Shown piece by piece: positions 1-55,216 of a DNA stretch of 55,216 nucleotides. The notes beneath the pieces are model-generated. The model had not been told where the DNA came from. It was given only the letters and a program-made list of their open reading frames with translations, and ran no database searches. Both the position numbers and the translations under genes were made by a program. The DNA comes from a virus, in IMG/VR virus record IMGVR_UViG_3300038549_000019, positions 1 through 55,216 of that record. One strand, given 5' to 3'. Each line of letters opens with the position of its first letter. Position 1 is the first letter of the stretch.

Positions 1-603
1 GGGGGTCCCGGTTGTGTCAATCCCTCGCACTAGGCCGTATGCCGTCACGTATCCAAACTCGTTATTTTCGATGTCCTGGGTTGCTACACCTAGCATATAA
101 TCCGCTGCCACCGACCCATCAGCAACCGCCGGGCCGATTTTGAGTTTGCCACTAGCGCCAATCGTGCCGGTCGCCATAACAGCCATTCCGTCCGTTATCG
201 TGCTGCCGGATGTATTTTTTGCGTAGTAATGCAGTTCCTGCCCGCATTGCAAAACAACATCGTTCAGGAGCCCTACATCTAGTGTCCCATCATCCTCATT
301 CCACTGGATCCGCCGGGGCAGTGTTACATGTGGCCCTACCGCCGCTAGGTCTATATAATCAGTAGCCACTGAGTTGTGAGCAGTTGAAGGCATTGATATA
401 AGGTGCTGTACGATTTGCTCAAGCCTCGCAAGCCTGCTTAGAGCATCGGCTGCCCTGGCATCGGCAGCTGCGGCCTGTTGTTCCAGTGCGTCACTACCGC
501 CCGCCTCCTCCAAAGTCTGTGTTTGGACGTACAGGCGTTCAAACTCTCTGATTGCCTCCTCATCCGGTAGGAAGGCGGAAAGCTGACGGCGCGTAAACCG
601 CAT
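1..603 (-). CDS. Virion structural/tail protein, copy 1 (3' end cut by window)
   Basis: Partial gene: the N-terminal 201 residues are present and the rest lies beyond base 1. The full-length relative is at 34519-35907 (462 aa). The start is ATG at 601-603 (protein begins MRFTRRQLSAFLP), just after the stop of the gp10-like gene, with a G-run as ribosome site. An alanine-rich predicted coiled coil (about residues 35-75) is followed by a beta-rich region. I do not recognise the family. Its place next to the gp10-like tail gene suggests a tail or virion accessory protein. Confidence 0.75.
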   Translation of the reverse strand, partial: MRFTRRQLSAFLPDEEAIREFERLYVQTQTLEEAGGSDALEQQAAAADARAADALSRLARLEQIVQHLISMPSTAHNSVATDYIDLAAVGPHVTLPRRIQWNEDDGTLDVGLLNDVVLQCGQELHYYAKNTSGSTITDGMAVMATGTIGASGKLKIGPAVADGSVAADYMLGVATQDIENNEFGYVTAYGLVRGIDTTGTP

Positions 604-604
604 A

Positions 605-2008
605 TCAGACCCCCAGGGGCTCGAATTGGGCTTCGAGACGTGCAAACGATGCCCTCCCTGTGCTATCGCCTCGGAACCTCTGGATCCGCCAGTTCCTCAT
701 AAACCCTTGGGTTCTCCAAACCAGGCGTTTTTCCCTTTGTCCGCTAGTCCCCAGTCGGATTGGGCGGTCCTGGCTCCATGTTTGCCCGTCCGTTGAGTAT
801 GACGTTGTTATCACAGGATTTGCGCCGTGCGGGATATTCCTGGCGATGGGCACTAGCTCGATTTCGTGGATGACGGCCCCTCGGGAGTCATTGTATAGGA
901 TCCGGGTTGAAAATTCCCACCCGACAACCTGCCCCCAGTGGTGGCCCGTTGTCCCGTCGATGTAACCAAGGGCGGCTCCAGCAGGATCACCAACCTCCCA
1001 TCGACCATGGGCCCAACAGTAGTCCCGAGCCCTAAACTGCCCGCTACCGGCTACACCACTCGTCAGGATCGACCAAACAGGCCCGCCCACTGCTTTTGAG
1101 GCTGTCAGGTCGAGGGCTAGCGTTTTGTCTGGTAGATGAACCAGCAGAATATGATTGAGTTTATCATGTATTGCCTCTAGCTTCGCCTCCGCTAGGGTGG
1201 CCTCACTATATCCCCTCAGTATGGTTTCGATCTCTGGGGTTGAGGCCCTAGTGGCTGTCGCGTTAGCCCCTAGCCAGATAGCAATTGGCTCGTTTCTGCC
1301 CGATCCCATAAAAGCTATCCCATCGTCAAACGCACAGCAGGTGTGAGCGCCGACAGACCCTCGGGTAATTTGTGCCCCTGGAACCCGTTGGAACGGGAAT
1401 GCCGTCCCGCCGATGTTAGTGAAAACCTCGATTGTGTACCTATTGACGGCGTAGGGCTCATTTCTGATTTTAACCAGCGCCATCAACGTATCCGGATCAA
1501 CCTCGCTCGATCCGTATTTCAGCGGGTTAACCTGGGTGGGGTCTGAGAGGTCCGTCACTATTAGATTTGTCCCATCGTGGACCATGTAATACCCGTCTAC
1601 CCAAATCACATCCAACGCGGTGCCTAGGTCAGGGTCCACTACCTGCGTTAGGGCGGTCCCATTCCAGTAATATAGCCTACCGCCGGATGTGACGGCCAAC
1701 CTGCCGAACCCATAGTCCATTGATACGAGGCCACCGGTGCCGACGTCTCCCAGGGTCACATAGGTCCCGTTTGCATTGACCCTAACTAGTTTGCGTCCCA
1801 TTACTCGGTAAACTTCACCCTGCCAGACAATGCCCCCCCGGTTTAGCCCAGGGCCGGTCCCCAACTGAGTAATCCCGTCGAGCGGTCGCAAATATCCACT
1901 GCTAATACCACTCTCCCCAGCCACCGGGACTAAATTAACCGGGTATGCGGTCCTGATGTCCGGGCCGTTGTCGGTAAATACGCCACTCAGGATAGGGATT
2001 TGTGTCAT
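605..2008 (-). CDS. P22 gp10-like tail hub / packaged-DNA stabilisation protein, copy 1
   Basis: A 467-aa protein, close to the 472 aa of P22 gp10, which it resembles throughout: an N-terminal PVNLVPV...SGYLRPLDGI stretch, a central YRVMGRKL and GDVGTGGLVSMDYG region, VTDLSDPTQ, EIETILRGYSEATLAEA and ILLVHLPDKTLALD. In P22, gp10 assembles under the portal with gp4 and gp26 to close the DNA channel after packaging. The ATG start lies just after the stop of the next gene upstream (TAAATG). It sits in the order gp4-like, small tail protein, structural protein, gp10-like. The variant at 35909-37312 has the same length with scattered substitutions. Confidence 0.92.
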   Translation of the reverse strand: MTQIPILSGVFTDNGPDIRTAYPVNLVPVAGESGISSGYLRPLDGITQLGTGPGLNRGGIVWQGEVYRVMGRKLVRVNANGTYVTLGDVGTGGLVSMDYGFGRLAVTSGGRLYYWNGTALTQVVDPDLGTALDVIWVDGYYMVHDGTNLIVTDLSDPTQVNPLKYGSSEVDPDTLMALVKIRNEPYAVNRYTIEVFTNIGGTAFPFQRVPGAQITRGSVGAHTCCAFDDGIAFMGSGRNEPIAIWLGANATATRASTPEIETILRGYSEATLAEAKLEAIHDKLNHILLVHLPDKTLALDLTASKAVGGPVWSILTSGVAGSGQFRARDYCWAHGRWEVGDPAGAALGYIDGTTGHHWGQVVGWEFSTRILYNDSRGAVIHEIELVPIARNIPHGANPVITTSYSTDGQTWSQDRPIRLGTSGQREKRLVWRTQGFMRNWRIQRFRGDSTGRASFARLEAQFEPLGV

Positions 2009-2470
2009 TTATTGGACACCCTTGAAAACCTGCACTGTAAATCCGACGGTTAGGTCATCCGCAGCCGCATCAATTGCGGCGCTATCCCAAAACCGCACAG
2101 TCGCACCAGGAGGCAGCCAGCAATCGACCGGGATTGAGACCTGGATGACACTATCAACAAACGAGGTTTCCCTCGCCACCCCTTGCATGAACATGTAGTT
2201 CCGTGCCAGGGATGCCGCCTGGACGGCCCCTGCCGAGTAATACCCCATTAGACCGCCGGAGGCATCAGTCAATGTCAGGCGCATTTGTCGATTACCGGCT
2301 GTTGCGGTTGATGCGAGGCGTGTGCTAGCCATGCATAGTTTCCACGTCTCGCCTGCTGGGACGGTCCACGATTTGTCACTATCGTTTGTGACGTTATCGT
2401 AGTAATGCCTCAAAGGCGCGACACTGGTAACGCAGTCGGTTCTATTGCTCCCACTCAGTTCATATTGCAT
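2009..2470 (-). CDS. Virion-associated protein of unknown function, copy 1
   Basis: A 153-aa beta-rich protein without a recognised domain, starting MQYELSGSNRTD. The open frame extends 13 codons further upstream, but ATG 2468-2470 is preferred because GGATAGGAG lies just before it, partly formed by the stop of the upstream gene, whereas the longer start has none. Its position between two tail genes, and a make-up rich in Ser, Thr, Ala and Gly, point to a virion component, perhaps a tail or head appendage. The variant at 37313-37774 differs by a single residue in the shared frame. Confidence 0.8.
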   Translation of the reverse strand: MQYELSGSNRTDCVTSVAPLRHYYDNVTNDSDKSWTVPAGETWKLCMASTRLASTATAGNRQMRLTLTDASGGLMGYYSAGAVQAASLARNYMFMQGVARETSFVDSVIQVSIPVDCWLPPGATVRFWDSAAIDAAADDLTVGFTVQVFKGVQ

Positions 2471-2478
2471 TTCTGCTC

Positions 2479-2835
2479 CTATCCAATACGCCAATTGGTG
2501 CCATCGCAAAACACTGGTACGACATTCGCACCGCCCCCAGCCACAATCGCCCCAATGCCAGCGGTAAAGGCTGCGTTAGAGTCCGTCACGTGAGCCCTTG
2601 CCCCTGCTAGGGTGGCGGATGCCGCTGGGAGGTTAGCGACTAGATACGCGGTTGTCTGCACATACTCACTAACAGTCAGTGTAGAGGCGGTTGCATCGGT
2701 CATGTTTGTTTGAACAAAATCGCGCACGGTCCCGACACTGACCTTCCGTGCGTCCCCGTCATCTACCGAGTAAGCAAGCAGTTTATCCCCGCTAACCACG
2801 GGGCTTTTTGTTGAGAGCTGGTTAATCGTTGTCAT
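2479..2835 (-). CDS. Small tail-fibre-like protein, copy 1
   Basis: A 118-aa protein. The N-terminus (MTTINQLSTKSPVVSGDKLL, then FVQTNM) has the look of the short adaptor found at the start of many podophage tail fibres. The end (GARAHVTDSNAAF...VPVFCDGTNWRIG) is a motif common at the C-termini of tail fibre and virion proteins. ATG at 2835 has GGAG six bases upstream, overlapping the stop of the gp4-like gene. In P22 the needle gene 26 lies in this neighbourhood, but the protein is too short and lacks the long coiled coil, so I do not call it a needle. Confidence 0.8.
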   Translation of the reverse strand: MTTINQLSTKSPVVSGDKLLAYSVDDGDARKVSVGTVRDFVQTNMTDATASTLTVSEYVQTTAYLVANLPAASATLAGARAHVTDSNAAFTAGIGAIVAGGGANVVPVFCDGTNWRIG

Positions 2836-2838
2836 ACG

Positions 2839-3321
2839 CTACTCCAGGTCAATAGGGCTATCTGGCCCGACTACGACATTATCAGTAGGGGCAGGCATGA
2901 AATTGGAGCCCGTGTCGTAAGTTGGTTTGTGGCCAGCCCCGGACGGTAGGCCGATTGAGTATTGCATTTGAGGCGGGATCGCTGCCCTGGACAACAACAC
3001 ATTATAGGCCTTGTATGCCGCGACCCTGGAGTCCTGGGCTGGTGTTTTACCGTACCCGGGAGCGAGTTTGAGCGCCAGATTGACGATAATAGCCTCGTTG
3101 GCCGAGTCAGGGACGCCTGTTGCCTCGTCGAGGTCGCTATCGTCGGGATTGGATGGGATCGGGTAGCCTAGTCGGATACCCTTCCCGTTCCATTCGGCCA
3201 ACATACTATCGAGCCGCCGTAGCGCCCTCTGGAGATCCTCCGGGTTGAGGTCAAAAACATAATCCGCCAACCCGAGTTCGGCGAATGCCTCAGAGATAAA
3301 TTGGCGCTTCGTATAGCCCAC
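2839..3321 (-). CDS. P22 gp4-like tail accessory factor (head completion), copy 1
   Basis: A 160-aa protein, near the 166 aa of P22 gp4. Shared features are an N-terminal helix (RQFISEAFAELGL), a DLQRALRRLDSMLAEWNGKGIRLGYP segment that corresponds to the P22 stretch around MMAEWYQDGI, and NLALKLAPGYGK. In P22, gp4 is the first factor to bind the portal after packaging and provides the platform for gp10. The start is GTG at 3321, three bases beyond the stop of the upstream gene, with GGGGTG as ribosome site. The variant copy has D20E as the only obvious change. Confidence 0.88.
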   Translation of the reverse strand: MGYTKRQFISEAFAELGLADYVFDLNPEDLQRALRRLDSMLAEWNGKGIRLGYPIPSNPDDSDLDEATGVPDSANEAIIVNLALKLAPGYGKTPAQDSRVAAYKAYNVLLSRAAIPPQMQYSIGLPSGAGHKPTYDTGSNFMPAPTDNVVVGPDSPIDLE

Positions 3322-3323
3322 TT

Positions 3324-3620
3324 TTACACCCCGTTGGCGGTTTTTGCCTCATCGATTTTGTTAATCAGTGTCGCATCGGCTGTCCGCCCATCGAATTTGA
3401 TGCCCAAGGCCTTGGCTGTGGCTTCCAAATCTGCGCGGGTAGGGGCCCGATAGGGCTTTTCAGCATCCAAAACACGCACTGGACGGGGCGCGGGAGCCAT
3501 CTGAGGCTCATGGAACCATCCGGCCTTGATGGCCGCGGCATAGTCGTGGGCATCGACAACCAGCAGATACTGCTGGGACCGCCCGTCAACCGTTTGAAAC
3601 ACGTAACGTGGGAACTCCAT
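3324..3620 (-). CDS. Small head-region protein with HeH/LEM-like C-terminus, copy 1
   Basis: A 98-aa protein. The N-terminal half (FQTVDGRSQQYLLVVDAHDYAAAIKAGW) is unassigned. The C-terminal PTRADLEATAKALGIKFDGR...LINKID resembles the short two-helix HeH/LEM-type domain frequent in small phage head-module proteins. ATG at 3620 has a strong ATAGGAGG ribosome site. It is the first gene after a conserved hairpin and precedes the gp4-like gene. Function unknown; a head-completion or connector role is a guess from position. Confidence 0.72.
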   Translation of the reverse strand: MEFPRYVFQTVDGRSQQYLLVVDAHDYAAAIKAGWFHEPQMAPAPRPVRVLDAEKPYRAPTRADLEATAKALGIKFDGRTADATLINKIDEAKTANGV

Positions 3621-3639
3621 GTAATCCTCCTATGGTTGC

Positions 3640-3676
3640 AAGATAGGTGGGAGGATTCCGCCCCCCACCTAATCTT
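3640..3676 (-). terminator. Conserved intergenic stem-loop, copy 1
   Basis: AAGATAGGTGGG...CCCACCTAATCTT forms a long stem with a six-base loop (ATTCCG). It lies between two minus-strand genes and has no U-tract on the minus strand, so it may be an attenuator, processing or stability element rather than a full terminator. In copy 2 the one mismatched pair (A3652) is a G, making the stem perfect, which supports selection on structure. Confidence 0.6.
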
Positions 3677-3684
3677 ACGGCATA

Positions 3685-4329
3685 TTAAGCAATGCGGTAG
3701 GTCACAAACGTGTTCGCCGCTGTCTTCCGCGTCCGGAACATGGCGCTATTCCCGTACACCCCACCGGTCGAGGCATGGGCGGACTGGACGATCGGGTTAC
3801 CGACAATGGTATGATCGGTTCCAGCCGTCACCGTGATGGTATCGGCAGCGGCAGCACTGAGATTAATGAGGCTCCAGTCGAATGCCTCGTTAATCTGGAG
3901 ACCGGCACCGGCATCCGACAAAGTGCCAGTGGGGAGCGTGTAGGCCTGAGTAGCACCCGCTGCATGGGTCCCGGTGACGATTTTGGTCAGCAGTTCCGCG
4001 ATTGTCAGGGTTGCAGCCGTGGTTTCTGCGGTCGGAGCACCCTGCACAAGTGTCCCGGCGGCAACATCAGCCGATGGGACAGTGCCGATGTCATACGTAG
4101 CACCACCGGCACCCGCCTCAACCCGGATCTCAGTCGCGGCGGAGAACGCGGTTGACACGTATTCGGTTCCGGCGGTTGTCTCGGCAACAAAAACCCAGGC
4201 CTCTGGGTAATTAGTGGTCGCGACCTTCTTGTATAGCTTGCACGGGGTCACCGAGAAAATGGCGACTTTGGACGAGGCGGGAACGGTAGCCGTGGCTGTT
4301 CCGTCGCGGAAGATGTATTGCTTGGCCAT
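3685..4329 (-). CDS. Probable head decoration / virion structural protein, copy 1
   Basis: A 214-aa, Ala/Thr-rich, beta-rich protein lying directly downstream of the coat gene, where decoration or head-fibre proteins are usual. It begins MAKQYIFRDGTATATVPA; the second half (LLTKIVTGTHAAGATQAYTLPTGTLSDA..FDWSLINLSA) resembles a module shared by several phage structural proteins. The ATG has AAAGGAGAG upstream. Hairpins flank the gene on both sides (3640-3676 and 4361-4384), so its dosage may be set separately from coat. No enzyme motif is visible. Confidence 0.72.
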   Translation of the reverse strand: MAKQYIFRDGTATATVPASSKVAIFSVTPCKLYKKVATTNYPEAWVFVAETTAGTEYVSTAFSAATEIRVEAGAGGATYDIGTVPSADVAAGTLVQGAPTAETTAATLTIAELLTKIVTGTHAAGATQAYTLPTGTLSDAGAGLQINEAFDWSLINLSAAAADTITVTAGTDHTIVGNPIVQSAHASTGGVYGNSAMFRTRKTAANTFVTYRIA

Positions 4330-4360
4330 TGTTATCTCTCCTTTCTATAAACAAGGGAAA

Positions 4361-4384
4361 GGCGGGCCGGGAATCCAGCCCGCC
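4361..4384. terminator. Hairpin after the coat gene, inverted loop relative to copy 2
   Basis: GGCGGGC - CGGGAATCCA - GCCCGCC is a perfect 7-bp GC stem with a ten-base loop in the 67-bp gap after the coat stop. In copy 2 the stem is the same but the loop reads TGGATTCCCG, the exact reverse complement, so the whole 24-bp element is inverted there. Likely a transcription or mRNA stability element between coat and the next gene. Confidence 0.75.
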
Positions 4385-4396
4385 TGGGTATCACAA

Positions 4397-5671
4397 TTAG
4401 GTCTGGCTAAACAGAATGATCCCGCTCATTTCGGGCTGTTTGTTCACAACACCAAAGAGTGTGTCCAGACGATACTTGGTCTTCATCGTGTTGATGTCAT
4501 ATTGCTTCTGCATGACCAGCTGGATGCCCTGGTCGGTCGCGCCCTTCATGACAGCGGCACCGGCATCAGACGGGACCGCATAGCGACCGGGCAGGATTTC
4601 CAGCGCGTCACGCTGCCAGAAAACATTGATCGGGGCAGCCGCGGTGTTGAGCCAGACGATGGCGGAGTTGGCAGCCTTGGTGTTGATGACACAATTCTGA
4701 TACATCTTTTCGGCTGCGGTCGCGCCCTGGGCCGTAATCATGGGCGGGGTAATTTTGAGCGTGGTCCCGTCAACAACTTCCACAACTCGGAACGTCTTGA
4801 GCTGCCCAGTATCACCCTTCGTGATGTGGTGCACAGCATTCAGGGCGGCAACCGTGAAACAGTCGCCAGCAACCACGCTAGCCGTCGAGCTGACCGTGAT
4901 GTTCTGGAACCGATTATCAACGTTGCTAACCTCACCGGTGGTAGCGGTCGAGGTCGCCTTGGGGGTGTAGTAATTACCTCCACCGTCCAACGTGGACATC
5001 GTGATAGCACCACCGCCAGCAGCCGCAGTGATGCGCTGGGCATAATCGAGCTTGTAGGTATCGAAGCCAGCGACACGGCCTACGAACGAATCCGAGTAGG
5101 CCTTTTCCGACTTGCCATTGCCGAACGAGCGGCTAGCCTTGGAAAGGTCGCCAGCCATACCGTTATAGTCACGGCTAGAAAGAGCCGCGTAACGATCCCA
5201 GGATGGGACACCCTGCTCGTTCATGAGCGCGTCGCACAGGGCCAAATCAGCATAGCCGGAGGCAGCCGCCGTTACCTTGACAACGAGGGAACCATACAGG
5301 CTAGCGGCGCTCAGCATTGCAAGATTAATATCGGATGCCAGCTTCTGCTTAGCCGCCTCGCCCAACCGGCCCTCCTGGAGGGTGTCCCGCAGCTCGGCAG
5401 CGGTCAAGGTCCAGGGCACAGACTTGCTATACCCGAGCGTGGCCGGGACGGAAAGCTGAGTCTGGTCGCCAAAGTTGGCAGACATATCGGTGCCAGTGAA
5501 GCTCTGCATGATGTAGGGCTGAGGACGCCAAACGATATTGTTGGCTCGTTCCATCATCGCGTCATCAGAGCGGTAGACGCTCACATTCTTGCTCAGGACC
5601 AAGGCATCGTTGAACCCCTCAAGCAGGGTCTCAAACGCCACTCGTTCCTCTTTGCTAAAAGCGTTGCTCAT
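4397..5671 (-). CDS. Major capsid protein, P22 coat (gp5) family, copy 1
   Basis: A 424-aa protein (P22 coat is 430 aa) that forms the icosahedral shell. Features shared with P22 gp5: an N-terminal NIVWRPQP segment (P22 NTIWMPVE), LRDT followed by LASDINLAMLSAASLYGSLVV, VGRVAGFDTYKLDYA, VDNRFQNITVSSTASVVAGDCFTV, RVVEVVDGTTLKITP and NVFWQRDALEI near the end. It carries the HK97-type fold with the P22 insertion domain in the middle. ATG at 5671 has AAAGGAG upstream, 12 bp after the scaffold stop. The order portal, scaffold, coat is that of P22. Confidence 0.94.
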   Translation of the reverse strand: MSNAFSKEERVAFETLLEGFNDALVLSKNVSVYRSDDAMMERANNIVWRPQPYIMQSFTGTDMSANFGDQTQLSVPATLGYSKSVPWTLTAAELRDTLQEGRLGEAAKQKLASDINLAMLSAASLYGSLVVKVTAAASGYADLALCDALMNEQGVPSWDRYAALSSRDYNGMAGDLSKASRSFGNGKSEKAYSDSFVGRVAGFDTYKLDYAQRITAAAGGGAITMSTLDGGGNYYTPKATSTATTGEVSNVDNRFQNITVSSTASVVAGDCFTVAALNAVHHITKGDTGQLKTFRVVEVVDGTTLKITPPMITAQGATAAEKMYQNCVINTKAANSAIVWLNTAAAPINVFWQRDALEILPGRYAVPSDAGAAVMKGATDQGIQLVMQKQYDINTMKTKYRLDTLFGVVNKQPEMSGIILFSQT

Positions 5672-5683
5672 TTCTTTTCTCCT

Positions 5684-6529
5684 TTAGGACTGCTTGTCTC
5701 TGATTTGTCGTTTGTAGGCTGTCACTTTGGTATAGTCTCCAGACCGGGCAGCCTCTTCCCGAAGTCTTTCGAGCGTTGAATCCACCGTGCCGGAAATATT
5801 TCGCCCGGTTGCCTGGGGCACCTTCTCGGGGGGTGGAATGGGGGTGCGTTTTGCCATTTTGATTTGCGCCTCAAGTTTTGCAGCCGCGAATGCAAATTTC
5901 ACAGGGTCAGTAATGCTAGCGAGTTCCTTAGCCTTGGCTGGAGACTTGCCCAGCGCGTAAACCATTTGGGCCGGGTTGGTGCACCCCTGGATGAGGATTC
6001 CCTGCTGGACCTGGCTCAGGGTGGTAAAGACTTCCGATTCAGCCTCTTCAAAGTCATCAACCTCTAAAGATGTCTTAGCCTTGCCGTAGTCTTCAACCCG
6101 GGCCTGCCACGCCCTAGCTTGCTCCTCTTCCTGAGCCTTAGCCTTAGCCTCAGCCTCGTCTTTCTTTCGCTTTGTTTCGTACCAGCGGGTAAGATCCTCC
6201 TCGTACCTTTCGGGGTCCCATTCGCAGCCCTCCAACGTGGGCTTGGGGCCGACGGCCACTTCCGGAGTCTTGGCCTGCTCGTACTCCCGGAGCCTTTCCT
6301 CCAGCTTTCGCTTTTCTTTCAGTGTCTCCCTGTGAGCTTTGCGTAGCTCCCGGACCCACTCAGGGGCTTTGTGCTCCTCTTCATGGGCAGCGGGATCCTC
6401 TCCAAACGTAACAATGACTGATTCCGGTTCCTCGGTTGGGGCAGGGGCTTCCCCACCCTCGGGCGTCTCACCCGTAAGAGGTTCCTGGATCTCGGCTTCT
6501 TGTGGCGTTTGTTCTTCGACTTGGCTCAT
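5684..6529 (-). CDS. Scaffolding protein, P22 gp8-like, copy 1
   Basis: A 281-aa, highly charged, helical protein. Acidic N-terminus (about residues 1-65), central coiled coil rich in Glu, Lys and Ala (about 65-160), and a basic C-terminal tail (SGDYTKVTAYKRQIRDKQ), like the coat-binding end of P22 gp8. It would direct procapsid assembly and then leave. The ATG at 6527-6529 is chosen over an upstream ATG (6550) because AAAGG lies six bases before it; the longer form would start inside the portal stop region. The acidic N-terminal third differs most between the two copies. Confidence 0.85.
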   Translation of the reverse strand: MSQVEEQTPQEAEIQEPLTGETPEGGEAPAPTEEPESVIVTFGEDPAAHEEEHKAPEWVRELRKAHRETLKEKRKLEERLREYEQAKTPEVAVGPKPTLEGCEWDPERYEEDLTRWYETKRKKDEAEAKAKAQEEEQARAWQARVEDYGKAKTSLEVDDFEEAESEVFTTLSQVQQGILIQGCTNPAQMVYALGKSPAKAKELASITDPVKFAFAAAKLEAQIKMAKRTPIPPPEKVPQATGRNISGTVDSTLERLREEAARSGDYTKVTAYKRQIRDKQS

Positions 6530-6539
6530 GATGCGCCTT

Positions 6540-8654
6540 TCACTCCCCATTAAGGGCCGGGGGATAGCCCATATTGCCTAGCGCGTCCGGTTCATCGGCT
6601 GGACGGGTAGCCGTAGTATTCACCGCCTCCTCCAGGACTCGGGCCATCCTGACCGCAGCTTCACCGGTCTTGATGTCCAGCTGGGATAGTGTTTCTGCTG
6701 TTTTTGCCCTGGTCAGTTCGGTCTCTGCGACCGTTTTAACCGCATCCGTTTGGGCCTTAATTGCCTTGGCTTGTGCTTCGGCAGCCGCTGCCTTGAGGTA
6801 TTCGGCCTGGGGGTCAGGCTGTTGAGCATTCAATGCCGCCTGCATGGCTTCCAGGTCCGCTTCAGTCGGCTTGAGAGCACCGAGTTTGACCAGCTTCTGC
6901 CTGAAGTATTCCCTGACATCCGTGATGCCTTCGCCTTCGATGTTCATCAGGACCATCGCCTGCAAAATCTGCTGTGTCTCTGGGTCCGTCACCACCGGGA
7001 GTAACGCAGTCAGGGATTTGACTGTGGCATCCCGCCTGCTCTGGCTTGTTGGGCCCACTTCCACAGAGACATCCATGTTGGCGGTTGATAAATCGTTCTC
7101 CAGCACAACCTTGCCGGTCTTGTCTAGCACTTTCCGGCCAATTGTTACCGGGAACGCCTTGCCCGATGCATCGAACCCCTTCATCCTGCGCTCTTCATCA
7201 CCAGGGCTATAAATCTCCTGGGCAATCGAGAGCCAAACCTCGCCACATCGCCGGACGGCCTTGGCCATGTTGGACATATAAATGAAGGACTGCATGTCCA
7301 GGCGCGTTTGGATTAGCTCAACAGCCTTGCCGGAGATATTGCTGACTAGATTATCGCCGTTTTGAGCACCACCCAGCAAGTCCTTGAGATCTTGCTCGGT
7401 CAGCTGCAACAAGGCCCCCAGGGCCGGTGGAACCTGTGGGGGCTGAGTTGATCCGACTGGGCCACTGACAACAGACTGGCCACTCGCATCTGTGACCGGG
7501 TTAATCAGCAGGTAGGGGTAATTATTGACGTTATCATCCGCCCACATGACCTGATGCCCTGAAACCTGCTCAGGGGTAAAGATTGGTTTCTGGACAGGGG
7601 ATAAAGCAGAAATCTCACCAAGGCGGGAAATCTGCATGTTTTTCAGCCGCTGACTGTCCTTTGCTGTGCGGACATGCCCCTGCATTCGCTCCACGCCGTC
7701 GATTACCCATCTCTTACCAAATACAGGGATGATGGGGATGTGCTTACCAGCGATAACCCCGCAGTCCTCAAGCACCTTCCCACCTGACATGAGATACTTG
7801 TGGACTCTGCGCATCTTAATCTTTCGGCGCTTGATCTCTTCGGACCCAGTTGAGTCCAGTTCCCTCAGCAATGCACCATCATCGTCCTCAAGATCATCCA
7901 AGGTATGGGATTGCTCCTCCCCTGTAATGAGCCTGTAGGTTACTAGCGTATCGCTCTGCTCCTCAACAACGTAGTATTCGGCAATGTACACCGTGTCCGG
8001 AGTTGACCAGTCAAACATTGACGCATCAATAGGCTTTTCCCAGGAGGTTGGATCATCACCCCACTCTGCGAGGTAATCCTCCCTATCCTGAGGGACCAGT
8101 ACGAAACAATATTTGGCGTCTGCCTTGTCCTGGCGTCTTGCGGTAGGGTCGAAAAACACACATGAATCGGCGTCAAAAATCGGCTCGAACCGCACACGTT
8201 GGCGGTCGTCCTCGGGATCCAGTTCATTTTCATAGCAGGCCCGGACTCGCCACGCCCCAAATCCGCCCCCCACGGCTTCCTCAAATGCATTATCGTAGGC
8301 CTCATCAGCGGCGCTATCCTGCTCATCTGCTCGATACAACGCATCGCATGTATCCGCCAATGAGTCCTTCTCACTGCCGTCCTTGGGGACAAAATCAACA
8401 CTGATACGGTTGTTCCGGTATTCATTGATGATGCGAATGATGTTGAGGTGAACTTTATTAACCTCAAACATTGGGCGGTTCTTGAACTGCTCTCCAAGTG
8501 CACCTTCCCACTGGGCACCCGCGATAGAGTAAAACCGCCTATCCTCAAGGCAAAGCTTGCGCTCATCCTGGCAGGCATCTATGGTCAGGTCAAACCGGCG
8601 CAGAGCCTCAGTGTGGACCCTGCGGAGGCGTTCCTCTGTGCTCATTCGCCCCAT
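6540..8654 (-). CDS. Portal protein, P22 gp1-like, copy 1
   Basis: A 704-aa protein (P22 portal is 725 aa). It forms the dodecameric ring through which DNA is packaged and ejected. Portal-like features: an early region with RFYSIAGAQWEGALGEQFKN and VHLNIIRIINEYRNNRISVDFVP, a central GKHIPIIPVFGKRWVIDG and AKDSQRLKN, and a C-terminal helical barrel region rich in Ala, Lys and Glu (QAEYLKAAAAEAQAKAIKAQTDAV). The first ATG is the right start: the alternative M4 is Q in copy 2. About a dozen substitutions separate the two variants. Confidence 0.9.
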   Translation of the reverse strand: MGRMSTEERLRRVHTEALRRFDLTIDACQDERKLCLEDRRFYSIAGAQWEGALGEQFKNRPMFEVNKVHLNIIRIINEYRNNRISVDFVPKDGSEKDSLADTCDALYRADEQDSAADEAYDNAFEEAVGGGFGAWRVRACYENELDPEDDRQRVRFEPIFDADSCVFFDPTARRQDKADAKYCFVLVPQDREDYLAEWGDDPTSWEKPIDASMFDWSTPDTVYIAEYYVVEEQSDTLVTYRLITGEEQSHTLDDLEDDDGALLRELDSTGSEEIKRRKIKMRRVHKYLMSGGKVLEDCGVIAGKHIPIIPVFGKRWVIDGVERMQGHVRTAKDSQRLKNMQISRLGEISALSPVQKPIFTPEQVSGHQVMWADDNVNNYPYLLINPVTDASGQSVVSGPVGSTQPPQVPPALGALLQLTEQDLKDLLGGAQNGDNLVSNISGKAVELIQTRLDMQSFIYMSNMAKAVRRCGEVWLSIAQEIYSPGDEERRMKGFDASGKAFPVTIGRKVLDKTGKVVLENDLSTANMDVSVEVGPTSQSRRDATVKSLTALLPVVTDPETQQILQAMVLMNIEGEGITDVREYFRQKLVKLGALKPTEADLEAMQAALNAQQPDPQAEYLKAAAAEAQAKAIKAQTDAVKTVAETELTRAKTAETLSQLDIKTGEAAVRMARVLEEAVNTTATRPADEPDALGNMGYPPALNGE

Positions 8655-8676
8655 AGTACCCCCATATGATTATAGG

Positions 8677-10005
8677 TTATCTCCACCTGCTAGCAACAGG
8701 CAATGGTATAAATTCCTGTTTGGCTGGTTTGGGATTAACGATGCCGCCGAATAGCTCTGTCAATACCCATATCCAGGCGTCGGCCCTATTAGGTGATTGT
8801 GTCCCAGTGTATCCTATGGTTGACATCGCGGTAAGCTCGTCCTCAAGTTCTCGGAACTCTCCAGCGTGGCGTATTTTGCCTTGCTCATACAGCGGGGCAA
8901 ACGGTTCCGCTCGAACGGCCTTCCCGCGTGTTGCGGTAACTGCCCGGTATGGCGTCCTGGGCCTAGCCGTCTGAATGACTTGTTGGACCATGGCCCCGCC
9001 GTAGTTGGTCTCACCAACCACCACATCCGCCCTATGGCGATCATACGCGGTCGCTACAACCCGGCTCCACGTAGAGGGCCCGGCCTTGACTGTGCAGTCC
9101 TCAAGCAGGTATGCGTTTCCGTCCGTCCCTAGGCCGCCAACAACGATACCGATGGCATCGTGCTCCGATCCGTCCCCGTCCCCCGCCCCTGATGGGTCAA
9201 CACCGATCACAACCCGCACTAGGTCAGGAAGTGGTTTATCGAGCCAACGCCACTTATCGATATCCTCATCATGGAATAGCGCGTTGGGGGTCGCATCGGC
9301 AAACTCGCCAGCCAGAAACCGTTTTTGCAGACGCGGGCTCAATCCCTTGAGGGTCTCCAGGTAGGCTCCATCGATGTTATCTCTGTTGTCATCCGGGTTA
9401 ATTTTGAACCATGCATACTCTTCTGGGTCTCGCACCGGGAATTTTGTTTCAGGATCCCGTTTTTCAATGAACATGCGATACGTCCAGTGGTTTTTGGAGG
9501 GCGGGTTCTCGTCATAATACATGCGTGGCTTGAGCGTGGTTGGCTCACATCCCTCCATCCGTTGGTCCACTAGCTGCGCCAGACGCGTTACTGCGATATC
9601 TCGGGACCCCTTGGGTATCTGTGACGCCTCATTGAGATAGATGGTGGCGAATTCCATCCCTAGGATCTTCTCGGTGCGCTCTTTATCATCGAGCCCTCCG
9701 AACCATATTTGTGAACCATTCTCAAAGTCTGCGTGCCAGTCTGTTTTGTCCAACTTGTATTTAACACCTTGGAAGCATAGCCGCATCACCTTCGGGAAGG
9801 TGTCCAACACAACCGATGCCTTCACGGCATTAAACCTGTATCGCAGGATAGCGTGACGGCTGTTCGGGGCTTTGAGCGCCCGCATACATACGGCTCTCAC
9901 CAATAGGAAGGTCTTGCCACTGCGGCTTCCACCCACCAGCATAATATGCGTTGCGGGCCCGGCCAGAACCCGCATTGCCTCCTGCTGTTTTTCGGTGAGC
10001 TTCAC
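8677..10005 (-). CDS. terL: Terminase large subunit, copy 1
   Basis: A 442-aa packaging motor. ATPase: Walker A GGSRSGKT at residues 25-32 and a Walker B-like ATIYLNEAS near residue 120. The RNase H-fold nuclease begins with VIGVDPSGAGDGDG and ends near PNRADAWIWVLTEL. It pumps DNA through the portal and cuts headfuls or sites. The GTG start overlaps the small-subunit stop (GTGA), the usual coupled arrangement. Between the two domains lies a patch (KFPVRDPEEYAWFKINPDDN to PLPDLVRVV) that differs strongly from copy 2, which also has two extra codons. Confidence 0.93.
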   Translation of the reverse strand: MKLTEKQQEAMRVLAGPATHIMLVGGSRSGKTFLLVRAVCMRALKAPNSRHAILRYRFNAVKASVVLDTFPKVMRLCFQGVKYKLDKTDWHADFENGSQIWFGGLDDKERTEKILGMEFATIYLNEASQIPKGSRDIAVTRLAQLVDQRMEGCEPTTLKPRMYYDENPPSKNHWTYRMFIEKRDPETKFPVRDPEEYAWFKINPDDNRDNIDGAYLETLKGLSPRLQKRFLAGEFADATPNALFHDEDIDKWRWLDKPLPDLVRVVIGVDPSGAGDGDGSEHDAIGIVVGGLGTDGNAYLLEDCTVKAGPSTWSRVVATAYDRHRADVVVGETNYGGAMVQQVIQTARPRTPYRAVTATRGKAVRAEPFAPLYEQGKIRHAGEFRELEDELTAMSTIGYTGTQSPNRADAWIWVLTELFGGIVNPKPAKQEFIPLPVASRWR

Positions 10006-10331
10006 AGCTCTTGGTCCTCTTTTGTGGCTTTAATCACAACTGGCCCGCCGCCGTCTCCAACGTGCTCGGTGCGCTGAAGCTTGGGGATGTGGTATTCAAT
10101 GACGTCCATCATGCACCGCCACGCCCTTTCGGCTCCCTGCTCCTCTGCGATTTGGTCCAGCCAATCCTGCAATCGCGGGATGTTCCCTTCAACAAGGGCA
10201 GCTATTGCTTCTCTGGCGTTTTGCGTTACCTTATTAGGTATCCCAGCTCGTGACCCTCCACCGCGTCTTTCTCCTGGCTTAGATCCACGGGACGGCACTT
10301 TTTTACGCTCTCCCTGCCGTTTATCGTCCAT
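10002..10331 (-). CDS. terS: Terminase small subunit (probable), copy 1
   Basis: A 109-aa protein placed immediately before and overlapping terL by 4 bp. The basic N-terminus (KRQGERKKVPSRGSKPGERRGGGSRAGIPNK in part) precedes a helical region (ARE AIAALVEGNIPRLQDWLDQIA; CMMDVIEYHIPKLQRTEH), a pattern common in small phage terminase subunits annotated as DNA-binding. It would recognise the packaging site. The ATG follows the line GGAGGGGCCAAA, a good ribosome site. Nearly invariant between copies except for the last residues. Confidence 0.78.
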   Translation of the reverse strand: MDDKRQGERKKVPSRGSKPGERRGGGSRAGIPNKVTQNAREAIAALVEGNIPRLQDWLDQIAEEQGAERAWRCMMDVIEYHIPKLQRTEHVGDGGGPVVIKATKEDQEL

Positions 10332-10373
10332 TTTGGCCCCTCCTTCACCACTAACTCACGTTTTTCTTCATTC

Positions 10374-10517
10374 CTAGCACAACTGGCCACGCGGAGGCCA
10401 GAGATCACGGCTAGGCTCTTTGTCCCTACCGGGCAGTTTCGGTGCCTCGGCAGTCGGTGTTTCCTTCACCTCTTCCGGGATGGGTTGCTGGTCCTTCTTT
10501 TCTTCCTCAGGGTTCAT
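10374..10517 (-). CDS. 47-aa acidic/proline-rich small protein, copy 1
   Basis: ATG at 10515-10517 with GAGGAG upstream, stop TAG at 10374. The product MNPEEEKKDQQPIPEEVKE... ends PRGQLC. No signal peptide or membrane segment, so it is not an Rz1-type lipoprotein. Copy 2 (45684-45827) keeps the frame with mostly conservative changes (MSGEEEKKDQQPTPEEVKE), which supports a real gene. It lies between a membrane protein of the lysis block and terminase. Function unknown. Confidence 0.68.
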   Translation of the reverse strand: MNPEEEKKDQQPIPEEVKETPTAEAPKLPGRDKEPSRDLWPPRGQLC

Positions 10518-10519
10518 GT

Positions 10520-10741
10520 CTACTCCTCATGTTTAAACACCTTCGCTTCCAGGTGCTTCACCCTAGTATCGATCGTTTCGACTTTCTGTTCAAGGACGGC
10601 GGAGCGGGTTTGCCCGGCATAGACCGCCGTGCGCATCTCTCTAACCTCATAAGCCGCCCACCCCAGCACGGCCCCCAACAACCCCTTGGCAATCCATTCC
10701 CAAGTCACCGATCCGCCGCGTTGTCTTTGCCCACCAACCAT
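10520..10741 (-). CDS. Small membrane protein with coiled coil (lysis region), copy 1
   Basis: A 73-aa protein. One membrane segment (about residues 14-31, WEWIAKGLLGAVLGWAAY) is followed by a coiled coil (SAVLEQKVETIDTRVKHLEAKV). The ATG at 10741 shares one base with the stop of the spanin-like gene (TTAATG) and has GGAGG five bases upstream; longer in-frame starts lack this. Its place after the spanin-like gene suggests a lysis accessory (second holin, antiholin or spanin partner), but the sequence does not decide. Confidence 0.72.
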   Translation of the reverse strand: MVGGQRQRGGSVTWEWIAKGLLGAVLGWAAYEVREMRTAVYAGQTRSAVLEQKVETIDTRVKHLEAKVFKHEE

Positions 10742-11301
10742 TAACGCCTCCCTGCGCAAAAACCGAGGGCCAGCCCCCCGGCAACCCCTTGCAATCGCCC
10801 CCTCCAAAGGGCACCGCGATTTGCTGCCTTTTGCGCCTCCAGCGCTAATTCTAGGCTGACAACCTGTCTCCTACGGGCGTCAGCCTCATCCCTGTATGCA
10901 TCTCCCCTGATAGTCAGGGCCTCGATTACCTTGTCGCGGTCCTGAATGGCCACGTCTTGTGCTGCAATTAGCGCATCCTTAGCAACGTCCAGACTGGCCA
11001 GATCTCCAGCGGGTAGAGGCTCGGGACTCGGTAGGGTGACACCAGGTGTAGCGGGGCGTAGTTTGGCCACCACGGCGCGTAGCCGTGCAACCTCCAGGTC
11101 AGCCCTCCCCACAGCGGCCTTTGCCTCCTGTGCAGCCGTCTCCTGTGCCAGTGCCCTGGACCGCTCCGCATCAGCCCTCCTAGCCTCGTTTTTTGCGGTT
11201 TGTTCGTGTTGGGTTGCGACTGCCTGTATTTTTTTGCCGTGATACGCAAATGCCCCTGCCACAATGGCAAGGGCAATTACCGCCACGATGGGCCATCTCA
11301 T
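10741..11301 (-). CDS. Rz-like inner-membrane spanin candidate, copy 1
   Basis: A 186-aa protein with an N-terminal membrane anchor (about residues 4-20, PIVAVIALAIVAGAFAY) and a long, charged, heptad-rich region (EARRADAERSRALAQE; DRDKVIEALTIRGDAYRDEADARRRQVVSLELALEAQ in part), the layout of i-spanins. It ends in a short glycine-rich hydrophobic tail. The ATG overlaps the methyltransferase stop (ATGA). In copy 2 the frame begins exactly at this ATG. No embedded Rz1-type lipoprotein was recognised, so the identification is structural only. Confidence 0.7.
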   Translation of the reverse strand: MRWPIVAVIALAIVAGAFAYHGKKIQAVATQHEQTAKNEARRADAERSRALAQETAAQEAKAAVGRADLEVARLRAVVAKLRPATPGVTLPSPEPLPAGDLASLDVAKDALIAAQDVAIQDRDKVIEALTIRGDAYRDEADARRRQVVSLELALEAQKAANRGALWRGRLQGVAGGLALGFCAGRR

Positions 11302-12353
11302 GCTGTCACCTCGAATAGTGCAGGCTGGTAGCCGCTCGTATGGTTCTGACAATGTGGGCTAAACCAAATGCGCTCTCTCCCCGCATTTGTTCGCCCAGCG
11401 CCGGTCCCCTGTGTGCCATACCCGCCTTGCGCTTTCCACGCAACCTTTACCCACCCGTGATCCTCTAATGTGTGGTGCCCTTCGCCTTCGTAGCCACACA
11501 ACGCTATTCGCAGGTTGGTTTTTCCCCCATTTGCCACACACCACTCTGTGACGTCGCTTGCTACAGTAGTTGACTCCTGCCTATAAACCATTTCCCTGTC
11601 ATCGACGCCGTAAGGTGGATCAAGAAAAACAGCTGTCAACCCCATTGATTCTGTTTGGCTACGGCCTAGGACCCTGGACCAGTCCCCACAGCATACCCGG
11701 ACATCCCGCAGCCGTTCTGCCAATTCTTTAAATACATCCAGAATGTCCCCATCCCTATCTGCGTCTTGCTTCTTGTTTATGCCAAGCCCAGGACCGCCCA
11801 AATATGGTATTTTCCGGTTAATACCCATCCCAGAATTGCCGATGTGCGGCATTTGCCGGTTAATACCAGCCTCTACACTCCCTATTTGTTTGGTTAACGC
11901 TAATACACCCTCATCATCTGGGACGGCAACCCACGGCCCCTTGCCACTGGCAAAGCCGGATCCAATCCAGCAGCACATGCCATAGACCCAATACCCTGCC
12001 ATCCGAGCATCGTAGTAGTCAGGGTCAGCCATCATCCGGGATTGATGCCTTTGTAGTCTGGTAACAATCCAAATATGCCTAGCGTGTAAATCAGCCTCGT
12101 TTACAGGGCACGATGCCCATCTAGCTACCTCGTCCGGGGCGTCCCGCGTCGATCGCCAGAAATTGGACACCAGTGCATCCAGATCGTTAATCGTTTCTGT
12201 TTGCGGCGGATGGGGGCGGGCCAATAGTACAGCCCCGGACCCAAAAAAGGGCTCCACATAGTTTTGACAATCGCCTAGCCGATCCCAAACCAGACTAGCG
12301 ACCGGCGATTTCCCGCCGAACCATGGGAATGGTGCCTTGAGACCATCAGTCAT
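11298..12353 (-). CDS. DNA adenine methyltransferase (Dam/D12 class) with tandem repeat insert, copy 1
   Basis: A 351-aa N6-adenine methyltransferase. N-terminal AdoMet motif FPWFGGKS (residues 8-15), then YVEPFFGSGAVLLA, and catalytic DPPYG near residue 245. Methylation could protect phage DNA from restriction. Between the motifs sits a 14-residue tandem repeat (GINRQMPHIGNSGM, GINRKIPYLGGPGL, then GINKK). The ATG overlaps the holin-like stop; the frame is open further upstream, but only this start fits the ATG/TGA coupling. Unusual for being placed inside the lysis block. Variant changes cluster in the repeat. Confidence 0.87.
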   Translation of the reverse strand: MTDGLKAPFPWFGGKSPVASLVWDRLGDCQNYVEPFFGSGAVLLARPHPPQTETINDLDALVSNFWRSTRDAPDEVARWASCPVNEADLHARHIWIVTRLQRHQSRMMADPDYYDARMAGYWVYGMCCWIGSGFASGKGPWVAVPDDEGVLALTKQIGSVEAGINRQMPHIGNSGMGINRKIPYLGGPGLGINKKQDADRDGDILDVFKELAERLRDVRVCCGDWSRVLGRSQTESMGLTAVFLDPPYGVDDREMVYRQESTTVASDVTEWCVANGGKTNLRIALCGYEGEGHHTLEDHGWVKVAWKAQGGYGTQGTGAGRTNAGRERIWFSPHCQNHTSGYQPALFEVTA

Positions 12354-12603
12354 TCTTTGCCCCGCTGTCTGGCTTGCGGTAGGCAACCCCGGCCAACCCG
12401 GCAACAATACCACCAAGACCCAGCAGGGCGGATACTGCCCCAGTGCCAAGATCGCCATGCCGGTAGGCCCACCATGCGCAGGCGATTGCAAGCCCACCGA
12501 ACCCAAGACACAATGCAACCGATGCTAAGGCGACTACGTGGCGCTTGGTTGAGAGCGTCCCCCCGGGCCCGCTCAACACCTCCTTGATCCACTCCTTAAT
12601 CAC
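12346..12603 (-). CDS. Holin-like two-segment membrane protein, copy 1
   Basis: About 85 aa with two hydrophobic segments (HVVALASVALCLGFGGLAIACAWWA and GAVSALLGLGGIVAGLAGVA) after a short cytoplasmic start (IKEWIKEVLSGPGGTLSTKR). This is typical of small phage holin-like proteins next to an endolysin. I place the start at GTG 12601-12603, which overlaps the stop of the preceding micro-ORF (GTGA). A TTG at 12627 would give 93 aa but no ribosome site is visible for either. It would time lysis by permeabilising the inner membrane. Confidence 0.75.
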   Translation of the reverse strand: MIKEWIKEVLSGPGGTLSTKRHVVALASVALCLGFGGLAIACAWWAYRHGDLGTGAVSALLGLGGIVAGLAGVAYRKPDSGAKND

Positions 12604-12677
12604 TGATGCACCGGCCAATATGGCCAATCGTACGGGTTATCATCGTATGGATCGCCGGGGTCATCTTTCCTACCCAT
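12600..12677 (-). CDS. 25-aa micro-ORF between endolysin and holin-like gene, copy 1
   Basis: ATG at 12677 with AGAGG six bases upstream; stop TGA at 12600 shared with the GTG start of the next gene. The product is rich in Asp, Pro, Tyr and Trp (MGRKDDPGDPYDDNPYDWPY, then WPVHQ). It overlaps the endolysin end by 8 bp. It may be a real small protein or a device coupling endolysin translation to the holin-like gene; the good ribosome site and overlaps favour translation. Confidence 0.5.
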   Translation of the reverse strand: MGRKDDPGDPYDDNPYDWPYWPVHQ

Positions 12678-13125
12678 GGTGGACCTCTTCGTAATGTGGT
12701 GTCCCTGTTTTGTCGTAGACCGCGATATAGGCCTTATGCCTAGGCTCCTTGCCGATCCGTGGTGCCTGAACGTGGATCCAGATTGTATCGCCTTTGATCT
12801 CAAGAATGAGCTTATCAAAGACGGGCCCACGATTGATAATTTCATTGAATGCACCCAGGCAGTCCATACCCTTGGGCACAAAATCACAGGCGCGGCCCTC
12901 AAGATGGGCGCTTTGTGGGTGCCCCCCCACCTTGCGGTTGACAGCCTTAGACCTGTAGGCAGAGTTGACCACTAGGGGGACACCCAGCAGCCCCCGGATT
13001 GGCTCAAGAATCGAGTCAGCAAGGATGACCAGATTAGTCCCGGCCTCCATATCTGGGTCATTGCCCAATCCAGTGCTGGTCTTGGTCAACTCGTCCAGTG
13101 TGAAATGGGGTGATAGGTGCTGCAT
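12670..13125 (-). CDS. Endolysin, M15-type D-Ala-D-Ala peptidase, copy 1
   Basis: A 151-aa zinc peptidase. HFTLDELTKT at the start is typical of the peptidase M15_3 family. VNSAYRSKAVNRKVGG, SAHLEGRACDFV (first zinc-ligand motif, SxHxxGxAxD) and WIHV (last histidine ligand) mark the active site. It would cleave peptidoglycan peptides at lysis. The ATG has GAGGACACA upstream. No signal peptide, so export needs a holin; a holin-like gene follows. Identical in both copies. Confidence 0.88.
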   Translation of the reverse strand: MQHLSPHFTLDELTKTSTGLGNDPDMEAGTNLVILADSILEPIRGLLGVPLVVNSAYRSKAVNRKVGGHPQSAHLEGRACDFVPKGMDCLGAFNEIINRGPVFDKLILEIKGDTIWIHVQAPRIGKEPRHKAYIAVYDKTGTPHYEEVHHG

Positions 13126-13156
13126 TGTGTCCTCACTCTCCAGGATATACTTAGAT

Positions 13157-13561
13157 TTAACATTCGCAAGTGTGGTCTATCCACACGATGCCGAGATTTT
13201 GTGCAGCCCACACTTCAACTTGTGTTACATACTGCTGAAACTCTGATACAGTCAGTGATGACGTGCTTTGTGCGGTTGTTCCGCCGCACGGGAGGTCTAC
13301 AACGCCCAAAAATCGGCGCTTCAGGAACTCGTGCCAGATTTCGGCTGTGTATTGCCGTCCCTCGATCCAGGCATCCTCCTCTAGCTGATGCAGTAATCTC
13401 CAATAATATTTGTTTTGCGCCCTTGACCGTGTGGATTTCTCCGGCTTGATCTCGATTGCAAGTGGATTGCCTTCTAGCGCATATTTTTCCCATGCATCCT
13501 TGCAGTAGGATACCAACGCTTCCAGGTTCCGCTCGGATCGTAGGTAGTATGTCCTCATCAT
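13157..13561 (-). CDS. ninB: NinB-like recombination protein, copy 1
   Basis: A 134-aa protein matching the NinB family of lambda and P22, which takes part in phage recombination and has ssDNA-binding character. Shared pattern: RSRAQNKYYWRLLHQLEEDAW (compare NinB RSLDQNRKLW), IWHEFLKRRFLG, TAQSTSSLTVSEFQQYVTQVEVWAAQNLGI. The ATG overlaps the stop of the upstream regulator (ATGA). In lambdoid phages ninB lies between replication and late genes, as here. Confidence 0.87.
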   Translation of the reverse strand: MMRTYYLRSERNLEALVSYCKDAWEKYALEGNPLAIEIKPEKSTRSRAQNKYYWRLLHQLEEDAWIEGRQYTAEIWHEFLKRRFLGVVDLPCGGTTAQSTSSLTVSEFQQYVTQVEVWAAQNLGIVWIDHTCEC

Positions 13562-13761
13562 GGCTCTAGCCCGTTGTCCCGGAATAGCGCGATTAGGGCC
13601 CTAGCCTCGTCCCAGGTAACGTATCCTGTCCCCCGGCAAACCCGCTTGGCACTGCGCTCCGGGATGCCGAGTCGGGCCATCTCTCGATACAGATTGCCAG
13701 CCCCGCGCAAAACACACGCCAAAGCCAGCCACGGCTCAGGCAGATTAGTTGGTCTCCCCAT
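13558..13761 (-). CDS. Small HTH-like regulator, paralogue of the cassette-5 regulator, copy 1
   Basis: A 67-aa protein starting MGRPTNLPEPWLALACVLRG. The ATG at 13761 has AGGAGGGG just upstream; longer starts do not. It aligns along its length with the HTH protein of cassette 5 (MPRPTTLPAPWDRLAEILGG): same RPTxLPxPW start, similar helices and the same LxxxFxxxGxEP end. It is the first gene after a TATAAT promoter and heads the NinB-lysis-terminase transcription unit, so it may regulate that unit. Confidence 0.75.
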   Translation of the reverse strand: MGRPTNLPEPWLALACVLRGAGNLYREMARLGIPERSAKRVCRGTGYVTWDEARALIALFRDNGLEP

Positions 13762-13777
13762 GTCCCCTCCTGTCATC

Positions 13778-13805
13778 ATTATAGGCCACTGTCTACCCAA
13801 TGCAA
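13778..13805 (-). promoter_or_regulatory. Promoter of the ninB-lysis-late unit, copy 1
   Basis: Minus strand: TTGCAT (13800-13805), 16-bp spacer, perfect TATAAT (13778-13783). An A-tract (AAAAAA) lies about 12 bp upstream of the -35 box. It shares this A-tract plus TTGC-type -35 with four other promoters in the genome. The start codon of the small regulator is only about 17 bp from the -10 box. Confidence 0.7.
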
Positions 13806-13901
13806 CCCCATCCGTAGTTTTTTGGGTGGGTCTATTGCTGATTGCGAACCGCTAGTATTGTTTTCATTGGCGTTGTGGCTGGTCTTAGTACGTGTTCCCC
13901 A

Positions 13902-13953
13902 GAATTGGGCGTACCGTCATCCCATGGACGGTACGTCCAATTCAAAGTTAGGC
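13902..13953 (+). repeat. Left boundary of array: hairpin plus lone R' core (attC-0/attI-like), copy 1
   Basis: GAATTGGGCGTACCGTC and GACGGTACGTCCAATTC (13902-13918 and 13927-13943) form a 17-bp stem with one G-T pair, followed by AAAGTTAGGC. The right half looks like an attC right half with an intact R' core (GTTAGGC); no R'' core (RYYYAAC) precedes the stem. It may be a decayed attC, the primary insertion site of the array, or a terminator for cassette transcription. Confidence 0.5.
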
Positions 13954-13955
13954 GC

Positions 13956-14129
13956 TCAACGCAGCACGCACCAAAGCGCCCACCCAAGGCCGAAGCCAAT
14001 TCCCACTCGAAGCAGTTCCTTCCTTGCGAGGTTCTTTCCATCCTGAAACCCCCGCACGTAGGCCTGTTCCTCTGGTGTTTTGGCCAGATGGGCCTGTAAG
14101 CCGTCAAGCAGTCGTTCAAAATCAGGCAT
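13956..14129 (-). CDS. Cassette 1, gene b: 57-aa protein with C-terminal hydrophobic segment, copy 1
   Basis: ATG at 14127-14129 with AAGGTGG upstream; stop TGA at 13956, three bases from the boundary core GTTAGGC. Product MPDFERLLDGLQAHLAKTPE..., a soluble helical part followed by VGIGFGLGWALWCVLR, a possible membrane anchor. It overlaps cassette 1 gene a by 8 bp, so the two are translationally linked. No family recognised. Confidence 0.65.
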   Translation of the reverse strand: MPDFERLLDGLQAHLAKTPEEQAYVRGFQDGKNLARKELLRVGIGFGLGWALWCVLR

Positions 14130-14289
14130 TCGCCACCTTCTTTCTCGTCACCTCAAAGATTTCGGTTACCCCGTCCTGGGCGTAGACCGCTGCGTAATGC
14201 CGCGCCTCGCGCAGGGCGTCTTCCCTGGGGCCAACGGCGCTGGCAACTGGTTCCCCGTCACACCTCACTTCAAATTCAACTTCTTCCAT
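14122..14289 (-). CDS. Cassette 1, gene a: 55-aa unknown protein, copy 1
   Basis: ATG at 14289 with AGGAGAAACC upstream (an in-frame upstream start lacks one). Product MEEVEFEVRCDGEPVASAVG then REDALREARHYAAVYAQDG, predicted as beta strands plus a helix. The gene starts 31 bp from the R'' core of attC-1 and runs opposite to the attC polarity. No family recognised. Confidence 0.7.
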   Translation of the reverse strand: MEEVEFEVRCDGEPVASAVGPREDALREARHYAAVYAQDGVTEIFEVTRKKVANA

Positions 14290-14319
14290 GGTTTCTCCTG
14301 TGGTTCCAACCAACAACGC

Positions 14320-14403
14320 GCCTAACCCTCACATCAACAACGCTCACTTCGTTCGCTCGGACCCAGCCCTTGCGGGCTGGTCCGGTTATGTCGGGCGTTA
14401 GGC
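14320..14403 (+). repeat. attC-1 integron recombination site, copy 1
   Basis: R'' GCCTAAC (14320-14326), R' GTTAGGC (14397-14403), 84 bp. Left arm ACATCAAC against right arm reverse complement ACATAAC shows the extra C next to R'', so polarity is plus. Inner hairpin ACCCAGCCC-TTGC-GGGCTGGT. The central part is nearly the same as in attC-3. Confidence 0.88.
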
Positions 14404-14691
14404 AGCTAGACGTGCCTGCACGCAGAACCTGAAAGATGTCGCTCGCCACAGCCGTCGATACCACCCTGGCCACTGCGCTACAGCAGTCCCTAGGGCTGGC
14501 AGAAAGCTCCCGTAAAAACCCATGCGGGCTGGTCCACTGTATTCGGATGGTGCCCAAATACCCCAAGAAGGGCCTTGCCAATTCCCGCCAAGGTGGCCTA
14601 GATGGATGGCCGTGTAGCCCACTTGGATGCGGAGCAGAGTCCCTTTGTTTTGGCCCGAATGGGTGTTCCTGTAGATGGTGCAGATTTTCAC
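14398..14691 (-). CDS. Cassette 2: 97-aa protein of unknown function, copy 1
   Basis: GTG start at 14691 with AAGGAG seven bases upstream; stop TAA at 14398-14400 lies inside the R' core of attC-1. Product MKICTIYRNTHSGQNKGTLL..., rich in Trp and Gly, unfamiliar. A plus-strand ORF also crosses this cassette and ends in R'' of attC-2, but it has no ribosome site, so the minus frame is preferred. Moderate confidence because of unusual composition. Confidence 0.55.
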   Translation of the reverse strand: MKICTIYRNTHSGQNKGTLLRIQVGYTAIHLGHLGGNWQGPSWGIWAPSEYSGPARMGFYGSFLPALGTAVAQWPGWYRRLWRATSFRFCVQARLAA

Positions 14692-14720
14692 GCTTTTTCT
14701 CCTTTCGTTTCGTTTACGCG

Positions 14721-14800
14721 GCCTAACCGGTCATTCAACACCGGCCTTCGGCCTCGGACCCACGGCTCTGCCGTGGGCCGGTTAATTCGGTTCGTTAGAC
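14721..14800 (+). repeat. attC-2 integron recombination site, copy 1
   Basis: R'' GCCTAAC (14721-14727), R' GTTAGAC (14794-14800), 80 bp. Left arm ATTCAAC against right arm GGTTAATTCGGTTC gives the canonical extra C on the R'' side. Inner stem CCCACGG-CTCTG-CCGTGGG. Closest in look to the aadA-type attC end (TTAATTC...GTTAGA). Confidence 0.9.
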
Positions 14801-15403
14801 CGCCTCGGCCCATGCTTGGGCAGAACGGGCGATCCCCAGCAGCAGATCCCGAAACTCGGGCGGCGTCCGCTGCCTGTGTTTACTGCACATGTTCGCAATC
14901 ACCCCGCAACGTCGGGCGCTTTCGTACCCGCGTTCCGCTAGGCGTTTCTCTGGCAACCGCTGTTCTGCTGGTCCCCAGATCAGTTCCGGGGGCTTCGGAC
15001 CCACCGCCAACAGCCAGGTCTTTTTCCGGGCCTTGTGCCCGTAGTGCCCCTGCTCGACTTCGCAGGTCCATTCGGCGTAGCCGATCCGCAGCCATCCGGC
15101 CTTGGGCGGCTTGGGAATCCCGAAGGCATCCCAGGCTTTCGAGTGCGCGGGGTGCTCCAGCACTCCCCCGAACTGGCGCAGGCTGGCCAGCGCGGCGGCA
15201 AAGCATCCGTCATCATCGCCCGTCTGGTGGACCTTCTTCGTCATGCTGCCTTCCGAGAAACGCCCCCACCTCTGGCAGGGCGGGTGCGCCACAACGGGGT
15301 GCGGACCCTCGTAGCGCCTGGCGTCCCGCCCGATGTCCCACGGGTCCACCTCGGGCAACCCGTAGTAGCAGCCATTTTTCTCGACATACAGCGCCGCGAT
15401 CAC
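14795..15403 (-). CDS. Cassette 3: phage PPCQ-motif protein, cytosine methyltransferase-like, copy 1
   Basis: A 202-aa protein from GTG 15403 (AGGAGGAAAA upstream) to TAA 14795-14797 inside R' of attC-2. It belongs to a family common in phages: VDPWDIGRDARRYEGPHPVVAHPPCQRWG, CFAAALASLRQFGGVLEHPA, EWTCEVEQGHYGHKARKKTW and TPPEFRDLL. The PPCQ motif and the following GGVLEHP resemble motifs of C5-cytosine methyltransferases, but the AdoMet loop and target recognition domain are not evident. Possible role in modification or anti-restriction; unproven. Confidence 0.85.
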   Translation of the reverse strand: MIAALYVEKNGCYYGLPEVDPWDIGRDARRYEGPHPVVAHPPCQRWGRFSEGSMTKKVHQTGDDDGCFAAALASLRQFGGVLEHPAHSKAWDAFGIPKPPKAGWLRIGYAEWTCEVEQGHYGHKARKKTWLLAVGPKPPELIWGPAEQRLPEKRLAERGYESARRCGVIANMCSKHRQRTPPEFRDLLLGIARSAQAWAEAV

Positions 15404-15425
15404 TTTTCCTCCTCTCCGGTCGTCG

Positions 15426-15507
15426 GTCTAACCATTCCATCAACAACGCCCCTTCGGGGCTCGGACCCAGCCCTTGCGGGCTGGTCCGGTTATGTCGGTC
15501 GTTAGGC
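15426..15507 (+). repeat. attC-3 integron recombination site, copy 1
   Basis: R'' GTCTAAC (15426-15432), R' GTTAGGC (15501-15507), 82 bp. Contains TCAACAACGCC and the same ACCCAGCCC-TTGC-GGGCTGGT hairpin and TCCGGTTATGTCGG right arm as attC-1, so these two sites share a recent origin. Polarity plus. Confidence 0.9.
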
Positions 15508-15699
15508 GACACCATTCTGTTTCAGCCATCGATACAGTTCGCCCTTGATGTGGTCCGTCAGCTTCGTCCCAAAAGGACAGGTCTTTGCCCACTCATTCAC
15601 CAAGCCTCCGCTGTGGCAAATGAACTCTTCCAGCTTGTTGATTCTGGCTTGTAGATGCGCCTCTCTTACTGTGCATACCTCGTGATTGCGGTCCTTCAT
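15502..15699 (-). CDS. Cassette 4: 65-aa unknown protein, copy 1
   Basis: ATG at 15699 with GGAGG nine bases upstream; stop TAA at 15502-15504 in R' of attC-3. Product MKDRNHEVCTVREAHLQARI then NKLEEFICHSGGLVNEWAKT, helical, with two cysteines and basic residues. An upstream GTG would begin on the ribosome site and is rejected. No family recognised. Confidence 0.7.
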   Translation of the reverse strand: MKDRNHEVCTVREAHLQARINKLEEFICHSGGLVNEWAKTCPFGTKLTDHIKGELYRWLKQNGVA

Positions 15700-15747
15700 G
15701 ATTCGATTCCTCCACACTTTTTATTCTGTGTATGATTCGCGCCAGTC

Positions 15748-15806
15748 GCCTAACCGGGCGCTCAACCGGACCCCTGGCGGGGCCGGTTAGCTCGGAAGCG
15801 TTAGGT
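15748..15806 (+). repeat. attC-4 integron recombination site, copy 1
   Basis: R'' GCCTAAC (15748-15754), R' GTTAGGT (15800-15806), 59 bp, the classic short form. Left arm GCTCAACCGGAC pairs with right arm GGCCGGTTAGCTC leaving one extra C; tip CCCC-TGGC-GGGG. Nearly the same as attC-5 and attC-6. Confidence 0.93.
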
Positions 15807-16007
15807 GGCTTCGGGCGGCTCCACGCCAGCCTCCCGGAATACCTGCTCAATCAGGCGCCTGGCCGGGCCTCTGGGCTGGCGCGTCCCGTGAGCCCACTGG
15901 TGGACGGTGCGGGGGGTAGTCCCCAGAGCCTCAGCTACCTGGGCCACACCCCCCAGGATCTCCGCCAGGCGGTCCCAGGGGGCGGGGAGTGTTGTGGGGC
16001 GCGGCAT
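15801..16007 (-). CDS. Cassette 5, gene b: HTH regulator, copy 1
   Basis: A 68-aa XRE-like protein (VAQVAEALGTTPRTVHQWAH is a clear helix-turn-helix). The ATG at 16007 overlaps the stop of gene a (TGATG); stop TAA at 15801-15803 lies in R' of attC-4. It is paralogous to the phage regulator at 13558-13761. With gene a and a private promoter it forms a self-contained two-gene cassette; an addiction module or autoregulated switch is possible but not shown. Confidence 0.8.
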   Translation of the reverse strand: MPRPTTLPAPWDRLAEILGGVAQVAEALGTTPRTVHQWAHGTRQPRGPARRLIEQVFREAGVEPPEAT

Positions 16008-16279
16008 CAAATCCCCAGCAAAATGCGAGCGGCTCCGAGAGCCTTTTCCTCAGAATCGCCGGGGACAAAACCATCCTCGGCGGAGGGGCAGCACTCGCGC
16101 AGGGCGATCACGAAGTTTTCCGCTGCTTCTGTGTAGGCCCCGAAATCGTCAAGGCTGGAGATAGCTTCGAGGGCCTTCTTGATCTTCCACTCGAAAACTC
16201 GGGTGTCGTCGAATTTCCCAGACAAAACGACGATTCGTGCTCGGATCGCGTTCAGGATTTCAATCTTGACATGGCTCAT
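16007..16279 (-). CDS. Cassette 5, gene a: 90-aa unknown protein, copy 1
   Basis: ATG at 16279 with AAGGAGCCGAG upstream. Product MSHVKIEILNAIRARIVVLS..., ending ALGAARILLGI, helical. It is driven by its own promoter (16319-16347). The 40 bp ending just after its start codon (16274-16313) are the same as 23506-23545 before an early-operon gene. First gene of a bicistronic cassette with the HTH protein. Function unknown. Confidence 0.75.
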   Translation of the reverse strand: MSHVKIEILNAIRARIVVLSGKFDDTRVFEWKIKKALEAISSLDDFGAYTEAAENFVIALRECCPSAEDGFVPGDSEEKALGAARILLGI

Positions 16280-16318
16280 CTCGGCTCCTTGTGTCCTGGG
16301 CTCCTTGCCCGACAACAC

Positions 16319-16347
16319 AATATCGGCTCAATGTTCCGAATGCGCAA
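16319..16347 (-). promoter_or_regulatory. Promoter inside cassette 5, copy 1
   Basis: Minus strand: TTGCGC (16342-16347), 17-bp spacer, GATATT (16319-16324), preceded by a C-run and an A/T-tract. Same architecture as the promoters near 17.87, 21.97 and 23.48 kb. A cassette that carries a phage-type promoter is unusual. Confidence 0.68.
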
Positions 16348-16377
16348 GGGGGGGCAAAAGATTTTTTTAGGCCCGCC

Positions 16378-16436
16378 ACCTAACCACTCGCTTAACCGGA
16401 CCCCTGTCGGGGCCGGTTAGCTCGGAACCGTTAGGC
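16378..16436 (+). repeat. attC-5 integron recombination site, copy 1
   Basis: R'' ACCTAAC (16378-16384), R' GTTAGGC (16430-16436), 59 bp. Left arm GCTTAACCGGAC against right arm GGCCGGTTAGCTC; the extra base is T instead of C. Tip CCCC-TGTC-GGGG. It lies about 9 bp from the A/T-tract of the cassette 5 promoter. Confidence 0.92.
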
Positions 16437-16682
16437 CTCTGGCTCTTGGTCCCATCCCGAGTCCTCGCGCATCCTCTTCCCGCACCATCGGCAACAGGTC
16501 CAGTGGTGCCCCAGCCCATTCCCCTCCCACAGGCCGTTATCCTCGTGGGGACACTGCTCGATCAGTGCCTTTTCGGCAGGGCGGTAGATCGTGTCGTCGT
16601 ACTCCCGCATTCTGCGGCTCGCCTCGCGGGTGCGCTCCCACAGCAAATTCTTCAGCGCGGCTTTTATCTCGGGTCCGTTCAT
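16431..16682 (-). CDS. Cassette 6: 83-aa zinc-binding protein, copy 1
   Basis: ATG at 16682 with AGGAGGAAAG upstream (a longer in-frame start lacks a site); stop TAA at 16431-16433 in R' of attC-5. Product MNGPEIKAALKNLLWERTRE..., with CPHEDNGLW and CCRWCGKRM forming a probable zinc ribbon in the C-terminal half. Small zinc-binding proteins are also frequent in the early operon of this phage. Function unknown. Confidence 0.75.
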   Translation of the reverse strand: MNGPEIKAALKNLLWERTREASRRMREYDDTIYRPAEKALIEQCPHEDNGLWEGNGLGHHWTCCRWCGKRMREDSGWDQEPEA

Positions 16683-16714
16683 CTTTCCTCCTATGCCCGC
16701 CCCGTCTCTCATCG

Positions 16715-16773
16715 GCCTAACCCGTCGCTCAACCGGACCCCTGGCGGGGCCGGTTAGCTCGGGAGCGTTAGGC
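16715..16773 (+). repeat. attC-6 integron recombination site, copy 1
   Basis: R'' GCCTAAC (16715-16721), R' GTTAGGC (16767-16773), 59 bp. Left arm GCTCAACCGGAC, right arm GGCCGGTTAGCTC, tip CCCC-TGGC-GGGG. Textbook attC with plus polarity. Confidence 0.94.
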
Positions 16774-16774
16774 G

Positions 16775-17113
16775 CTACTTGAACAGTGCTTCAAAGATTT
16801 TGCCGCGAGAGTAGCTGGATTCCAGGCGCTTCTTCACTTCGTCCGTCATGCCCCTAGCGAGTTCTTCTGTGATCTGGTTTGCGGTGATGATGGCAAGTGA
16901 AACAAGCCCTTCTTTGGATTCGACAAGTTGAGCTTTAATCACCGGCACAATTTCAGTAGCCATGAACGCGGTAACTTCATCCTGGATTAGCTTTGAAACA
17001 ATAGGGCTCATCTCCCAGTGGGCTTGTCGCGTAGCTTCGGCGGTCAATCCAGCAATAATGGAAGGTTTAGCCTCGTCCAAAATTGAAGCAATTTGTTCTT
17101 GCGAAAGCTGCAT
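16775..17113 (-). CDS. Cassette 7: 112-aa helical protein, copy 1
   Basis: ATG at 17113 with GGGAG seven bases upstream; the frame runs on upstream through attC-7 but without a start site. Stop TAG at 16775, one base beyond R' of attC-6. Product MQLSQEQIASILDEAKPSII... ends SYSRGKIFEALFK; long amphipathic helices throughout. The ending recalls small proteins seen in phages, but I cannot name a family. The coding base composition looks lower in GC than cassette 3. Confidence 0.75.
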   Translation of the reverse strand: MQLSQEQIASILDEAKPSIIAGLTAEATRQAHWEMSPIVSKLIQDEVTAFMATEIVPVIKAQLVESKEGLVSLAIITANQITEELARGMTDEVKKRLESSYSRGKIFEALFK

Positions 17114-17127
17114 TGCGTTTCTCCCGC

Positions 17128-17227
17128 GCCTAACTCGGCGCTCAACCGGACCCAACCGCCACGGGCATCCGGCTTTATTCGTGTTTGGACCAATGGCGGT
17201 TGGTCCGGTTAGCTTGGGCCGTTAGGC
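17128..17227 (+). repeat. attC-7 integron recombination site, copy 1
   Basis: R'' GCCTAAC (17128-17134), R' GTTAGGC (17221-17227), 100 bp. Long paired arms CTCAACCGGACCCAACCGCC and TGGCGGTTGGTCCGGTTAG; the left arm has two extra C bases (extrahelical), the usual hallmark of attC polarity. Larger unpaired tip than the others. Confidence 0.93.
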
Positions 17228-17228
17228 C

Positions 17229-17492
17229 TCAACGCCAGTTAACATGCATGCCTTCGGTTTCTCTGTGGTCCCACCGGTGCCCACACATCTCACACACCTT
17301 TTCAGACAGAGCAATATACCAAAATGCATCACCTTTGGTCACTAGTCGGTGCTGTGGTCGCAATAAAATGTAAGTGTTGAAACTCTCGCAATCTGGACAA
17401 CGCAATGTGTTTAACAAACCGCCTAACCCATCGTTCAACCCGGACGTTACCTCCATGGACTGCTGTTCTCCTTCGTTATTCGTGATTTCCAT
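17229..17492 (-). CDS. Cassette 8: 87-aa zinc-ribbon protein, copy 1
   Basis: ATG at 17492 just after GGAGGGAG; stop TGA at 17229, one base beyond R' of attC-7. RCPDCESF and KVCEMCGHRW give a four-cysteine zinc ribbon. The first ~24 codons lie inside attC-8, whose R'' core (17421-17427) is read as part of the gene, so coding sequence and recombination site overlap. Function unknown. Confidence 0.78.
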   Translation of the reverse strand: MEITNNEGEQQSMEVTSGLNDGLGGLLNTLRCPDCESFNTYILLRPQHRLVTKGDAFWYIALSEKVCEMCGHRWDHRETEGMHVNWR

Positions 17493-17545
17493 ACTCCCTC
17501 CAAAGTTTCGGCGTCGGTAACGCCGGTTAAGTCCAGTCGCTAGGC
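17421..17545 (+). repeat. attC-8, last and atypical attC of the array, copy 1
   Basis: R'' GCCTAAC (17421-17427), R' GCTAGGC (17539-17545; T to C against GTTAGGC), 125 bp. Arms CAACCCGGACGTTACC and GGTAACGCCGGTTAAG pair with extra bases on the R'' side. The large tip holds the ribosome site and start codon of the cassette 8 gene. The changed R' core should weaken cleavage and may fix the array end. Confidence 0.7.
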
Positions 17546-17836
17546 GCGATTCAAAGCGTTGCGCGCTATTTCGTGGGCATTTACGATATCCTTCGAATAT
17601 TGCACGGCCACCAATTCTTCCCGGTATCGTTCAGACCTGTCCTGCGTATCGTTCAACTGTTCGATAATTTCTAATAGTTGATCTTCTACTTGCCGTCCCC
17701 TTGTCGCCTCTATTCGGCTGAGCAGCCATTCCACTCTCTCGTCTAGCCCGGCGCGCTTCCACTCCGTGTCATCAAATAGGCCGTCATGCAGCATCCACTT
17801 GATTCGGTTGAGTTGGTCCTCTGTGTTGCCGTCCAT
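17540..17836 (-). CDS. 98-aa coiled-coil protein upstream of the array, copy 1
   Basis: ATG at 17836 with AGGTGAG upstream; stop TAG at 17540-17542 inside the altered R' of attC-8. Product MDGNTEDQLNRIKWMLHDGL..., with a long charged helix (LLEIIEQLNDTQDRSERYRE). It has its own promoter at 17855-17883 and is the first gene read into the array, so this promoter probably also drives the cassettes. Function unknown. Confidence 0.75.
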   Translation of the reverse strand: MDGNTEDQLNRIKWMLHDGLFDDTEWKRAGLDERVEWLLSRIEATRGRQVEDQLLEIIEQLNDTQDRSERYREELVAVQYSKDIVNAHEIARNALNRA

Positions 17837-17854
17837 CTCTCTCACCTCGATACC

Positions 17855-17883
17855 AGTATGGGCCCTGGGTGGCCCGTGCGCAA
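17855..17883 (-). promoter_or_regulatory. Promoter reading into the cassette array, copy 1
   Basis: Minus strand: TTGCGC (17878-17883), 17-bp spacer, CATACT (17855-17860). Upstream come eight C and then an A-tract (AAAAAAA), as in the other members of this promoter family. Transcripts from here run through the 98-aa gene and on into cassettes 8 to 1. Confidence 0.68.
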
Positions 17884-17912
17884 GGGGGGGGACGTGCAAA
17901 CTTTTTTTGTTA

Positions 17913-18449
17913 TTAAGTGTTGTTACCACTGCCATAGTTGTCATCCCACCCGCCCGAATATGTTTCTTTATCCTGGGCGCACTCGATGCATTTATTTTTG
18001 ATTTCGCGCTGCAATCTATTATTAAGACCAACTTCGTACGATAGAGCGCTCATGAGCCCCTCGTTTTGTTTTTCTAGCCAGTCAATATGCCCATTGGCTA
18101 TTTCCAGCTCTTTTTTTAATTTGTTTACAATATTTTGCTGCATACAGCCTCCAATCAGTGTTTGCACCTGTAACCATAGCTCCGCCTCTGTCCCGTGCGC
18201 CGCCTCCCAAGTTTTCGGCCCAGCGTGATAGGCGACTCCCCATCCCCCTTGCCGGTGGTGGGCCGGGCACAGCGGGATCGAGTGGAGGTGGCAGGACCGT
18301 TTGCCCGCTCCAATATGCCGCCCTGTCTCAGGGTGGCGTTTGAGGTGGTGCACCTCCGCAGGCGTCCCAGGATACCCATTATTCAGGCAAACTATGCACC
18401 CAAGCGATACAATAGCGTCAAGGTATTCTTTCTCCTCATTTGTAGCCAC
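17913..18449 (-). CDS. Ref-like HNH nuclease with coiled-coil extension, copy 1
   Basis: A 178-aa protein. Residues 1-100 match the nuclease domain of P1 Ref-type (RecA-dependent) HNH proteins: LGCIVCLNNGYPGTPAEVHH, IPLCPAHHRQGGWGVAYH and TWEAAHGTEAELW. Residues 103-178 are a coiled coil (LKKELEIANGHIDWLEKQNE) with CIEC and a Gly/Asn-rich end. Met103 is preceded by GGAGG at good spacing, so a separate C-terminal product is possible. The ATG overlaps the zinc-ribbon gene end by 14 bp. Confidence 0.82.
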   Translation of the reverse strand: MATNEEKEYLDAIVSLGCIVCLNNGYPGTPAEVHHLKRHPETGRHIGAGKRSCHLHSIPLCPAHHRQGGWGVAYHAGPKTWEAAHGTEAELWLQVQTLIGGCMQQNIVNKLKKELEIANGHIDWLEKQNEGLMSALSYEVGLNNRLQREIKNKCIECAQDKETYSGGWDDNYGSGNNT

Positions 18450-18876
18450 TGTCTCGCCTCGCCTTCATTCGTGCCTTTGCGCGTCTGTTTGCTGCGATAC
18501 ATTTTTTGCATCGTCTATATCCAGGCTCTGGATCATGCGCTCCACAAGTGCTACATTTGCCCTCCTGTCGCCTGCGTTCTCGGTATTTTTTTGTTGCCTC
18601 GTCGTGGTACTCCTGGCAGTACCCACATTTTTGCCGCCCTGGCATGGCCTCCGCTTTACCGCATGATATACAAATTCCCAGCGCTGCCAAGGCCTTCCTG
18701 CGCACTAATACACGGGGCGGGGTCCCCTTCCTGTTGTCTCGGCACTTTTGGCACGATCCGAGCCCTCCGTCCGCAGGCGCACCACAATAATAGCAAAGGC
18801 CAGCCGCTCGTCTTTCCCAATAAATTGTCTTTTTTTGCTTCCTGTTTTTCCGTTGCTCCAGGATTTCCGCCCTCAC
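18436..18876 (-). CDS. Triple zinc-ribbon basic protein, copy 1
   Basis: A 146-aa protein with three CxxC...CxxC units (CYYCG/CQKC, CISCG/CGYC, CSTCG/CKKC) separated by Arg/Lys-rich linkers, so probably nucleic-acid binding. It starts with GTG overlapping the DnaB stop (GTGA), with GGGGAGG upstream. Such proteins occur in phage replication or recombination blocks. The C-terminal RRAKARMKARRDSGYK is strongly basic. Exact role unknown. Confidence 0.78.
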   Translation of the reverse strand: MRAEILEQRKNRKQKKTIYWERRAAGLCYYCGAPADGGLGSCQKCRDNRKGTPPRVLVRRKALAALGICISCGKAEAMPGRQKCGYCQEYHDEATKKYRERRRQEGKCSTCGAHDPEPGYRRCKKCIAANRRAKARMKARRDSGYK

Positions 18877-20225
18877 AATTGCCTCCCCTGCCGTGGAGCT
18901 TGTTGACTGGTATATGACGTTTCCCTAGTAACAACCTCATATCGTTGATATTGTCCGTTGAACGCCATGGGAATTTGCCCCAGGGGCCCCGCACGGTGCT
19001 TTGCGATGAGCAGTTCGGCTGTATTATCAACCTCTCCCGTATCGGGCTTGTTTTGCCGGTGCAAAAACAACACACAATCAGCATCCTGCTCGATACAACC
19101 AGACCCACGCAAATCCGCTAATCTAGGTGCCGTGCTGGATCTTCCTTCAACCTCCCGGTTCAGCTGACTCAGGAGTAATACTGGGACGTTTTTGTCTTTG
19201 GCACAGATTTTGAGAGCCCTGGTGATGTCCCCCAACGCTTGATCTTCCCTGCGTTTTGCGTCCGGTTGTGATATGAGTTGGAGATAATCTACTACCACCA
19301 GCGCAGGCAATTCACCGGCCTGCTGGATAGCCCTGTCAACCTGTGATACAATTTGTGATACATTGATAGCAGCCCTGTCATTTATTAATAGCTGTTTCTT
19401 CCGCAGGTCAGCCACTGCCCTGTGTACAAGCCCACGCTGGTAATCCCTAGCCGTGCCGGTGGTTAGCACGCTCATCGGGACAGACGCTGTATTGGCCACT
19501 AGCCTCGTCATGATCTCCTCGTCTGGCATCTCCAGGGAAAAAACCAGTACTGGCCCTGTGGCACATGCAGCCAATGCCCAGTTCAGAGCTAGGGCCGTCT
19601 TGCCTATCCCGGGCCTAGCGGCCAGCACATACAGCCTACCAGGGCACAACCCCCCCAGCACTGCGTCTACCCGAGCCATACCCGTTGGAGCACCCCCCGT
19701 CCAGGCATGGCCGTCTAACCGGCCTAGGACGCGTTCTAAGGCCTCCGAACACTGTTTCAGGTGGTTACCCTGCCCGCCAACCGCCAGACGCGCCAGAGAG
19801 GCCCCTAGGGCCTCTGCAAGGGCATCCGGTGTATCCTGGGCAAATGCGTCCCGTACGAGCTGGGTCCCCAGCCGGATCAAATCCCGGCGTTTGCGGTCCC
19901 GCTGGAGGATCGCTACCAGCGCCCCAGGCCGCGCCACGTCTAGCCCGGATAGGATCTCGGTCAGCCCGGACCAGTCGCCAACACGCCCGAGATCACCGTG
20001 GCTCCGCAGCTGGTCGGCTAGGGCGGCGAGGCTCAGCTCCTGCCCGGCGGCCTGGAGGGCGGCGGCAGCCCGGTAGACCGCCCGGTGCTGCGGCACCAAA
20101 AAATCCTCCGGGACCAGCACGGGCAGCCATTCCGCCGCATCCGCGTCTGCCCCTGGTGCGCACAGGGTGGTCAGCAGGTCGCGTTCCACGCGGGGGTCAT
20201 GGGGGGGGGCCTGATTTGGGGTCAC
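18873..20225 (-). CDS. dnaB: Replicative DNA helicase DnaB, copy 1 (complete)
   Basis: A 450-aa DnaB-family helicase. N-terminal domain (RVERDLLTTLC; DFLVPQHRAVYRAAAAL), RecA-like domain with Walker A ARPGIGKTA (about residue 207), FSLEMPDEEIMTRL, Walker B LVVVDYLQLI and LLLSQLNREVEGR. It unwinds the fork together with the O-like initiator encoded just upstream. GTG start overlaps the initiator stop (GTGA), with GGAGG seven bases before. Phage P or host loader functions are not separately seen; the phage encodes its own helicase like P22 gp12. Confidence 0.94.
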   Translation of the reverse strand: MTPNQAPPHDPRVERDLLTTLCAPGADADAAEWLPVLVPEDFLVPQHRAVYRAAAALQAAGQELSLAALADQLRSHGDLGRVGDWSGLTEILSGLDVARPGALVAILQRDRKRRDLIRLGTQLVRDAFAQDTPDALAEALGASLARLAVGGQGNHLKQCSEALERVLGRLDGHAWTGGAPTGMARVDAVLGGLCPGRLYVLAARPGIGKTALALNWALAACATGPVLVFSLEMPDEEIMTRLVANTASVPMSVLTTGTARDYQRGLVHRAVADLRKKQLLINDRAAINVSQIVSQVDRAIQQAGELPALVVVDYLQLISQPDAKRREDQALGDITRALKICAKDKNVPVLLLSQLNREVEGRSSTAPRLADLRGSGCIEQDADCVLFLHRQNKPDTGEVDNTAELLIAKHRAGPLGQIPMAFNGQYQRYEVVTRETSYTSQQAPRQGRQL

Positions 20226-21121
20226 ACTGTCACCTCCTCGAGTGGTAGCGGTTGTGGGTTATTGGTGCGCCTGTAAATTTCAGCTTTTACAGCCCGGGCC
20301 CACGGTGGTGTTTTGCCATTTTTCCCAGGCCCGAACCAGAACTGGATTGCATTTGGGTAGTCGCCTGGGTCCTGGAGCCAATCCAGCGCGGCAGCCTCCA
20401 GCAGGTCCAGGGTAACCTCCGGGTGGGCATCGAGCAAATCCTCGACTGCGCCAACGGCGTCGACGAGATCGTGGCGGATTGGCCTGCTGTCCCTGGACGT
20501 GGGCCACTGGGCTAGCAGGCGTTGCACTAGCCCCACCACCTCGGGCCGGTAGCCCTGGATACGCTCTGCCTGCCGTTTGCGCTTGGGTTTTGGCTCCGGC
20601 GCGGCAGCCGTTCCCCCCTGGGGGGTAGGGGGGGGTACTTCTGTTACTGATACTGTTACTGATACTGGTTCCGAAAGGGTTTCAGAAGGGTTCGCCAAGG
20701 GTTCCGAAAGGGTTTCATCTTTGGGCACCTCAGCCCCGAAGTGATGACCGCAGACCCTTAGAAAATCTAGCTTCCACTGGCATAGTTCAGGTATCTGCTC
20801 CACGATCTTCCGGGCGCACTTGCACTGATTGGGATTTTCGAGGGGGTTCCACTCCAGATGCTTGCGAACCCACACCCATTTAGAGGTTCCGCAACGGTTT
20901 GCAAAACCCTTCTGGAACAGTTCCGCAAACCCTTCTGAAACCCTTTCTGAACCCCATCCGAGGTCTTCCGCGACATAGGCATCCGGTAGCCTGAACACGC
21001 CTACAAGGGTCCCGTGTTGGCAGCTCAGGAGATAACACGCCAGGATGCGCCCCGTGTCGCTAAGGGTGGATGTGGTCTCACTGGACCAGAACGAGCTGTA
21101 GACCTTTCCGTAGTCGCGCAT
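20222..21121 (-). CDS. O-like replication initiator with internal iterons
   Basis: A 299-aa protein. The N-terminal part (DYGKVYSSFWSSETTSTLSD; ACYLLSCQHGTLVGVFRLP; LFQKGFANRCGTSKWVWV) resembles the winged-helix domain of phage replication proteins of the O/DnaD-like type. A low-complexity Pro/Lys linker follows, then a C-terminal helical part that may recruit DnaB. The start is ATG 21121 with GGAGG seven bases upstream. The gene contains the repeats described as candidate origin, as lambda O does. Confidence 0.78.
   Translation of the reverse strand: MRDYGKVYSSFWSSETTSTLSDTGRILACYLLSCQHGTLVGVFRLPDAYVAEDLGWGSERVSEGFAELFQKGFANRCGTSKWVWVRKHLEWNPLENPNQCKCARKIVEQIPELCQWKLDFLRVCGHHFGAEVPKDETLSEPLANPSETLSEPVSVTVSVTEVPPPTPQGGTAAAPEPKPKRKRQAERIQGYRPEVVGLVQRLLAQWPTSRDSRPIRHDLVDAVGAVEDLLDAHPEVTLDLLEAAALDWLQDPGDYPNAIQFWFGPGKNGKTPPWARAVKAEIYRRTNNPQPLPLEEVTV
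20641..20956. other. Candidate replication origin (iterons inside initiator gene)
   Basis: Two perfect copies of GGTTCCGAAAGGGTTTCA (20667-20684 and 20700-20717) with 33-bp period, next to a doubled 12-mer CTGTTACTGATA (20641-20664). About 235 bp away, 20928-20953 is a near-perfect inverted copy of 20667-20692 (one mismatch in 26), beside related motifs (GGTTCCGCAACGGTTTGC at 20885). Direct and inverted iterons inside the initiator gene match the plan of the lambda origin. Confidence 0.65.
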
Positions 21122-21174
21122 CTCACGCCCTCCGCTTCCACGCCTCGTCAATCCAGGAGGTTGTAATTGACAGC

Positions 21175-21501
21175 CTATTTCTCATAGTGCCACTCCTCAA
21201 GGGCCCGCTCGATTTGGCGGACCGCCACTCCGGCCTCGATGCTCTCGCGTGTCGCGTACAGGATCCGCCAACCTGCAAGGGTTGCGAGGTTGTGTTTTTC
21301 TATATCGCGGAGAATCCCGGTACCGGTCGAGTGCCCTCCCTTGATCCAGATAGCGCCCTGGACCTCGACTGCCAATTTGGCGTCAGGCCACGCAAGATCC
21401 CACCTAAATCGGCGGTCCCCCACAATCCGCCACTCCCGTTTAGCGGGAGGCAAGCCACGCGCTCTTATGTGCCATACAAGTAGGTCTTCGAGGTGGCTCA
21501 T
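21175..21501 (-). CDS. PD-(D/E)XK-like endonuclease
   Basis: A 108-aa protein of the type found in many phage early regions. MSHLEDLLVWHIRARGLP, then WRIVGDRRFRWDLAWPDAKL and AVEVQGAIW with D...ExQ as the likely metal-binding core, and HNLATLAGWRILYAT near the end. The fold suggests a small nuclease related to Vsr/DUF559-type enzymes; substrate unknown (branched DNA or host DNA are options). ATG at 21501 with GGAGGG upstream. Confidence 0.75.
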   Translation of the reverse strand: MSHLEDLLVWHIRARGLPPAKREWRIVGDRRFRWDLAWPDAKLAVEVQGAIWIKGGHSTGTGILRDIEKHNLATLAGWRILYATRESIEAGVAVRQIERALEEWHYEK

Positions 21502-21560
21502 TAGCCCTCCATTGTGCGTATGTCGGTCGGGCCATCACCCGACGTCTGTTTGGGATGGGG

Positions 21561-21731
21561 TTACTCCGGCGTAGACTCTTGCGTTGACGAGCCACTAATG
21601 AGCACGTCCTTGAGAGCCATTATCGCCCGCCTGTTATACTGCCTCGCCTCTGTGACGTCCTCACGCCACGGGAGGGAGGCGTCTGCGTCCTGGATAGCCA
21701 GGAGCGCTTGGATGATTTTTGCGCGTGACAT
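21561..21731 (-). CDS. 56-aa small early protein
   Basis: ATG at 21729-21731 with AAGGAG upstream, stop TAA at 21561. Product MSRAKIIQALLAIQDADASL..., helical, no recognised family. It lies three bases after the repressor stop and before the nuclease gene, so it is in the same transcript. Confidence 0.68.
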   Translation of the reverse strand: MSRAKIIQALLAIQDADASLPWREDVTEARQYNRRAIMALKDVLISGSSTQESTPE

Positions 21732-21734
21732 GGA

Positions 21735-21962
21735 TCACTCCTTGTGGTTTATGGGCTGTCGTTTGCCCCGTGGTTTGGCGATAACCAGCTCCGGCCACCT
21801 CCACACGCAGCCAAGCGCTTGCGCGATCTCTTGCGCGGTTGCGGGTGTGCAGGCGCGGCCCTTGATTGCGTCGATTACAGTAGGTCGGCTCAGTCCGGTC
21901 TCCCGGATGATACGCTCCTGGGTGCCTCTGGGGGATTGGAGTATCTCGTCTCGCAGTGCCAT
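21735..21962 (-). CDS. HTH repressor/Cro-like regulator
   Basis: A 75-aa protein with a helix-turn-helix (RGTQERIIRETGLSRPTVIDAI) and a C-terminal helical/basic tail (IAKPRGKRQPINHKE). The open frame extends upstream, but ATG 21962 is chosen: the -10 box of its promoter ends six bases before, which would make the message leaderless, as for lambda cI from PRM. It likely binds the repeated operator-like element in the divergent promoters. With only 75 aa and no dimerisation domain it is closer to Cro/Arc size than to CI. Confidence 0.8.
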   Translation of the reverse strand: MALRDEILQSPRGTQERIIRETGLSRPTVIDAIKGRACTPATAQEIAQALGCVWRWPELVIAKPRGKRQPINHKE

Positions 21963-21968
21963 GCCCCT

Positions 21969-21996
21969 ATGGTAGGATTTTGCTACGGTTGCGCAA
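21969..21996 (-). promoter_or_regulatory. Leftward promoter of the repressor/replication operon with operator
   Basis: Minus strand: TTGCGC, 16-bp spacer, TACCAT (21969-21974), with C-run and A-tract (CCCCCCCC, AAAAAAA) upstream. The spacer and -10 contain CCGTAGCAAAATCCTACCAT, the same as the rightward promoter except for one base. GTAG...CTAC forms the arms of a likely operator. Confidence 0.72.
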
Positions 21997-22081
21997 GGGG
22001 GGGGCCAAGGTTTTTTTGTCCCCACCTCGTCATGTACTATATAGATGCGCATCTCTCCACAAAAAAAACTTTTCGTGGCGC

Positions 22082-22110
22082 TTGACAGGACCGTAGCAGA
22101 ATCCTACCAT
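22082..22110 (+). promoter_or_regulatory. Rightward early promoter with operator
   Basis: TTGACA (22082-22087), 17-bp spacer, TACCAT (22105-22110), preceded by an A-tract (AAAAAAAA at 22061). It contains CCGTAGCAGAATCCTACCAT, repeated in the leftward promoter. A short hairpin (AGCCC-GGTC-GGGCT, 22133-22146) follows in the leader of the first early gene. Confidence 0.75.
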
Positions 22111-22164
22111 AGGGCAGTCAGCAACACCACCCAGCCCGGTCGGGCTGAAGCAAAGGAGATACAC

Positions 22165-22461
22165 ATGCGATACGTTCCGAAAGCCGGAGAGCAGTGCATT
22201 GTTTTCACCACGTCGGGCCCCTTGATCGCCTTTGTGGCAGCTGTTGACCACGCCACAATCATCCCCGAAGTTACATACTCGTACGAGCGCAACAAGCGGG
22301 AGCGGCTTACCGCGTTTGCGACTGGTGGTCGGTTTTTCCCCTTGACCCCACTAGGGTTTGCGGCAGCCAAACAGCGTATCCAGGCCGATTTGGACCTGTT
22401 GACGTCCTACTCCGCCCGGTTGGCCCAGGGACACGAGGCATCTATCAGTGTGGAGGAGTGA
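22165..22461 (+). CDS. First early-operon gene: 98-aa unknown protein
   Basis: ATG 22165 with AAAGGAG upstream, 55 bp from the early promoter -10 box. Product MRYVPKAGEQCIVFTTSGPL..., a beta-rich N-terminus followed by helices (FAAAKQRIQADLDLLTSYSARL). No recognised family. As the first gene from the repressed rightward promoter it is a candidate for an early regulator or host take-over protein, but nothing in the sequence proves this. Confidence 0.75.
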   Translation: MRYVPKAGEQCIVFTTSGPLIAFVAAVDHATIIPEVTYSYERNKRERLTAFATGGRFFPLTPLGFAAAKQRIQADLDLLTSYSARLAQGHEASISVEE

Positions 22462-22616
22462 TGGACCGTTTCTGTTGCGACTGTGGAGAGCCCCTTACGC
22501 TGGAGCTAGAGCGGGATCTCGGTATCTGTGTTGATTGTCACCGGGCCTTATTGCAGCCCGCGTTCAAGGCAGTCAAGTACCCATCAATTACGTTTCAATT
22601 GGAGGACAATCAATGA
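22461..22616 (+). CDS. 51-aa zinc-ribbon protein
   Basis: ATG 22461 overlaps the previous stop (TGATG). Product MDRFCCDCGEPLTLELERDL then GICVDCHRALL: CxxC...CxxC zinc ribbon. The GGAGG of the previous gene end serves as ribosome site. Stop TGA overlaps the next ATG (ATGA), so translation is coupled on both sides. Confidence 0.75.
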   Translation: MDRFCCDCGEPLTLELERDLGICVDCHRALLQPAFKAVKYPSITFQLEDNQ

Positions 22617-22906
22617 AGCCGTGGTTGTTGTCCGCTGTCCGCTACCGCCTCGAATACGGCACACCATATCAGGACTACCACTCCCCCGATCTATGGGGCC
22701 AAACATCGCGGCTGACGTGTGACAATTGCGGCCCCATTTTTGATTTGCCATTAGTTGATCTTGGGCACCGTTACTATCCGTCCGATCCGACCGAGGGGTG
22801 TGTGAGGTGCCCCAAGTGTGGATTCGCCGACGTGCTGCGTGATCGGGAGGATATGCCGCGTGTTATGACTGGGACGCGGCGGAAATACACACGGGGGCAG
22901 TCATGA
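22613..22906 (+). CDS. 97-aa protein with zinc-binding cysteines
   Basis: ATG at 22613, four-base overlap with the previous stop, TTGGAGGAC upstream. Product MKPWLLSAVRYRLEYGTPYQ..., with TCDNCG and VRCPKCGF as a probable zinc site. A longer open frame exists upstream but is in conflict with the zinc-ribbon gene. Function unknown. Confidence 0.72.
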   Translation: MKPWLLSAVRYRLEYGTPYQDYHSPDLWGQTSRLTCDNCGPIFDLPLVDLGHRYYPSDPTEGCVRCPKCGFADVLRDREDMPRVMTGTRRKYTRGQS

Positions 22907-23106
22907 CACCATTGGCGGCGGCAATTCTAGCAGCATCGCATCTCCGTATCGTACGAGATGCCGCGTTGGCTGCCACGTCCACCGGTGCTAGTCTGGATCC
23001 GGATGCGATTTGGAGCCCGTCAGATAGTAGCGCCCTGGCAGCGGTTGAAACGGCTATCAGGTTGGCTCAGGGGGAGCGGATGTTATTCCCGGATGAGGTG
23101 CGATAG
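22903..23106 (+). CDS. 67-aa unknown protein
   Basis: ATG at 22903 overlaps the previous stop (ATGA); GGGGGCAGTC upstream. Product MTPLAAAILAASHLRIVRDA..., alanine-rich and helical. No family recognised. Its stop is immediately followed by the MazG-like start. Confidence 0.68.
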   Translation: MTPLAAAILAASHLRIVRDAALAATSTGASLDPDAIWSPSDSSALAAVETAIRLAQGERMLFPDEVR

Positions 23107-23412
23107 ATGAACACTAGCGACAAAATGGATGAGACAATCCTTGAGCTAGCGCTAGTCCGGTACGGCCATGTCAATCAGATGCTGATGGCCGCTGAAGAGG
23201 CATCCGAGCTGACAACATCCATAATGCACTTCTTGCGCGGTCGCACAACCAGAGAGGACGTGGCTAGCGAGATCGCCGATGTCATGATTACAGCATCACA
23301 ACTGAGGATCCTGATTGGTAGGACTGTTGTAGACCGGGCTATCGCTGACAAAATGGCGAGGCTGGAGGCTAGACTGGCTACCAGTTGTGGGGGCGACCAC
23401 GGTGGGGCTTGA
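23107..23412 (+). CDS. MazG-like nucleotide pyrophosphohydrolase
   Basis: A 101-aa all-alpha NTP-PPase-like protein. EEASELTTSIMHFLRG and EDVASEIADVMITASQLR give the EExxE...ExxD metal-binding pattern of the MazG superfamily. Phage MazG-like enzymes hydrolyse nucleotides and are thought to tune the nucleotide pool or stringent response. ATG directly after the previous TAG; GATGAGGTGCGAT upstream. Last gene before a second early promoter. Confidence 0.8.
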   Translation: MNTSDKMDETILELALVRYGHVNQMLMAAEEASELTTSIMHFLRGRTTREDVASEIADVMITASQLRILIGRTVVDRAIADKMARLEARLATSCGGDHGGA

Positions 23413-23470
23413 CGTATTGTTGACTATATCACACTGAAGCCCGGCCCCAAAAAAAAGTTTTTTCTGCCCC

Positions 23471-23499
23471 TTGCGTTGGGGCCACCACCGGCCTATTGT
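23471..23499 (+). promoter_or_regulatory. Second early promoter, shared-leader type
   Basis: TTGCGT (23471-23476), 17-bp spacer, TATTGT (23494-23499), preceded by an A/T-tract (AAAAAAAA, TTTTTT) and CCCC. The transcript leader (23506-23545) shares 40 identical bases with the leader of cassette 5 gene a. Confidence 0.65.
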
Positions 23500-23539
23500 T
23501 GTGGAGTCGGGCAAGGAGCCCAGGACACAAGGAGCCGAG

Positions 23540-23740
23540 ATGAGCACCATTAGCACTACACCCAGGGTTGGAATTTTCGCCGGTCAGACCGTGTATACGA
23601 ACAGCGAAGGCGAGGGTATTTTCACCCGGCGCGCCGATGGCACTTACCAACAGCATACTGGGACGTGTCAGACCCCTGTGTTCCGGGATAGCGCTCACCT
23701 TGCTTCCTGGCTCCGGCGTCATTACACCAACAACTATTAG
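23540..23740 (+). CDS. 66-aa unknown early protein
   Basis: ATG 23540 with AAGGAGCCGAG upstream. Product MSTISTTPRVGIFAGQTVYT..., beta-rich. It is preceded by the 40-bp leader that also precedes the cassette 5 gene; the two proteins themselves are not alike beyond MS. Function unknown. Confidence 0.7.
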   Translation: MSTISTTPRVGIFAGQTVYTNSEGEGIFTRRADGTYQQHTGTCQTPVFRDSAHLASWLRRHYTNNY

Positions 23741-23752
23741 ATAGGAACTGAG

Positions 23753-23947
23753 ATGAGCCAACCTACCAACCCCCGGAGCGCCGCCGATACAACCTGTGTT
23801 TGGGAGGAAGATGATGAAATGTGTGGTGTTTTTGACACTAAATGCGGAACCAGTTTCGAGTTCACCGAAGGCGGGCCTGAAGAGAATGGGATGAAATATT
23901 GCCCTTACTGCGGAAAGACCCTCGTTGCTCATTATTCTATGCCGTAA
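23753..23947 (+). CDS. 64-aa zinc-ribbon protein
   Basis: ATG 23753 with AGGAACTGAG upstream. CVWEEDDEMCGVFDTKCGTS and YCPYCGKTL match a small phage protein type with a C-terminal zinc ribbon that is common in early regions of temperate and virulent phages. Function unknown. Confidence 0.75.
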   Translation: MSQPTNPRSAADTTCVWEEDDEMCGVFDTKCGTSFEFTEGGPEENGMKYCPYCGKTLVAHYSMP

Positions 23948-23964
23948 CAACACAAGGAGCTGAA

Positions 23965-24162
23965 ATGAATATTGCTGAGTTGAAAAAAATATACTGGGCC
24001 GACGCTAACAAATTCGCCCATGAATTCTGGGACGAGTGCGGCATGGAAGTGATCGCACTGTGGGAGGCCTGCGAGAAGCATCGCAATCAGCTCCCTCTTA
24101 GTGTTTTGTCTAGGCTTGACTTCCTGAGCAAAGCGGCAGCGGATTTTGTAGAGCCGGATTAA
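23965..24162 (+). CDS. 65-aa unknown protein
   Basis: ATG 23965 with ACAAGGAGCTGAA upstream, again similar to the ACAAGGAGC stretch before 23540. Product MNIAELKKIYWADANKFAHE..., acidic and helical. No family recognised. Confidence 0.7.
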   Translation: MNIAELKKIYWADANKFAHEFWDECGMEVIALWEACEKHRNQLPLSVLSRLDFLSKAAADFVEPD

Positions 24163-24176
24163 CAGTGCGAGGGCAT

Positions 24177-24437
24177 ATGCCAAAACCGTGCTGGTATCAC
24201 ATAACCGACGTTGGCGCGCTCCGCTCTCTACTGGACCAGAGGGATTACTGGTGGCGGGAGGCATCTGACGCCTGTAATAGGGTCGCAGCAGACCGAGACC
24301 GCTACCAAGCGGCGCTTGCATCAAGGGAGGGTCTCATCCTAGCGATGCACCGAGGAGCAATGTTGTCGGCTGAACAGCTCGAATTGCAGGAACGTATTAT
24401 TGGCGAATTGCAGCATCCATCCAAGACACAGGAGTAA
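24177..24437 (+). CDS. 86-aa helical protein
   Basis: ATG 24177 with GAGGGC upstream; a GTG four codons earlier is possible. Product MPKPCWYHITDVGALRSLLD..., with long charged helices (YWWREASDACNRVAADRDRY) up to a C-terminal coiled coil. No family recognised. Confidence 0.68.
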   Translation: MPKPCWYHITDVGALRSLLDQRDYWWREASDACNRVAADRDRYQAALASREGLILAMHRGAMLSAEQLELQERIIGELQHPSKTQE

Positions 24438-24439
24438 CT

Positions 24440-24670
24440 ATGCCACGCCCCATGCTCGCCAACCCCAACCGCAAACACTGTTCCATTTGTGGACACCCCT
24501 CCGGCCTGAAATCGTGTGCCTCCAGGACACGCCCCGGAGTTTATGCCCTAGACGTTGAGCTGCATAAATTGTTTCCCGAGGAGTGGGCCGAACCACGGCA
24601 AATCGCCGTTACGGTCTCGGGCCTCTGTAGTCGATGCGTTGTTGCCCAGAGGAGGTCGGAAAATGAATGA
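24440..24670 (+). CDS. 76-aa zinc-binding protein
   Basis: ATG 24440 with CAGGAGTAAC upstream. CSICGHPSGLKSC in the first half and LCSRCVVAQRR near the end suggest a zinc site. Its end overlaps the Erf start by 8 bp. Possibly a partner of recombination, by position only. Confidence 0.7.
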   Translation: MPRPMLANPNRKHCSICGHPSGLKSCASRTRPGVYALDVELHKLFPEEWAEPRQIAVTVSGLCSRCVVAQRRSENE

Positions 24671-25424
24671 CAATATCGAGATTGCCACCACGCAACCATC
24701 ACAGATACCCGTTACCGCCCAGCCGTTTCACGCCGCCACCCCTCCGACACCAATGGAATTGCTGGTTATGGCAGTGTCTCAGGGCGCGCCTATTGACCAG
24801 CTTGAGCGGCTCATGGGCCTCCAAGAGAGGTGGGAAGCCAACGAGGCGCGGAAGGCCTACGTCACAGCCATGACAGCATTCAAAGCCGCTCCGCCCGAAA
24901 TCACGAAAAACAAGCTGGTCAGCTACTCTACCACGAAGTACACCCACGCCACGCTCGACGAAGTGGCTGGGAAGGTCGCCGCCGGACTTGCTGCCCATGG
25001 CCTCTCTCACTCGTGGAAGGTCCAGCAGGAAGGCGAGGTAATCACAGTCTCATGCACTGTAACCCACGCTCTGGGGCACAGTGAATCCGTGAGTATGTCC
25101 GGCGCTCCCGACAAGAGCGGCCAAAAAAACGGTGTGCAGCAGATCGCATCCACCGTCACCTATCTCCAGCGTTACACGCTCCTGGCCATCACGGGCCTCG
25201 CTGCGAAGGACCAGGACAGCGATGGGCGTGGGAATAAGCCCACCCTCGACATGGATGATGAAACATACCTTGCGCACATGGGCCGGATCGCCACGGCTGA
25301 CACGATGGAAGCCCTCCAGAAGGCATGGTCCGCAGCCTACAACGCCACACAGGATCGGGACACCCGCAGGGCCCTGACTGTGGCTAAGGACCAGCGGAAA
25401 GCGGAACTCGGAGGCCAGAAGTGA
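24663..25424 (+). CDS. erf: Erf-family single-strand annealing protein
   Basis: A 253-aa protein of the ERF superfamily (P22 Erf). Family region: LERLMGLQERWEANEARKAY (a recurrent early motif), MTAFKAAPPEITKNK, YTHATLDEVAGKVAAGLAAHGL, VTHALGHSESVSMSGAPD and ASTVTYLQRYTLLAITGLA. Rings of this protein anneal ssDNA for recombination or circularisation. ATG 24663 follows AGGAGG. The C-terminal tail is free helical. An exonuclease gene follows with a 4-base overlap, so both act as a pair. Confidence 0.9.
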   Translation: MNDNIEIATTQPSQIPVTAQPFHAATPPTPMELLVMAVSQGAPIDQLERLMGLQERWEANEARKAYVTAMTAFKAAPPEITKNKLVSYSTTKYTHATLDEVAGKVAAGLAAHGLSHSWKVQQEGEVITVSCTVTHALGHSESVSMSGAPDKSGQKNGVQQIASTVTYLQRYTLLAITGLAAKDQDSDGRGNKPTLDMDDETYLAHMGRIATADTMEALQKAWSAAYNATQDRDTRRALTVAKDQRKAELGGQK

Positions 25425-26053
25425 AGACCATCGACTGTGAGCAGGGCAGCCCGGAGTGGCTCCAGGCGCGGGCTGGGCGTGTGACCGCCTCCCGTGTGGC
25501 TGACATCCTCGCCAAGGTCAAGACAGGGGAGTCCGCATCGCGCCGGGACTACCGGGCCCAGCTGGTGGCGGAGATCCTAACGGGGCTGCCTCAGGGTGAT
25601 ACTTACACTAGTGATGCGATGCGCTGGGGGACCGAGCAGGAGCCCATGGCCCGCGCTGCCTACGAGATCCGGGCCGGAGTATTTGTGGACACTGTAGGGC
25701 TAGTGCTCCACCCTACGATTGATCGCGGAGCAGCGTCTCCAGACGGCCTCGTGGGGCCTAGCGGGCTGGTCGAGATAAAATGCCCCAAGACCGCTACCCA
25801 CCTGGACTATATCGTGACAGGGGTAGTCCCGGCTAATTACTCCACCCAGATACAGTGGCAGCTAGCGTGTACCCAGCGGGATTGGTGCGATTTTGTTTCG
25901 TACGACCCAAGACTACCAGACTCTTACAGCCTGTTTGTAGCGCGTGTGCTCCGAGATGAGGACAAAATCAAGTTCATGGAGTCAGAAGTCAAGGCGTTTC
26001 TATCAGAGGTTGATAGTCTGGTTTCCAGCTTGAGGAGTAGGTTAGATGGCTGA
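25421..26053 (+). CDS. YqaJ/lambda Exo-type recombination exonuclease
   Basis: A 210-aa PD-(D/E)XK exonuclease. EQGSPEWLQARAGRVTASRV at the start, RWGTEQEPMARAAYE, ASPDGLVG (catalytic Asp), LVEIKCPK (E.K pair) and QIQWQLACTQRDW are family marks. It would resect dsDNA ends for annealing by the Erf protein. The GTG start overlaps the erf stop (GTGA). Length is normal for the family. Confidence 0.9.
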   Translation: MKTIDCEQGSPEWLQARAGRVTASRVADILAKVKTGESASRRDYRAQLVAEILTGLPQGDTYTSDAMRWGTEQEPMARAAYEIRAGVFVDTVGLVLHPTIDRGAASPDGLVGPSGLVEIKCPKTATHLDYIVTGVVPANYSTQIQWQLACTQRDWCDFVSYDPRLPDSYSLFVARVLRDEDKIKFMESEVKAFLSEVDSLVSSLRSRLDG

Positions 26054-26282
26054 TGTCTACAACATCCCTGTAGAGAGATACAGGGACTCCGATGGCCGGA
26101 TGACATGCGCATATAGTAGGGTAAGGGGCTCATTGTGCATTTTGCTGCGTTCCAGGAACCTCGGATATGGCAGGGAGGACCATTGTGGGTTTACCGGGGA
26201 CGTGTTGACCTGTAGGGATGGCGGATATGGCAGCCTCATCCCGTGTGCAGGGTGCCCCCTGTGGCCTGAGGTGGACCCCTAA
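26046..26282 (+). CDS. 78-aa cysteine-containing unknown protein
   Basis: ATG 26046 overlaps the exonuclease end by 8 bp. Product MADVYNIPVERYRDSDGRMT..., with several cysteines (VLTCRDGG, PCAGCPLWP), perhaps metal binding. No family recognised. Confidence 0.65.
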   Translation: MADVYNIPVERYRDSDGRMTCAYSRVRGSLCILLRSRNLGYGREDHCGFTGDVLTCRDGGYGSLIPCAGCPLWPEVDP

Positions 26283-26341
26283 CTGAGCACCTTGGGGGCA
26301 CCCATCACTAGCGCAAACAATTGTTGAGAGAGGAGTGAGGT

Positions 26342-26470
26342 ATGGATATCTATGTGTTCATCATTCTGGCGGTCTGCGTTGCGGCCCTTTACATCGAAGA
26401 CAGCCTGGAGCTATCACGATTGCACAAAGAGACTGAGAAGGCGGAGGCAGAGCTATCGAGGTATAAATGA
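26342..26470 (+). CDS. 42-aa membrane protein
   Basis: ATG 26342 with GAGGAGTGAGGT upstream; stop TGA overlaps the next ATG (ATGA). Product MDIYVFIILAVCVAALYIED then a charged helix. One membrane segment (residues 3-18) plus coiled coil. Possible membrane-acting early protein; function unknown. Confidence 0.68.
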   Translation: MDIYVFIILAVCVAALYIEDSLELSRLHKETEKAEAELSRYK

Positions 26471-26646
26471 ACCTAGAGACATGCAGAGCCGAACTAGATA
26501 GCCACACGGATTCCGCGCCCGACTCGGCCTCCGCCGTGAGGGCTGGGGTGGCTGACCCATCCGATCCCCTGTATCGGCAATGGCTGGATTGGGTTGCTCG
26601 TAAGGCGAAATTGGTGGATCAACTGAACAACCTGTCAGCACGATAA
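26467..26646 (+). CDS. 59-aa protein, short paralogue of the 26855-27286 product
   Basis: ATG at 26467 overlapping the previous stop. Product MNLETCRAELDSHTDSAPDS..., ending in LYRQWLDWVARKAKLVDQL. This aligns with the N-terminal third of the protein at 26855 (MSVESIKAEM..., VYLAWVAWVARKTMLEAEL), indicating a local gene duplication with one shortened copy. Confidence 0.68.
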   Translation: MNLETCRAELDSHTDSAPDSASAVRAGVADPSDPLYRQWLDWVARKAKLVDQLNNLSAR

Positions 26647-26671
26647 CGCTGACCCGGAAATAGGGGTAACC

Positions 26672-26833
26672 ATGATTAAAAAGGCGTTCGTAAAATGGTA
26701 CTACAGCACCAAACATTGGGATGGGCTCAAGGGTTGGGAAGCCTTGAGGGCGGAACGCCTAGCGGAAAAGGCATTCCGCAAGGGATGGGAGATGGGCAGA
26801 CGTGAAGCGCTCAAGACAAAAAACCGTAGTTGA
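26672..26833 (+). CDS. 53-aa basic protein
   Basis: ATG 26672 with AGGGGTAACC upstream, stop TGA 26831-26833. Product MIKKAFVKWYYSTKHWDGLK..., very basic and aromatic, helical. No family recognised; could bind nucleic acid. Confidence 0.6.
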   Translation: MIKKAFVKWYYSTKHWDGLKGWEALRAERLAEKAFRKGWEMGRREALKTKNRS

Positions 26834-26854
26834 GATTTCACAAGGGCTGATAAT

Positions 26855-27286
26855 ATGAGCGTGGAATCGATTAAAGCCGAAATGGCCCAACACCAGGAGC
26901 TGCGCCCGGACCACCTCGCAGCCATCCGGGCTGGGTTGTCAGGCCCAAATAACCCGGTATACCTGGCCTGGGTTGCCTGGGTGGCTCGAAAGACGATGCT
27001 GGAGGCGGAGCTGACACTGGCGGAGCAGGAGGAGCAGTGTCAGTGGGTGGTTACCCCGTCACGCGGGTTATTTGTGGGTGATTACACTCCATCCCGCCAC
27101 ACGCGTCATAAATCAGTCGAGGATATTGTGGCTGGGTTGCAGGACCGCAGGGCCAGAATTGAGGCCATGCCGCAGGGGGCAGAGCGGGCCCGGGAGGCCC
27201 AGGCCTATTACCAATCTGTTGCGGATTACAAAAAGCGCCTCGCTCGACGAGGGGAGGGGCTCCCGGAGCTACCACGTATTTCCTGA
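26855..27286 (+). CDS. 143-aa helical protein, last gene of the early operon
   Basis: ATG 26855; AAGGG lies 13 bases upstream, so the ribosome site is weak. Product MSVESIKAEMAQHQELRPDH..., mostly charged helices; the N-terminal third matches the 59-aa product at 26467. It ends near the convergent tailspike gene; a possible terminator follows. Function unknown. Confidence 0.7.
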   Translation: MSVESIKAEMAQHQELRPDHLAAIRAGLSGPNNPVYLAWVAWVARKTMLEAELTLAEQEEQCQWVVTPSRGLFVGDYTPSRHTRHKSVEDIVAGLQDRRARIEAMPQGAERAREAQAYYQSVADYKKRLARRGEGLPELPRIS

Positions 27287-27311
27287 GCCGCACTGGTGTC
27301 CATCCTGTTTT

Positions 27312-27338
27312 ACGTGCCGGGAATTGGCGTGTTATTTT
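27312..27338 (+). terminator. Possible terminator between convergent operons
   Basis: ACGTGCC-GGGAATT-GGCGTGT forms a 7-bp stem (two wobble pairs) followed by TATTTTA on the plus strand, with TTTTA also on the other side. It lies in the 66-bp gap between the early operon and the end of the tailspike gene, where a bidirectional terminator is expected. Weak prediction. Confidence 0.4.
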
Positions 27339-27352
27339 ACCTGCTTACCGAA

Positions 27353-29164
27353 TTACCCTTGCAATATATCCATAGGGATATACGTCATATCTGGAACTGA
27401 ACTATATGTAACCTGCACACTATCAGACGGCATCAACAGCTGGTAGTTGGGGGATGATTCTCCTATCAACCAACTATCACCTCTTCGATACTGGCGGACC
27501 GCGCTCACAGTCCCGTTAATAATCTGCACACCCACCACTCTTCCAGTATTGTTGGTCCAGAAAAACGGTGACACCCCAACCGGTATAGTAGTTTGTTCGC
27601 CGTAAGGATAAATCGGTGCCAATGTCTGTACAGCTCTGCTGCCAAGGGTACCCGGGGATGTAGATAGGTTGTAAGTGCCTGTTCCTCCAGTTCCTGTGCC
27701 AAGGCTTGCGATAGTAGTCCCGTTTGCGACTCCATCAGCAATCACCTTTTGCCCAATTGCCAGGACATCACCAGGACGCACGGCTGTTACAGTCATAACA
27801 TTGGTCGCAAATGATGCTGTAACCGTCGTGCCTATTAAATTTTTCCATCCCGTGGCCGTTCCAGAGTCGAAGAATCCACCGGCTCCACTCCTCCAGTGAT
27901 TCACCTCTATGTTTTCAAACGAGTTTTTAACCGCACCGGCATCAATTTGTACTCGCTCATATGTCCCGGCTGAAACTTTGGATCGTTGGCCTTGCCATAT
28001 AGCCTTTACAGAGGAATAACAGCCATTAAAAACAGTGGAATCACCTGCATCGGCAAAATCCCCGCTTGCCCCTAGATTCTCGAACCCTACACCCAAAAAT
28101 GCGTTGTAGTTACAATCGGTCCCAATCAGTAATCCCCACGTTTTGCATGACTCAGCCGATCCACCTAAAAACACGTTCTGTGATCCACCCGCGATCCTAA
28201 TCCCAATGCTAATAGAATTTGGTGCAGTGCCAGCCCCTTCAAAATATGGATTTACAAATACGTTGTTAGAACTATTCCCGTCGATAGAGGTAGCCTCTAT
28301 TCGCAGCCCTTCATAGGGGGCCGTGGTCATTGCGTTCAAATCCTGGGAGCATACTAGGCTCTCAAACCTGGACAGCATTACCCCTTGGAACAAAACTCCT
28401 GCTCCAGTTGTAGCATCGGCCTCTCTCACGTTTACGTCTCGCCATTGACTGCGGGCCATTTTTTTAGCCCTGATACATGCGTCTGTCGCGGAATTGCCTT
28501 CAACAGTCAATCCCTCTAATTGTGTATTCTGGATAAAAAGACCACCTACGGACCCATCAATATCAATACCATAACCTGTACCGGTATATTTCAGAATTGT
28601 GTTGTGTGACCCATCACCCCTTAGAGATAACCCTGACCTAGATAACCCAGTAAGGCCTGAGTATTTGTATGTCCCGGCGGGGAAATATAATGGTTTATTT
28701 GTATCGATTGCAGCTTGTAGGGCAGTAGTATCGTCAGCCACACCGTCACCAACCGCCCCAAAATCCTTAACACTAATACTCTCTCCCACCTTGGACGAGA
28801 TGGGCAGCGTTACGGCCCCGGTCAGGGGCTGCCGGTAATACAGAGTGTCCGCTGTATAGATCGGATAGTCCAGGTCTACCAGTGGTACGCTGATTATCAG
28901 GGCCCCCCGCTTATCTCGGACCAGGACCGAATAGGCGCTGTCTGCATAGATGACGCCTGGACTGCCCCCTCTGGACGGATACCCGTTAATCGTCGGGATT
29001 GGTTGAGCCGCTGGGATAGTTAATGCTGCGTCCCAGTAAACCGCAATCGGGTTAGTTACCGGATCCAGGTTTGCAACACCGATATAAATGGACCCATTTT
29101 CAAGCGGCTCGCCATTCAAGTCGCGGAAGATTTCATAGGGGAAGTTTACAGAGCGGGTAGTCAT
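27353..29164 (-). CDS. Tailspike with P22-type head-binding domain
   Basis: A 603-aa receptor-binding protein (P22 tailspike is 667 aa). The N-terminal ~105 residues match the P22 tailspike head-binding domain (FPYEIFRDLNGEPLENGSIY, ALTIPAAQPIPT, YSVLVRDKRGALI). Then DFGAVGDGVADDT begins a right-handed beta-helix of the pectate-lyase type. It binds and perhaps hydrolyses host surface polysaccharide; catalytic residues cannot be placed. The ATG overlaps the ejection-protein stop (ATGA), with AAAAGGAG upstream. The C-terminal part is unlike P22, as expected for host-range determinants. Confidence 0.9.
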   Translation of the reverse strand: MTTRSVNFPYEIFRDLNGEPLENGSIYIGVANLDPVTNPIAVYWDAALTIPAAQPIPTINGYPSRGGSPGVIYADSAYSVLVRDKRGALIISVPLVDLDYPIYTADTLYYRQPLTGAVTLPISSKVGESISVKDFGAVGDGVADDTTALQAAIDTNKPLYFPAGTYKYSGLTGLSRSGLSLRGDGSHNTILKYTGTGYGIDIDGSVGGLFIQNTQLEGLTVEGNSATDACIRAKKMARSQWRDVNVREADATTGAGVLFQGVMLSRFESLVCSQDLNAMTTAPYEGLRIEATSIDGNSSNNVFVNPYFEGAGTAPNSISIGIRIAGGSQNVFLGGSAESCKTWGLLIGTDCNYNAFLGVGFENLGASGDFADAGDSTVFNGCYSSVKAIWQGQRSKVSAGTYERVQIDAGAVKNSFENIEVNHWRSGAGGFFDSGTATGWKNLIGTTVTASFATNVMTVTAVRPGDVLAIGQKVIADGVANGTTIASLGTGTGGTGTYNLSTSPGTLGSRAVQTLAPIYPYGEQTTIPVGVSPFFWTNNTGRVVGVQIINGTVSAVRQYRRGDSWLIGESSPNYQLLMPSDSVQVTYSSVPDMTYIPMDILQG

Positions 29165-31353
29165 TTGCCGTTCTCCTTTTCGCTCTGTTGAGCTGGTCGC
29201 ACGGTTGTCAGGTTGATAAACCGCTTCATTAATGCCGCCTCTTCTGCGCTCCCTGGTGCAACCTTCGGGAGCCTCAGGAGGAGATCGCGCATAGGCTTCG
29301 ATTCATACGCTCGGGCTGCCAATCCTAACCCACCCGCCGCAAGTGTTGCCCCTTGTGGCCCTCCCAGCGTGGTGGAAAGCACGTCGGCAGCCAGGAATGG
29401 CACGGCCTGTACCCCTGTGGGTGGGACAAGTGCGGATTTTGAGGCCTGCTGGGTAAGTTTGAGCGCCCTCAGAAGTCCATTTAGCTTTTGTTCATCCTGC
29501 CCGGTGAACGCAACACCAATCGGCGAAGCAAGCCGCCTAGCTGCATTGATAAACTTCTCCGGGCTCAGGTTTTCGACGCCTCCAGCATCAGACGCCACCT
29601 TGGCCAAAATGGCCATCCTGGCGTTCGCTTGCCCCTGTGGCGTGAGGCTCTTGATAACAAGCTTTACATCGCTTGGCTTTTGGCTAAACAGCAGCCTTTG
29701 CACCGCCTCAGGCTCAGCCTCTCCAGCCTGCAACACCCTTTTTAGGGCGGTTGTCGTTGTCTCCTTTGCCGACTCGGCAAGTCGTGCGTTAGCGACCTTC
29801 CACTTTGTGTAGTCCTGTGGGCCTGACGCAACCTTGATAAAGTCGCCCATGTCCTCTCTCAGGGGCCCGTATACCGCATCAAGGGCTTTTTCACCCATGC
29901 TCCGGATTGCGCCTTGGTCTGCGCCCTTGAATCCTTCACCAACTTGTTTTCTGATGTCCTCAACAACACTGATGGGTTTATTCTGTATGGCTTGGCGCCA
30001 ATCCTTTAACCTATCAATAACCTGCTGGCTTTCCTTGGTTCCCATCATATTGAGTCGCTGTATCTGTTCATCAATTGCGGCGGTTGCTTTTGGTGTTGGC
30101 ATCGCTCCAGCATCCGCTAGTTTTTCAAACACGCTAGTCTTGAGTTTGACGTATTTTTGGACATCACCGCCACGCTTTGCTAATAGGTCCGTCACTACCT
30201 TATCGGTTGCAGCCGCCACATCCGCCACATCCGCCACCGCGCCTGCCCCGTAGTCGGCCAACACCTCTTTTACTGCCTGCACACGGGCTGCCTGTTGCGC
30301 CCGCCTCGTCCCACCAGTCCCAACAAATGGGATTTTTTCCCCTGCTGACTGCATGAATTTCCCGGCGAACGTGCTAGGAGGCATTACATCAGAGGTCAGG
30401 ACTGGCACCCCGGCCTTTTCCGCCTCAGCAACCGCCGCCCGAGCCGCACTAGGTGCCACCGTGCGAGGGGTTGCGGCAACCCCCCCCACCAGCCCGCCAC
30501 CCAGCCCCGCCACCATTTGACCAGTGGGGCCCAGCCCCGCCTCCGCCGCGCCCTGCGCTGCCAGACCGCCGCCTAGGGCACCGCCCAATTGTTGCTGCGG
30601 ATTGGCAGCCAATACCTCACCAACCCTACCAACGGTCCCACCCTGCCCCGCCAGTGTCCTTCCCAGGCCGATTGTGCCCGCTGTCCCAGCAGCAGCCTCC
30701 GCGCCGGTCTGGACTAGTCGCTCGGTTGGCGTGGATGCCATCGGGATGCCCATCCAGTCAACTGCCCGCTCTAGGATCTCGGTTGGTCGCAAGTAAGGGG
30801 CGGGCTTTACTCCGTATTCATCGCCCTGCACCGCCCTATTCAGCAGATCGATAGCCGGGTCCCCGATCAATTTTGTCAGCCCAACAGCAGCGGTACCAGC
30901 TAGAGCACCTGGGACCGCCCCTACTCCGCCGATGGGAGCCCCAACGAGAGCCCCTCCGGCTGCCCCAGCCGCGTAGGGCCCACCACCCCGCACAACACCA
31001 GAAAGGACGCCTGTTGCCGTAGTCCCAACCGTGTCGGATACCCTGCGCCCCTCAGCATTAAACCACCCGGCTTTGCCAGTGTTTCCTTGCTCTGGGCCGT
31101 AGTAAATGGCCCCATCCTCACGCTGTGAGGTGGGGTAGCCCTCTGGGGTTTTCCAGGGCCGGGCTCGGAAGCCGTAAGGGGTTTGCTCCCATCCATCCGG
31201 GGCAGGTTGGGAAACCTGCTGACCCTCCGGGGCCCCATCTCGCTTGGCCCGCATTTCTGCAACCCTGTTACGGATTACTGGGTCATCAGGAGTGATATCA
31301 TCGGGGACGTTATTGATTACAAGGCCATCCTTTGTTCGGATTGTATAAGGCAT
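29161..31353 (-). CDS. Large ejection protein (internal virion protein, P22 gp16-like position)
   Basis: A 730-aa protein. The N-terminus carries YTIRTKDGLVINNVPDDITP, a short repeat-like module often found at the start of phage internal virion proteins. A Gly/Ala-rich membrane-active-like region (GVLSGVVRGGGPYAAGAAGG; about residues 110-165) follows, then long helices. Such proteins are ejected with DNA and form a channel across the cell envelope. The ATG overlaps the previous stop (TGATG). It lies between the other two ejection genes and the tailspike. Not closely alignable by eye with P22 gp16. Confidence 0.78.
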   Translation of the reverse strand: MPYTIRTKDGLVINNVPDDITPDDPVIRNRVAEMRAKRDGAPEGQQVSQPAPDGWEQTPYGFRARPWKTPEGYPTSQREDGAIYYGPEQGNTGKAGWFNAEGRRVSDTVGTTATGVLSGVVRGGGPYAAGAAGGALVGAPIGGVGAVPGALAGTAAVGLTKLIGDPAIDLLNRAVQGDEYGVKPAPYLRPTEILERAVDWMGIPMASTPTERLVQTGAEAAAGTAGTIGLGRTLAGQGGTVGRVGEVLAANPQQQLGGALGGGLAAQGAAEAGLGPTGQMVAGLGGGLVGGVAATPRTVAPSAARAAVAEAEKAGVPVLTSDVMPPSTFAGKFMQSAGEKIPFVGTGGTRRAQQAARVQAVKEVLADYGAGAVADVADVAAATDKVVTDLLAKRGGDVQKYVKLKTSVFEKLADAGAMPTPKATAAIDEQIQRLNMMGTKESQQVIDRLKDWRQAIQNKPISVVEDIRKQVGEGFKGADQGAIRSMGEKALDAVYGPLREDMGDFIKVASGPQDYTKWKVANARLAESAKETTTTALKRVLQAGEAEPEAVQRLLFSQKPSDVKLVIKSLTPQGQANARMAILAKVASDAGGVENLSPEKFINAARRLASPIGVAFTGQDEQKLNGLLRALKLTQQASKSALVPPTGVQAVPFLAADVLSTTLGGPQGATLAAGGLGLAARAYESKPMRDLLLRLPKVAPGSAEEAALMKRFINLTTVRPAQQSEKENGK

Positions 31354-32582
31354 CAGAAGTCTACCTCCACAATACGCCCGCTAGCGCCGGACTCCTCTGG
31401 GGTAATCACATTTTCTGGGTCAAGGCCAGCCCGTTCAGCGATTCCTTTGTATCGTTTTTTAAGCTTATTATATTTGACATTTGACTCCGTGAAGATCTTC
31501 CCAGCCACAGTCAGATATTCTTTTCTGACCTCCGCTGTTAACCGTTTCCCTTCAACTATCTTATTATATAGGTTGCGGACCTTCGCGCCCACGCCCCCGG
31601 CGTTTTCGGCTGTCGCAAACTCGCCTTCCCTTACTACTGACCCTGGGTCGAGCATCTTCATATAGGAGTAAATCATTGCAATGTCGCTAGCTCCCGTGGG
31701 GTCCTTTTCGGCAGCCTGAGCAGCTGATTGCATCCGCGAATATGAGGCGATGGCCTCGGAAAAAGGCTTTGATTCAGCGTTGTACTCTTTCCGGAGCGTC
31801 GTAGCGTTCTCGAATCCCTTCTGGCCCTCGCCTAGTGATACCTGCACTTGTGGCTGACTGTAGGGCATATAGCCAGTTGGCTCCAGTTTGCCTTTTTCGG
31901 AGTTCCAGGCCATAACACCTTGTGTGGTTTCGACGAATTTAGGGGCCGGGATACCTTTGGCTTCTCGCTGTTTGATTTGCGCCTCCGCCTCTTCTTTTGT
32001 AGCCTCGGCCCCCTTTCGCCTTAACTCATCACTGGCACCACGAATTTTAATAAAGTTCTCCGAGAACTTATCCGGGCCCTGTGCTGTTGCCAAAAAACCG
32101 CCTAGGCTAATTTTTGCTGCGCCTGGATCGATTTCGACCGTCTTCGCCAATGCCTGCAAACCAGCAGCCGCTTTGTCCATCCCCGCGTTTTTATAGGCCT
32201 CTGCTTGGTTACTCAGCAGTTTTTGGGCTGTTGCGTTATCACCATTCTCTAGCGCTGCGTAGATAGGCATTGCAGCATTAATTGAGGCGCGTTGTTCCTC
32301 TGGAGATAGCACGTCATACGCCCTTTTGTAGTTTTCGGCTAGGCTGGGATATTTAATCATCAGGCGCAGCACGCCTTGCGATGTGGGGGCCTCAGCTAGG
32401 GCTGCCATCTCCGCCTGCATTGCCTCCGCCGCAGCCTGTTTAGCAGCAGCCTCTTGGGCTAGCCGCTCCCGTTCGGCCCGGGCGTCCTGGAGGGCCAACA
32501 GCTGGGCCCCGCTCTGTAGCCCGCCCATAAATGCGGACATTGGACTAGGCGTGTTTATTGTGTAGTCGTATGGGCCTGTCAT
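31353..32582 (-). CDS. Ejection protein (P22 gp20-like position)
   Basis: A 409-aa mainly helical protein, ATG 32582 (TGPYDYTINTPSPMSAFMGG follows), with GGTGG upstream formed by the end of the previous gene; a GTG four codons earlier is possible. Long Ala/Glu-rich coiled coils (ARAERERLAQEAAAKQAAAE) and a second helical region (GFENATTLRKEYNAESKPFS). Its place in the order gp7-like, this, large ejection protein, matches P22 genes 7-20-16. It is probably packaged in the capsid and ejected. Confidence 0.75.
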   Translation of the reverse strand: MTGPYDYTINTPSPMSAFMGGLQSGAQLLALQDARAERERLAQEAAAKQAAAEAMQAEMAALAEAPTSQGVLRLMIKYPSLAENYKRAYDVLSPEEQRASINAAMPIYAALENGDNATAQKLLSNQAEAYKNAGMDKAAAGLQALAKTVEIDPGAAKISLGGFLATAQGPDKFSENFIKIRGASDELRRKGAEATKEEAEAQIKQREAKGIPAPKFVETTQGVMAWNSEKGKLEPTGYMPYSQPQVQVSLGEGQKGFENATTLRKEYNAESKPFSEAIASYSRMQSAAQAAEKDPTGASDIAMIYSYMKMLDPGSVVREGEFATAENAGGVGAKVRNLYNKIVEGKRLTAEVRKEYLTVAGKIFTESNVKYNKLKKRYKGIAERAGLDPENVITPEESGASGRIVEVDF

Positions 32583-32584
32583 TG

Positions 32585-33268
32585 CTACCACCACTTCTTC
32601 ACGTTACCGGAGCCGGAAGACGCAGCGCTACCAGCTCCAGAAAGGCCACCGGAGAAATACATTCCTATCGCGTTAACGATCCCATTTACAGCCTCAGCAT
32701 TGCCAGCACCTCTCGCCAGCAACCCGCCCGCCTCTGCCTGTCCACGTTGGCCCAGTAGAGATGCTATTTGGTCCCCCGTTTTCAACCCAGCCGTGCCCTC
32801 GCCCATCGCTGACGCCTGCCCGAGCTGTGCGATTTGCCCCAGGCGTCCGTATTGCTGTTCAATTAACTGGGCCAACATGTTGGGTCGAAACTGGAGGAGG
32901 GCACCCTGCGTATTCCCGCCCCTGAGCCCACCGGTGGCAGCCGCGTTTTGCAGGATCGCCTCCTCACCCTGCTTGGATAAGGCCTGGAACTGGGACGATT
33001 CCTGCAATTGTTTAATGGCTGCCTTTTGGGCCTCATTACCAGATAGGCCAGCTAGGTCTTTTTGTGCACCAATGGCACTCTCGCCAGCCGAAACGTATGG
33101 TGCCAATAACTCCTGTATAGCAAGGAAACGCCGTTCCTGCTCGGAAATACCGGCCTCCGCAGCCGCTCTTTGTGCTCCAGCAGCCCCCTTCGCTGCCTGC
33201 TTTTTCTGGTTTGCGACAACAGCAGACCCTACCGCTACAACAGCCACAGCCGTGATTACACCGCTCAC
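32585..33268 (-). CDS. P22 gp7-like DNA-ejection protein
   Basis: A 227-aa protein. N-terminal hydrophobic helix (VITAVAVVAVGSAVVA), then LAGLSGNEAQKAAIKQLQES, GEEAILQNAAATGGLRGGNT, LLQFRPNMLAQLIEQQYGRL and IAQLGQASAMGEG, which recall the P22 gp7 family closely. It is ejected into the host envelope early in infection. GTG start overlapping the SET-protein stop (GTGA); the C-terminus is Gly/Ser-rich. Confidence 0.87.
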   Translation of the reverse strand: MSGVITAVAVVAVGSAVVANQKKQAAKGAAGAQRAAAEAGISEQERRFLAIQELLAPYVSAGESAIGAQKDLAGLSGNEAQKAAIKQLQESSQFQALSKQGEEAILQNAAATGGLRGGNTQGALLQFRPNMLAQLIEQQYGRLGQIAQLGQASAMGEGTAGLKTGDQIASLLGQRGQAEAGGLLARGAGNAEAVNGIVNAIGMYFSGGLSGAGSAASSGSGNVKKWW

Positions 33269-34098
33269 GCTACACCCCCCATTTCGTCTATTGCTAGGTC
33301 CACTGACCTCCGATAATCAATCGTGATCTCTGTCCCCTGGTCCCCACCGTGGCATCCCGCGATTTCCTCCAGTGCTACAACCCACAAATCTCCATTATCG
33401 TCACGCCACAACTGTGCGTTAGGTGTTGCGCTATGATTTGTGTATCGTCCACCGATGTCTTTCTTTCCACCAATGCGGGCAGGTGCCAGCTTGTCCCCAC
33501 GATTAGCCGGGCACGGCATAAATAACCCGTTCCCGTGGATGGGTGAGGGTCTCACGGTTGCTTGCCCATAACCGGTGCGGATTTGCCCATCCCAACCAGA
33601 TGACTGGCGGGAAATAATATCTGGGTCGATCTCATACTCCGCGCAGAACGCGGCATAATCGTCACGATCTACTTGGTGTGCTGCGTGGGCGGATGCGTTC
33701 GCCTTGGCCTTGTGGTCATCCCACAGGGGGCCCTTGTCTAGCCACCTGTCTTCAAGGACATCGATATCGCGCTCATTGTCTGGATTTGGGTAGACATTGA
33801 GCCAAGTCATATCCTCTAGCACTAGACCCATTTTTCGTCCAGGCTGTCCCACGTAGATAGCTGGTGCCTCGATGGTAGAAATCACCCCATCCCGCTCGAT
33901 AGCAACCCGCCCACGCAGCACGATGTTAAGATGCTCATGCCGCTGTAGGTGTCCAATGGCGAACGTACCCGCCAGCAGGGTCACCTCGCGAACATAAACC
34001 CCTGGCCCAAAATAGTGCGCTACAGGAGCAGGAGCCTGCTCGATATCCAGGAGCCCTTGTACCGCTAGATCTAGTGTCTCCGTTACGCCGTGCCCCAC
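33265..34098 (-). CDS. Cupin-SET domain fusion protein in the ejection operon
   Basis: A 277-aa protein with two domains. Residues ~20-110: cupin-like beta-barrel (HYFGPGVYVREVTLLAGTFA, then HLQRHEHLNIVLRGRVAIER with the histidine pattern HxxxxH-like). Residues ~175-265: SET-like, with RPSPIHGNGLFMP, GRYTNHSATPNAQLW (the NHSxxPN motif) and GTEITIDYR (catalytic Tyr region). SET proteins methylate lysines. GTG start 34098 after GGGGGGA; its promoter is at 34146-34174. It is the first gene before the ejection proteins, so it may modify a virion or host protein; that is inference. Confidence 0.75.
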   Translation of the reverse strand: MGHGVTETLDLAVQGLLDIEQAPAPVAHYFGPGVYVREVTLLAGTFAIGHLQRHEHLNIVLRGRVAIERDGVISTIEAPAIYVGQPGRKMGLVLEDMTWLNVYPNPDNERDIDVLEDRWLDKGPLWDDHKAKANASAHAAHQVDRDDYAAFCAEYEIDPDIISRQSSGWDGQIRTGYGQATVRPSPIHGNGLFMPCPANRGDKLAPARIGGKKDIGGRYTNHSATPNAQLWRDDNGDLWVVALEEIAGCHGGDQGTEITIDYRRSVDLAIDEMGGVA

Positions 34099-34145
34099 GC
34101 TCCCCCCATATCTGCGCTGCCGGATGCGTCTACTCAGCCACCCAT

Positions 34146-34174
34146 AGTTTAACCCTAATATAATTAGATGTCAA
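34146..34174 (-). promoter_or_regulatory. Promoter of the cupin-SET/ejection/tailspike unit
   Basis: Minus strand: perfect TTGACA (34169-34174), 17-bp A/T-rich spacer, TAAACT (34146-34151). It overlaps the stop of the upstream 111-aa gene and lies 48 bp before the SET gene. No C-run, so it differs from the early promoter family. Confidence 0.68.
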
Positions 34175-34506
34175 CTAGTGTACTCGGATCCACTGACACG
34201 GATTACCACCGTTGAGGGATTGCTGGCAATCGTGGAAATGGCGTCTCCTGGGTTTAGATATTGCCCGATCATCTCTGGGCAAGTATAGGCCTCGTTGGGT
34301 GCAAGCTGCCTATCCTTGATGATTGCATTGGCGATTGTTGCAGTGCTACCATTAGGCACTAGATTTACACTGACGGTTTGGTTGTTGGCAGACACATTTG
34401 TCAATGTGAATTTATCAATCCTGGTCCTAGTGTTGGCGGCAATGTATTGCGTGGTTTGGGTATTGGCCACGTACCTAGCAGGGACGATTGCGATTGGTGT
34501 GTACAT
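34171..34506 (-). CDS. 111-aa virion-associated beta protein
   Basis: ATG 34506 with AGGAGAGGTT upstream. Product MYTPIAIVPARYVANTQTTQ..., predicted beta-sandwich (TRIDKFTLTNVSANNQTVSV, NLVPNGSTAT). This small protein type is common in phage head-tail regions and is probably a virion component. It ends the tail transcription unit. Confidence 0.72.
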   Translation of the reverse strand: MYTPIAIVPARYVANTQTTQYIAANTRTRIDKFTLTNVSANNQTVSVNLVPNGSTATIANAIIKDRQLAPNEAYTCPEMIGQYLNPGDAISTIASNPSTVVIRVSGSEYTS

Positions 34507-34518
34507 AACCTCTCCTGG

Positions 34519-35907
34519 CTACTTCGTTGAGATGGATCGGGACCCTTGGGTATCACATTCGACGTGCAATTGGAGCATCCAACACCATGGGCTGCTCGTT
34601 GGTTCCGAACGGCCCGGTGTTGATACTGCAATGCGCCTTAATCGTGCAAACACATGGCCACCAATTTTCCCACCGGTGAGGGTGGGTTGGGATATGGTTC
34701 CCAAAATCATCGTTTTGTCGGGTGTGCTAGCTGGGATTAGGATTTCCGCCGTGTCCGTTGTTGATGCAGTGATGGCTCCGCCAACATTTACCCTAAACCA
34801 TTCAACTTCCCACTTGACATACCGATCGGTGCCGTCAACGCCGTTTGTCATGAAATGCACATGCCACGATACTTGGGAGCCCTCCTTCCAGGCGTGAATC
34901 AGTTCCTGCCCCTCACAAACGCTGTAATCGTTTACCGCCCATTGTGGAGCAGTGATGTTACCCTGCACTGTTGCCAGGGTTGGGATATTTGCCCCCGTGG
35001 TCCTGATGATGATAGGAAAATCGATATCCTGCCATACCGTAGAGTTTTCCCACCGGCTGTTAGCGGCATTCCATGCCGGGTAGGACAAATCTCTCGGGCT
35101 AGGCATATAGGCATCATCTAGCCCACGCAGGGTGTCAGAGACCTTGGTGCGCACCAGTATTGAGCCGGAGCCACCTGAACCAGCATGGATAACGATTGCC
35201 TGCTTGCCTCGCAGGTTTGGAGCGTCCGGCGCTACATTTGTCAGTGCCCCAGGAGTTGTGGGTGAGAAATAAAGTATGTCCTCATCTGCCCACGTTTCAC
35301 CATAGGGGGTCCCGGTTGTGTCAATCCCTCGCACTAGGCCGTATGCCGTCACGTATCCAAACTCGTTATTTTCGATGTCCTGGGTTGCTACACCTAGCAT
35401 ATAATCCGCTGCCACCGAACCATCAGCAACCGCCGGGCCGATTTTGAGTTTGCCACTAGCGCCAATCGTGCCGGTCGCCATAACAGCCGTTCCGTCCGTT
35501 ATCGTGCTGCCGGATGTATTTTTTGCGTAGTAATGCAGTTCCTGCCCGCATTGCAGAACAACATCGTTCAGTAGCCCTACATCTAGTGTCCCATCACCCT
35601 CATTCCACTGGACACGCCGGGGCAGTGTTACATGTGGCCCCACCGCAGCCAGGTCTATATAATCAGTAGTCACTGAGTTGTGAGCAGTTGAAGGCATTGA
35701 TATAAGGTGCTGTACGATTTGCTCAAGCCTCGCAAGCCTGCTCAGAGCATCGGCTGCCCTGGCATCGGCAGCTGCGGTCTGTTGCTCCAGCGCGTCACTA
35801 CCTCCTGCCTCTTCCAGCGTCTGCGTTTGGACGTACAGGCGTTCAAACTCTCTGATTGACTCCTCATCCGGGAGGAATGCCGACAGCTGACGGCGCGTAA
35901 ACCGCAT
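34519..35907 (-). CDS. Virion structural/tail protein, complete copy
   Basis: A 462-aa protein starting MRFTRRQLSAFLPDEESIRE. Coiled coil (about residues 35-75), then beta-rich parts with WADEDILYFSPTTPGAL, a segment shared by several phage structural proteins, and a C-terminal jelly-roll-like region (QVSWHVHFMTNGVDGTDRYV). The homologous copy at 1-603 is truncated by the window start. ATG lies just after the gp10-like stop. Probable tail or appendage component; family uncertain. Confidence 0.78.
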   Translation of the reverse strand: MRFTRRQLSAFLPDEESIREFERLYVQTQTLEEAGGSDALEQQTAAADARAADALSRLARLEQIVQHLISMPSTAHNSVTTDYIDLAAVGPHVTLPRRVQWNEGDGTLDVGLLNDVVLQCGQELHYYAKNTSGSTITDGTAVMATGTIGASGKLKIGPAVADGSVAADYMLGVATQDIENNEFGYVTAYGLVRGIDTTGTPYGETWADEDILYFSPTTPGALTNVAPDAPNLRGKQAIVIHAGSGGSGSILVRTKVSDTLRGLDDAYMPSPRDLSYPAWNAANSRWENSTVWQDIDFPIIIRTTGANIPTLATVQGNITAPQWAVNDYSVCEGQELIHAWKEGSQVSWHVHFMTNGVDGTDRYVKWEVEWFRVNVGGAITASTTDTAEILIPASTPDKTMILGTISQPTLTGGKIGGHVFARLRRIAVSTPGRSEPTSSPWCWMLQLHVECDTQGSRSISTK

Positions 35908-35908
35908 A

Positions 35909-37312
35909 TCATGCCCCCAAGGACTCGAATTGGGCCTCGAGACGCGCAAACGATGCCCTCCCTGTGCTATCGCCTCGGAATCGCTGGATCCGCCAATTCC
36001 TCATGAACCCTTGGGTTCTCCAAACCAGGCGTTTGTCCCTTTGTCCGCTGGTCCCAAGCCGGATTGGGCGGTCCTGGCTCCATGTTTGCCCGTCCGTTGA
36101 GTATGATGTTGTTATTACAGGATTTGCACCGTGTGGGATATTCCTAGCGATGGATACTAGCTCCATTTCGTGGATGACGGCCCCTCGGGAATCGTTATAT
36201 AGGATACGCGTAGAAAACTCCCACCCAACAACCTGCCCCCAGTGGTGGCCTGTTGTCCCGTCGATGTAACCAAGGGCGGCTCCAGCAGGATCACCAACCT
36301 CCCATCGACCACGGGCCCAACAGTAGTCACGGGCCCTAAATTGCCCGCTACTGGCTACACCACTCGTCATGATCGACCAGACAGGCCCGCTCACTGCTTT
36401 TGAGGCTGTCAGGTCGAGGGCTAGTGTTTTGTCAGGGAGATGAACCAGCAGAATGTGATTGAGCTTATCATGTATTGCTTCTAGCTTCGCCTCCGCTAGG
36501 GTCGCCTCACTATACCCCCTCAGTATGGTTTCGATCTCTGGGGTTGAGGCTCTGGTGGCCGTCGCGTTAGCCCCTAGCCAGATAGCGATGGGCTCGTTTC
36601 TGCCTCCTCCCATAAAAGCGATGCCATCGTCAAACGCGCAGCAGGTATGAGTTCCGACGGATCCTCTGGTAATTTGTGCCCCTGGAACCCGCTGGAACGG
36701 GAATGCCGTCCCGCCGATGTTTGTAAAAACTTCAATCGTGTACCTATTGACGGCGTAGGGCTCGTTTCTGATTTTGACTAGCGCCAATAACGGATCCGGA
36801 TCAACTTCGCTAGATCCGTATTTAAGCGGGTTGACCTGGGTAGGGTCGGATAGATCCGTCACGATTAGATTTGTTCCATCGTGGACCATGTAGTACCCGT
36901 CGACCCAAATCACATCTAACGCGGAGCCTAGGTCAGGGTCAACTACCTGCGTCAGGGCGGTCCCATCCCAGTAATATAGCCTACCGCCGGATGTGACAGC
37001 CAACCTGCCAAACCCATAGTCCATTGATACTAGGCCACCGGTGCCGACGTCTCCCAGGGTCACATAGGTTCCGTTTGCATTGACCCTGACTAACTTGCGC
37101 CCCATTACCCGGTAAACCTCACCCTGCCAGACAATGCCCCCCCGGTTTAGCCCGGGGCCGGTTCCTAACTGTGTAATCCCGTCGAGCGGTCGCAAATACC
37201 CACTACTGATGCCACTCTCCCCAGCCACCGGGACTAGATTAACCGGGTATGCGGTCCTGATGTCCGGGCCGTTGTCGGTGAATACGCCACTCAGGATAGG
37301 GATTTGTGTCAT
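35909..37312 (-). CDS. P22 gp10-like tail hub protein, copy 2
   Basis: 467 aa, same length as copy 1. Differences are scattered and mild, e.g. YYWDGTAL for YYWNGTAL, DPLLALVK for DTLMALVK, HEMELVSIA for HEIELVPIA, and the last residues ESLGA for EPLGV. Function and start as for copy 1; the TAAATG junction with the upstream gene is kept. The substitutions avoid the motifs shared with P22 gp10. Confidence 0.92.
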   Translation of the reverse strand: MTQIPILSGVFTDNGPDIRTAYPVNLVPVAGESGISSGYLRPLDGITQLGTGPGLNRGGIVWQGEVYRVMGRKLVRVNANGTYVTLGDVGTGGLVSMDYGFGRLAVTSGGRLYYWDGTALTQVVDPDLGSALDVIWVDGYYMVHDGTNLIVTDLSDPTQVNPLKYGSSEVDPDPLLALVKIRNEPYAVNRYTIEVFTNIGGTAFPFQRVPGAQITRGSVGTHTCCAFDDGIAFMGGGRNEPIAIWLGANATATRASTPEIETILRGYSEATLAEAKLEAIHDKLNHILLVHLPDKTLALDLTASKAVSGPVWSIMTSGVASSGQFRARDYCWARGRWEVGDPAGAALGYIDGTTGHHWGQVVGWEFSTRILYNDSRGAVIHEMELVSIARNIPHGANPVITTSYSTDGQTWSQDRPIRLGTSGQRDKRLVWRTQGFMRNWRIQRFRGDSTGRASFARLEAQFESLGA

Positions 37313-37774
37313 TTATTGGACACCCTTGAAAACCTGCACTGTAAATCCGACGGTTAGGTCATCCGCAGCCGCATCGATTGCGGCGCTATCCCAAAACCGT
37401 ACAGTCGCACCAGGAGGCAGCCAGCAATCGACCGGGATTGAGACCTGGATGACGCTATCAACAAAGGACGTTTCACGTGCAACCCCCTGCATAAACATGT
37501 AGTTCCGGGCCAGAGATGCAGCCTGGACAGCCCCTGCCGAGTAATACCCCATTAGACCGCCGGAGGCATCGGTCAATGTCAGGCGCATTTGTCGATTACC
37601 GGCTGTTGCGGTTGATGCGAGGCGTGTGCTGGCCATGCATAGTTTCCATGTCTCGCCTGCTGGGACGGTCCACGATTTGTCGCTATCGTTGGTGACGTTA
37701 TCGTAGTAGTGCCTCAAAGGCGCGATACTGGTAACACAATCGGTTCTGTTGCTGCCACTCAGTTCATATTGCAT
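37313..37774 (-). CDS. Virion-associated protein of unknown function, copy 2
   Basis: 153 aa from ATG 37774, differing from copy 1 only near residue 17 (TSIAPL for TSVAPL). Many silent changes at DNA level show strong constraint on the protein. The ribosome site GGATAGGAG at the previous stop is kept, which supports this start. Confidence 0.8.
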   Translation of the reverse strand: MQYELSGSNRTDCVTSIAPLRHYYDNVTNDSDKSWTVPAGETWKLCMASTRLASTATAGNRQMRLTLTDASGGLMGYYSAGAVQAASLARNYMFMQGVARETSFVDSVIQVSIPVDCWLPPGATVRFWDSAAIDAAADDLTVGFTVQVFKGVQ

Positions 37775-37782
37775 TTCTGCTC

Positions 37783-38139
37783 CTATCCAATACGCCAATT
37801 GGTTCCATCGCAAAATACTGGTACGACATTCGCACCGCCACCAGCCACAACCGCCCCAATGCCCGCGGTAAATGCTGCGTTTGAGTTTGTAACATGAGCC
37901 CTTGCACCTGCTAGGGTGGCGGTTGCCACCGGGAGGTTAGCGACTAGATACGCGGTTGTCTGCAAATACTCACTAACAGTCAGTGTAGAGGCGGTTGCAT
38001 CGGTCATGTTTGTTTGAACAAAATCGCGCACGGTCCCGACACTGACTTTCCGTGCGTCCCCGTCATCTACAGAGTATGCAAGTAGTTTATCACCACTAAC
38101 CACGGGGCTTTTTGTTGAGAGCTGATTAATCGTTGTCAT
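37783..38139 (-). CDS. Small tail-fibre-like protein, copy 2
   Basis: 118 aa. Changes from copy 1 are few and lie in the middle (SEYLQTT for SEYVQTT, PVATATLA for PAASATLA, VTNSNAAF for VTDSNAAF). The N-terminal adaptor-like part and the C-terminal DGTNWRIG are unchanged. Confidence 0.8.
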   Translation of the reverse strand: MTTINQLSTKSPVVSGDKLLAYSVDDGDARKVSVGTVRDFVQTNMTDATASTLTVSEYLQTTAYLVANLPVATATLAGARAHVTNSNAAFTAGIGAVVAGGGANVVPVFCDGTNWRIG

Positions 38140-38142
38140 ACG

Positions 38143-38625
38143 CTACTCCAGGTCAATAGGGCTATCTGGCCCGACTACGACATTATCAGTAGGGGCAGGC
38201 ATGAAATTGGAGCCCGTGTCGTAGGTTGGTTTGTGGCCAGCCCCGGACGGTAGGCCGATTGAGTATTGCATTTGAGGCGGGATTGCTGCCCGGGACAACA
38301 ACACATTATAGGCCTTGTATGCTGCGACCCTGGAGTCCTGGGCTGGTGTTTTACCGTACCCGGGAGCGAGTTTGAGCGCCAGATTGACGATGATAGCCTC
38401 GTTGGCCGAGTCGGGGACGCCTGTTGCCTCGTCGAGGTCGCTATCGTCGGGATTGGAAGGGATCGGGTAGCCTAGCCGGATACCCTTCCCGTTCCATTCA
38501 GCCAACATACTATCGAGCCGCCGCAGCGCCCTCTGGAGATCCTCCGGGTTGAGGTCAAAAACATATTCCGCCAACCCGAGTTCGGCGAATGCCTCAGAGA
38601 TAAATTGGCGCTTTGTATAGCCCAC
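38143..38625 (-). CDS. P22 gp4-like tail accessory factor, copy 2
   Basis: 160 aa, nearly the same as copy 1 (LGLAEYVFD for LGLADYVFD). Same GTG start and junctions. Interface proteins between portal and tail being this constant fits the idea that both variants are functional phages. Confidence 0.88.
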   Translation of the reverse strand: MGYTKRQFISEAFAELGLAEYVFDLNPEDLQRALRRLDSMLAEWNGKGIRLGYPIPSNPDDSDLDEATGVPDSANEAIIVNLALKLAPGYGKTPAQDSRVAAYKAYNVLLSRAAIPPQMQYSIGLPSGAGHKPTYDTGSNFMPAPTDNVVVGPDSPIDLE

Positions 38626-38627
38626 TT

Positions 38628-38924
38628 TTACACCCCGTTGGCAGTTTTTGCCTCGTCGATTTTGTTAATCAGAGTCGCATCGGCTGTCCGTCCATCAAAT
38701 TTGATGCCCAGGGCCTTGGCTGTGGCTTCCAAATCCGCCCTGGTAGGGGCCCGATAAGGCTTTTCCGCATCCAAAACACGCACTGGACGAGGCGCGGGAG
38801 CCATCTGAGGCTCATGATACCATCCTGCCTTGATGGCGGCAGCATAGTCGTGGGCATCAACAACCAGCAGATACTGCTGGGACCGACCGTCAACCGTCTG
38901 AAACACGTAACGCGGGAACTCCAT
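38628..38924 (-). CDS. Small head-region protein with HeH/LEM-like C-terminus, copy 2
   Basis: 98 aa; the only visible change is AGWYHEP for AGWFHEP. Same ATAGGAGG ribosome site. Follows the conserved hairpin 38944-38980. Confidence 0.72.
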   Translation of the reverse strand: MEFPRYVFQTVDGRSQQYLLVVDAHDYAAAIKAGWYHEPQMAPAPRPVRVLDAEKPYRAPTRADLEATAKALGIKFDGRTADATLINKIDEAKTANGV

Positions 38925-38943
38925 GTAATCCTCCTATGGTTGC

Positions 38944-38980
38944 AAGATAGGTGGGGGGATTCCGCCCCCCACCTAATCTT
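38944..38980 (-). terminator. Conserved intergenic stem-loop, copy 2
   Basis: Same element as 3640-3676 but with a perfect AGGTGGGGGG/CCCCCCACCT stem (the A of copy 1 is G here). Supports a selected RNA structure between the decoration-type gene and the next gene. Confidence 0.6.
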
Positions 38981-38988
38981 ACGGCATA

Positions 38989-39633
38989 TTAAGCAATGCG
39001 GTAGGTCACAAACGCGTTCGCCGCTGTCTTCCGCGTCCGGAACATGGCGCTATTCCCGTAAATCCCACCAGTTGAGGCATGGGCAGACTGGACGATCGGG
39101 TTACCGACGATCGTATGGTCGGCTCCGGCTGTCAACGTGATGGTATCGGCAGCGGCAGCACTGAGATTAATGAGGCTCCAGTCGAATGCCTCGTTAATCT
39201 GGAGACCAGCACCGGCGTCTGACAGGGTGCCAGTGGGGAGCGTGTAGGCCTGAGTAGCACCCGCTGCATGGGTCCCGGTGACGATTTTGGTCAGCAGTTC
39301 CGCGATTGTCAGGGTTGCAGCCGTGGTTTCAGCAGTCGGAGCACCCTGCACGAGAGTCCCCGCTGCAACATCCGCCGATGGGACAGTGCCGATGTCATAC
39401 GTAGCACCACCGGCACCCGCCTCAATCCGGATCTCAGTCGCGGCTGAAAACGCGGTTGAGACGTATTCGGTTCCGGCGGTTGTCTCGGCAACAAAAACCC
39501 AGGCTTCCGGGTAATTAGTGGTCGCCACCTTCTTGTATAGCTTGCACGGGGTCACCGAGAAAATAGCGACTTTGGACGAGGCGGGCACGGTAGCCAGGGC
39601 TGTTCCGTCGCGGAAGATGTATTGCTTGGCCAT
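38989..39633 (-). CDS. Probable head decoration / virion structural protein, copy 2
   Basis: 214 aa, a handful of changes (GTALATVP for GTATATVP, ITLTAGADHTI for ITVTAGTDHTI, STGGIYG for STGGVYG, TAANAFV for TAANTFV). Same flanking hairpins, of which the upstream one is inverted relative to copy 1. Confidence 0.72.
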   Translation of the reverse strand: MAKQYIFRDGTALATVPASSKVAIFSVTPCKLYKKVATTNYPEAWVFVAETTAGTEYVSTAFSAATEIRIEAGAGGATYDIGTVPSADVAAGTLVQGAPTAETTAATLTIAELLTKIVTGTHAAGATQAYTLPTGTLSDAGAGLQINEAFDWSLINLSAAAADTITLTAGADHTIVGNPIVQSAHASTGGIYGNSAMFRTRKTAANAFVTYRIA

Positions 39634-39664
39634 TGTTATCTCTCCTTTCTATAAACAAGGGAAA

Positions 39665-39688
39665 GGCGGGCTGGATTCCCGGCCCGCC
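39665..39688. terminator. Hairpin after the coat gene, inverted form
   Basis: GGCGGGC - TGGATTCCCG - GCCCGCC. The loop is the exact reverse complement of the loop in copy 1 (4361-4384), so the palindromic element has flipped in one lineage while flanking sequence stayed in place. Confidence 0.75.
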
Positions 39689-39700
39689 TGGGTTTCACAA

Positions 39701-40975
39701 TTAGGTCTGGCTAAACAGAATGATCCCGCTCATTTCGGGCTGTTTGTTCACAACACCAAAGAGTGTGTCCAGACGATACTTGGTCTTCATCGTGTTGATG
39801 TCATATTGCTTCTGCATGACCAACTGAATGCCCTGGTCGGTCGCACCCTTCATAACAGCAGCACCGGCATCAGACGGGACCGCATAGCGACCGGGCAGGA
39901 TTTCCAGTGCGTCACGCTGCCAGAAAACATTGATCGGGGCAGCTGCGGTGTTGAGCCAGACGATGGCGGAGTTGGCAGCCTTGGTGTTGATGACACAATT
40001 CTGATACATCTTTTCGGCTGCGGTCGCACCCTGGGCCGTAATCATGGGCGGGGTAATCTTGAGTGTGGTCCCATCAACAACTTCGACAACGCGGAACGTC
40101 TTAAGCTGCCCGGTGTCACCCTTTGTAACGTGATGAACGGCATTTAGGGCGGCAACTGTGAAACAGTCGCCAGCAACCACGCTAGCCGTTGAGCTGACCG
40201 TGATGGTCTGGAACCGGTTATCAACGTTGCTAACCTCACCGGTGGTAGCGGTCGAGGTCGCCTTGGGGGTGTAGTAATTGCCTCCACCGTCCAACGTGGA
40301 CATCGTGATAGCACCACCACCAGCAGCCGCAGTGATGCGCTGGGCATAATCGAGCTTGTAGGTATCGAAGCCAGCGACACGGCCTACGAACGAATCAGTA
40401 TAGGCCTTTTCAGATTTGCCATTCCCGAACGAGCGGCTGGCCTTGGAAAGATCGGCTGCCATCCCGTTGTAATCGCGGCTGCAAAGGCCCGCATAGCGAT
40501 CCCAGGATGGGACACCCTGCTCGTTCATGAGCGCGTCGCACAGGGCCAAATCAGCATAGCCGGAGGCAGCCGCCGTTACCTTGACAACGAGGGAACCATA
40601 CAGGCTAGCGGCGCTCAGCATTGCAAGATTAATATCGGATGCCAGCTTCTGCTTAGCCGCCTCGCCCAACCGGCCCTCCTGGAGGGTGTCCCGCAGCTCA
40701 GCAGCGGTCAAGGTCCAGGGCACAGACTTGCTATACCCGAGCGTGGCCGGGACGGAAAGCTGAGTCTGGTCGCCAAAGTTGGCGGACATATCGGTGCCAG
40801 TGAAGCTCTGCATGATGTAGGGCTGAGGACGCCAAACGATATTGTTGGCTCGTTCCATCATCGCATCATCAGAGCGATAGACGCTCACATTCTTGCTCAA
40901 CACCAGAGCATCGTTGAACCCCTCCAACAGGGTCTCAAACGCCACTCGTTCCTCTTTGCTAAAAGCGTTGCTCAT
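39701..40975 (-). CDS. Major capsid protein, P22 coat family, copy 2
   Basis: 424 aa. Differs from copy 1 at very few residues (YAGLCSRDYNGMAADL for YAALSSRDYNGMAGDL, EKAYTDSF for EKAYSDSF, NRFQTITV for NRFQNITV, HHVTKGD for HHITKGD). DNA shows many silent changes in the first and last parts, while the middle (about 40510-40840) is nearly identical to copy 1, an uneven pattern that suggests recombination between variants. Confidence 0.94.
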   Translation of the reverse strand: MSNAFSKEERVAFETLLEGFNDALVLSKNVSVYRSDDAMMERANNIVWRPQPYIMQSFTGTDMSANFGDQTQLSVPATLGYSKSVPWTLTAAELRDTLQEGRLGEAAKQKLASDINLAMLSAASLYGSLVVKVTAAASGYADLALCDALMNEQGVPSWDRYAGLCSRDYNGMAADLSKASRSFGNGKSEKAYTDSFVGRVAGFDTYKLDYAQRITAAAGGGAITMSTLDGGGNYYTPKATSTATTGEVSNVDNRFQTITVSSTASVVAGDCFTVAALNAVHHVTKGDTGQLKTFRVVEVVDGTTLKITPPMITAQGATAAEKMYQNCVINTKAANSAIVWLNTAAAPINVFWQRDALEILPGRYAVPSDAGAAVMKGATDQGIQLVMQKQYDINTMKTKYRLDTLFGVVNKQPEMSGIILFSQT

Positions 40976-40987
40976 TTTGTTTCTCCT

Positions 40988-41833
40988 TTAGGACTGCTTG
41001 TCCCTGATTTGCCGTTTGTAGGCTGTCACTTTGGTATAGTCTCCAGACCGGGCAGCCTCTTCCCGAAGTCTTTCAAGCGTCGAATCCACCGTTCCGGAGA
41101 TATTTCGCCCGGTTGCCTGGGGCACCTTCTCGGGGGGTGGAATGGGGTTGCGTTTTGACATTTTGATTTGCGCCTCAAGTTTTGCAGCCGCGAATGCAAA
41201 TTTCACAGGGTCAGTAATGCTAGCGAGTTCCTTGGCTTTGGCAGGAGACTTGCCCAGCGCATAGACCATTTGTGCCGGGTTGGTGCACCCCTGGATGAGG
41301 ATTCCCTGTTGGACTTGGCTCAGGGTGCTAAAGACTTCCGATTCGGCCTCTTCAAAGTCATCAACCTCTAAAGATGTCTTAGCCTTGCCGTAATCCTCAA
41401 CCCGGGCCTGCCACGCCTTGGTTTGTTCCTCTTCCTGGGCCTTAGCCTTAGCCTCAGCCTCGTCTTTCTTTCGCTTTGTTTCGTACCAGCGGGTAAGATC
41501 CTCCTCGTACCTTTCGGGGTCCCATTCGCAGCCCTCCAACGTGGGCTTGGGGCCGATGGTCACTTCCGGCGTCTTGGCCTGCTCGTACTCCCGGAGCTTT
41601 TCCTCCAACTTTCTCTTTTCTTTCACTGTCTCCCTGTGAGTTTTGCGCAGTTCCCGGAGCCATTTGGGATCCTTGCGATCCTCTTCCTTGACAGCGGGTT
41701 CCTCGCCAAACGTAACAATGACTGATTCCGGCTCCTCGGCTGGGGTGGGGGCTTCCTCACCCTCGGGTGTCTCACCCGTAAGAGGCTCCTGGATCTCGGC
41801 TTCTTGTGGCGTTTGTTCTTCGACTTGGCTCAT
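40988..41833 (-). CDS. Scaffolding protein, copy 2
   Basis: 281 aa from ATG 41833. The acidic N-terminal third differs most from copy 1 (EEPAVKEEDRKDPKWLRELR for EDPAAHEEEHKAPEWVRELR), whereas the coat-binding C-terminus is unchanged. This fits variable scaffold ends with conserved coat contact. Confidence 0.85.
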   Translation of the reverse strand: MSQVEEQTPQEAEIQEPLTGETPEGEEAPTPAEEPESVIVTFGEEPAVKEEDRKDPKWLRELRKTHRETVKEKRKLEEKLREYEQAKTPEVTIGPKPTLEGCEWDPERYEEDLTRWYETKRKKDEAEAKAKAQEEEQTKAWQARVEDYGKAKTSLEVDDFEEAESEVFSTLSQVQQGILIQGCTNPAQMVYALGKSPAKAKELASITDPVKFAFAAAKLEAQIKMSKRNPIPPPEKVPQATGRNISGTVDSTLERLREEAARSGDYTKVTAYKRQIRDKQS

Positions 41834-41843
41834 GATGCGCCTT

Positions 41844-43958
41844 TCACTCCCCATTGAGGGCCGGGGGATAGCCCATATTGCCTAGCGCGTCCGGTTCATC
41901 GGCTGGACGGGTAGCCGTAGTTTGCACTGCCTCCTCCAGGACTCGGGCCATCCTGACCGCAGCTTCACCGGTCTTGATGTCTAGCTGGGATAGTGTTTCT
42001 GCCGTTTTTGCCCTAGTCAGTTCGGTCTCTGCAACCGTTTTGACCGCATCCGTTTGGGCCTTAATTGCCTTGGCCTGTGCTTCGGCAGCCGCTGCCTTGA
42101 GGTATTCGGCCTGGGGGTCCGGCTGTTGAGCATTCAATGCCGCCTGCATGGCTTCCAGATCCGCTTCTGTCGGCTTGAGGGCACCAAGTTTGACCAACTT
42201 CTGCCGGAAGTACTCCCTAACATCCGTGATGCCTTCCCCTTCGATGTTCATCAGGACCATCGCCTGCAAAATCTGCTGTGTCTCTGGGTCTGTCACCACC
42301 GGGAGTAACGCTGTCAGGGATTTGACTGTGGCATCCCTTCTGCTTTGGCTTGTCGGCCCCACTTCCACCGAGACATCCATGTTGGCGGTTGATAAATCGT
42401 TCTCTAACACAACCTTGCCGGTCTTGTCTAGCACTTTCCGGCCAATTGTTACCGGGAACGCCTTGCCCGATGCATCGAACCCCTTCATCCTGCGCTCGTC
42501 ATCACCAGGGCTGTAAATCTCCTGGGCAATCGAGAGCCAAACCTCACCGCATCGCCGGACGGCCTTGGCCATGTTGGACATATAAATGAAGGACTGCATA
42601 TCCAGACGCGTTTGGATTAGTTCAACGGCCTTGCCGGAGATATTGCTGACTAGATTATCGCCGTTTTGAGCACCACCCAACAGATCCTTGAGATCCTGCT
42701 CTGTCAGCTGCAACAAGGCCCCCAGGGCCGGGGGAACCTGGGGGGGCTGAGTTGATCCGACTGGACCACTAATAACAGACTGGCCACTTGCATCCATGAC
42801 CGGGTTAATCAGCAGGTAGGGGTAATTATTGACGTTATCATCCGCCCACATGACCTGATGCCCTGAAACCTGCTCTGGTGTAAAGATCGGCTTCTGGACA
42901 GGAGATAAAGCAGAAATCTCACCGAGGCGGGAAATCTGCATGTTTTTCAGCCGCTGGCTATCTTTTGCTGTTCGGACATGCCCCTGCATTCGTTCAACGC
43001 CGTCGATTACCCATCTCTTACCAAATACAGGAATAATGGGGATGTGCTTACCGGCGATAACCCCGCAGTCCTCAAGCACCTTCCCACCTGACATGAGATA
43101 CTTGTGGACTCTGCGGGTCTTAATCTTTCGGCGCTTGATCTCATCGGACCCAGTTGAGGCCAGTTCCCTCAGCAATGCCCCATCATCGTCCTCAAGATCA
43201 TCCAAGGTGTGGGATTGCTCCTCCCCTGTAATGAGCCTGTAGGTTACCAGTGTGTCGCTTTGTTCCTCGACAACGTAGTATTCGGCGATATAAACCGTGT
43301 CCGGGGTTGCCCAGTCAAACATTGACGCATCAATGGGCTTTTCCCAGGATGTTGGATCATCGCCCCATTCTGCGATGTAATCCTCCTTGTCCTGGGGGAC
43401 CAGCACGAAACAATATTTGGCGTCTGCCTTGTCCTGGCGTCTTGCGGTAGGGTCAAAAAACACGCATGAATCGGCGTCAAAAATCGGCTCGAACCGCACA
43501 CGTTGGCGGTCGTCCTCGGGATCCAGTTCATTTTCGTAGCAGGCCCGGACACGCCACGCCCCAAACCCTCCCCCTACGGCCTCCTCAAATGCATTATCGT
43601 AGGCCTCATCAGCTGCGCTATCCTGCTCGTCTGCTCGATACAGCGCATCGCATGTACCCGCCAATGAATCCTTCTCGCTGCCGTCCTTGGGGACAAAATC
43701 AACACTGATACGGTTGTTGCGGTATTCATTGATGATGCGAATGATGTTGAGGTGAACTTTATTAACCTCAAACATTGGCCGGTTCTTAAACTGCTCCCCA
43801 AGTGCCCCTTCCCACTGTGCCCCGGCGATAGAGTAAAACCGCCTATCCTCAAGGCAAAGCTTGCGCTCATCCTGGCAGGCATCTATGGTTAGGTCAAACC
43901 GGCGCAGAGCCTCAGTATGGACCCTGCGGAGGCGTTCCTCTGTGCTCTGTCGCCCCAT
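41844..43958 (-). CDS. Portal protein, copy 2
   Basis: 704 aa. MGRQSTEERL at the start (MGRMSTEERL in copy 1), so the first ATG is the only shared start. Other changes: SLAGTCDA, PQDKEDYIAEW, DWATPD, ELASTGSDEIKRRKIKTRR, VMDASGQSVI, GDDERR, EAVQTTATR. All are at positions likely on the surface or in linkers. Confidence 0.9.
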   Translation of the reverse strand: MGRQSTEERLRRVHTEALRRFDLTIDACQDERKLCLEDRRFYSIAGAQWEGALGEQFKNRPMFEVNKVHLNIIRIINEYRNNRISVDFVPKDGSEKDSLAGTCDALYRADEQDSAADEAYDNAFEEAVGGGFGAWRVRACYENELDPEDDRQRVRFEPIFDADSCVFFDPTARRQDKADAKYCFVLVPQDKEDYIAEWGDDPTSWEKPIDASMFDWATPDTVYIAEYYVVEEQSDTLVTYRLITGEEQSHTLDDLEDDDGALLRELASTGSDEIKRRKIKTRRVHKYLMSGGKVLEDCGVIAGKHIPIIPVFGKRWVIDGVERMQGHVRTAKDSQRLKNMQISRLGEISALSPVQKPIFTPEQVSGHQVMWADDNVNNYPYLLINPVMDASGQSVISGPVGSTQPPQVPPALGALLQLTEQDLKDLLGGAQNGDNLVSNISGKAVELIQTRLDMQSFIYMSNMAKAVRRCGEVWLSIAQEIYSPGDDERRMKGFDASGKAFPVTIGRKVLDKTGKVVLENDLSTANMDVSVEVGPTSQSRRDATVKSLTALLPVVTDPETQQILQAMVLMNIEGEGITDVREYFRQKLVKLGALKPTEADLEAMQAALNAQQPDPQAEYLKAAAAEAQAKAIKAQTDAVKTVAETELTRAKTAETLSQLDIKTGEAAVRMARVLEEAVQTTATRPADEPDALGNMGYPPALNGE

Positions 43959-43980
43959 AGTACCCCCATATGATTATAGG

Positions 43981-45315
43981 TTATCTCCACCTGCTAGCAA
44001 CAGGCAATGGTATAAATTCCTGTTTGGCTGGTTTGGGGTTAACGATGCCGCCAAATAGCTCTGTAAGCACCCATATCCAGGCGTCGGCCCTATTGGGCGA
44101 TTGTGTCCCGGTGTATCCTATGGTTGACATGGCTGTGAGTTCATCCTCAAGCTCCCTGAATTCTCCGGCGTGGCGAATTCTGCCTTGCTCATACAGCGGG
44201 GCGAACGGTTCCGCCCGGACGGCCTTGCCCCGTGTTGCGGTAACAGCGCGATAGGGCGTCCGGGGCCGAGCGGTCTGAATGACTTGTTGGACCATGGCCC
44301 CGCCGTAGTTGGTCTCACCTACAACCACGTCTGCCCTGTGGCGGTCATACGCGGTCGCTACAACTCGGCTCCACGTAGAGGGCCCTGCCTTGACTGTGCA
44401 GTCCTCGAGCAGATACGCATTGCCGTCCGTCCCCAACCCGCCAACAACGATACCGATGGCATCGTGCTCCGATCCGTCCCCGTCCCCCGCCCCTGATGGG
44501 TCAACACCGACCACAACCCTCACCATGTCGGGCAATAGGTGCTTGTCCAGCCACCTCCACTTGTCGATATCCTCTTCGTGAAACAAGGCATTAGGGGTTG
44601 CGTCAGCAAACTCGCCGTGAAGGAACCGCTTCTGGAGGCGAGGGCTAAGCCCTTTGAGTGTTTTTTCTATATAAGAAGGCTCTATGTTATCTTCATTATC
44701 CGTGGGATTAATCCTAAACCATGCATATTCTTCTGGGTCTCGTAGCGGAGTTTTTTTCTCTGGATCCCGTTTTTCGATGAACAGCCGATACGTCCAGTGG
44801 TTTTTGGATGGCGGGTTCTCGTCATAATACATGCGTGGCTTGAGTGTGGTCGGCTCACATCCCTCCATCCGCTGGTCCACTAGCTGTGCCAGACGGGTTA
44901 CAGCGATGTCCCTGCTCCCCTTGGGTATCTGTGACGCCTCATTTAAATAGATGGTGGCGAATTCCATCCCTAGGATCTTCTCGGTTCGCTCTTTGTCATC
45001 TAGCCCGCCGAACCAGATTTGTGAACCGTTCTCGAGGTCGGCATGCCAGTCGGTTTTGTCCAACTTGTATTTAACGCCTGGGTAGCAGAGTCTCATTACC
45101 TTTGGGAAGGTATCAAGCACCACTGATGCCTTGACCGCATTAAACCTGTATCGCAGGATAGCGTGACGGCTGTTCGGGGCTTTGAGCGCCCGCATACATA
45201 CGGCTCTCACCAATAGGAACGTCTTGCCGCTGCGGCTTCCGCCCACCAGCATAATATGCGTAGCGGGCCCAGCTAGGACCCGCATCGCCTCCTGCTGTTT
45301 TTCGGTGAGCTTCAC
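43981..45315 (-). CDS. terL: Terminase large subunit, copy 2
   Basis: 444 aa, two more than copy 1. Walker A, Walker B and nuclease residues are unchanged. The segment between the domains reads KKTPLRDPEEYAWFRINPTD, then NEDNIEPSYIEKTLKGL and KHLLPDMVRVVVGVD, with both extra codons here, so this stretch seems to come from a more distant relative. GTG start overlaps terS. Confidence 0.93.
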   Translation of the reverse strand: MKLTEKQQEAMRVLAGPATHIMLVGGSRSGKTFLLVRAVCMRALKAPNSRHAILRYRFNAVKASVVLDTFPKVMRLCYPGVKYKLDKTDWHADLENGSQIWFGGLDDKERTEKILGMEFATIYLNEASQIPKGSRDIAVTRLAQLVDQRMEGCEPTTLKPRMYYDENPPSKNHWTYRLFIEKRDPEKKTPLRDPEEYAWFRINPTDNEDNIEPSYIEKTLKGLSPRLQKRFLHGEFADATPNALFHEEDIDKWRWLDKHLLPDMVRVVVGVDPSGAGDGDGSEHDAIGIVVGGLGTDGNAYLLEDCTVKAGPSTWSRVVATAYDRHRADVVVGETNYGGAMVQQVIQTARPRTPYRAVTATRGKAVRAEPFAPLYEQGRIRHAGEFRELEDELTAMSTIGYTGTQSPNRADAWIWVLTELFGGIVNPKPAKQEFIPLPVASRWR

Positions 45316-45641
45316 AACGCTTGATCCTCTGCTGTGGCTTTGATCACAACTGGCCCCCCACCATCCCCAACGTGCTCGGTGCGCTGGAGCTTGGGGATGT
45401 GGTATTCAATGACGTCCATCATGCACCGCCACGCCCTTTCAGCGCCCTGCTCCTCTGCGATTTGGTCCAGCCAATCCTGCAATCGTGGGATGTTCCCTTC
45501 GACAAGGGCAGCTATTGCTTCTCGGGCATTTTGCGTTACCTTATTAGGTATTCCAGCGCGTGATCCTCCACCTCGTCTTTCTCCGGGCTTAGATCCACGG
45601 GACGGCACTTTTTTACGCTCTCCCTGCCGTTTATCGTCCAT
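45312..45641 (-). CDS. terS: Terminase small subunit (probable), copy 2
   Basis: 109 aa; differs from copy 1 only at the end (ATAEDQAL for ATKEDQEL). Strong conservation next to the variable patch of terL shows how local that patch is. Confidence 0.78.
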   Translation of the reverse strand: MDDKRQGERKKVPSRGSKPGERRGGGSRAGIPNKVTQNAREAIAALVEGNIPRLQDWLDQIAEEQGAERAWRCMMDVIEYHIPKLQRTEHVGDGGGPVVIKATAEDQAL

Positions 45642-45683
45642 TTTGGCCCCTCCTTCGCCCCTAACTCGCGTTTTTCTTCATTC

Positions 45684-45827
45684 CTAGCACAACTGGCCAC
45701 GTGGAGGCCAGAGATCACGGCTAGGCTCTTTGTCCCTACCGGGCAGTTTGGGTGCCTCGGCAGTCGGGACTTCTTTCACCTCTTCCGGGGTGGGTTGCTG
45801 GTCCTTTTTCTCTTCTTCACCGCTCAT
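45684..45827 (-). CDS. 47-aa acidic/proline-rich small protein, copy 2
   Basis: ATG 45827, stop TAG 45684. MSGEEEKKDQQPTPEEVKEV..., ending PRGQLC. The frame is kept despite several base changes relative to copy 1, so it is under coding constraint. Confidence 0.68.
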   Translation of the reverse strand: MSGEEEKKDQQPTPEEVKEVPTAEAPKLPGRDKEPSRDLWPPRGQLC

Positions 45828-45829
45828 AC

Positions 45830-46051
45830 CTACTCCTCATGTTTGAACACCTTCGCTTCCAGGTGCTTAACCCTAGTATCGATCGTTTCGACTTTTTGCT
45901 CAAGGACCGCCGAGCGAGTTTGCCCAGCATAGACCGCCGTGCGCATCTCTCTAACCTCATAAGCCGCCCAACCCAGCACAGCCCCCAACAACCCCTTGGC
46001 AATCCATTCCCAGGTCACCAATCCGCCGCGTTGCCTTTGCCCACCAACCAT
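45830..46051 (-). CDS. Small membrane protein with coiled coil (lysis region), copy 2
   Basis: 73 aa from ATG 46051; one change near the start (GGLVTWEW for GGSVTWEW). Membrane segment and coiled coil as in copy 1. Confidence 0.72.
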   Translation of the reverse strand: MVGGQRQRGGLVTWEWIAKGLLGAVLGWAAYEVREMRTAVYAGQTRSAVLEQKVETIDTRVKHLEAKVFKHEE

Positions 46052-46611
46052 TAACGCCTCCCTGCGCAAAAACCGAGGGCCAGTCCCCCGGCAACACCTT
46101 GCAATCGCCCCCTCCAAAGGGCACCGCGATTTGCTGCCTTTTGCGCCTCCAGCGCTAATTCTAGGCTGACAACCTGTCTCCTACGGGCGTCAGCCTCGTC
46201 CCTATATGCGTTACCCCTGATAGTCAGGGACTCAATGAGTTTGTCGCGGTCCTGAATGGCCAAGTCCTGCGCGGCAATTAACGCATCCTTAGCAACGTCC
46301 AGACTGGCCAGACCTCCAGAGGGTAGAGGCTCGGGACTCGGTAGGGTGACACCAGGTGTAGCGGGGCGTAGTTTGGCCACCACGGCGCGTAACCGTGCAA
46401 CCTCCAGGTCAGCCCGCCCCACAGCGGCTTTTGCCTCCTGCGCAACCGTCTCCTGTGCCAGTGCCCTGGACCGCTCCGCATCAGCCCTCCTAGCCTCGTT
46501 TTTTGCGGTTTGTTCGTGCTGGGTTGCGACTGCCTGCATTTTTTTGCCGTGATACGCAAATGCCCCTGCCACGATGGCAAGGGCAATTACCGCCACGATG
46601 GGCCATCTCAT
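46051..46611 (-). CDS. Rz-like inner-membrane spanin candidate, copy 2
   Basis: 186 aa. The open frame begins at this ATG, confirming the start chosen for copy 1. A few substitutions in the coiled coil (HGKKMQAV, QETVAQEA, LPSGGLAS, DRDKLIESLTIRGNAY). Confidence 0.7.
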   Translation of the reverse strand: MRWPIVAVIALAIVAGAFAYHGKKMQAVATQHEQTAKNEARRADAERSRALAQETVAQEAKAAVGRADLEVARLRAVVAKLRPATPGVTLPSPEPLPSGGLASLDVAKDALIAAQDLAIQDRDKLIESLTIRGNAYRDEADARRRQVVSLELALEAQKAANRGALWRGRLQGVAGGLALGFCAGRR

Positions 46612-47663
46612 GCTGTCACCTCGAATAGTGTTGGCTGATAGCCGCTGGCATGGGTCAGGCAGTGTGGGCTAAACCAAATCCGCTCTCTCCCTGCATTTGT
46701 TCGCCCTTTGCCGGTTCCCTGCGTGCCATACCCGCCTTGCGCTTTCCACGCAACCTTTACCCACCCGTGATCCTCCAGCGCATGATGCCCCTCACCCTCG
46801 TAGCCACACAACGCTATTCGCAGGTTGTTTTTTCCCCCATTTGCCACGCACCACTCTGCGACATCGCTTGCTACAGTAGTTGACTCCTGCCTATAAACCA
46901 TTTCCCGGTCATCAACGCCGTACGGTGGATCGAGAAAAACAGCTGTCAACCCCATTGATTCTGTTTGGCTACGGCCTAGGACCCTGGACCAGTCCCCACA
47001 GCATACCCGGACATCCCGCAGCCGTTTCGCCAATTCATTAAATACATCCAGAATGTGCCCATCCCTATCTGCGTCTTGCTTCTTATTTATACCTCGCCCA
47101 GAACCGCCTATGTGTGGTATTTTCCGGTTGATACCTTGCCCAGAATTGCCTATGTGCGGGAATTGGCGTGTTATACCCGCCTCTACACTCCCAATTTGTT
47201 TGGTTAGCGCTAATACACCCTCATCATCTGGGACGGCAACCCACGGCCCCTTGCCACTGGCAAAGCTGGATCCAATCCAGCAGCACATGCCGTAGACCCA
47301 ATACCCTGCCAGCCGAGCATCGTAGTAGTCAGGGTCAGCCATCATCCGGGATTGATGCCTTTGTAGTCTGGTAACAATCCAAATATGCCTAGCGTGTAAA
47401 TCAGCCTCGTTTACAGGGCACGATGCCCATCTAGCTACCTCGTCCGGGGCGTCCCGCGTCGATCGCCAGAAATTGGACACCAGTGCATCCAGATCGTTAA
47501 TCGTTTCTGTTTGCGGCGGATGGGGGCGGGCCAATAGTACAGCCCCGGACCCAAAAAAGGGCTCCACATAGTTTTGACAATCGCCTAGCCGATCCCAAAC
47601 CAGACTAGCGACCGGCGATTTCCCGCCGAACCATGGGAATGGTGCCTTGAGACCATCAGTCAT
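46608..47663 (-). CDS. DNA adenine methyltransferase with tandem repeat insert, copy 2
   Basis: 351 aa. Catalytic DPPYG and FPWFGGKS unchanged. The tandem repeat reads GITRQFPHIGNSGQ, GINRKIPHIGGSGR, GINKK, so several of its residues differ from copy 1, far more than elsewhere in the protein. The last difference between the two long repeats lies in this gene (47312). Confidence 0.87.
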   Translation of the reverse strand: MTDGLKAPFPWFGGKSPVASLVWDRLGDCQNYVEPFFGSGAVLLARPHPPQTETINDLDALVSNFWRSTRDAPDEVARWASCPVNEADLHARHIWIVTRLQRHQSRMMADPDYYDARLAGYWVYGMCCWIGSSFASGKGPWVAVPDDEGVLALTKQIGSVEAGITRQFPHIGNSGQGINRKIPHIGGSGRGINKKQDADRDGHILDVFNELAKRLRDVRVCCGDWSRVLGRSQTESMGLTAVFLDPPYGVDDREMVYRQESTTVASDVAEWCVANGGKNNLRIALCGYEGEGHHALEDHGWVKVAWKAQGGYGTQGTGKGRTNAGRERIWFSPHCLTHASGYQPTLFEVTA

Positions 47664-47913
47664 TCTTTGCCCCGCTGTCTGGCTTGCGGTAGGCAACCCC
47701 GGCCAACCCGGCAACAATACCACCAAGACCCAGCAGGGCGGATACTGCCCCAGTGCCAAGATCGCCATGCCGGTAGGCCCACCATGCGCAGGCGATTGCA
47801 AGCCCACCGAACCCAAGACACAATGCAACCGATGCTAAGGCGACTACGTGGCGCTTGGTTGAGAGCGTCCCCCCGGGCCCGCTCAACACCTCCTTGATCC
47901 ACTCCTTAATCAC
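47656..47913 (-). CDS. Holin-like two-segment membrane protein, copy 2
   Basis: Same sequence as 12346-12603; GTG start overlapping the micro-ORF stop is preferred, TTG at 47937 is the alternative. Confidence 0.75.
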   Translation of the reverse strand: MIKEWIKEVLSGPGGTLSTKRHVVALASVALCLGFGGLAIACAWWAYRHGDLGTGAVSALLGLGGIVAGLAGVAYRKPDSGAKND

Positions 47914-47987
47914 TGATGCACCGGCCAATATGGCCAATCGTACGGGTTATCATCGTATGGATCGCCGGGGTCATCTTTCCTACCCAT
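47910..47987 (-). CDS. 25-aa micro-ORF, copy 2
   Basis: Same as 12600-12677: ATG with AGAGG upstream, overlaps endolysin end and holin-like start. Confidence 0.5.
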   Translation of the reverse strand: MGRKDDPGDPYDDNPYDWPYWPVHQ

Positions 47988-48435
47988 GGTGGACCTCTTC
48001 GTAATGTGGTGTCCCTGTTTTGTCGTAGACCGCGATATAGGCCTTATGCCTAGGCTCCTTGCCGATCCGTGGTGCCTGAACGTGGATCCAGATTGTATCG
48101 CCTTTGATCTCAAGAATGAGCTTATCAAAGACGGGCCCACGATTGATAATTTCATTGAATGCACCCAGGCAGTCCATACCCTTGGGCACAAAATCACAGG
48201 CGCGGCCCTCAAGATGGGCGCTTTGTGGGTGCCCCCCCACCTTGCGGTTGACAGCCTTAGACCTGTAGGCAGAGTTGACCACTAGGGGGACACCCAGCAG
48301 CCCCCGGATTGGCTCAAGAATCGAGTCAGCAAGGATGACCAGATTAGTCCCGGCCTCCATATCTGGGTCATTGCCCAATCCAGTGCTGGTCTTGGTCAAC
48401 TCGTCCAGTGTGAAATGGGGTGATAGGTGCTGCAT
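47980..48435 (-). CDS. Endolysin, M15-type peptidase, copy 2
   Basis: Same as 12670-13125 (151 aa; SAHLEGRACDF and WIHV zinc motifs). Confidence 0.88.
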   Translation of the reverse strand: MQHLSPHFTLDELTKTSTGLGNDPDMEAGTNLVILADSILEPIRGLLGVPLVVNSAYRSKAVNRKVGGHPQSAHLEGRACDFVPKGMDCLGAFNEIINRGPVFDKLILEIKGDTIWIHVQAPRIGKEPRHKAYIAVYDKTGTPHYEEVHHG

Positions 48436-48466
48436 TGTGTCCTCACTCTCCAGGATATACTTAGAT

Positions 48467-48871
48467 TTAACATTCGCAAGTGTGGTCTATCCACACGATG
48501 CCGAGATTTTGTGCAGCCCACACTTCAACTTGTGTTACATACTGCTGAAACTCTGATACAGTCAGTGATGACGTGCTTTGTGCGGTTGTTCCGCCGCACG
48601 GGAGGTCTACAACGCCCAAAAATCGGCGCTTCAGGAACTCGTGCCAGATTTCGGCTGTGTATTGCCGTCCCTCGATCCAGGCATCCTCCTCTAGCTGATG
48701 CAGTAATCTCCAATAATATTTGTTTTGCGCCCTTGACCGTGTGGATTTCTCCGGCTTGATCTCGATTGCAAGTGGATTGCCTTCTAGCGCATATTTTTCC
48801 CATGCATCCTTGCAGTAGGATACCAACGCTTCCAGGTTCCGCTCGGATCGTAGGTAGTATGTCCTCATCAT
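48467..48871 (-). CDS. ninB: NinB-like recombination protein, copy 2
   Basis: Same as 13157-13561 (134 aa), overlapping the regulator stop by the ATGA junction. Confidence 0.87.
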   Translation of the reverse strand: MMRTYYLRSERNLEALVSYCKDAWEKYALEGNPLAIEIKPEKSTRSRAQNKYYWRLLHQLEEDAWIEGRQYTAEIWHEFLKRRFLGVVDLPCGGTTAQSTSSLTVSEFQQYVTQVEVWAAQNLGIVWIDHTCEC

Positions 48872-49071
48872 GGCTCTAGCCCGTTGTCCCGGAATAGCGC
48901 GATTAGGGCCCTAGCCTCGTCCCAGGTAACGTATCCTGTCCCCCGGCAAACCCGCTTGGCACTGCGCTCCGGGATGCCGAGTCGGGCCATCTCTCGATAC
49001 AGATTGCCAGCCCCGCGCAAAACACACGCCAAAGCCAGCCACGGCTCAGGCAGATTAGTTGGTCTCCCCAT
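48868..49071 (-). CDS. Small HTH-like regulator, copy 2
   Basis: Same as 13558-13761 (67 aa, MGRPTNLPEPW...), paralogous to the cassette 5 regulator. Confidence 0.75.
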   Translation of the reverse strand: MGRPTNLPEPWLALACVLRGAGNLYREMARLGIPERSAKRVCRGTGYVTWDEARALIALFRDNGLEP

Positions 49072-49087
49072 GTCCCCTCCTGTCATC

Positions 49088-49115
49088 ATTATAGGCCACT
49101 GTCTACCCAATGCAA
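49088..49115 (-). promoter_or_regulatory. Promoter of the ninB-lysis-late unit, copy 2
   Basis: Same as 13778-13805: TTGCAT, 16-bp spacer, TATAAT. Confidence 0.7.
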
Positions 49116-49211
49116 CCCCATCCGTAGTTTTTTGGGTGGGTCTATTGCTGATTGCGAACCGCTAGTATTGTTTTCATTGGCGTTGTGGCTGGTCTTAGTA
49201 CGTGTTCCCCA

Positions 49212-49263
49212 GAATTGGGCGTACCGTCATCCCATGGACGGTACGTCCAATTCAAAGTTAGGC
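49212..49263 (+). repeat. Left array boundary hairpin plus R' core, copy 2
   Basis: Same as 13902-13953. Confidence 0.5.
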
Positions 49264-49265
49264 GC

Positions 49266-49439
49266 TCAACGCAGCACGCACCAAAGCGCCCACCCAAGGC
49301 CGAAGCCAATTCCCACTCGAAGCAGTTCCTTCCTTGCGAGGTTCTTTCCATCCTGAAACCCCCGCACGTAGGCCTGTTCCTCTGGTGTTTTGGCCAGATG
49401 GGCCTGTAAGCCGTCAAGCAGTCGTTCAAAATCAGGCAT
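49266..49439 (-). CDS. Cassette 1 gene b (57 aa), copy 2
   Basis: Same as 13956-14129: MPDFERLLDGLQ..., C-terminal hydrophobic segment. Confidence 0.65.
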   Translation of the reverse strand: MPDFERLLDGLQAHLAKTPEEQAYVRGFQDGKNLARKELLRVGIGFGLGWALWCVLR

Positions 49440-49599
49440 TCGCCACCTTCTTTCTCGTCACCTCAAAGATTTCGGTTACCCCGTCCTGGGCGTAGACCGC
49501 TGCGTAATGCCGCGCCTCGCGCAGGGCGTCTTCCCTGGGGCCAACGGCGCTGGCAACTGGTTCCCCGTCACACCTCACTTCAAATTCAACTTCTTCCAT
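49432..49599 (-). CDS. Cassette 1 gene a (55 aa), copy 2
   Basis: Same as 14122-14289: MEEVEFEVRCDG..., AGGAG ribosome site. Confidence 0.7.
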   Translation of the reverse strand: MEEVEFEVRCDGEPVASAVGPREDALREARHYAAVYAQDGVTEIFEVTRKKVANA

Positions 49600-49629
49600 G
49601 GTTTCTCCTGTGGTTCCAACCAACAACGC

Positions 49630-49713
49630 GCCTAACCCTCACATCAACAACGCTCACTTCGTTCGCTCGGACCCAGCCCTTGCGGGCTGGTCCGGTTATG
49701 TCGGGCGTTAGGC
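49630..49713 (+). repeat. attC-1, copy 2
   Basis: Same as 14320-14403. Confidence 0.88.
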
Positions 49714-50001
49714 AGCTAGACGTGCCTGCACGCAGAACCTGAAAGATGTCGCTCGCCACAGCCGTCGATACCACCCTGGCCACTGCGCTACAGCAGTCCC
49801 TAGGGCTGGCAGAAAGCTCCCGTAAAAACCCATGCGGGCTGGTCCACTGTATTCGGATGGTGCCCAAATACCCCAAGAAGGGCCTTGCCAATTCCCGCCA
49901 AGGTGGCCTAGATGGATGGCCGTGTAGCCCACTTGGATGCGGAGCAGAGTCCCTTTGTTTTGGCCCGAATGGGTGTTCCTGTAGATGGTGCAGATTTTCA
50001 C
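49708..50001 (-). CDS. Cassette 2 gene (97 aa), copy 2
   Basis: Same as 14398-14691; GTG start, stop TAA inside the attC-1 R' core. Confidence 0.55.
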   Translation of the reverse strand: MKICTIYRNTHSGQNKGTLLRIQVGYTAIHLGHLGGNWQGPSWGIWAPSEYSGPARMGFYGSFLPALGTAVAQWPGWYRRLWRATSFRFCVQARLAA

Positions 50002-50030
50002 GCTTTTTCTCCTTTCGTTTCGTTTACGCG

Positions 50031-50110
50031 GCCTAACCGGTCATTCAACACCGGCCTTCGGCCTCGGACCCACGGCTCTGCCGTGGGCCGGTTAATTCGG
50101 TTCGTTAGAC
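50031..50110 (+). repeat. attC-2, copy 2
   Basis: Same as 14721-14800. Confidence 0.9.
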
Positions 50111-50713
50111 CGCCTCGGCCCATGCTTGGGCAGAACGGGCGATCCCCAGCAGCAGATCCCGAAACTCGGGCGGCGTCCGCTGCCTGTGTTTACTGCACAT
50201 GTTCGCAATCACCCCGCAACGTCGGGCGCTTTCGTACCCGCGTTCCGCTAGGCGTTTCTCTGGCAACCGCTGTTCTGCTGGTCCCCAGATCAGTTCCGGG
50301 GGCTTCGGACCCACCGCCAACAGCCAGGTCTTTTTCCGGGCCTTGTGCCCGTAGTGCCCCTGCTCGACTTCGCAGGTCCATTCGGCGTAGCCGATCCGCA
50401 GCCATCCGGCCTTGGGCGGCTTGGGAATCCCGAAGGCATCCCAGGCTTTCGAGTGCGCGGGGTGCTCCAGCACTCCCCCGAACTGGCGCAGGCTGGCCAG
50501 CGCGGCGGCAAAGCATCCGTCATCATCGCCCGTCTGGTGGACCTTCTTCGTCATGCTGCCTTCCGAGAAACGCCCCCACCTCTGGCAGGGCGGGTGCGCC
50601 ACAACGGGGTGCGGACCCTCGTAGCGCCTGGCGTCCCGCCCGATGTCCCACGGGTCCACCTCGGGCAACCCGTAGTAGCAGCCATTTTTCTCGACATACA
50701 GCGCCGCGATCAC
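50105..50713 (-). CDS. Cassette 3 PPCQ-motif, cytosine methyltransferase-like protein, copy 2
   Basis: Same as 14795-15403 (202 aa, VAHPPCQRWG). Confidence 0.85.
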   Translation of the reverse strand: MIAALYVEKNGCYYGLPEVDPWDIGRDARRYEGPHPVVAHPPCQRWGRFSEGSMTKKVHQTGDDDGCFAAALASLRQFGGVLEHPAHSKAWDAFGIPKPPKAGWLRIGYAEWTCEVEQGHYGHKARKKTWLLAVGPKPPELIWGPAEQRLPEKRLAERGYESARRCGVIANMCSKHRQRTPPEFRDLLLGIARSAQAWAEAV

Positions 50714-50735
50714 TTTTCCTCCTCTCCGGTCGTCG

Positions 50736-50817
50736 GTCTAACCATTCCATCAACAACGCCCCTTCGGGGCTCGGACCCAGCCCTTGCGGGCTGGTCCGGT
50801 TATGTCGGTCGTTAGGC
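50736..50817 (+). repeat. attC-3, copy 2
   Basis: Same as 15426-15507. Confidence 0.9.
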
Positions 50818-51009
50818 GACACCATTCTGTTTCAGCCATCGATACAGTTCGCCCTTGATGTGGTCCGTCAGCTTCGTCCCAAAAGGACAGGTCTTTGCCC
50901 ACTCATTCACCAAGCCTCCGCTGTGGCAAATGAACTCTTCCAGCTTGTTGATTCTGGCTTGTAGATGCGCCTCTCTTACTGTGCATACCTCGTGATTGCG
51001 GTCCTTCAT
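50812..51009 (-). CDS. Cassette 4 gene (65 aa), copy 2
   Basis: Same as 15502-15699. Confidence 0.7.
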   Translation of the reverse strand: MKDRNHEVCTVREAHLQARINKLEEFICHSGGLVNEWAKTCPFGTKLTDHIKGELYRWLKQNGVA

Positions 51010-51057
51010 GATTCGATTCCTCCACACTTTTTATTCTGTGTATGATTCGCGCCAGTC

Positions 51058-51116
51058 GCCTAACCGGGCGCTCAACCGGACCCCTGGCGGGGCCGGTTAG
51101 CTCGGAAGCGTTAGGT
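51058..51116 (+). repeat. attC-4, copy 2
   Basis: Same as 15748-15806. Confidence 0.93.
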
Positions 51117-51317
51117 GGCTTCGGGCGGCTCCACGCCAGCCTCCCGGAATACCTGCTCAATCAGGCGCCTGGCCGGGCCTCTGGGCTGGCGCGTCCCGTG
51201 AGCCCACTGGTGGACGGTGCGGGGGGTAGTCCCCAGAGCCTCAGCTACCTGGGCCACACCCCCCAGGATCTCCGCCAGGCGGTCCCAGGGGGCGGGGAGT
51301 GTTGTGGGGCGCGGCAT
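51111..51317 (-). CDS. Cassette 5 gene b, HTH regulator, copy 2
   Basis: Same as 15801-16007 (68 aa). Confidence 0.8.
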   Translation of the reverse strand: MPRPTTLPAPWDRLAEILGGVAQVAEALGTTPRTVHQWAHGTRQPRGPARRLIEQVFREAGVEPPEAT

Positions 51318-51589
51318 CAAATCCCCAGCAAAATGCGAGCGGCTCCGAGAGCCTTTTCCTCAGAATCGCCGGGGACAAAACCATCCTCGGCGGAGGGGCA
51401 GCACTCGCGCAGGGCGATCACGAAGTTTTCCGCTGCTTCTGTGTAGGCCCCGAAATCGTCAAGGCTGGAGATAGCTTCGAGGGCCTTCTTGATCTTCCAC
51501 TCGAAAACTCGGGTGTCGTCGAATTTCCCAGACAAAACGACGATTCGTGCTCGGATCGCGTTCAGGATTTCAATCTTGACATGGCTCAT
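51317..51589 (-). CDS. Cassette 5 gene a (90 aa), copy 2
   Basis: Same as 16007-16279, with the shared 40-bp leader. Confidence 0.75.
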   Translation of the reverse strand: MSHVKIEILNAIRARIVVLSGKFDDTRVFEWKIKKALEAISSLDDFGAYTEAAENFVIALRECCPSAEDGFVPGDSEEKALGAARILLGI

Positions 51590-51628
51590 CTCGGCTCCTT
51601 GTGTCCTGGGCTCCTTGCCCGACAACAC

Positions 51629-51657
51629 AATATCGGCTCAATGTTCCGAATGCGCAA
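51629..51657 (-). promoter_or_regulatory. Promoter inside cassette 5, copy 2
   Basis: Same as 16319-16347 (TTGCGC, 17 bp, GATATT). Confidence 0.68.
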
Positions 51658-51687
51658 GGGGGGGCAAAAGATTTTTTTAGGCCCGCC

Positions 51688-51746
51688 ACCTAACCACTCG
51701 CTTAACCGGACCCCTGTCGGGGCCGGTTAGCTCGGAACCGTTAGGC
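51688..51746 (+). repeat. attC-5, copy 2
   Basis: Same as 16378-16436. Confidence 0.92.
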
Positions 51747-51992
51747 CTCTGGCTCTTGGTCCCATCCCGAGTCCTCGCGCATCCTCTTCCCGCACCATCG
51801 GCAACAGGTCCAGTGGTGCCCCAGCCCATTCCCCTCCCACAGGCCGTTATCCTCGTGGGGACACTGCTCGATCAGTGCCTTTTCGGCAGGGCGGTAGATC
51901 GTGTCGTCGTACTCCCGCATTCTGCGGCTCGCCTCGCGGGTGCGCTCCCACAGCAAATTCTTCAGCGCGGCTTTTATCTCGGGTCCGTTCAT
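51741..51992 (-). CDS. Cassette 6 zinc-binding protein (83 aa), copy 2
   Basis: Same as 16431-16682. Confidence 0.75.
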   Translation of the reverse strand: MNGPEIKAALKNLLWERTREASRRMREYDDTIYRPAEKALIEQCPHEDNGLWEGNGLGHHWTCCRWCGKRMREDSGWDQEPEA

Positions 51993-52024
51993 CTTTCCTC
52001 CTATGCCCGCCCCGTCTCTCATCG

Positions 52025-52083
52025 GCCTAACCCGTCGCTCAACCGGACCCCTGGCGGGGCCGGTTAGCTCGGGAGCGTTAGGC
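52025..52083 (+). repeat. attC-6, copy 2
   Basis: Same as 16715-16773. Confidence 0.94.
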
Positions 52084-52084
52084 G

Positions 52085-52423
52085 CTACTTGAACAGTGCT
52101 TCAAAGATTTTGCCGCGAGAGTAGCTGGATTCCAGGCGCTTCTTCACTTCGTCCGTCATGCCCCTAGCGAGTTCTTCTGTGATCTGGTTTGCGGTGATGA
52201 TGGCAAGTGAAACAAGCCCTTCTTTGGATTCGACAAGTTGAGCTTTAATCACCGGCACAATTTCAGTAGCCATGAACGCGGTAACTTCATCCTGGATTAG
52301 CTTTGAAACAATAGGGCTCATCTCCCAGTGGGCTTGTCGCGTAGCTTCGGCGGTCAATCCAGCAATAATGGAAGGTTTAGCCTCGTCCAAAATTGAAGCA
52401 ATTTGTTCTTGCGAAAGCTGCAT
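52085..52423 (-). CDS. Cassette 7 helical protein (112 aa), copy 2
   Basis: Same as 16775-17113. Confidence 0.75.
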   Translation of the reverse strand: MQLSQEQIASILDEAKPSIIAGLTAEATRQAHWEMSPIVSKLIQDEVTAFMATEIVPVIKAQLVESKEGLVSLAIITANQITEELARGMTDEVKKRLESSYSRGKIFEALFK

Positions 52424-52437
52424 TGCGTTTCTCCCGC

Positions 52438-52537
52438 GCCTAACTCGGCGCTCAACCGGACCCAACCGCCACGGGCATCCGGCTTTATTCGTGTTTGGAC
52501 CAATGGCGGTTGGTCCGGTTAGCTTGGGCCGTTAGGC
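52438..52537 (+). repeat. attC-7, copy 2
   Basis: Same as 17128-17227. Confidence 0.93.
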
Positions 52538-52538
52538 C

Positions 52539-52802
52539 TCAACGCCAGTTAACATGCATGCCTTCGGTTTCTCTGTGGTCCCACCGGTGCCCACACATCT
52601 CACACACCTTTTCAGACAGAGCAATATACCAAAATGCATCACCTTTGGTCACTAGTCGGTGCTGTGGTCGCAATAAAATGTAAGTGTTGAAACTCTCGCA
52701 ATCTGGACAACGCAATGTGTTTAACAAACCGCCTAACCCATCGTTCAACCCGGACGTTACCTCCATGGACTGCTGTTCTCCTTCGTTATTCGTGATTTCC
52801 AT
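52539..52802 (-). CDS. Cassette 8 zinc-ribbon protein (87 aa), copy 2
   Basis: Same as 17229-17492; its 5' end lies inside attC-8. Confidence 0.78.
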   Translation of the reverse strand: MEITNNEGEQQSMEVTSGLNDGLGGLLNTLRCPDCESFNTYILLRPQHRLVTKGDAFWYIALSEKVCEMCGHRWDHRETEGMHVNWR

Positions 52803-52855
52803 ACTCCCTCCAAAGTTTCGGCGTCGGTAACGCCGGTTAAGTCCAGTCGCTAGGC
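52731..52855 (+). repeat. attC-8 (atypical), copy 2
   Basis: Same as 17421-17545; R' is GCTAGGC. Confidence 0.7.
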
Positions 52856-53146
52856 GCGATTCAAAGCGTTGCGCGCTATTTCGTGGGCATTTACGATATC
52901 CTTCGAATATTGCACGGCCACCAATTCTTCCCGGTATCGTTCAGACCTGTCCTGCGTATCGTTCAACTGTTCGATAATTTCTAATAGTTGATCTTCTACT
53001 TGCCGTCCCCTTGTCGCCTCTATTCGGCTGAGCAGCCATTCCACTCTCTCGTCTAGCCCGGCGCGCTTCCACTCCGTGTCATCAAATAGGCCGTCATGCA
53101 GCATCCACTTGATTCGGTTGAGTTGGTCCTCTGTGTTGCCGTCCAT
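52850..53146 (-). CDS. 98-aa coiled-coil protein upstream of the array, copy 2
   Basis: Same as 17540-17836; stop TAG inside attC-8 R'. Confidence 0.75.
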   Translation of the reverse strand: MDGNTEDQLNRIKWMLHDGLFDDTEWKRAGLDERVEWLLSRIEATRGRQVEDQLLEIIEQLNDTQDRSERYREELVAVQYSKDIVNAHEIARNALNRA

Positions 53147-53164
53147 CTCTCTCACCTCGATACC

Positions 53165-53193
53165 AGTATGGGCCCTGGGTGGCCCGTGCGCAA
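53165..53193 (-). promoter_or_regulatory. Promoter reading into the cassette array, copy 2
   Basis: Same as 17855-17883 (TTGCGC, 17 bp, CATACT). Confidence 0.68.
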
Positions 53194-53222
53194 GGGGGGG
53201 GACGTGCAAACTTTTTTTGTTA

Positions 53223-53759
53223 TTAAGTGTTGTTACCACTGCCATAGTTGTCATCCCACCCGCCCGAATATGTTTCTTTATCCTGGGCGCACTCGATGCA
53301 TTTATTTTTGATTTCGCGCTGCAATCTATTATTAAGACCAACTTCGTACGATAGAGCGCTCATGAGCCCCTCGTTTTGTTTTTCTAGCCAGTCAATATGC
53401 CCATTGGCTATTTCCAGCTCTTTTTTTAATTTGTTTACAATATTTTGCTGCATACAGCCTCCAATCAGTGTTTGCACCTGTAACCATAGCTCCGCCTCTG
53501 TCCCGTGCGCCGCCTCCCAAGTTTTCGGCCCAGCGTGATAGGCGACTCCCCATCCCCCTTGCCGGTGGTGGGCCGGGCACAGCGGGATCGAGTGGAGGTG
53601 GCAGGACCGTTTGCCCGCTCCAATATGCCGCCCTGTCTCAGGGTGGCGTTTGAGGTGGTGCACCTCCGCAGGCGTCCCAGGATACCCATTATTCAGGCAA
53701 ACTATGCACCCAAGCGATACAATAGCGTCAAGGTATTCTTTCTCCTCATTTGTAGCCAC
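53223..53759 (-). CDS. Ref-like HNH nuclease with coiled-coil extension, copy 2
   Basis: Same as 17913-18449 (178 aa). Confidence 0.82.
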   Translation of the reverse strand: MATNEEKEYLDAIVSLGCIVCLNNGYPGTPAEVHHLKRHPETGRHIGAGKRSCHLHSIPLCPAHHRQGGWGVAYHAGPKTWEAAHGTEAELWLQVQTLIGGCMQQNIVNKLKKELEIANGHIDWLEKQNEGLMSALSYEVGLNNRLQREIKNKCIECAQDKETYSGGWDDNYGSGNNT

Positions 53760-54186
53760 TGTCTCGCCTCGCCTTCATTCGTGCCTTTGCGCGTCTGTTT
53801 GCTGCGATACATTTTTTGCATCGTCTATATCCAGGCTCTGGATCATGCGCTCCACAAGTGCTACATTTGCCCTCCTGTCGCCTGCGTTCTCGGTATTTTT
53901 TTGTTGCCTCGTCGTGGTACTCCTGGCAGTACCCACATTTTTGCCGCCCTGGCATGGCCTCCGCTTTACCGCATGATATACAAATTCCCAGCGCTGCCAA
54001 GGCCTTCCTGCGCACTAATACACGGGGCGGGGTCCCCTTCCTGTTGTCTCGGCACTTTTGGCACGATCCGAGCCCTCCGTCCGCAGGCGCACCACAATAA
54101 TAGCAAAGGCCAGCCGCTCGTCTTTCCCAATAAATTGTCTTTTTTTGCTTCCTGTTTTTCCGTTGCTCCAGGATTTCCGCCCTCAC
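53746..54186 (-). CDS. Triple zinc-ribbon basic protein, copy 2
   Basis: Same as 18436-18876 (146 aa). Confidence 0.78.
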   Translation of the reverse strand: MRAEILEQRKNRKQKKTIYWERRAAGLCYYCGAPADGGLGSCQKCRDNRKGTPPRVLVRRKALAALGICISCGKAEAMPGRQKCGYCQEYHDEATKKYRERRRQEGKCSTCGAHDPEPGYRRCKKCIAANRRAKARMKARRDSGYK

Positions 54187-55216
54187 AATTGCCTCCCCTG
54201 CCGTGGAGCTTGTTGACTGGTATATGACGTTTCCCTAGTAACAACCTCATATCGTTGATATTGTCCGTTGAACGCCATGGGAATTTGCCCCAGGGGCCCC
54301 GCACGGTGCTTTGCGATGAGCAGTTCGGCTGTATTATCAACCTCTCCCGTATCGGGCTTGTTTTGCCGGTGCAAAAACAACACACAATCAGCATCCTGCT
54401 CGATACAACCAGACCCACGCAAATCCGCTAATCTAGGTGCCGTGCTGGATCTTCCTTCAACCTCCCGGTTCAGCTGACTCAGGAGTAATACTGGGACGTT
54501 TTTGTCTTTGGCACAGATTTTGAGAGCCCTGGTGATGTCCCCCAACGCTTGATCTTCCCTGCGTTTTGCGTCCGGTTGTGATATGAGTTGGAGATAATCT
54601 ACTACCACCAGCGCAGGCAATTCACCGGCCTGCTGGATAGCCCTGTCAACCTGTGATACAATTTGTGATACATTGATAGCAGCCCTGTCATTTATTAATA
54701 GCTGTTTCTTCCGCAGGTCAGCCACTGCCCTGTGTACAAGCCCACGCTGGTAATCCCTAGCCGTGCCGGTGGTTAGCACGCTCATCGGGACAGACGCTGT
54801 ATTGGCCACTAGCCTCGTCATGATCTCCTCGTCTGGCATCTCCAGGGAAAAAACCAGTACTGGCCCTGTGGCACATGCAGCCAATGCCCAGTTCAGAGCT
54901 AGGGCCGTCTTGCCTATCCCGGGCCTAGCGGCCAGCACATACAGCCTACCAGGGCACAACCCCCCCAGCACTGCGTCTACCCGAGCCATACCCGTTGGAG
55001 CACCCCCCGTCCAGGCATGGCCGTCTAACCGGCCTAGGACGCGTTCTAAGGCCTCCGAACACTGTTTCAGGTGGTTACCCTGCCCGCCAACCGCCAGACG
55101 CGCCAGAGAGGCCCCTAGGGCCTCTGCAAGGGCATCCGGTGTATCCTGGGCAAATGCGTCCCGTACGAGCTGGGTCCCCAGCCGGATCAAATCCCGGCGT
55201 TTGCGGTCCCGCTGGA
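54183..55216 (-). CDS. dnaB: Replicative DNA helicase DnaB, copy 2 (5' end cut by window)
   Basis: C-terminal part of the helicase, the same as in 18873-20225. The start codon and the first ~106 residues lie beyond the window end; an internal Met should not be taken as the start. Walker A ARPGIGKTA and Walker B LVVVDYLQLI are present. Confidence 0.93.
   Translation of the reverse strand, partial: QRDRKRRDLIRLGTQLVRDAFAQDTPDALAEALGASLARLAVGGQGNHLKQCSEALERVLGRLDGHAWTGGAPTGMARVDAVLGGLCPGRLYVLAARPGIGKTALALNWALAACATGPVLVFSLEMPDEEIMTRLVANTASVPMSVLTTGTARDYQRGLVHRAVADLRKKQLLINDRAAINVSQIVSQVDRAIQQAGELPALVVVDYLQLISQPDAKRREDQALGDITRALKICAKDKNVPVLLLSQLNREVEGRSSTAPRLADLRGSGCIEQDADCVLFLHRQNKPDTGEVDNTAELLIAKHRAGPLGQIPMAFNGQYQRYEVVTRETSYTSQQAPRQGRQL

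Follow-up and report, generated by a model that had tools for sequence, protein, structure and literature searches.

How does a row of gene cassettes flanked by what look like integron attC sites come to lie in the genome of a P22-like phage, and is it a piece of a bacterial integron or something that belongs to the phage? The window analyzed here is the whole 55,216-nucleotide stretch of an IMG/VR viral contig, and an earlier note, made from the sequence alone, had proposed that an eight-unit integron cassette array occupies positions 13947-17545. To test this, a covariance model was built from 13 bacterial integron attC sites, none of them from this window. The model recovered seven of the eight proposed sites with E between 3e-11 and 9e-5 (that is, E<=1e-4), all on the + strand: attC 1 (14320..14403; 29.9 bits, E 2e-5), attC 2 (14721..14800; 27.3 bits, E 9e-5), attC 3 (15426..15507; 34.1 bits, E 2e-6), attC 4 (15748..15806; 49.7 bits, E 2e-10), attC 5 (16378..16436; 43.5 bits, E 8e-9), attC 6 (16715..16773; 53.2 bits, E 3e-11), and attC 7 (17128..17227; 45.3 bits, E 3e-9). 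The criterion set beforehand by the note, at least six significant attC hits, was thus fulfilled. The same seven sites recurred in a second copy of the array 35,310 bp downstream, and no other place in the 55 kb had E<0.1. The eighth site (17421..17545, + strand), which forms the right end of the array, gave only a partial hit of 14.6 bits because its R′ core reads GCTAGGC instead of GTTAGGC, although R″, L″, and L′ are visible in the sequence; this R′ is the phage side of the junction, and with its altered core the site is probably poorly active.

Other controls pointed in the same direction. The opposite strand of the same sites scored up to 37 bits lower, dinucleotide shuffles gave about zero sites, and 0 of 31 relatives chosen by their portal protein alone carried any attC hit, so the model is specific. 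A search of Rfam returned nothing at this locus. The R″ and R′ cores lie at the proposed borders, the sites measure 59-125 bp as the note had stated, and the extra base in L″ (CTCAACC against CTAACC) is real. In a comparison of phage attC sites, eight of nine L-stem pairs were kept by compensatory change (274 double-change cells against 67 in shuffles), and the extrahelical base was present in 150 of 150 phage sites. The observation made in the earlier note is therefore confirmed: the window holds seven significant tandem attC sites and one degenerate one, with R″, L″, L′, R′, and an extrahelical base, where a cluster of attC sites lacking an integrase (CALIN) needs at least two. No integron integrase (TIGR02249) and no tyrosine recombinase was found anywhere in the contig, which makes the array a CALIN and not a complete integron.

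The surroundings are those of a P22-like podovirus, as the note had held. Pfam searches identified ninB on the left (13157..13561, − strand; 5e-9), and a ref-like RecA-dependent nuclease (17913..18449, −; 6e-10) and a dnaB-like replicative helicase (18873..20225, −; 2e-73) on the right, in addition to an M15 peptidase, a P22-like portal (6540..8654, −; 5e-158), and a P22 coat protein (4e-89). A flanking phage gene (17540..18031, −) ends at the right junction of the array, its stop codon lying in CTAGGC. The possibility that phage and integron were joined only by faulty assembly has to be considered, because the contig runs 1.56 times around a 35.3-kb genome with two diverged halves, and its assembly is therefore not clean; the second array copy (49257..52855, + strand) is identical to the first, with no mismatches over 13001-19906 compared with the region offset by +35310. 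However, the same combination recurs in 13 other IMG/VR contigs with P22-like portals and in the complete circular phage MW202573, and the direction of the cassette genes matches that of the phage operon. A chimera is therefore rejected as very improbable.

Eight cassettes lie between the R′ cores at 13947 and 17539, two of which (1 and 5) hold two ORFs, and every ORF is on the − strand. Cassette 1 contains ORF a (13956..14129, 57 aa), 43% identical to an ORF beside the array of the sequence designated G004, and ORF b (14122..14316, 64 aa), 60% identical to an ORF inside the array of G025. Cassette 2 contains an ORF of low confidence (14398..14691, 97 aa). The cassette 3 gene (14795..15403, 202 aa) belongs to phrog_12600 (PHROG E 1e-62) and is weakly methyltransferase-like; its predicted structure (pLDDT 71) matched methyltransferases best in the PDB, but none of the matches was significant. 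Its homologs are cassette genes in G018 (60%) and G027 (35%), and an ordinary phage gene in Persinger. Cassette 4 contains an ORF of 71 aa (15502..15717), and cassette 5 contains ORF a (15801..16010, 69 aa), Cro/YdaS-like HTH (PHROG 5e-8; Pfam YdaS 1e-6, below the cut-off), and ORF b (16007..16318, 103 aa). Cassette 6 contains an ORF of 93 aa (16431..16712), and cassette 7 one of 112 aa starting from ATG 17113 (16775..17113), or of 126 aa if the TTG at 17155, inside attC 7, is used. The cassette 8 gene (17229..17492, 87 aa) is zinc-ribbon-like. In cassettes 2, 3, 4, 5 (ORF a), and 6, the stop codon lies in the R′ core. In cassette 8, GGAGG and the ATG lie inside the tip of attC 8, but this is the only one of the eight cassettes in the window whose start is clearly inside the attC.

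What the note had missed is that the cassette genes run antiparallel to their attC sites, whereas a gene followed by its attC in the same direction is the usual, though not strictly required, arrangement of a cassette. In the window, six of seven scored cassettes were antiparallel and one was unclear. Among attC-bearing IMG/VR contigs, 128 cassettes were antiparallel, 2 parallel, and 15 unclear; in bacterial IntI loci, taken from genome contigs, 22 were parallel, 4 antiparallel, and 12 unclear (Fisher p 1e-20, the cassettes not being independent of each other). When the analysis was replicated with a different attC motif, 60 were antiparallel, 14 parallel, and 14 unclear, 12 of the 14 parallel ones residing in only two contigs, L273 and L302, the record of the latter having a canonical full-length intI. 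In the phage set, the stop codon lay inside the attC core in 55 of 128 cases, and the start lay inside the attC in 32 of 77 long sites, where ribosome site and start codon can occupy the hairpin tip. The SD and AUG were mostly unpaired in the predicted hairpin (0.66 and 0.64, respectively, against a mean of 0.37).

This design bears on two further explanations. A piece of an ordinary bacterial chromosomal integron could have been captured, as in the Vibrio anguillarum phages of Qi et al. 2023 (PMC9892861); such capture is documented, and the attC sites are of the general proteobacterial type and are recognized by the bacterial model. However, bacterial cassettes are mainly parallel to attC, the cassette 3 gene has phage relatives both as cassette genes and as an ordinary phage gene, and stops and starts are fitted into the attC sites. 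Simple capture is therefore rejected as very unlikely. Alternatively, the repeats might be RNA-level elements, that is, translation-start or insulator hairpins between small phage genes and not recombination sites, for which the position of SD and AUG in many hairpin tips would speak. The conserved extrahelical base, the match to the bacterial attC model with its strand preference, and the mobility and integrase data described below argue against a pure RNA element, which is likewise regarded as very unlikely.

Related phages differ by whole cassettes, as the note's idea of reshuffling would require. An exact 416-bp cassette duplication was found in phage G027, and an exact 430-bp insertion in G028 compared with its close relative G005, both ending at the integrase cut point G|TTAGGC; movement of single units at G|TTRRRY was thus seen in these relatives. 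That such differences arise by ordinary homologous or illegitimate recombination between repeated attC sequences, with no integrase acting any more, is considered unlikely, though less so than the other alternatives: most array-bearing contigs, including this one, lack intI, and some attC copies within one array are 89-95% alike. On the other hand, the G027 and G028 junctions fall exactly at G|TTAGGC although the flanking attC copies differ in sequence, whereas homologous exchange would place the switch anywhere within the shared stretch. Three phages (G002, L077, and G069) and one prophage (L097) carry an integron integrase gene beside arrays of the same design, and these four enzymes form one clade (support 100/98).

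The interpretation given in the earlier note is thus only partly supported. A genuine attC array, a P22-like backbone, the absence of an integrase, and reshuffling between related phages all held. It was incomplete in that phage-borne attC clusters had already been published (PMC9892861), including in the P22-like phage MW202573; in that the antiparallel genes do not look like bacterial cassettes picked up by a phage; and in that the integrase need not come from the host, as the note had assumed, because phages related by this architecture carry their own intI. For this particular phage, an integrase in trans is still required.

The explanation favored here, with fairly high confidence, is a true integron cassette array that has become part of the phage's own expression program. 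The sequences themselves establish that the sites are attC; that the genes are read on the attC bottom-strand side, in the direction of the flanking phage operon (dnaB to ninB to lysis); that each cassette holds its own reading unit, often with the stop codon inside the R′ core (GCC TAA C) at one end, and with ribosome site and start codon either inside the attC tip or past R″ at the other; and that related phages have gained or duplicated whole cassettes at the cut point. It is inferred, in contrast, that an integron integrase folds and cuts the attC bottom strand and inserts, deletes, or copies cassettes, and that any cassette works in any position because each is a complete translational unit needing only read-through from the phage promoter. 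For this phage, the enzyme would come from a co-resident intI-bearing prophage, a co-infecting phage, or a host integron; because no integrase is present and the end site has a degenerate R′, its array may also now be frozen. Cassettes carry small phage accessory genes (methyltransferases, HTH proteins, Gp157/Gam-type early genes, and many unknown ones), so the probable benefit is rapid exchange of anti-host functions, although the absence of arrays among the 31 portal-selected relatives means that any advantage is not universal. A more far-reaching reading, considered somewhat more likely than not, is that a distinct phage-resident integron lineage exists, with its own integrase clade and its own cassette pool circulating among unrelated phages, in which attC is at once recombination hairpin and translation-start module, so that cassettes are position-independent translational units read from phage operons. 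Integrons are viewed as bacterial devices that phages occasionally pick up; systematic reversal of gene direction, stops and starts built into attC, and a phage integrase clade would mean that phages run their own cassette-shuffling system for accessory genes. This would give them a modular route to swap counter-defense genes, and would make it testable how cassette direction, replication, and translation constrain integrons.

No uninterrupted insertion site was found in a relative. DnaB as a probe in IMG/VR retrieved no relatives, megablast of the region against cultured phages gave nothing, and a search for relatives sharing the left flank gave one chance match (L178) without attC; the portal-selected relatives, at most 63% identical over the portal, were rejected as a source of empty sites. 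The right junction, G|CTAGGC, fits the target G|NT of attG insertion sites (Loot 2024, cited in PMC12901181), and the array ends could be non-attI insertions, but without an empty relative this rests on the junction sequence alone. At the left boundary, the core GTTAGGC (13947..13953, +) is preceded by GTCCAAT-TCAAA, with attI-like spacing, and by a 40-bp palindrome (13903-13942); the statistic for an attI-like L box at 13 array boundaries was weak (P about 0.03), and no such motif is claimed.

Among known systems, the closest are the CALINs in phage genomes (PMC9892861), which likewise are attC clusters without intI and include DNA methyltransferase genes among their cassettes; five of six phage attC sites tested in that study recombined with IntI1. 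The cassettes are described there as typically oriented or mixed, and antiparallel design, start codons inside attC, or a phage intI clade are not reported in the sections consulted, nor was a description of the inverted design found in the open-access papers searched; MW202573, however, is also antiparallel by the present analysis. The arrays seen here reach 8-19 sites and recur in dozens of viral contigs. With sedentary and mobile bacterial integrons (class 1, Vibrio, Xanthomonas; R100 aadA1 was used as the yardstick), they share attC architecture, cut point, extrahelical base, and, where intI is present, the position of attC relative to intI. They differ in the reversed gene direction, in the lack of a Pc-type divergent layout, intI and cassette genes being co-directional, and in the inferred expression from the phage operon. 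The nin region of lambdoid and P22-like phages is also a dense block of small accessory genes between replication and late genes, but here the genes are packaged as attC-bounded cassettes.

Pattern searches of the 55,216-bp IMG/VR virus record detected attC-like sites between 13.9 and 17.6 kb, and almost none in dinucleotide-shuffled versions of the sequence. To test the identity of these sites independently, 13 short attC sites were taken from bacterial integron loci (class 1 and chromosomal), aligned, and used to build a covariance model (R1) containing the known R and L stems. R1 recognized seven of the eight sites claimed in the earlier note, with E-values from 3e-11 to 9e-5 and always on the + strand. 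It recognized the same seven again 35,310 bp downstream, and nothing else in the window at E<0.1. When the filters were switched off, the reverse strand of the best site scored only 16 bits, as compared with 53 bits for the + strand. The eighth site is degenerate, its R' being GCTAGGC. Thus, the observation of an attC array is confirmed. The contig runs 1.56 times round a genome of ∼35.3 kb (positions 1-19906 and 35305-55216); the two passes differ by about 6% in the structural genes up to ∼12.0 kb and are then identical for 7.9 kb, including the array, which may reflect either two co-occurring strains joined in assembly or a shared recombined segment.

Profile searches against Pfam placed NinB, M15 peptidase, RecA-dependent nuclease (Ref), DnaB, P22 portal, terminase, and P22 coat around the array, whereas neither an integron integrase nor any tyrosine recombinase was found to be encoded in the contig. 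Directly to the left of the array (13903-13942) lies a 40-bp imperfect palindrome (AATTGGGCGTACCGT...ACGGTACGTCCAATT), which could be a terminator, an operator, or part of an attI-like site.

In bacteria, a cassette consists of a gene followed by its attC. The aadA1 cassette of R100 was used as a yardstick: there, the extra C of L'' is on the sense strand of the gene and R'' follows the stop codon. In the window, the extra C is on the + strand but the genes are on the - strand, which is fixed by the gene of cassette 3 (14795-15403; phrog_12600, E 1e-62) and by the HTH gene of cassette 5. Thus, the genes run against their attC sites and with the phage operon. Five of the eight cassettes end in a stop codon formed by the R' core itself (GCC TAA C and variants). 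In cassette 8, the GGAGG and the ATG lie inside the tip of attC 8, which is the only case in the window where a start is clearly located inside an attC.

To address whether this design is found elsewhere, IMG/VR was scanned for one attC motif, which gave 29 contigs, eight of them with P22-like portals above the family cut-off. Across these contigs plus the window, two further loci (L077 and L097, see below), and phage MW202573, R1 found 195 sites at E≤0.05. With borders defined by R1 and direction called from a codon score (with an arbitrary margin), 145 cassettes were scored, of which 128 were antiparallel to their attC, 2 parallel, and 15 unclear. In contrast, the bacterial IntI loci, admittedly a small baseline of 38 cassettes, gave 22 parallel, 4 antiparallel, and 12 unclear (Fisher p 1e-20, although cassettes within one array are not independent). 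One of the two "parallel" phage cassettes, in contig G027, contains an antiparallel homolog of cassette 3 and is, therefore, probably misjudged. A second scan with a different motif (46 stretches, 172 R1 hits) gave 60 antiparallel, 14 parallel, and 14 unclear cassettes; five more P22-like portals occur in that set. Twelve of the 14 parallel cassettes fall in only two contigs, L273 and L302 (IMGVR_UViG_2834908352_000001), the record of the latter carrying a canonical full-length intI. These two records carry cassettes mostly in the normal direction; parts of them are probably bacterial integrons included in viral records, and they serve as an internal control that the method can detect cassettes of normal direction.

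Of the 128 antiparallel cassettes, 55 have the stop codon inside the R' core, and among 77 with long attC sites, 32 have both ribosome site and start inside the attC, where SD and AUG are mostly left open by the predicted pairing. The stems covary strongly; despite the fact that this alignment was fitted to the model and, thus, leans that way, the signal collapsed in the slid controls. The extrahelical base was present in all 150 aligned phage sites.

Evidence for cassette mobility came from comparing related arrays. Contigs G028 and G005 are close relatives (shared segments 90-98% identical), but G028 contains one extra cassette of 430 bp inserted exactly between G and TTAGGC. G027 (IMGVR_UViG_3300035703_000212) carries one 416-bp cassette twice (10969-11384 and 13710-14125); the two copies are identical and end exactly at G|TTAGGC on both sides, while the neighboring sequence differs. 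This is the mark of integrase-type cassette movement; homologous recombination between repeats, the alternative, would not be expected to respect the cut point. Homologs of cassette genes of the window occur inside the arrays of other phages (60% in G018, 60% in G025, and 35% in G027) and beside one in G004 (43%). Cassette 3 also exists as an ordinary phage gene, for example, in Pseudomonas phage Persinger. Its protein has a PPCQ motif and weak predicted fold similarity to DNA methyltransferases, and a homolog is annotated as a putative DNA methylase in Rhodobacter phage Ebor. Other cassettes encode DNA methyltransferases, Gp157, Gam, and many unknown small proteins. Of 31 relatives chosen by portal similarity (29 IMG/VR records of 14-40 kb plus MW202867 and MW202475), none had an attC hit, which indicates that the arrays are sporadic acquisitions and that the model gives no false positives in this set.

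Although the window lacks an integrase, contig G002, which contains phage capsid, tape-measure, and integrase genes, carries a full integron integrase (TIGR02249, 428 bits) directly beside an attC array with antiparallel cassettes. The same layout was observed for L077, which has phage integrase and endolysin genes, and for L097, a sequence of a Burkholderiales MAG with a phage-type integrase. In G002, L077, and L097, the direction of attC relative to intI is canonical; only the genes are turned round. The phage contig G069 also has a copy of intI (locus L308, 12797-13877), which is split over two frames, apparently frameshifted. A similar gene (..MAENxKIEWxDHTFNPWxGC..) lies next to intI in both the L097 prophage (11088-12149) and G069 (L308, 10326-11507), possibly indicating a linked function. 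The four integrases form one clade with support 100/98 among 50 sequences, but sampling was centered on G002.

Clusters of attC sites in phages are not new as such: Qi et al. 2023 (PMC9892861) reported 17 of them without integrase and showed that five of six tested phage attC sites recombine with IntI1. Their MW202573 is itself P22-like and, by the present analysis, has antiparallel genes. Neither the antiparallel design nor starts inside attC were found to be reported in the open-access papers searched, which left aside subscription papers, preprints, and the supplement of Qi et al. The present arrays consist of antiparallel integron cassettes in what is apparently a phage-resident integron lineage. 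The interpretation given in the earlier note, that an array within a phage backbone would make the phage a vehicle for cassettes with host integrases acting in trans, is partly supported and is extended here. The sequences themselves demonstrate the attC sites, the reversed gene direction, the placement of stops and starts, and the cassette junctions in related phages, whereas recombination of the sites by an integrase, and expression of the cassettes, are inferred. In bacterial integrons, attC hairpins are described as barriers to translation of the next cassette (PMC8876359); here, they contain or directly precede the start. Another translation start (CACAAGGAGCCGAGATG) is carried by a 47-bp stretch that occurs, nearly identical, once inside cassette 5 (16274-16320, - strand) and once outside the array on the other strand (23499-23545, + strand), and a similar start lies near 23.96 kb.
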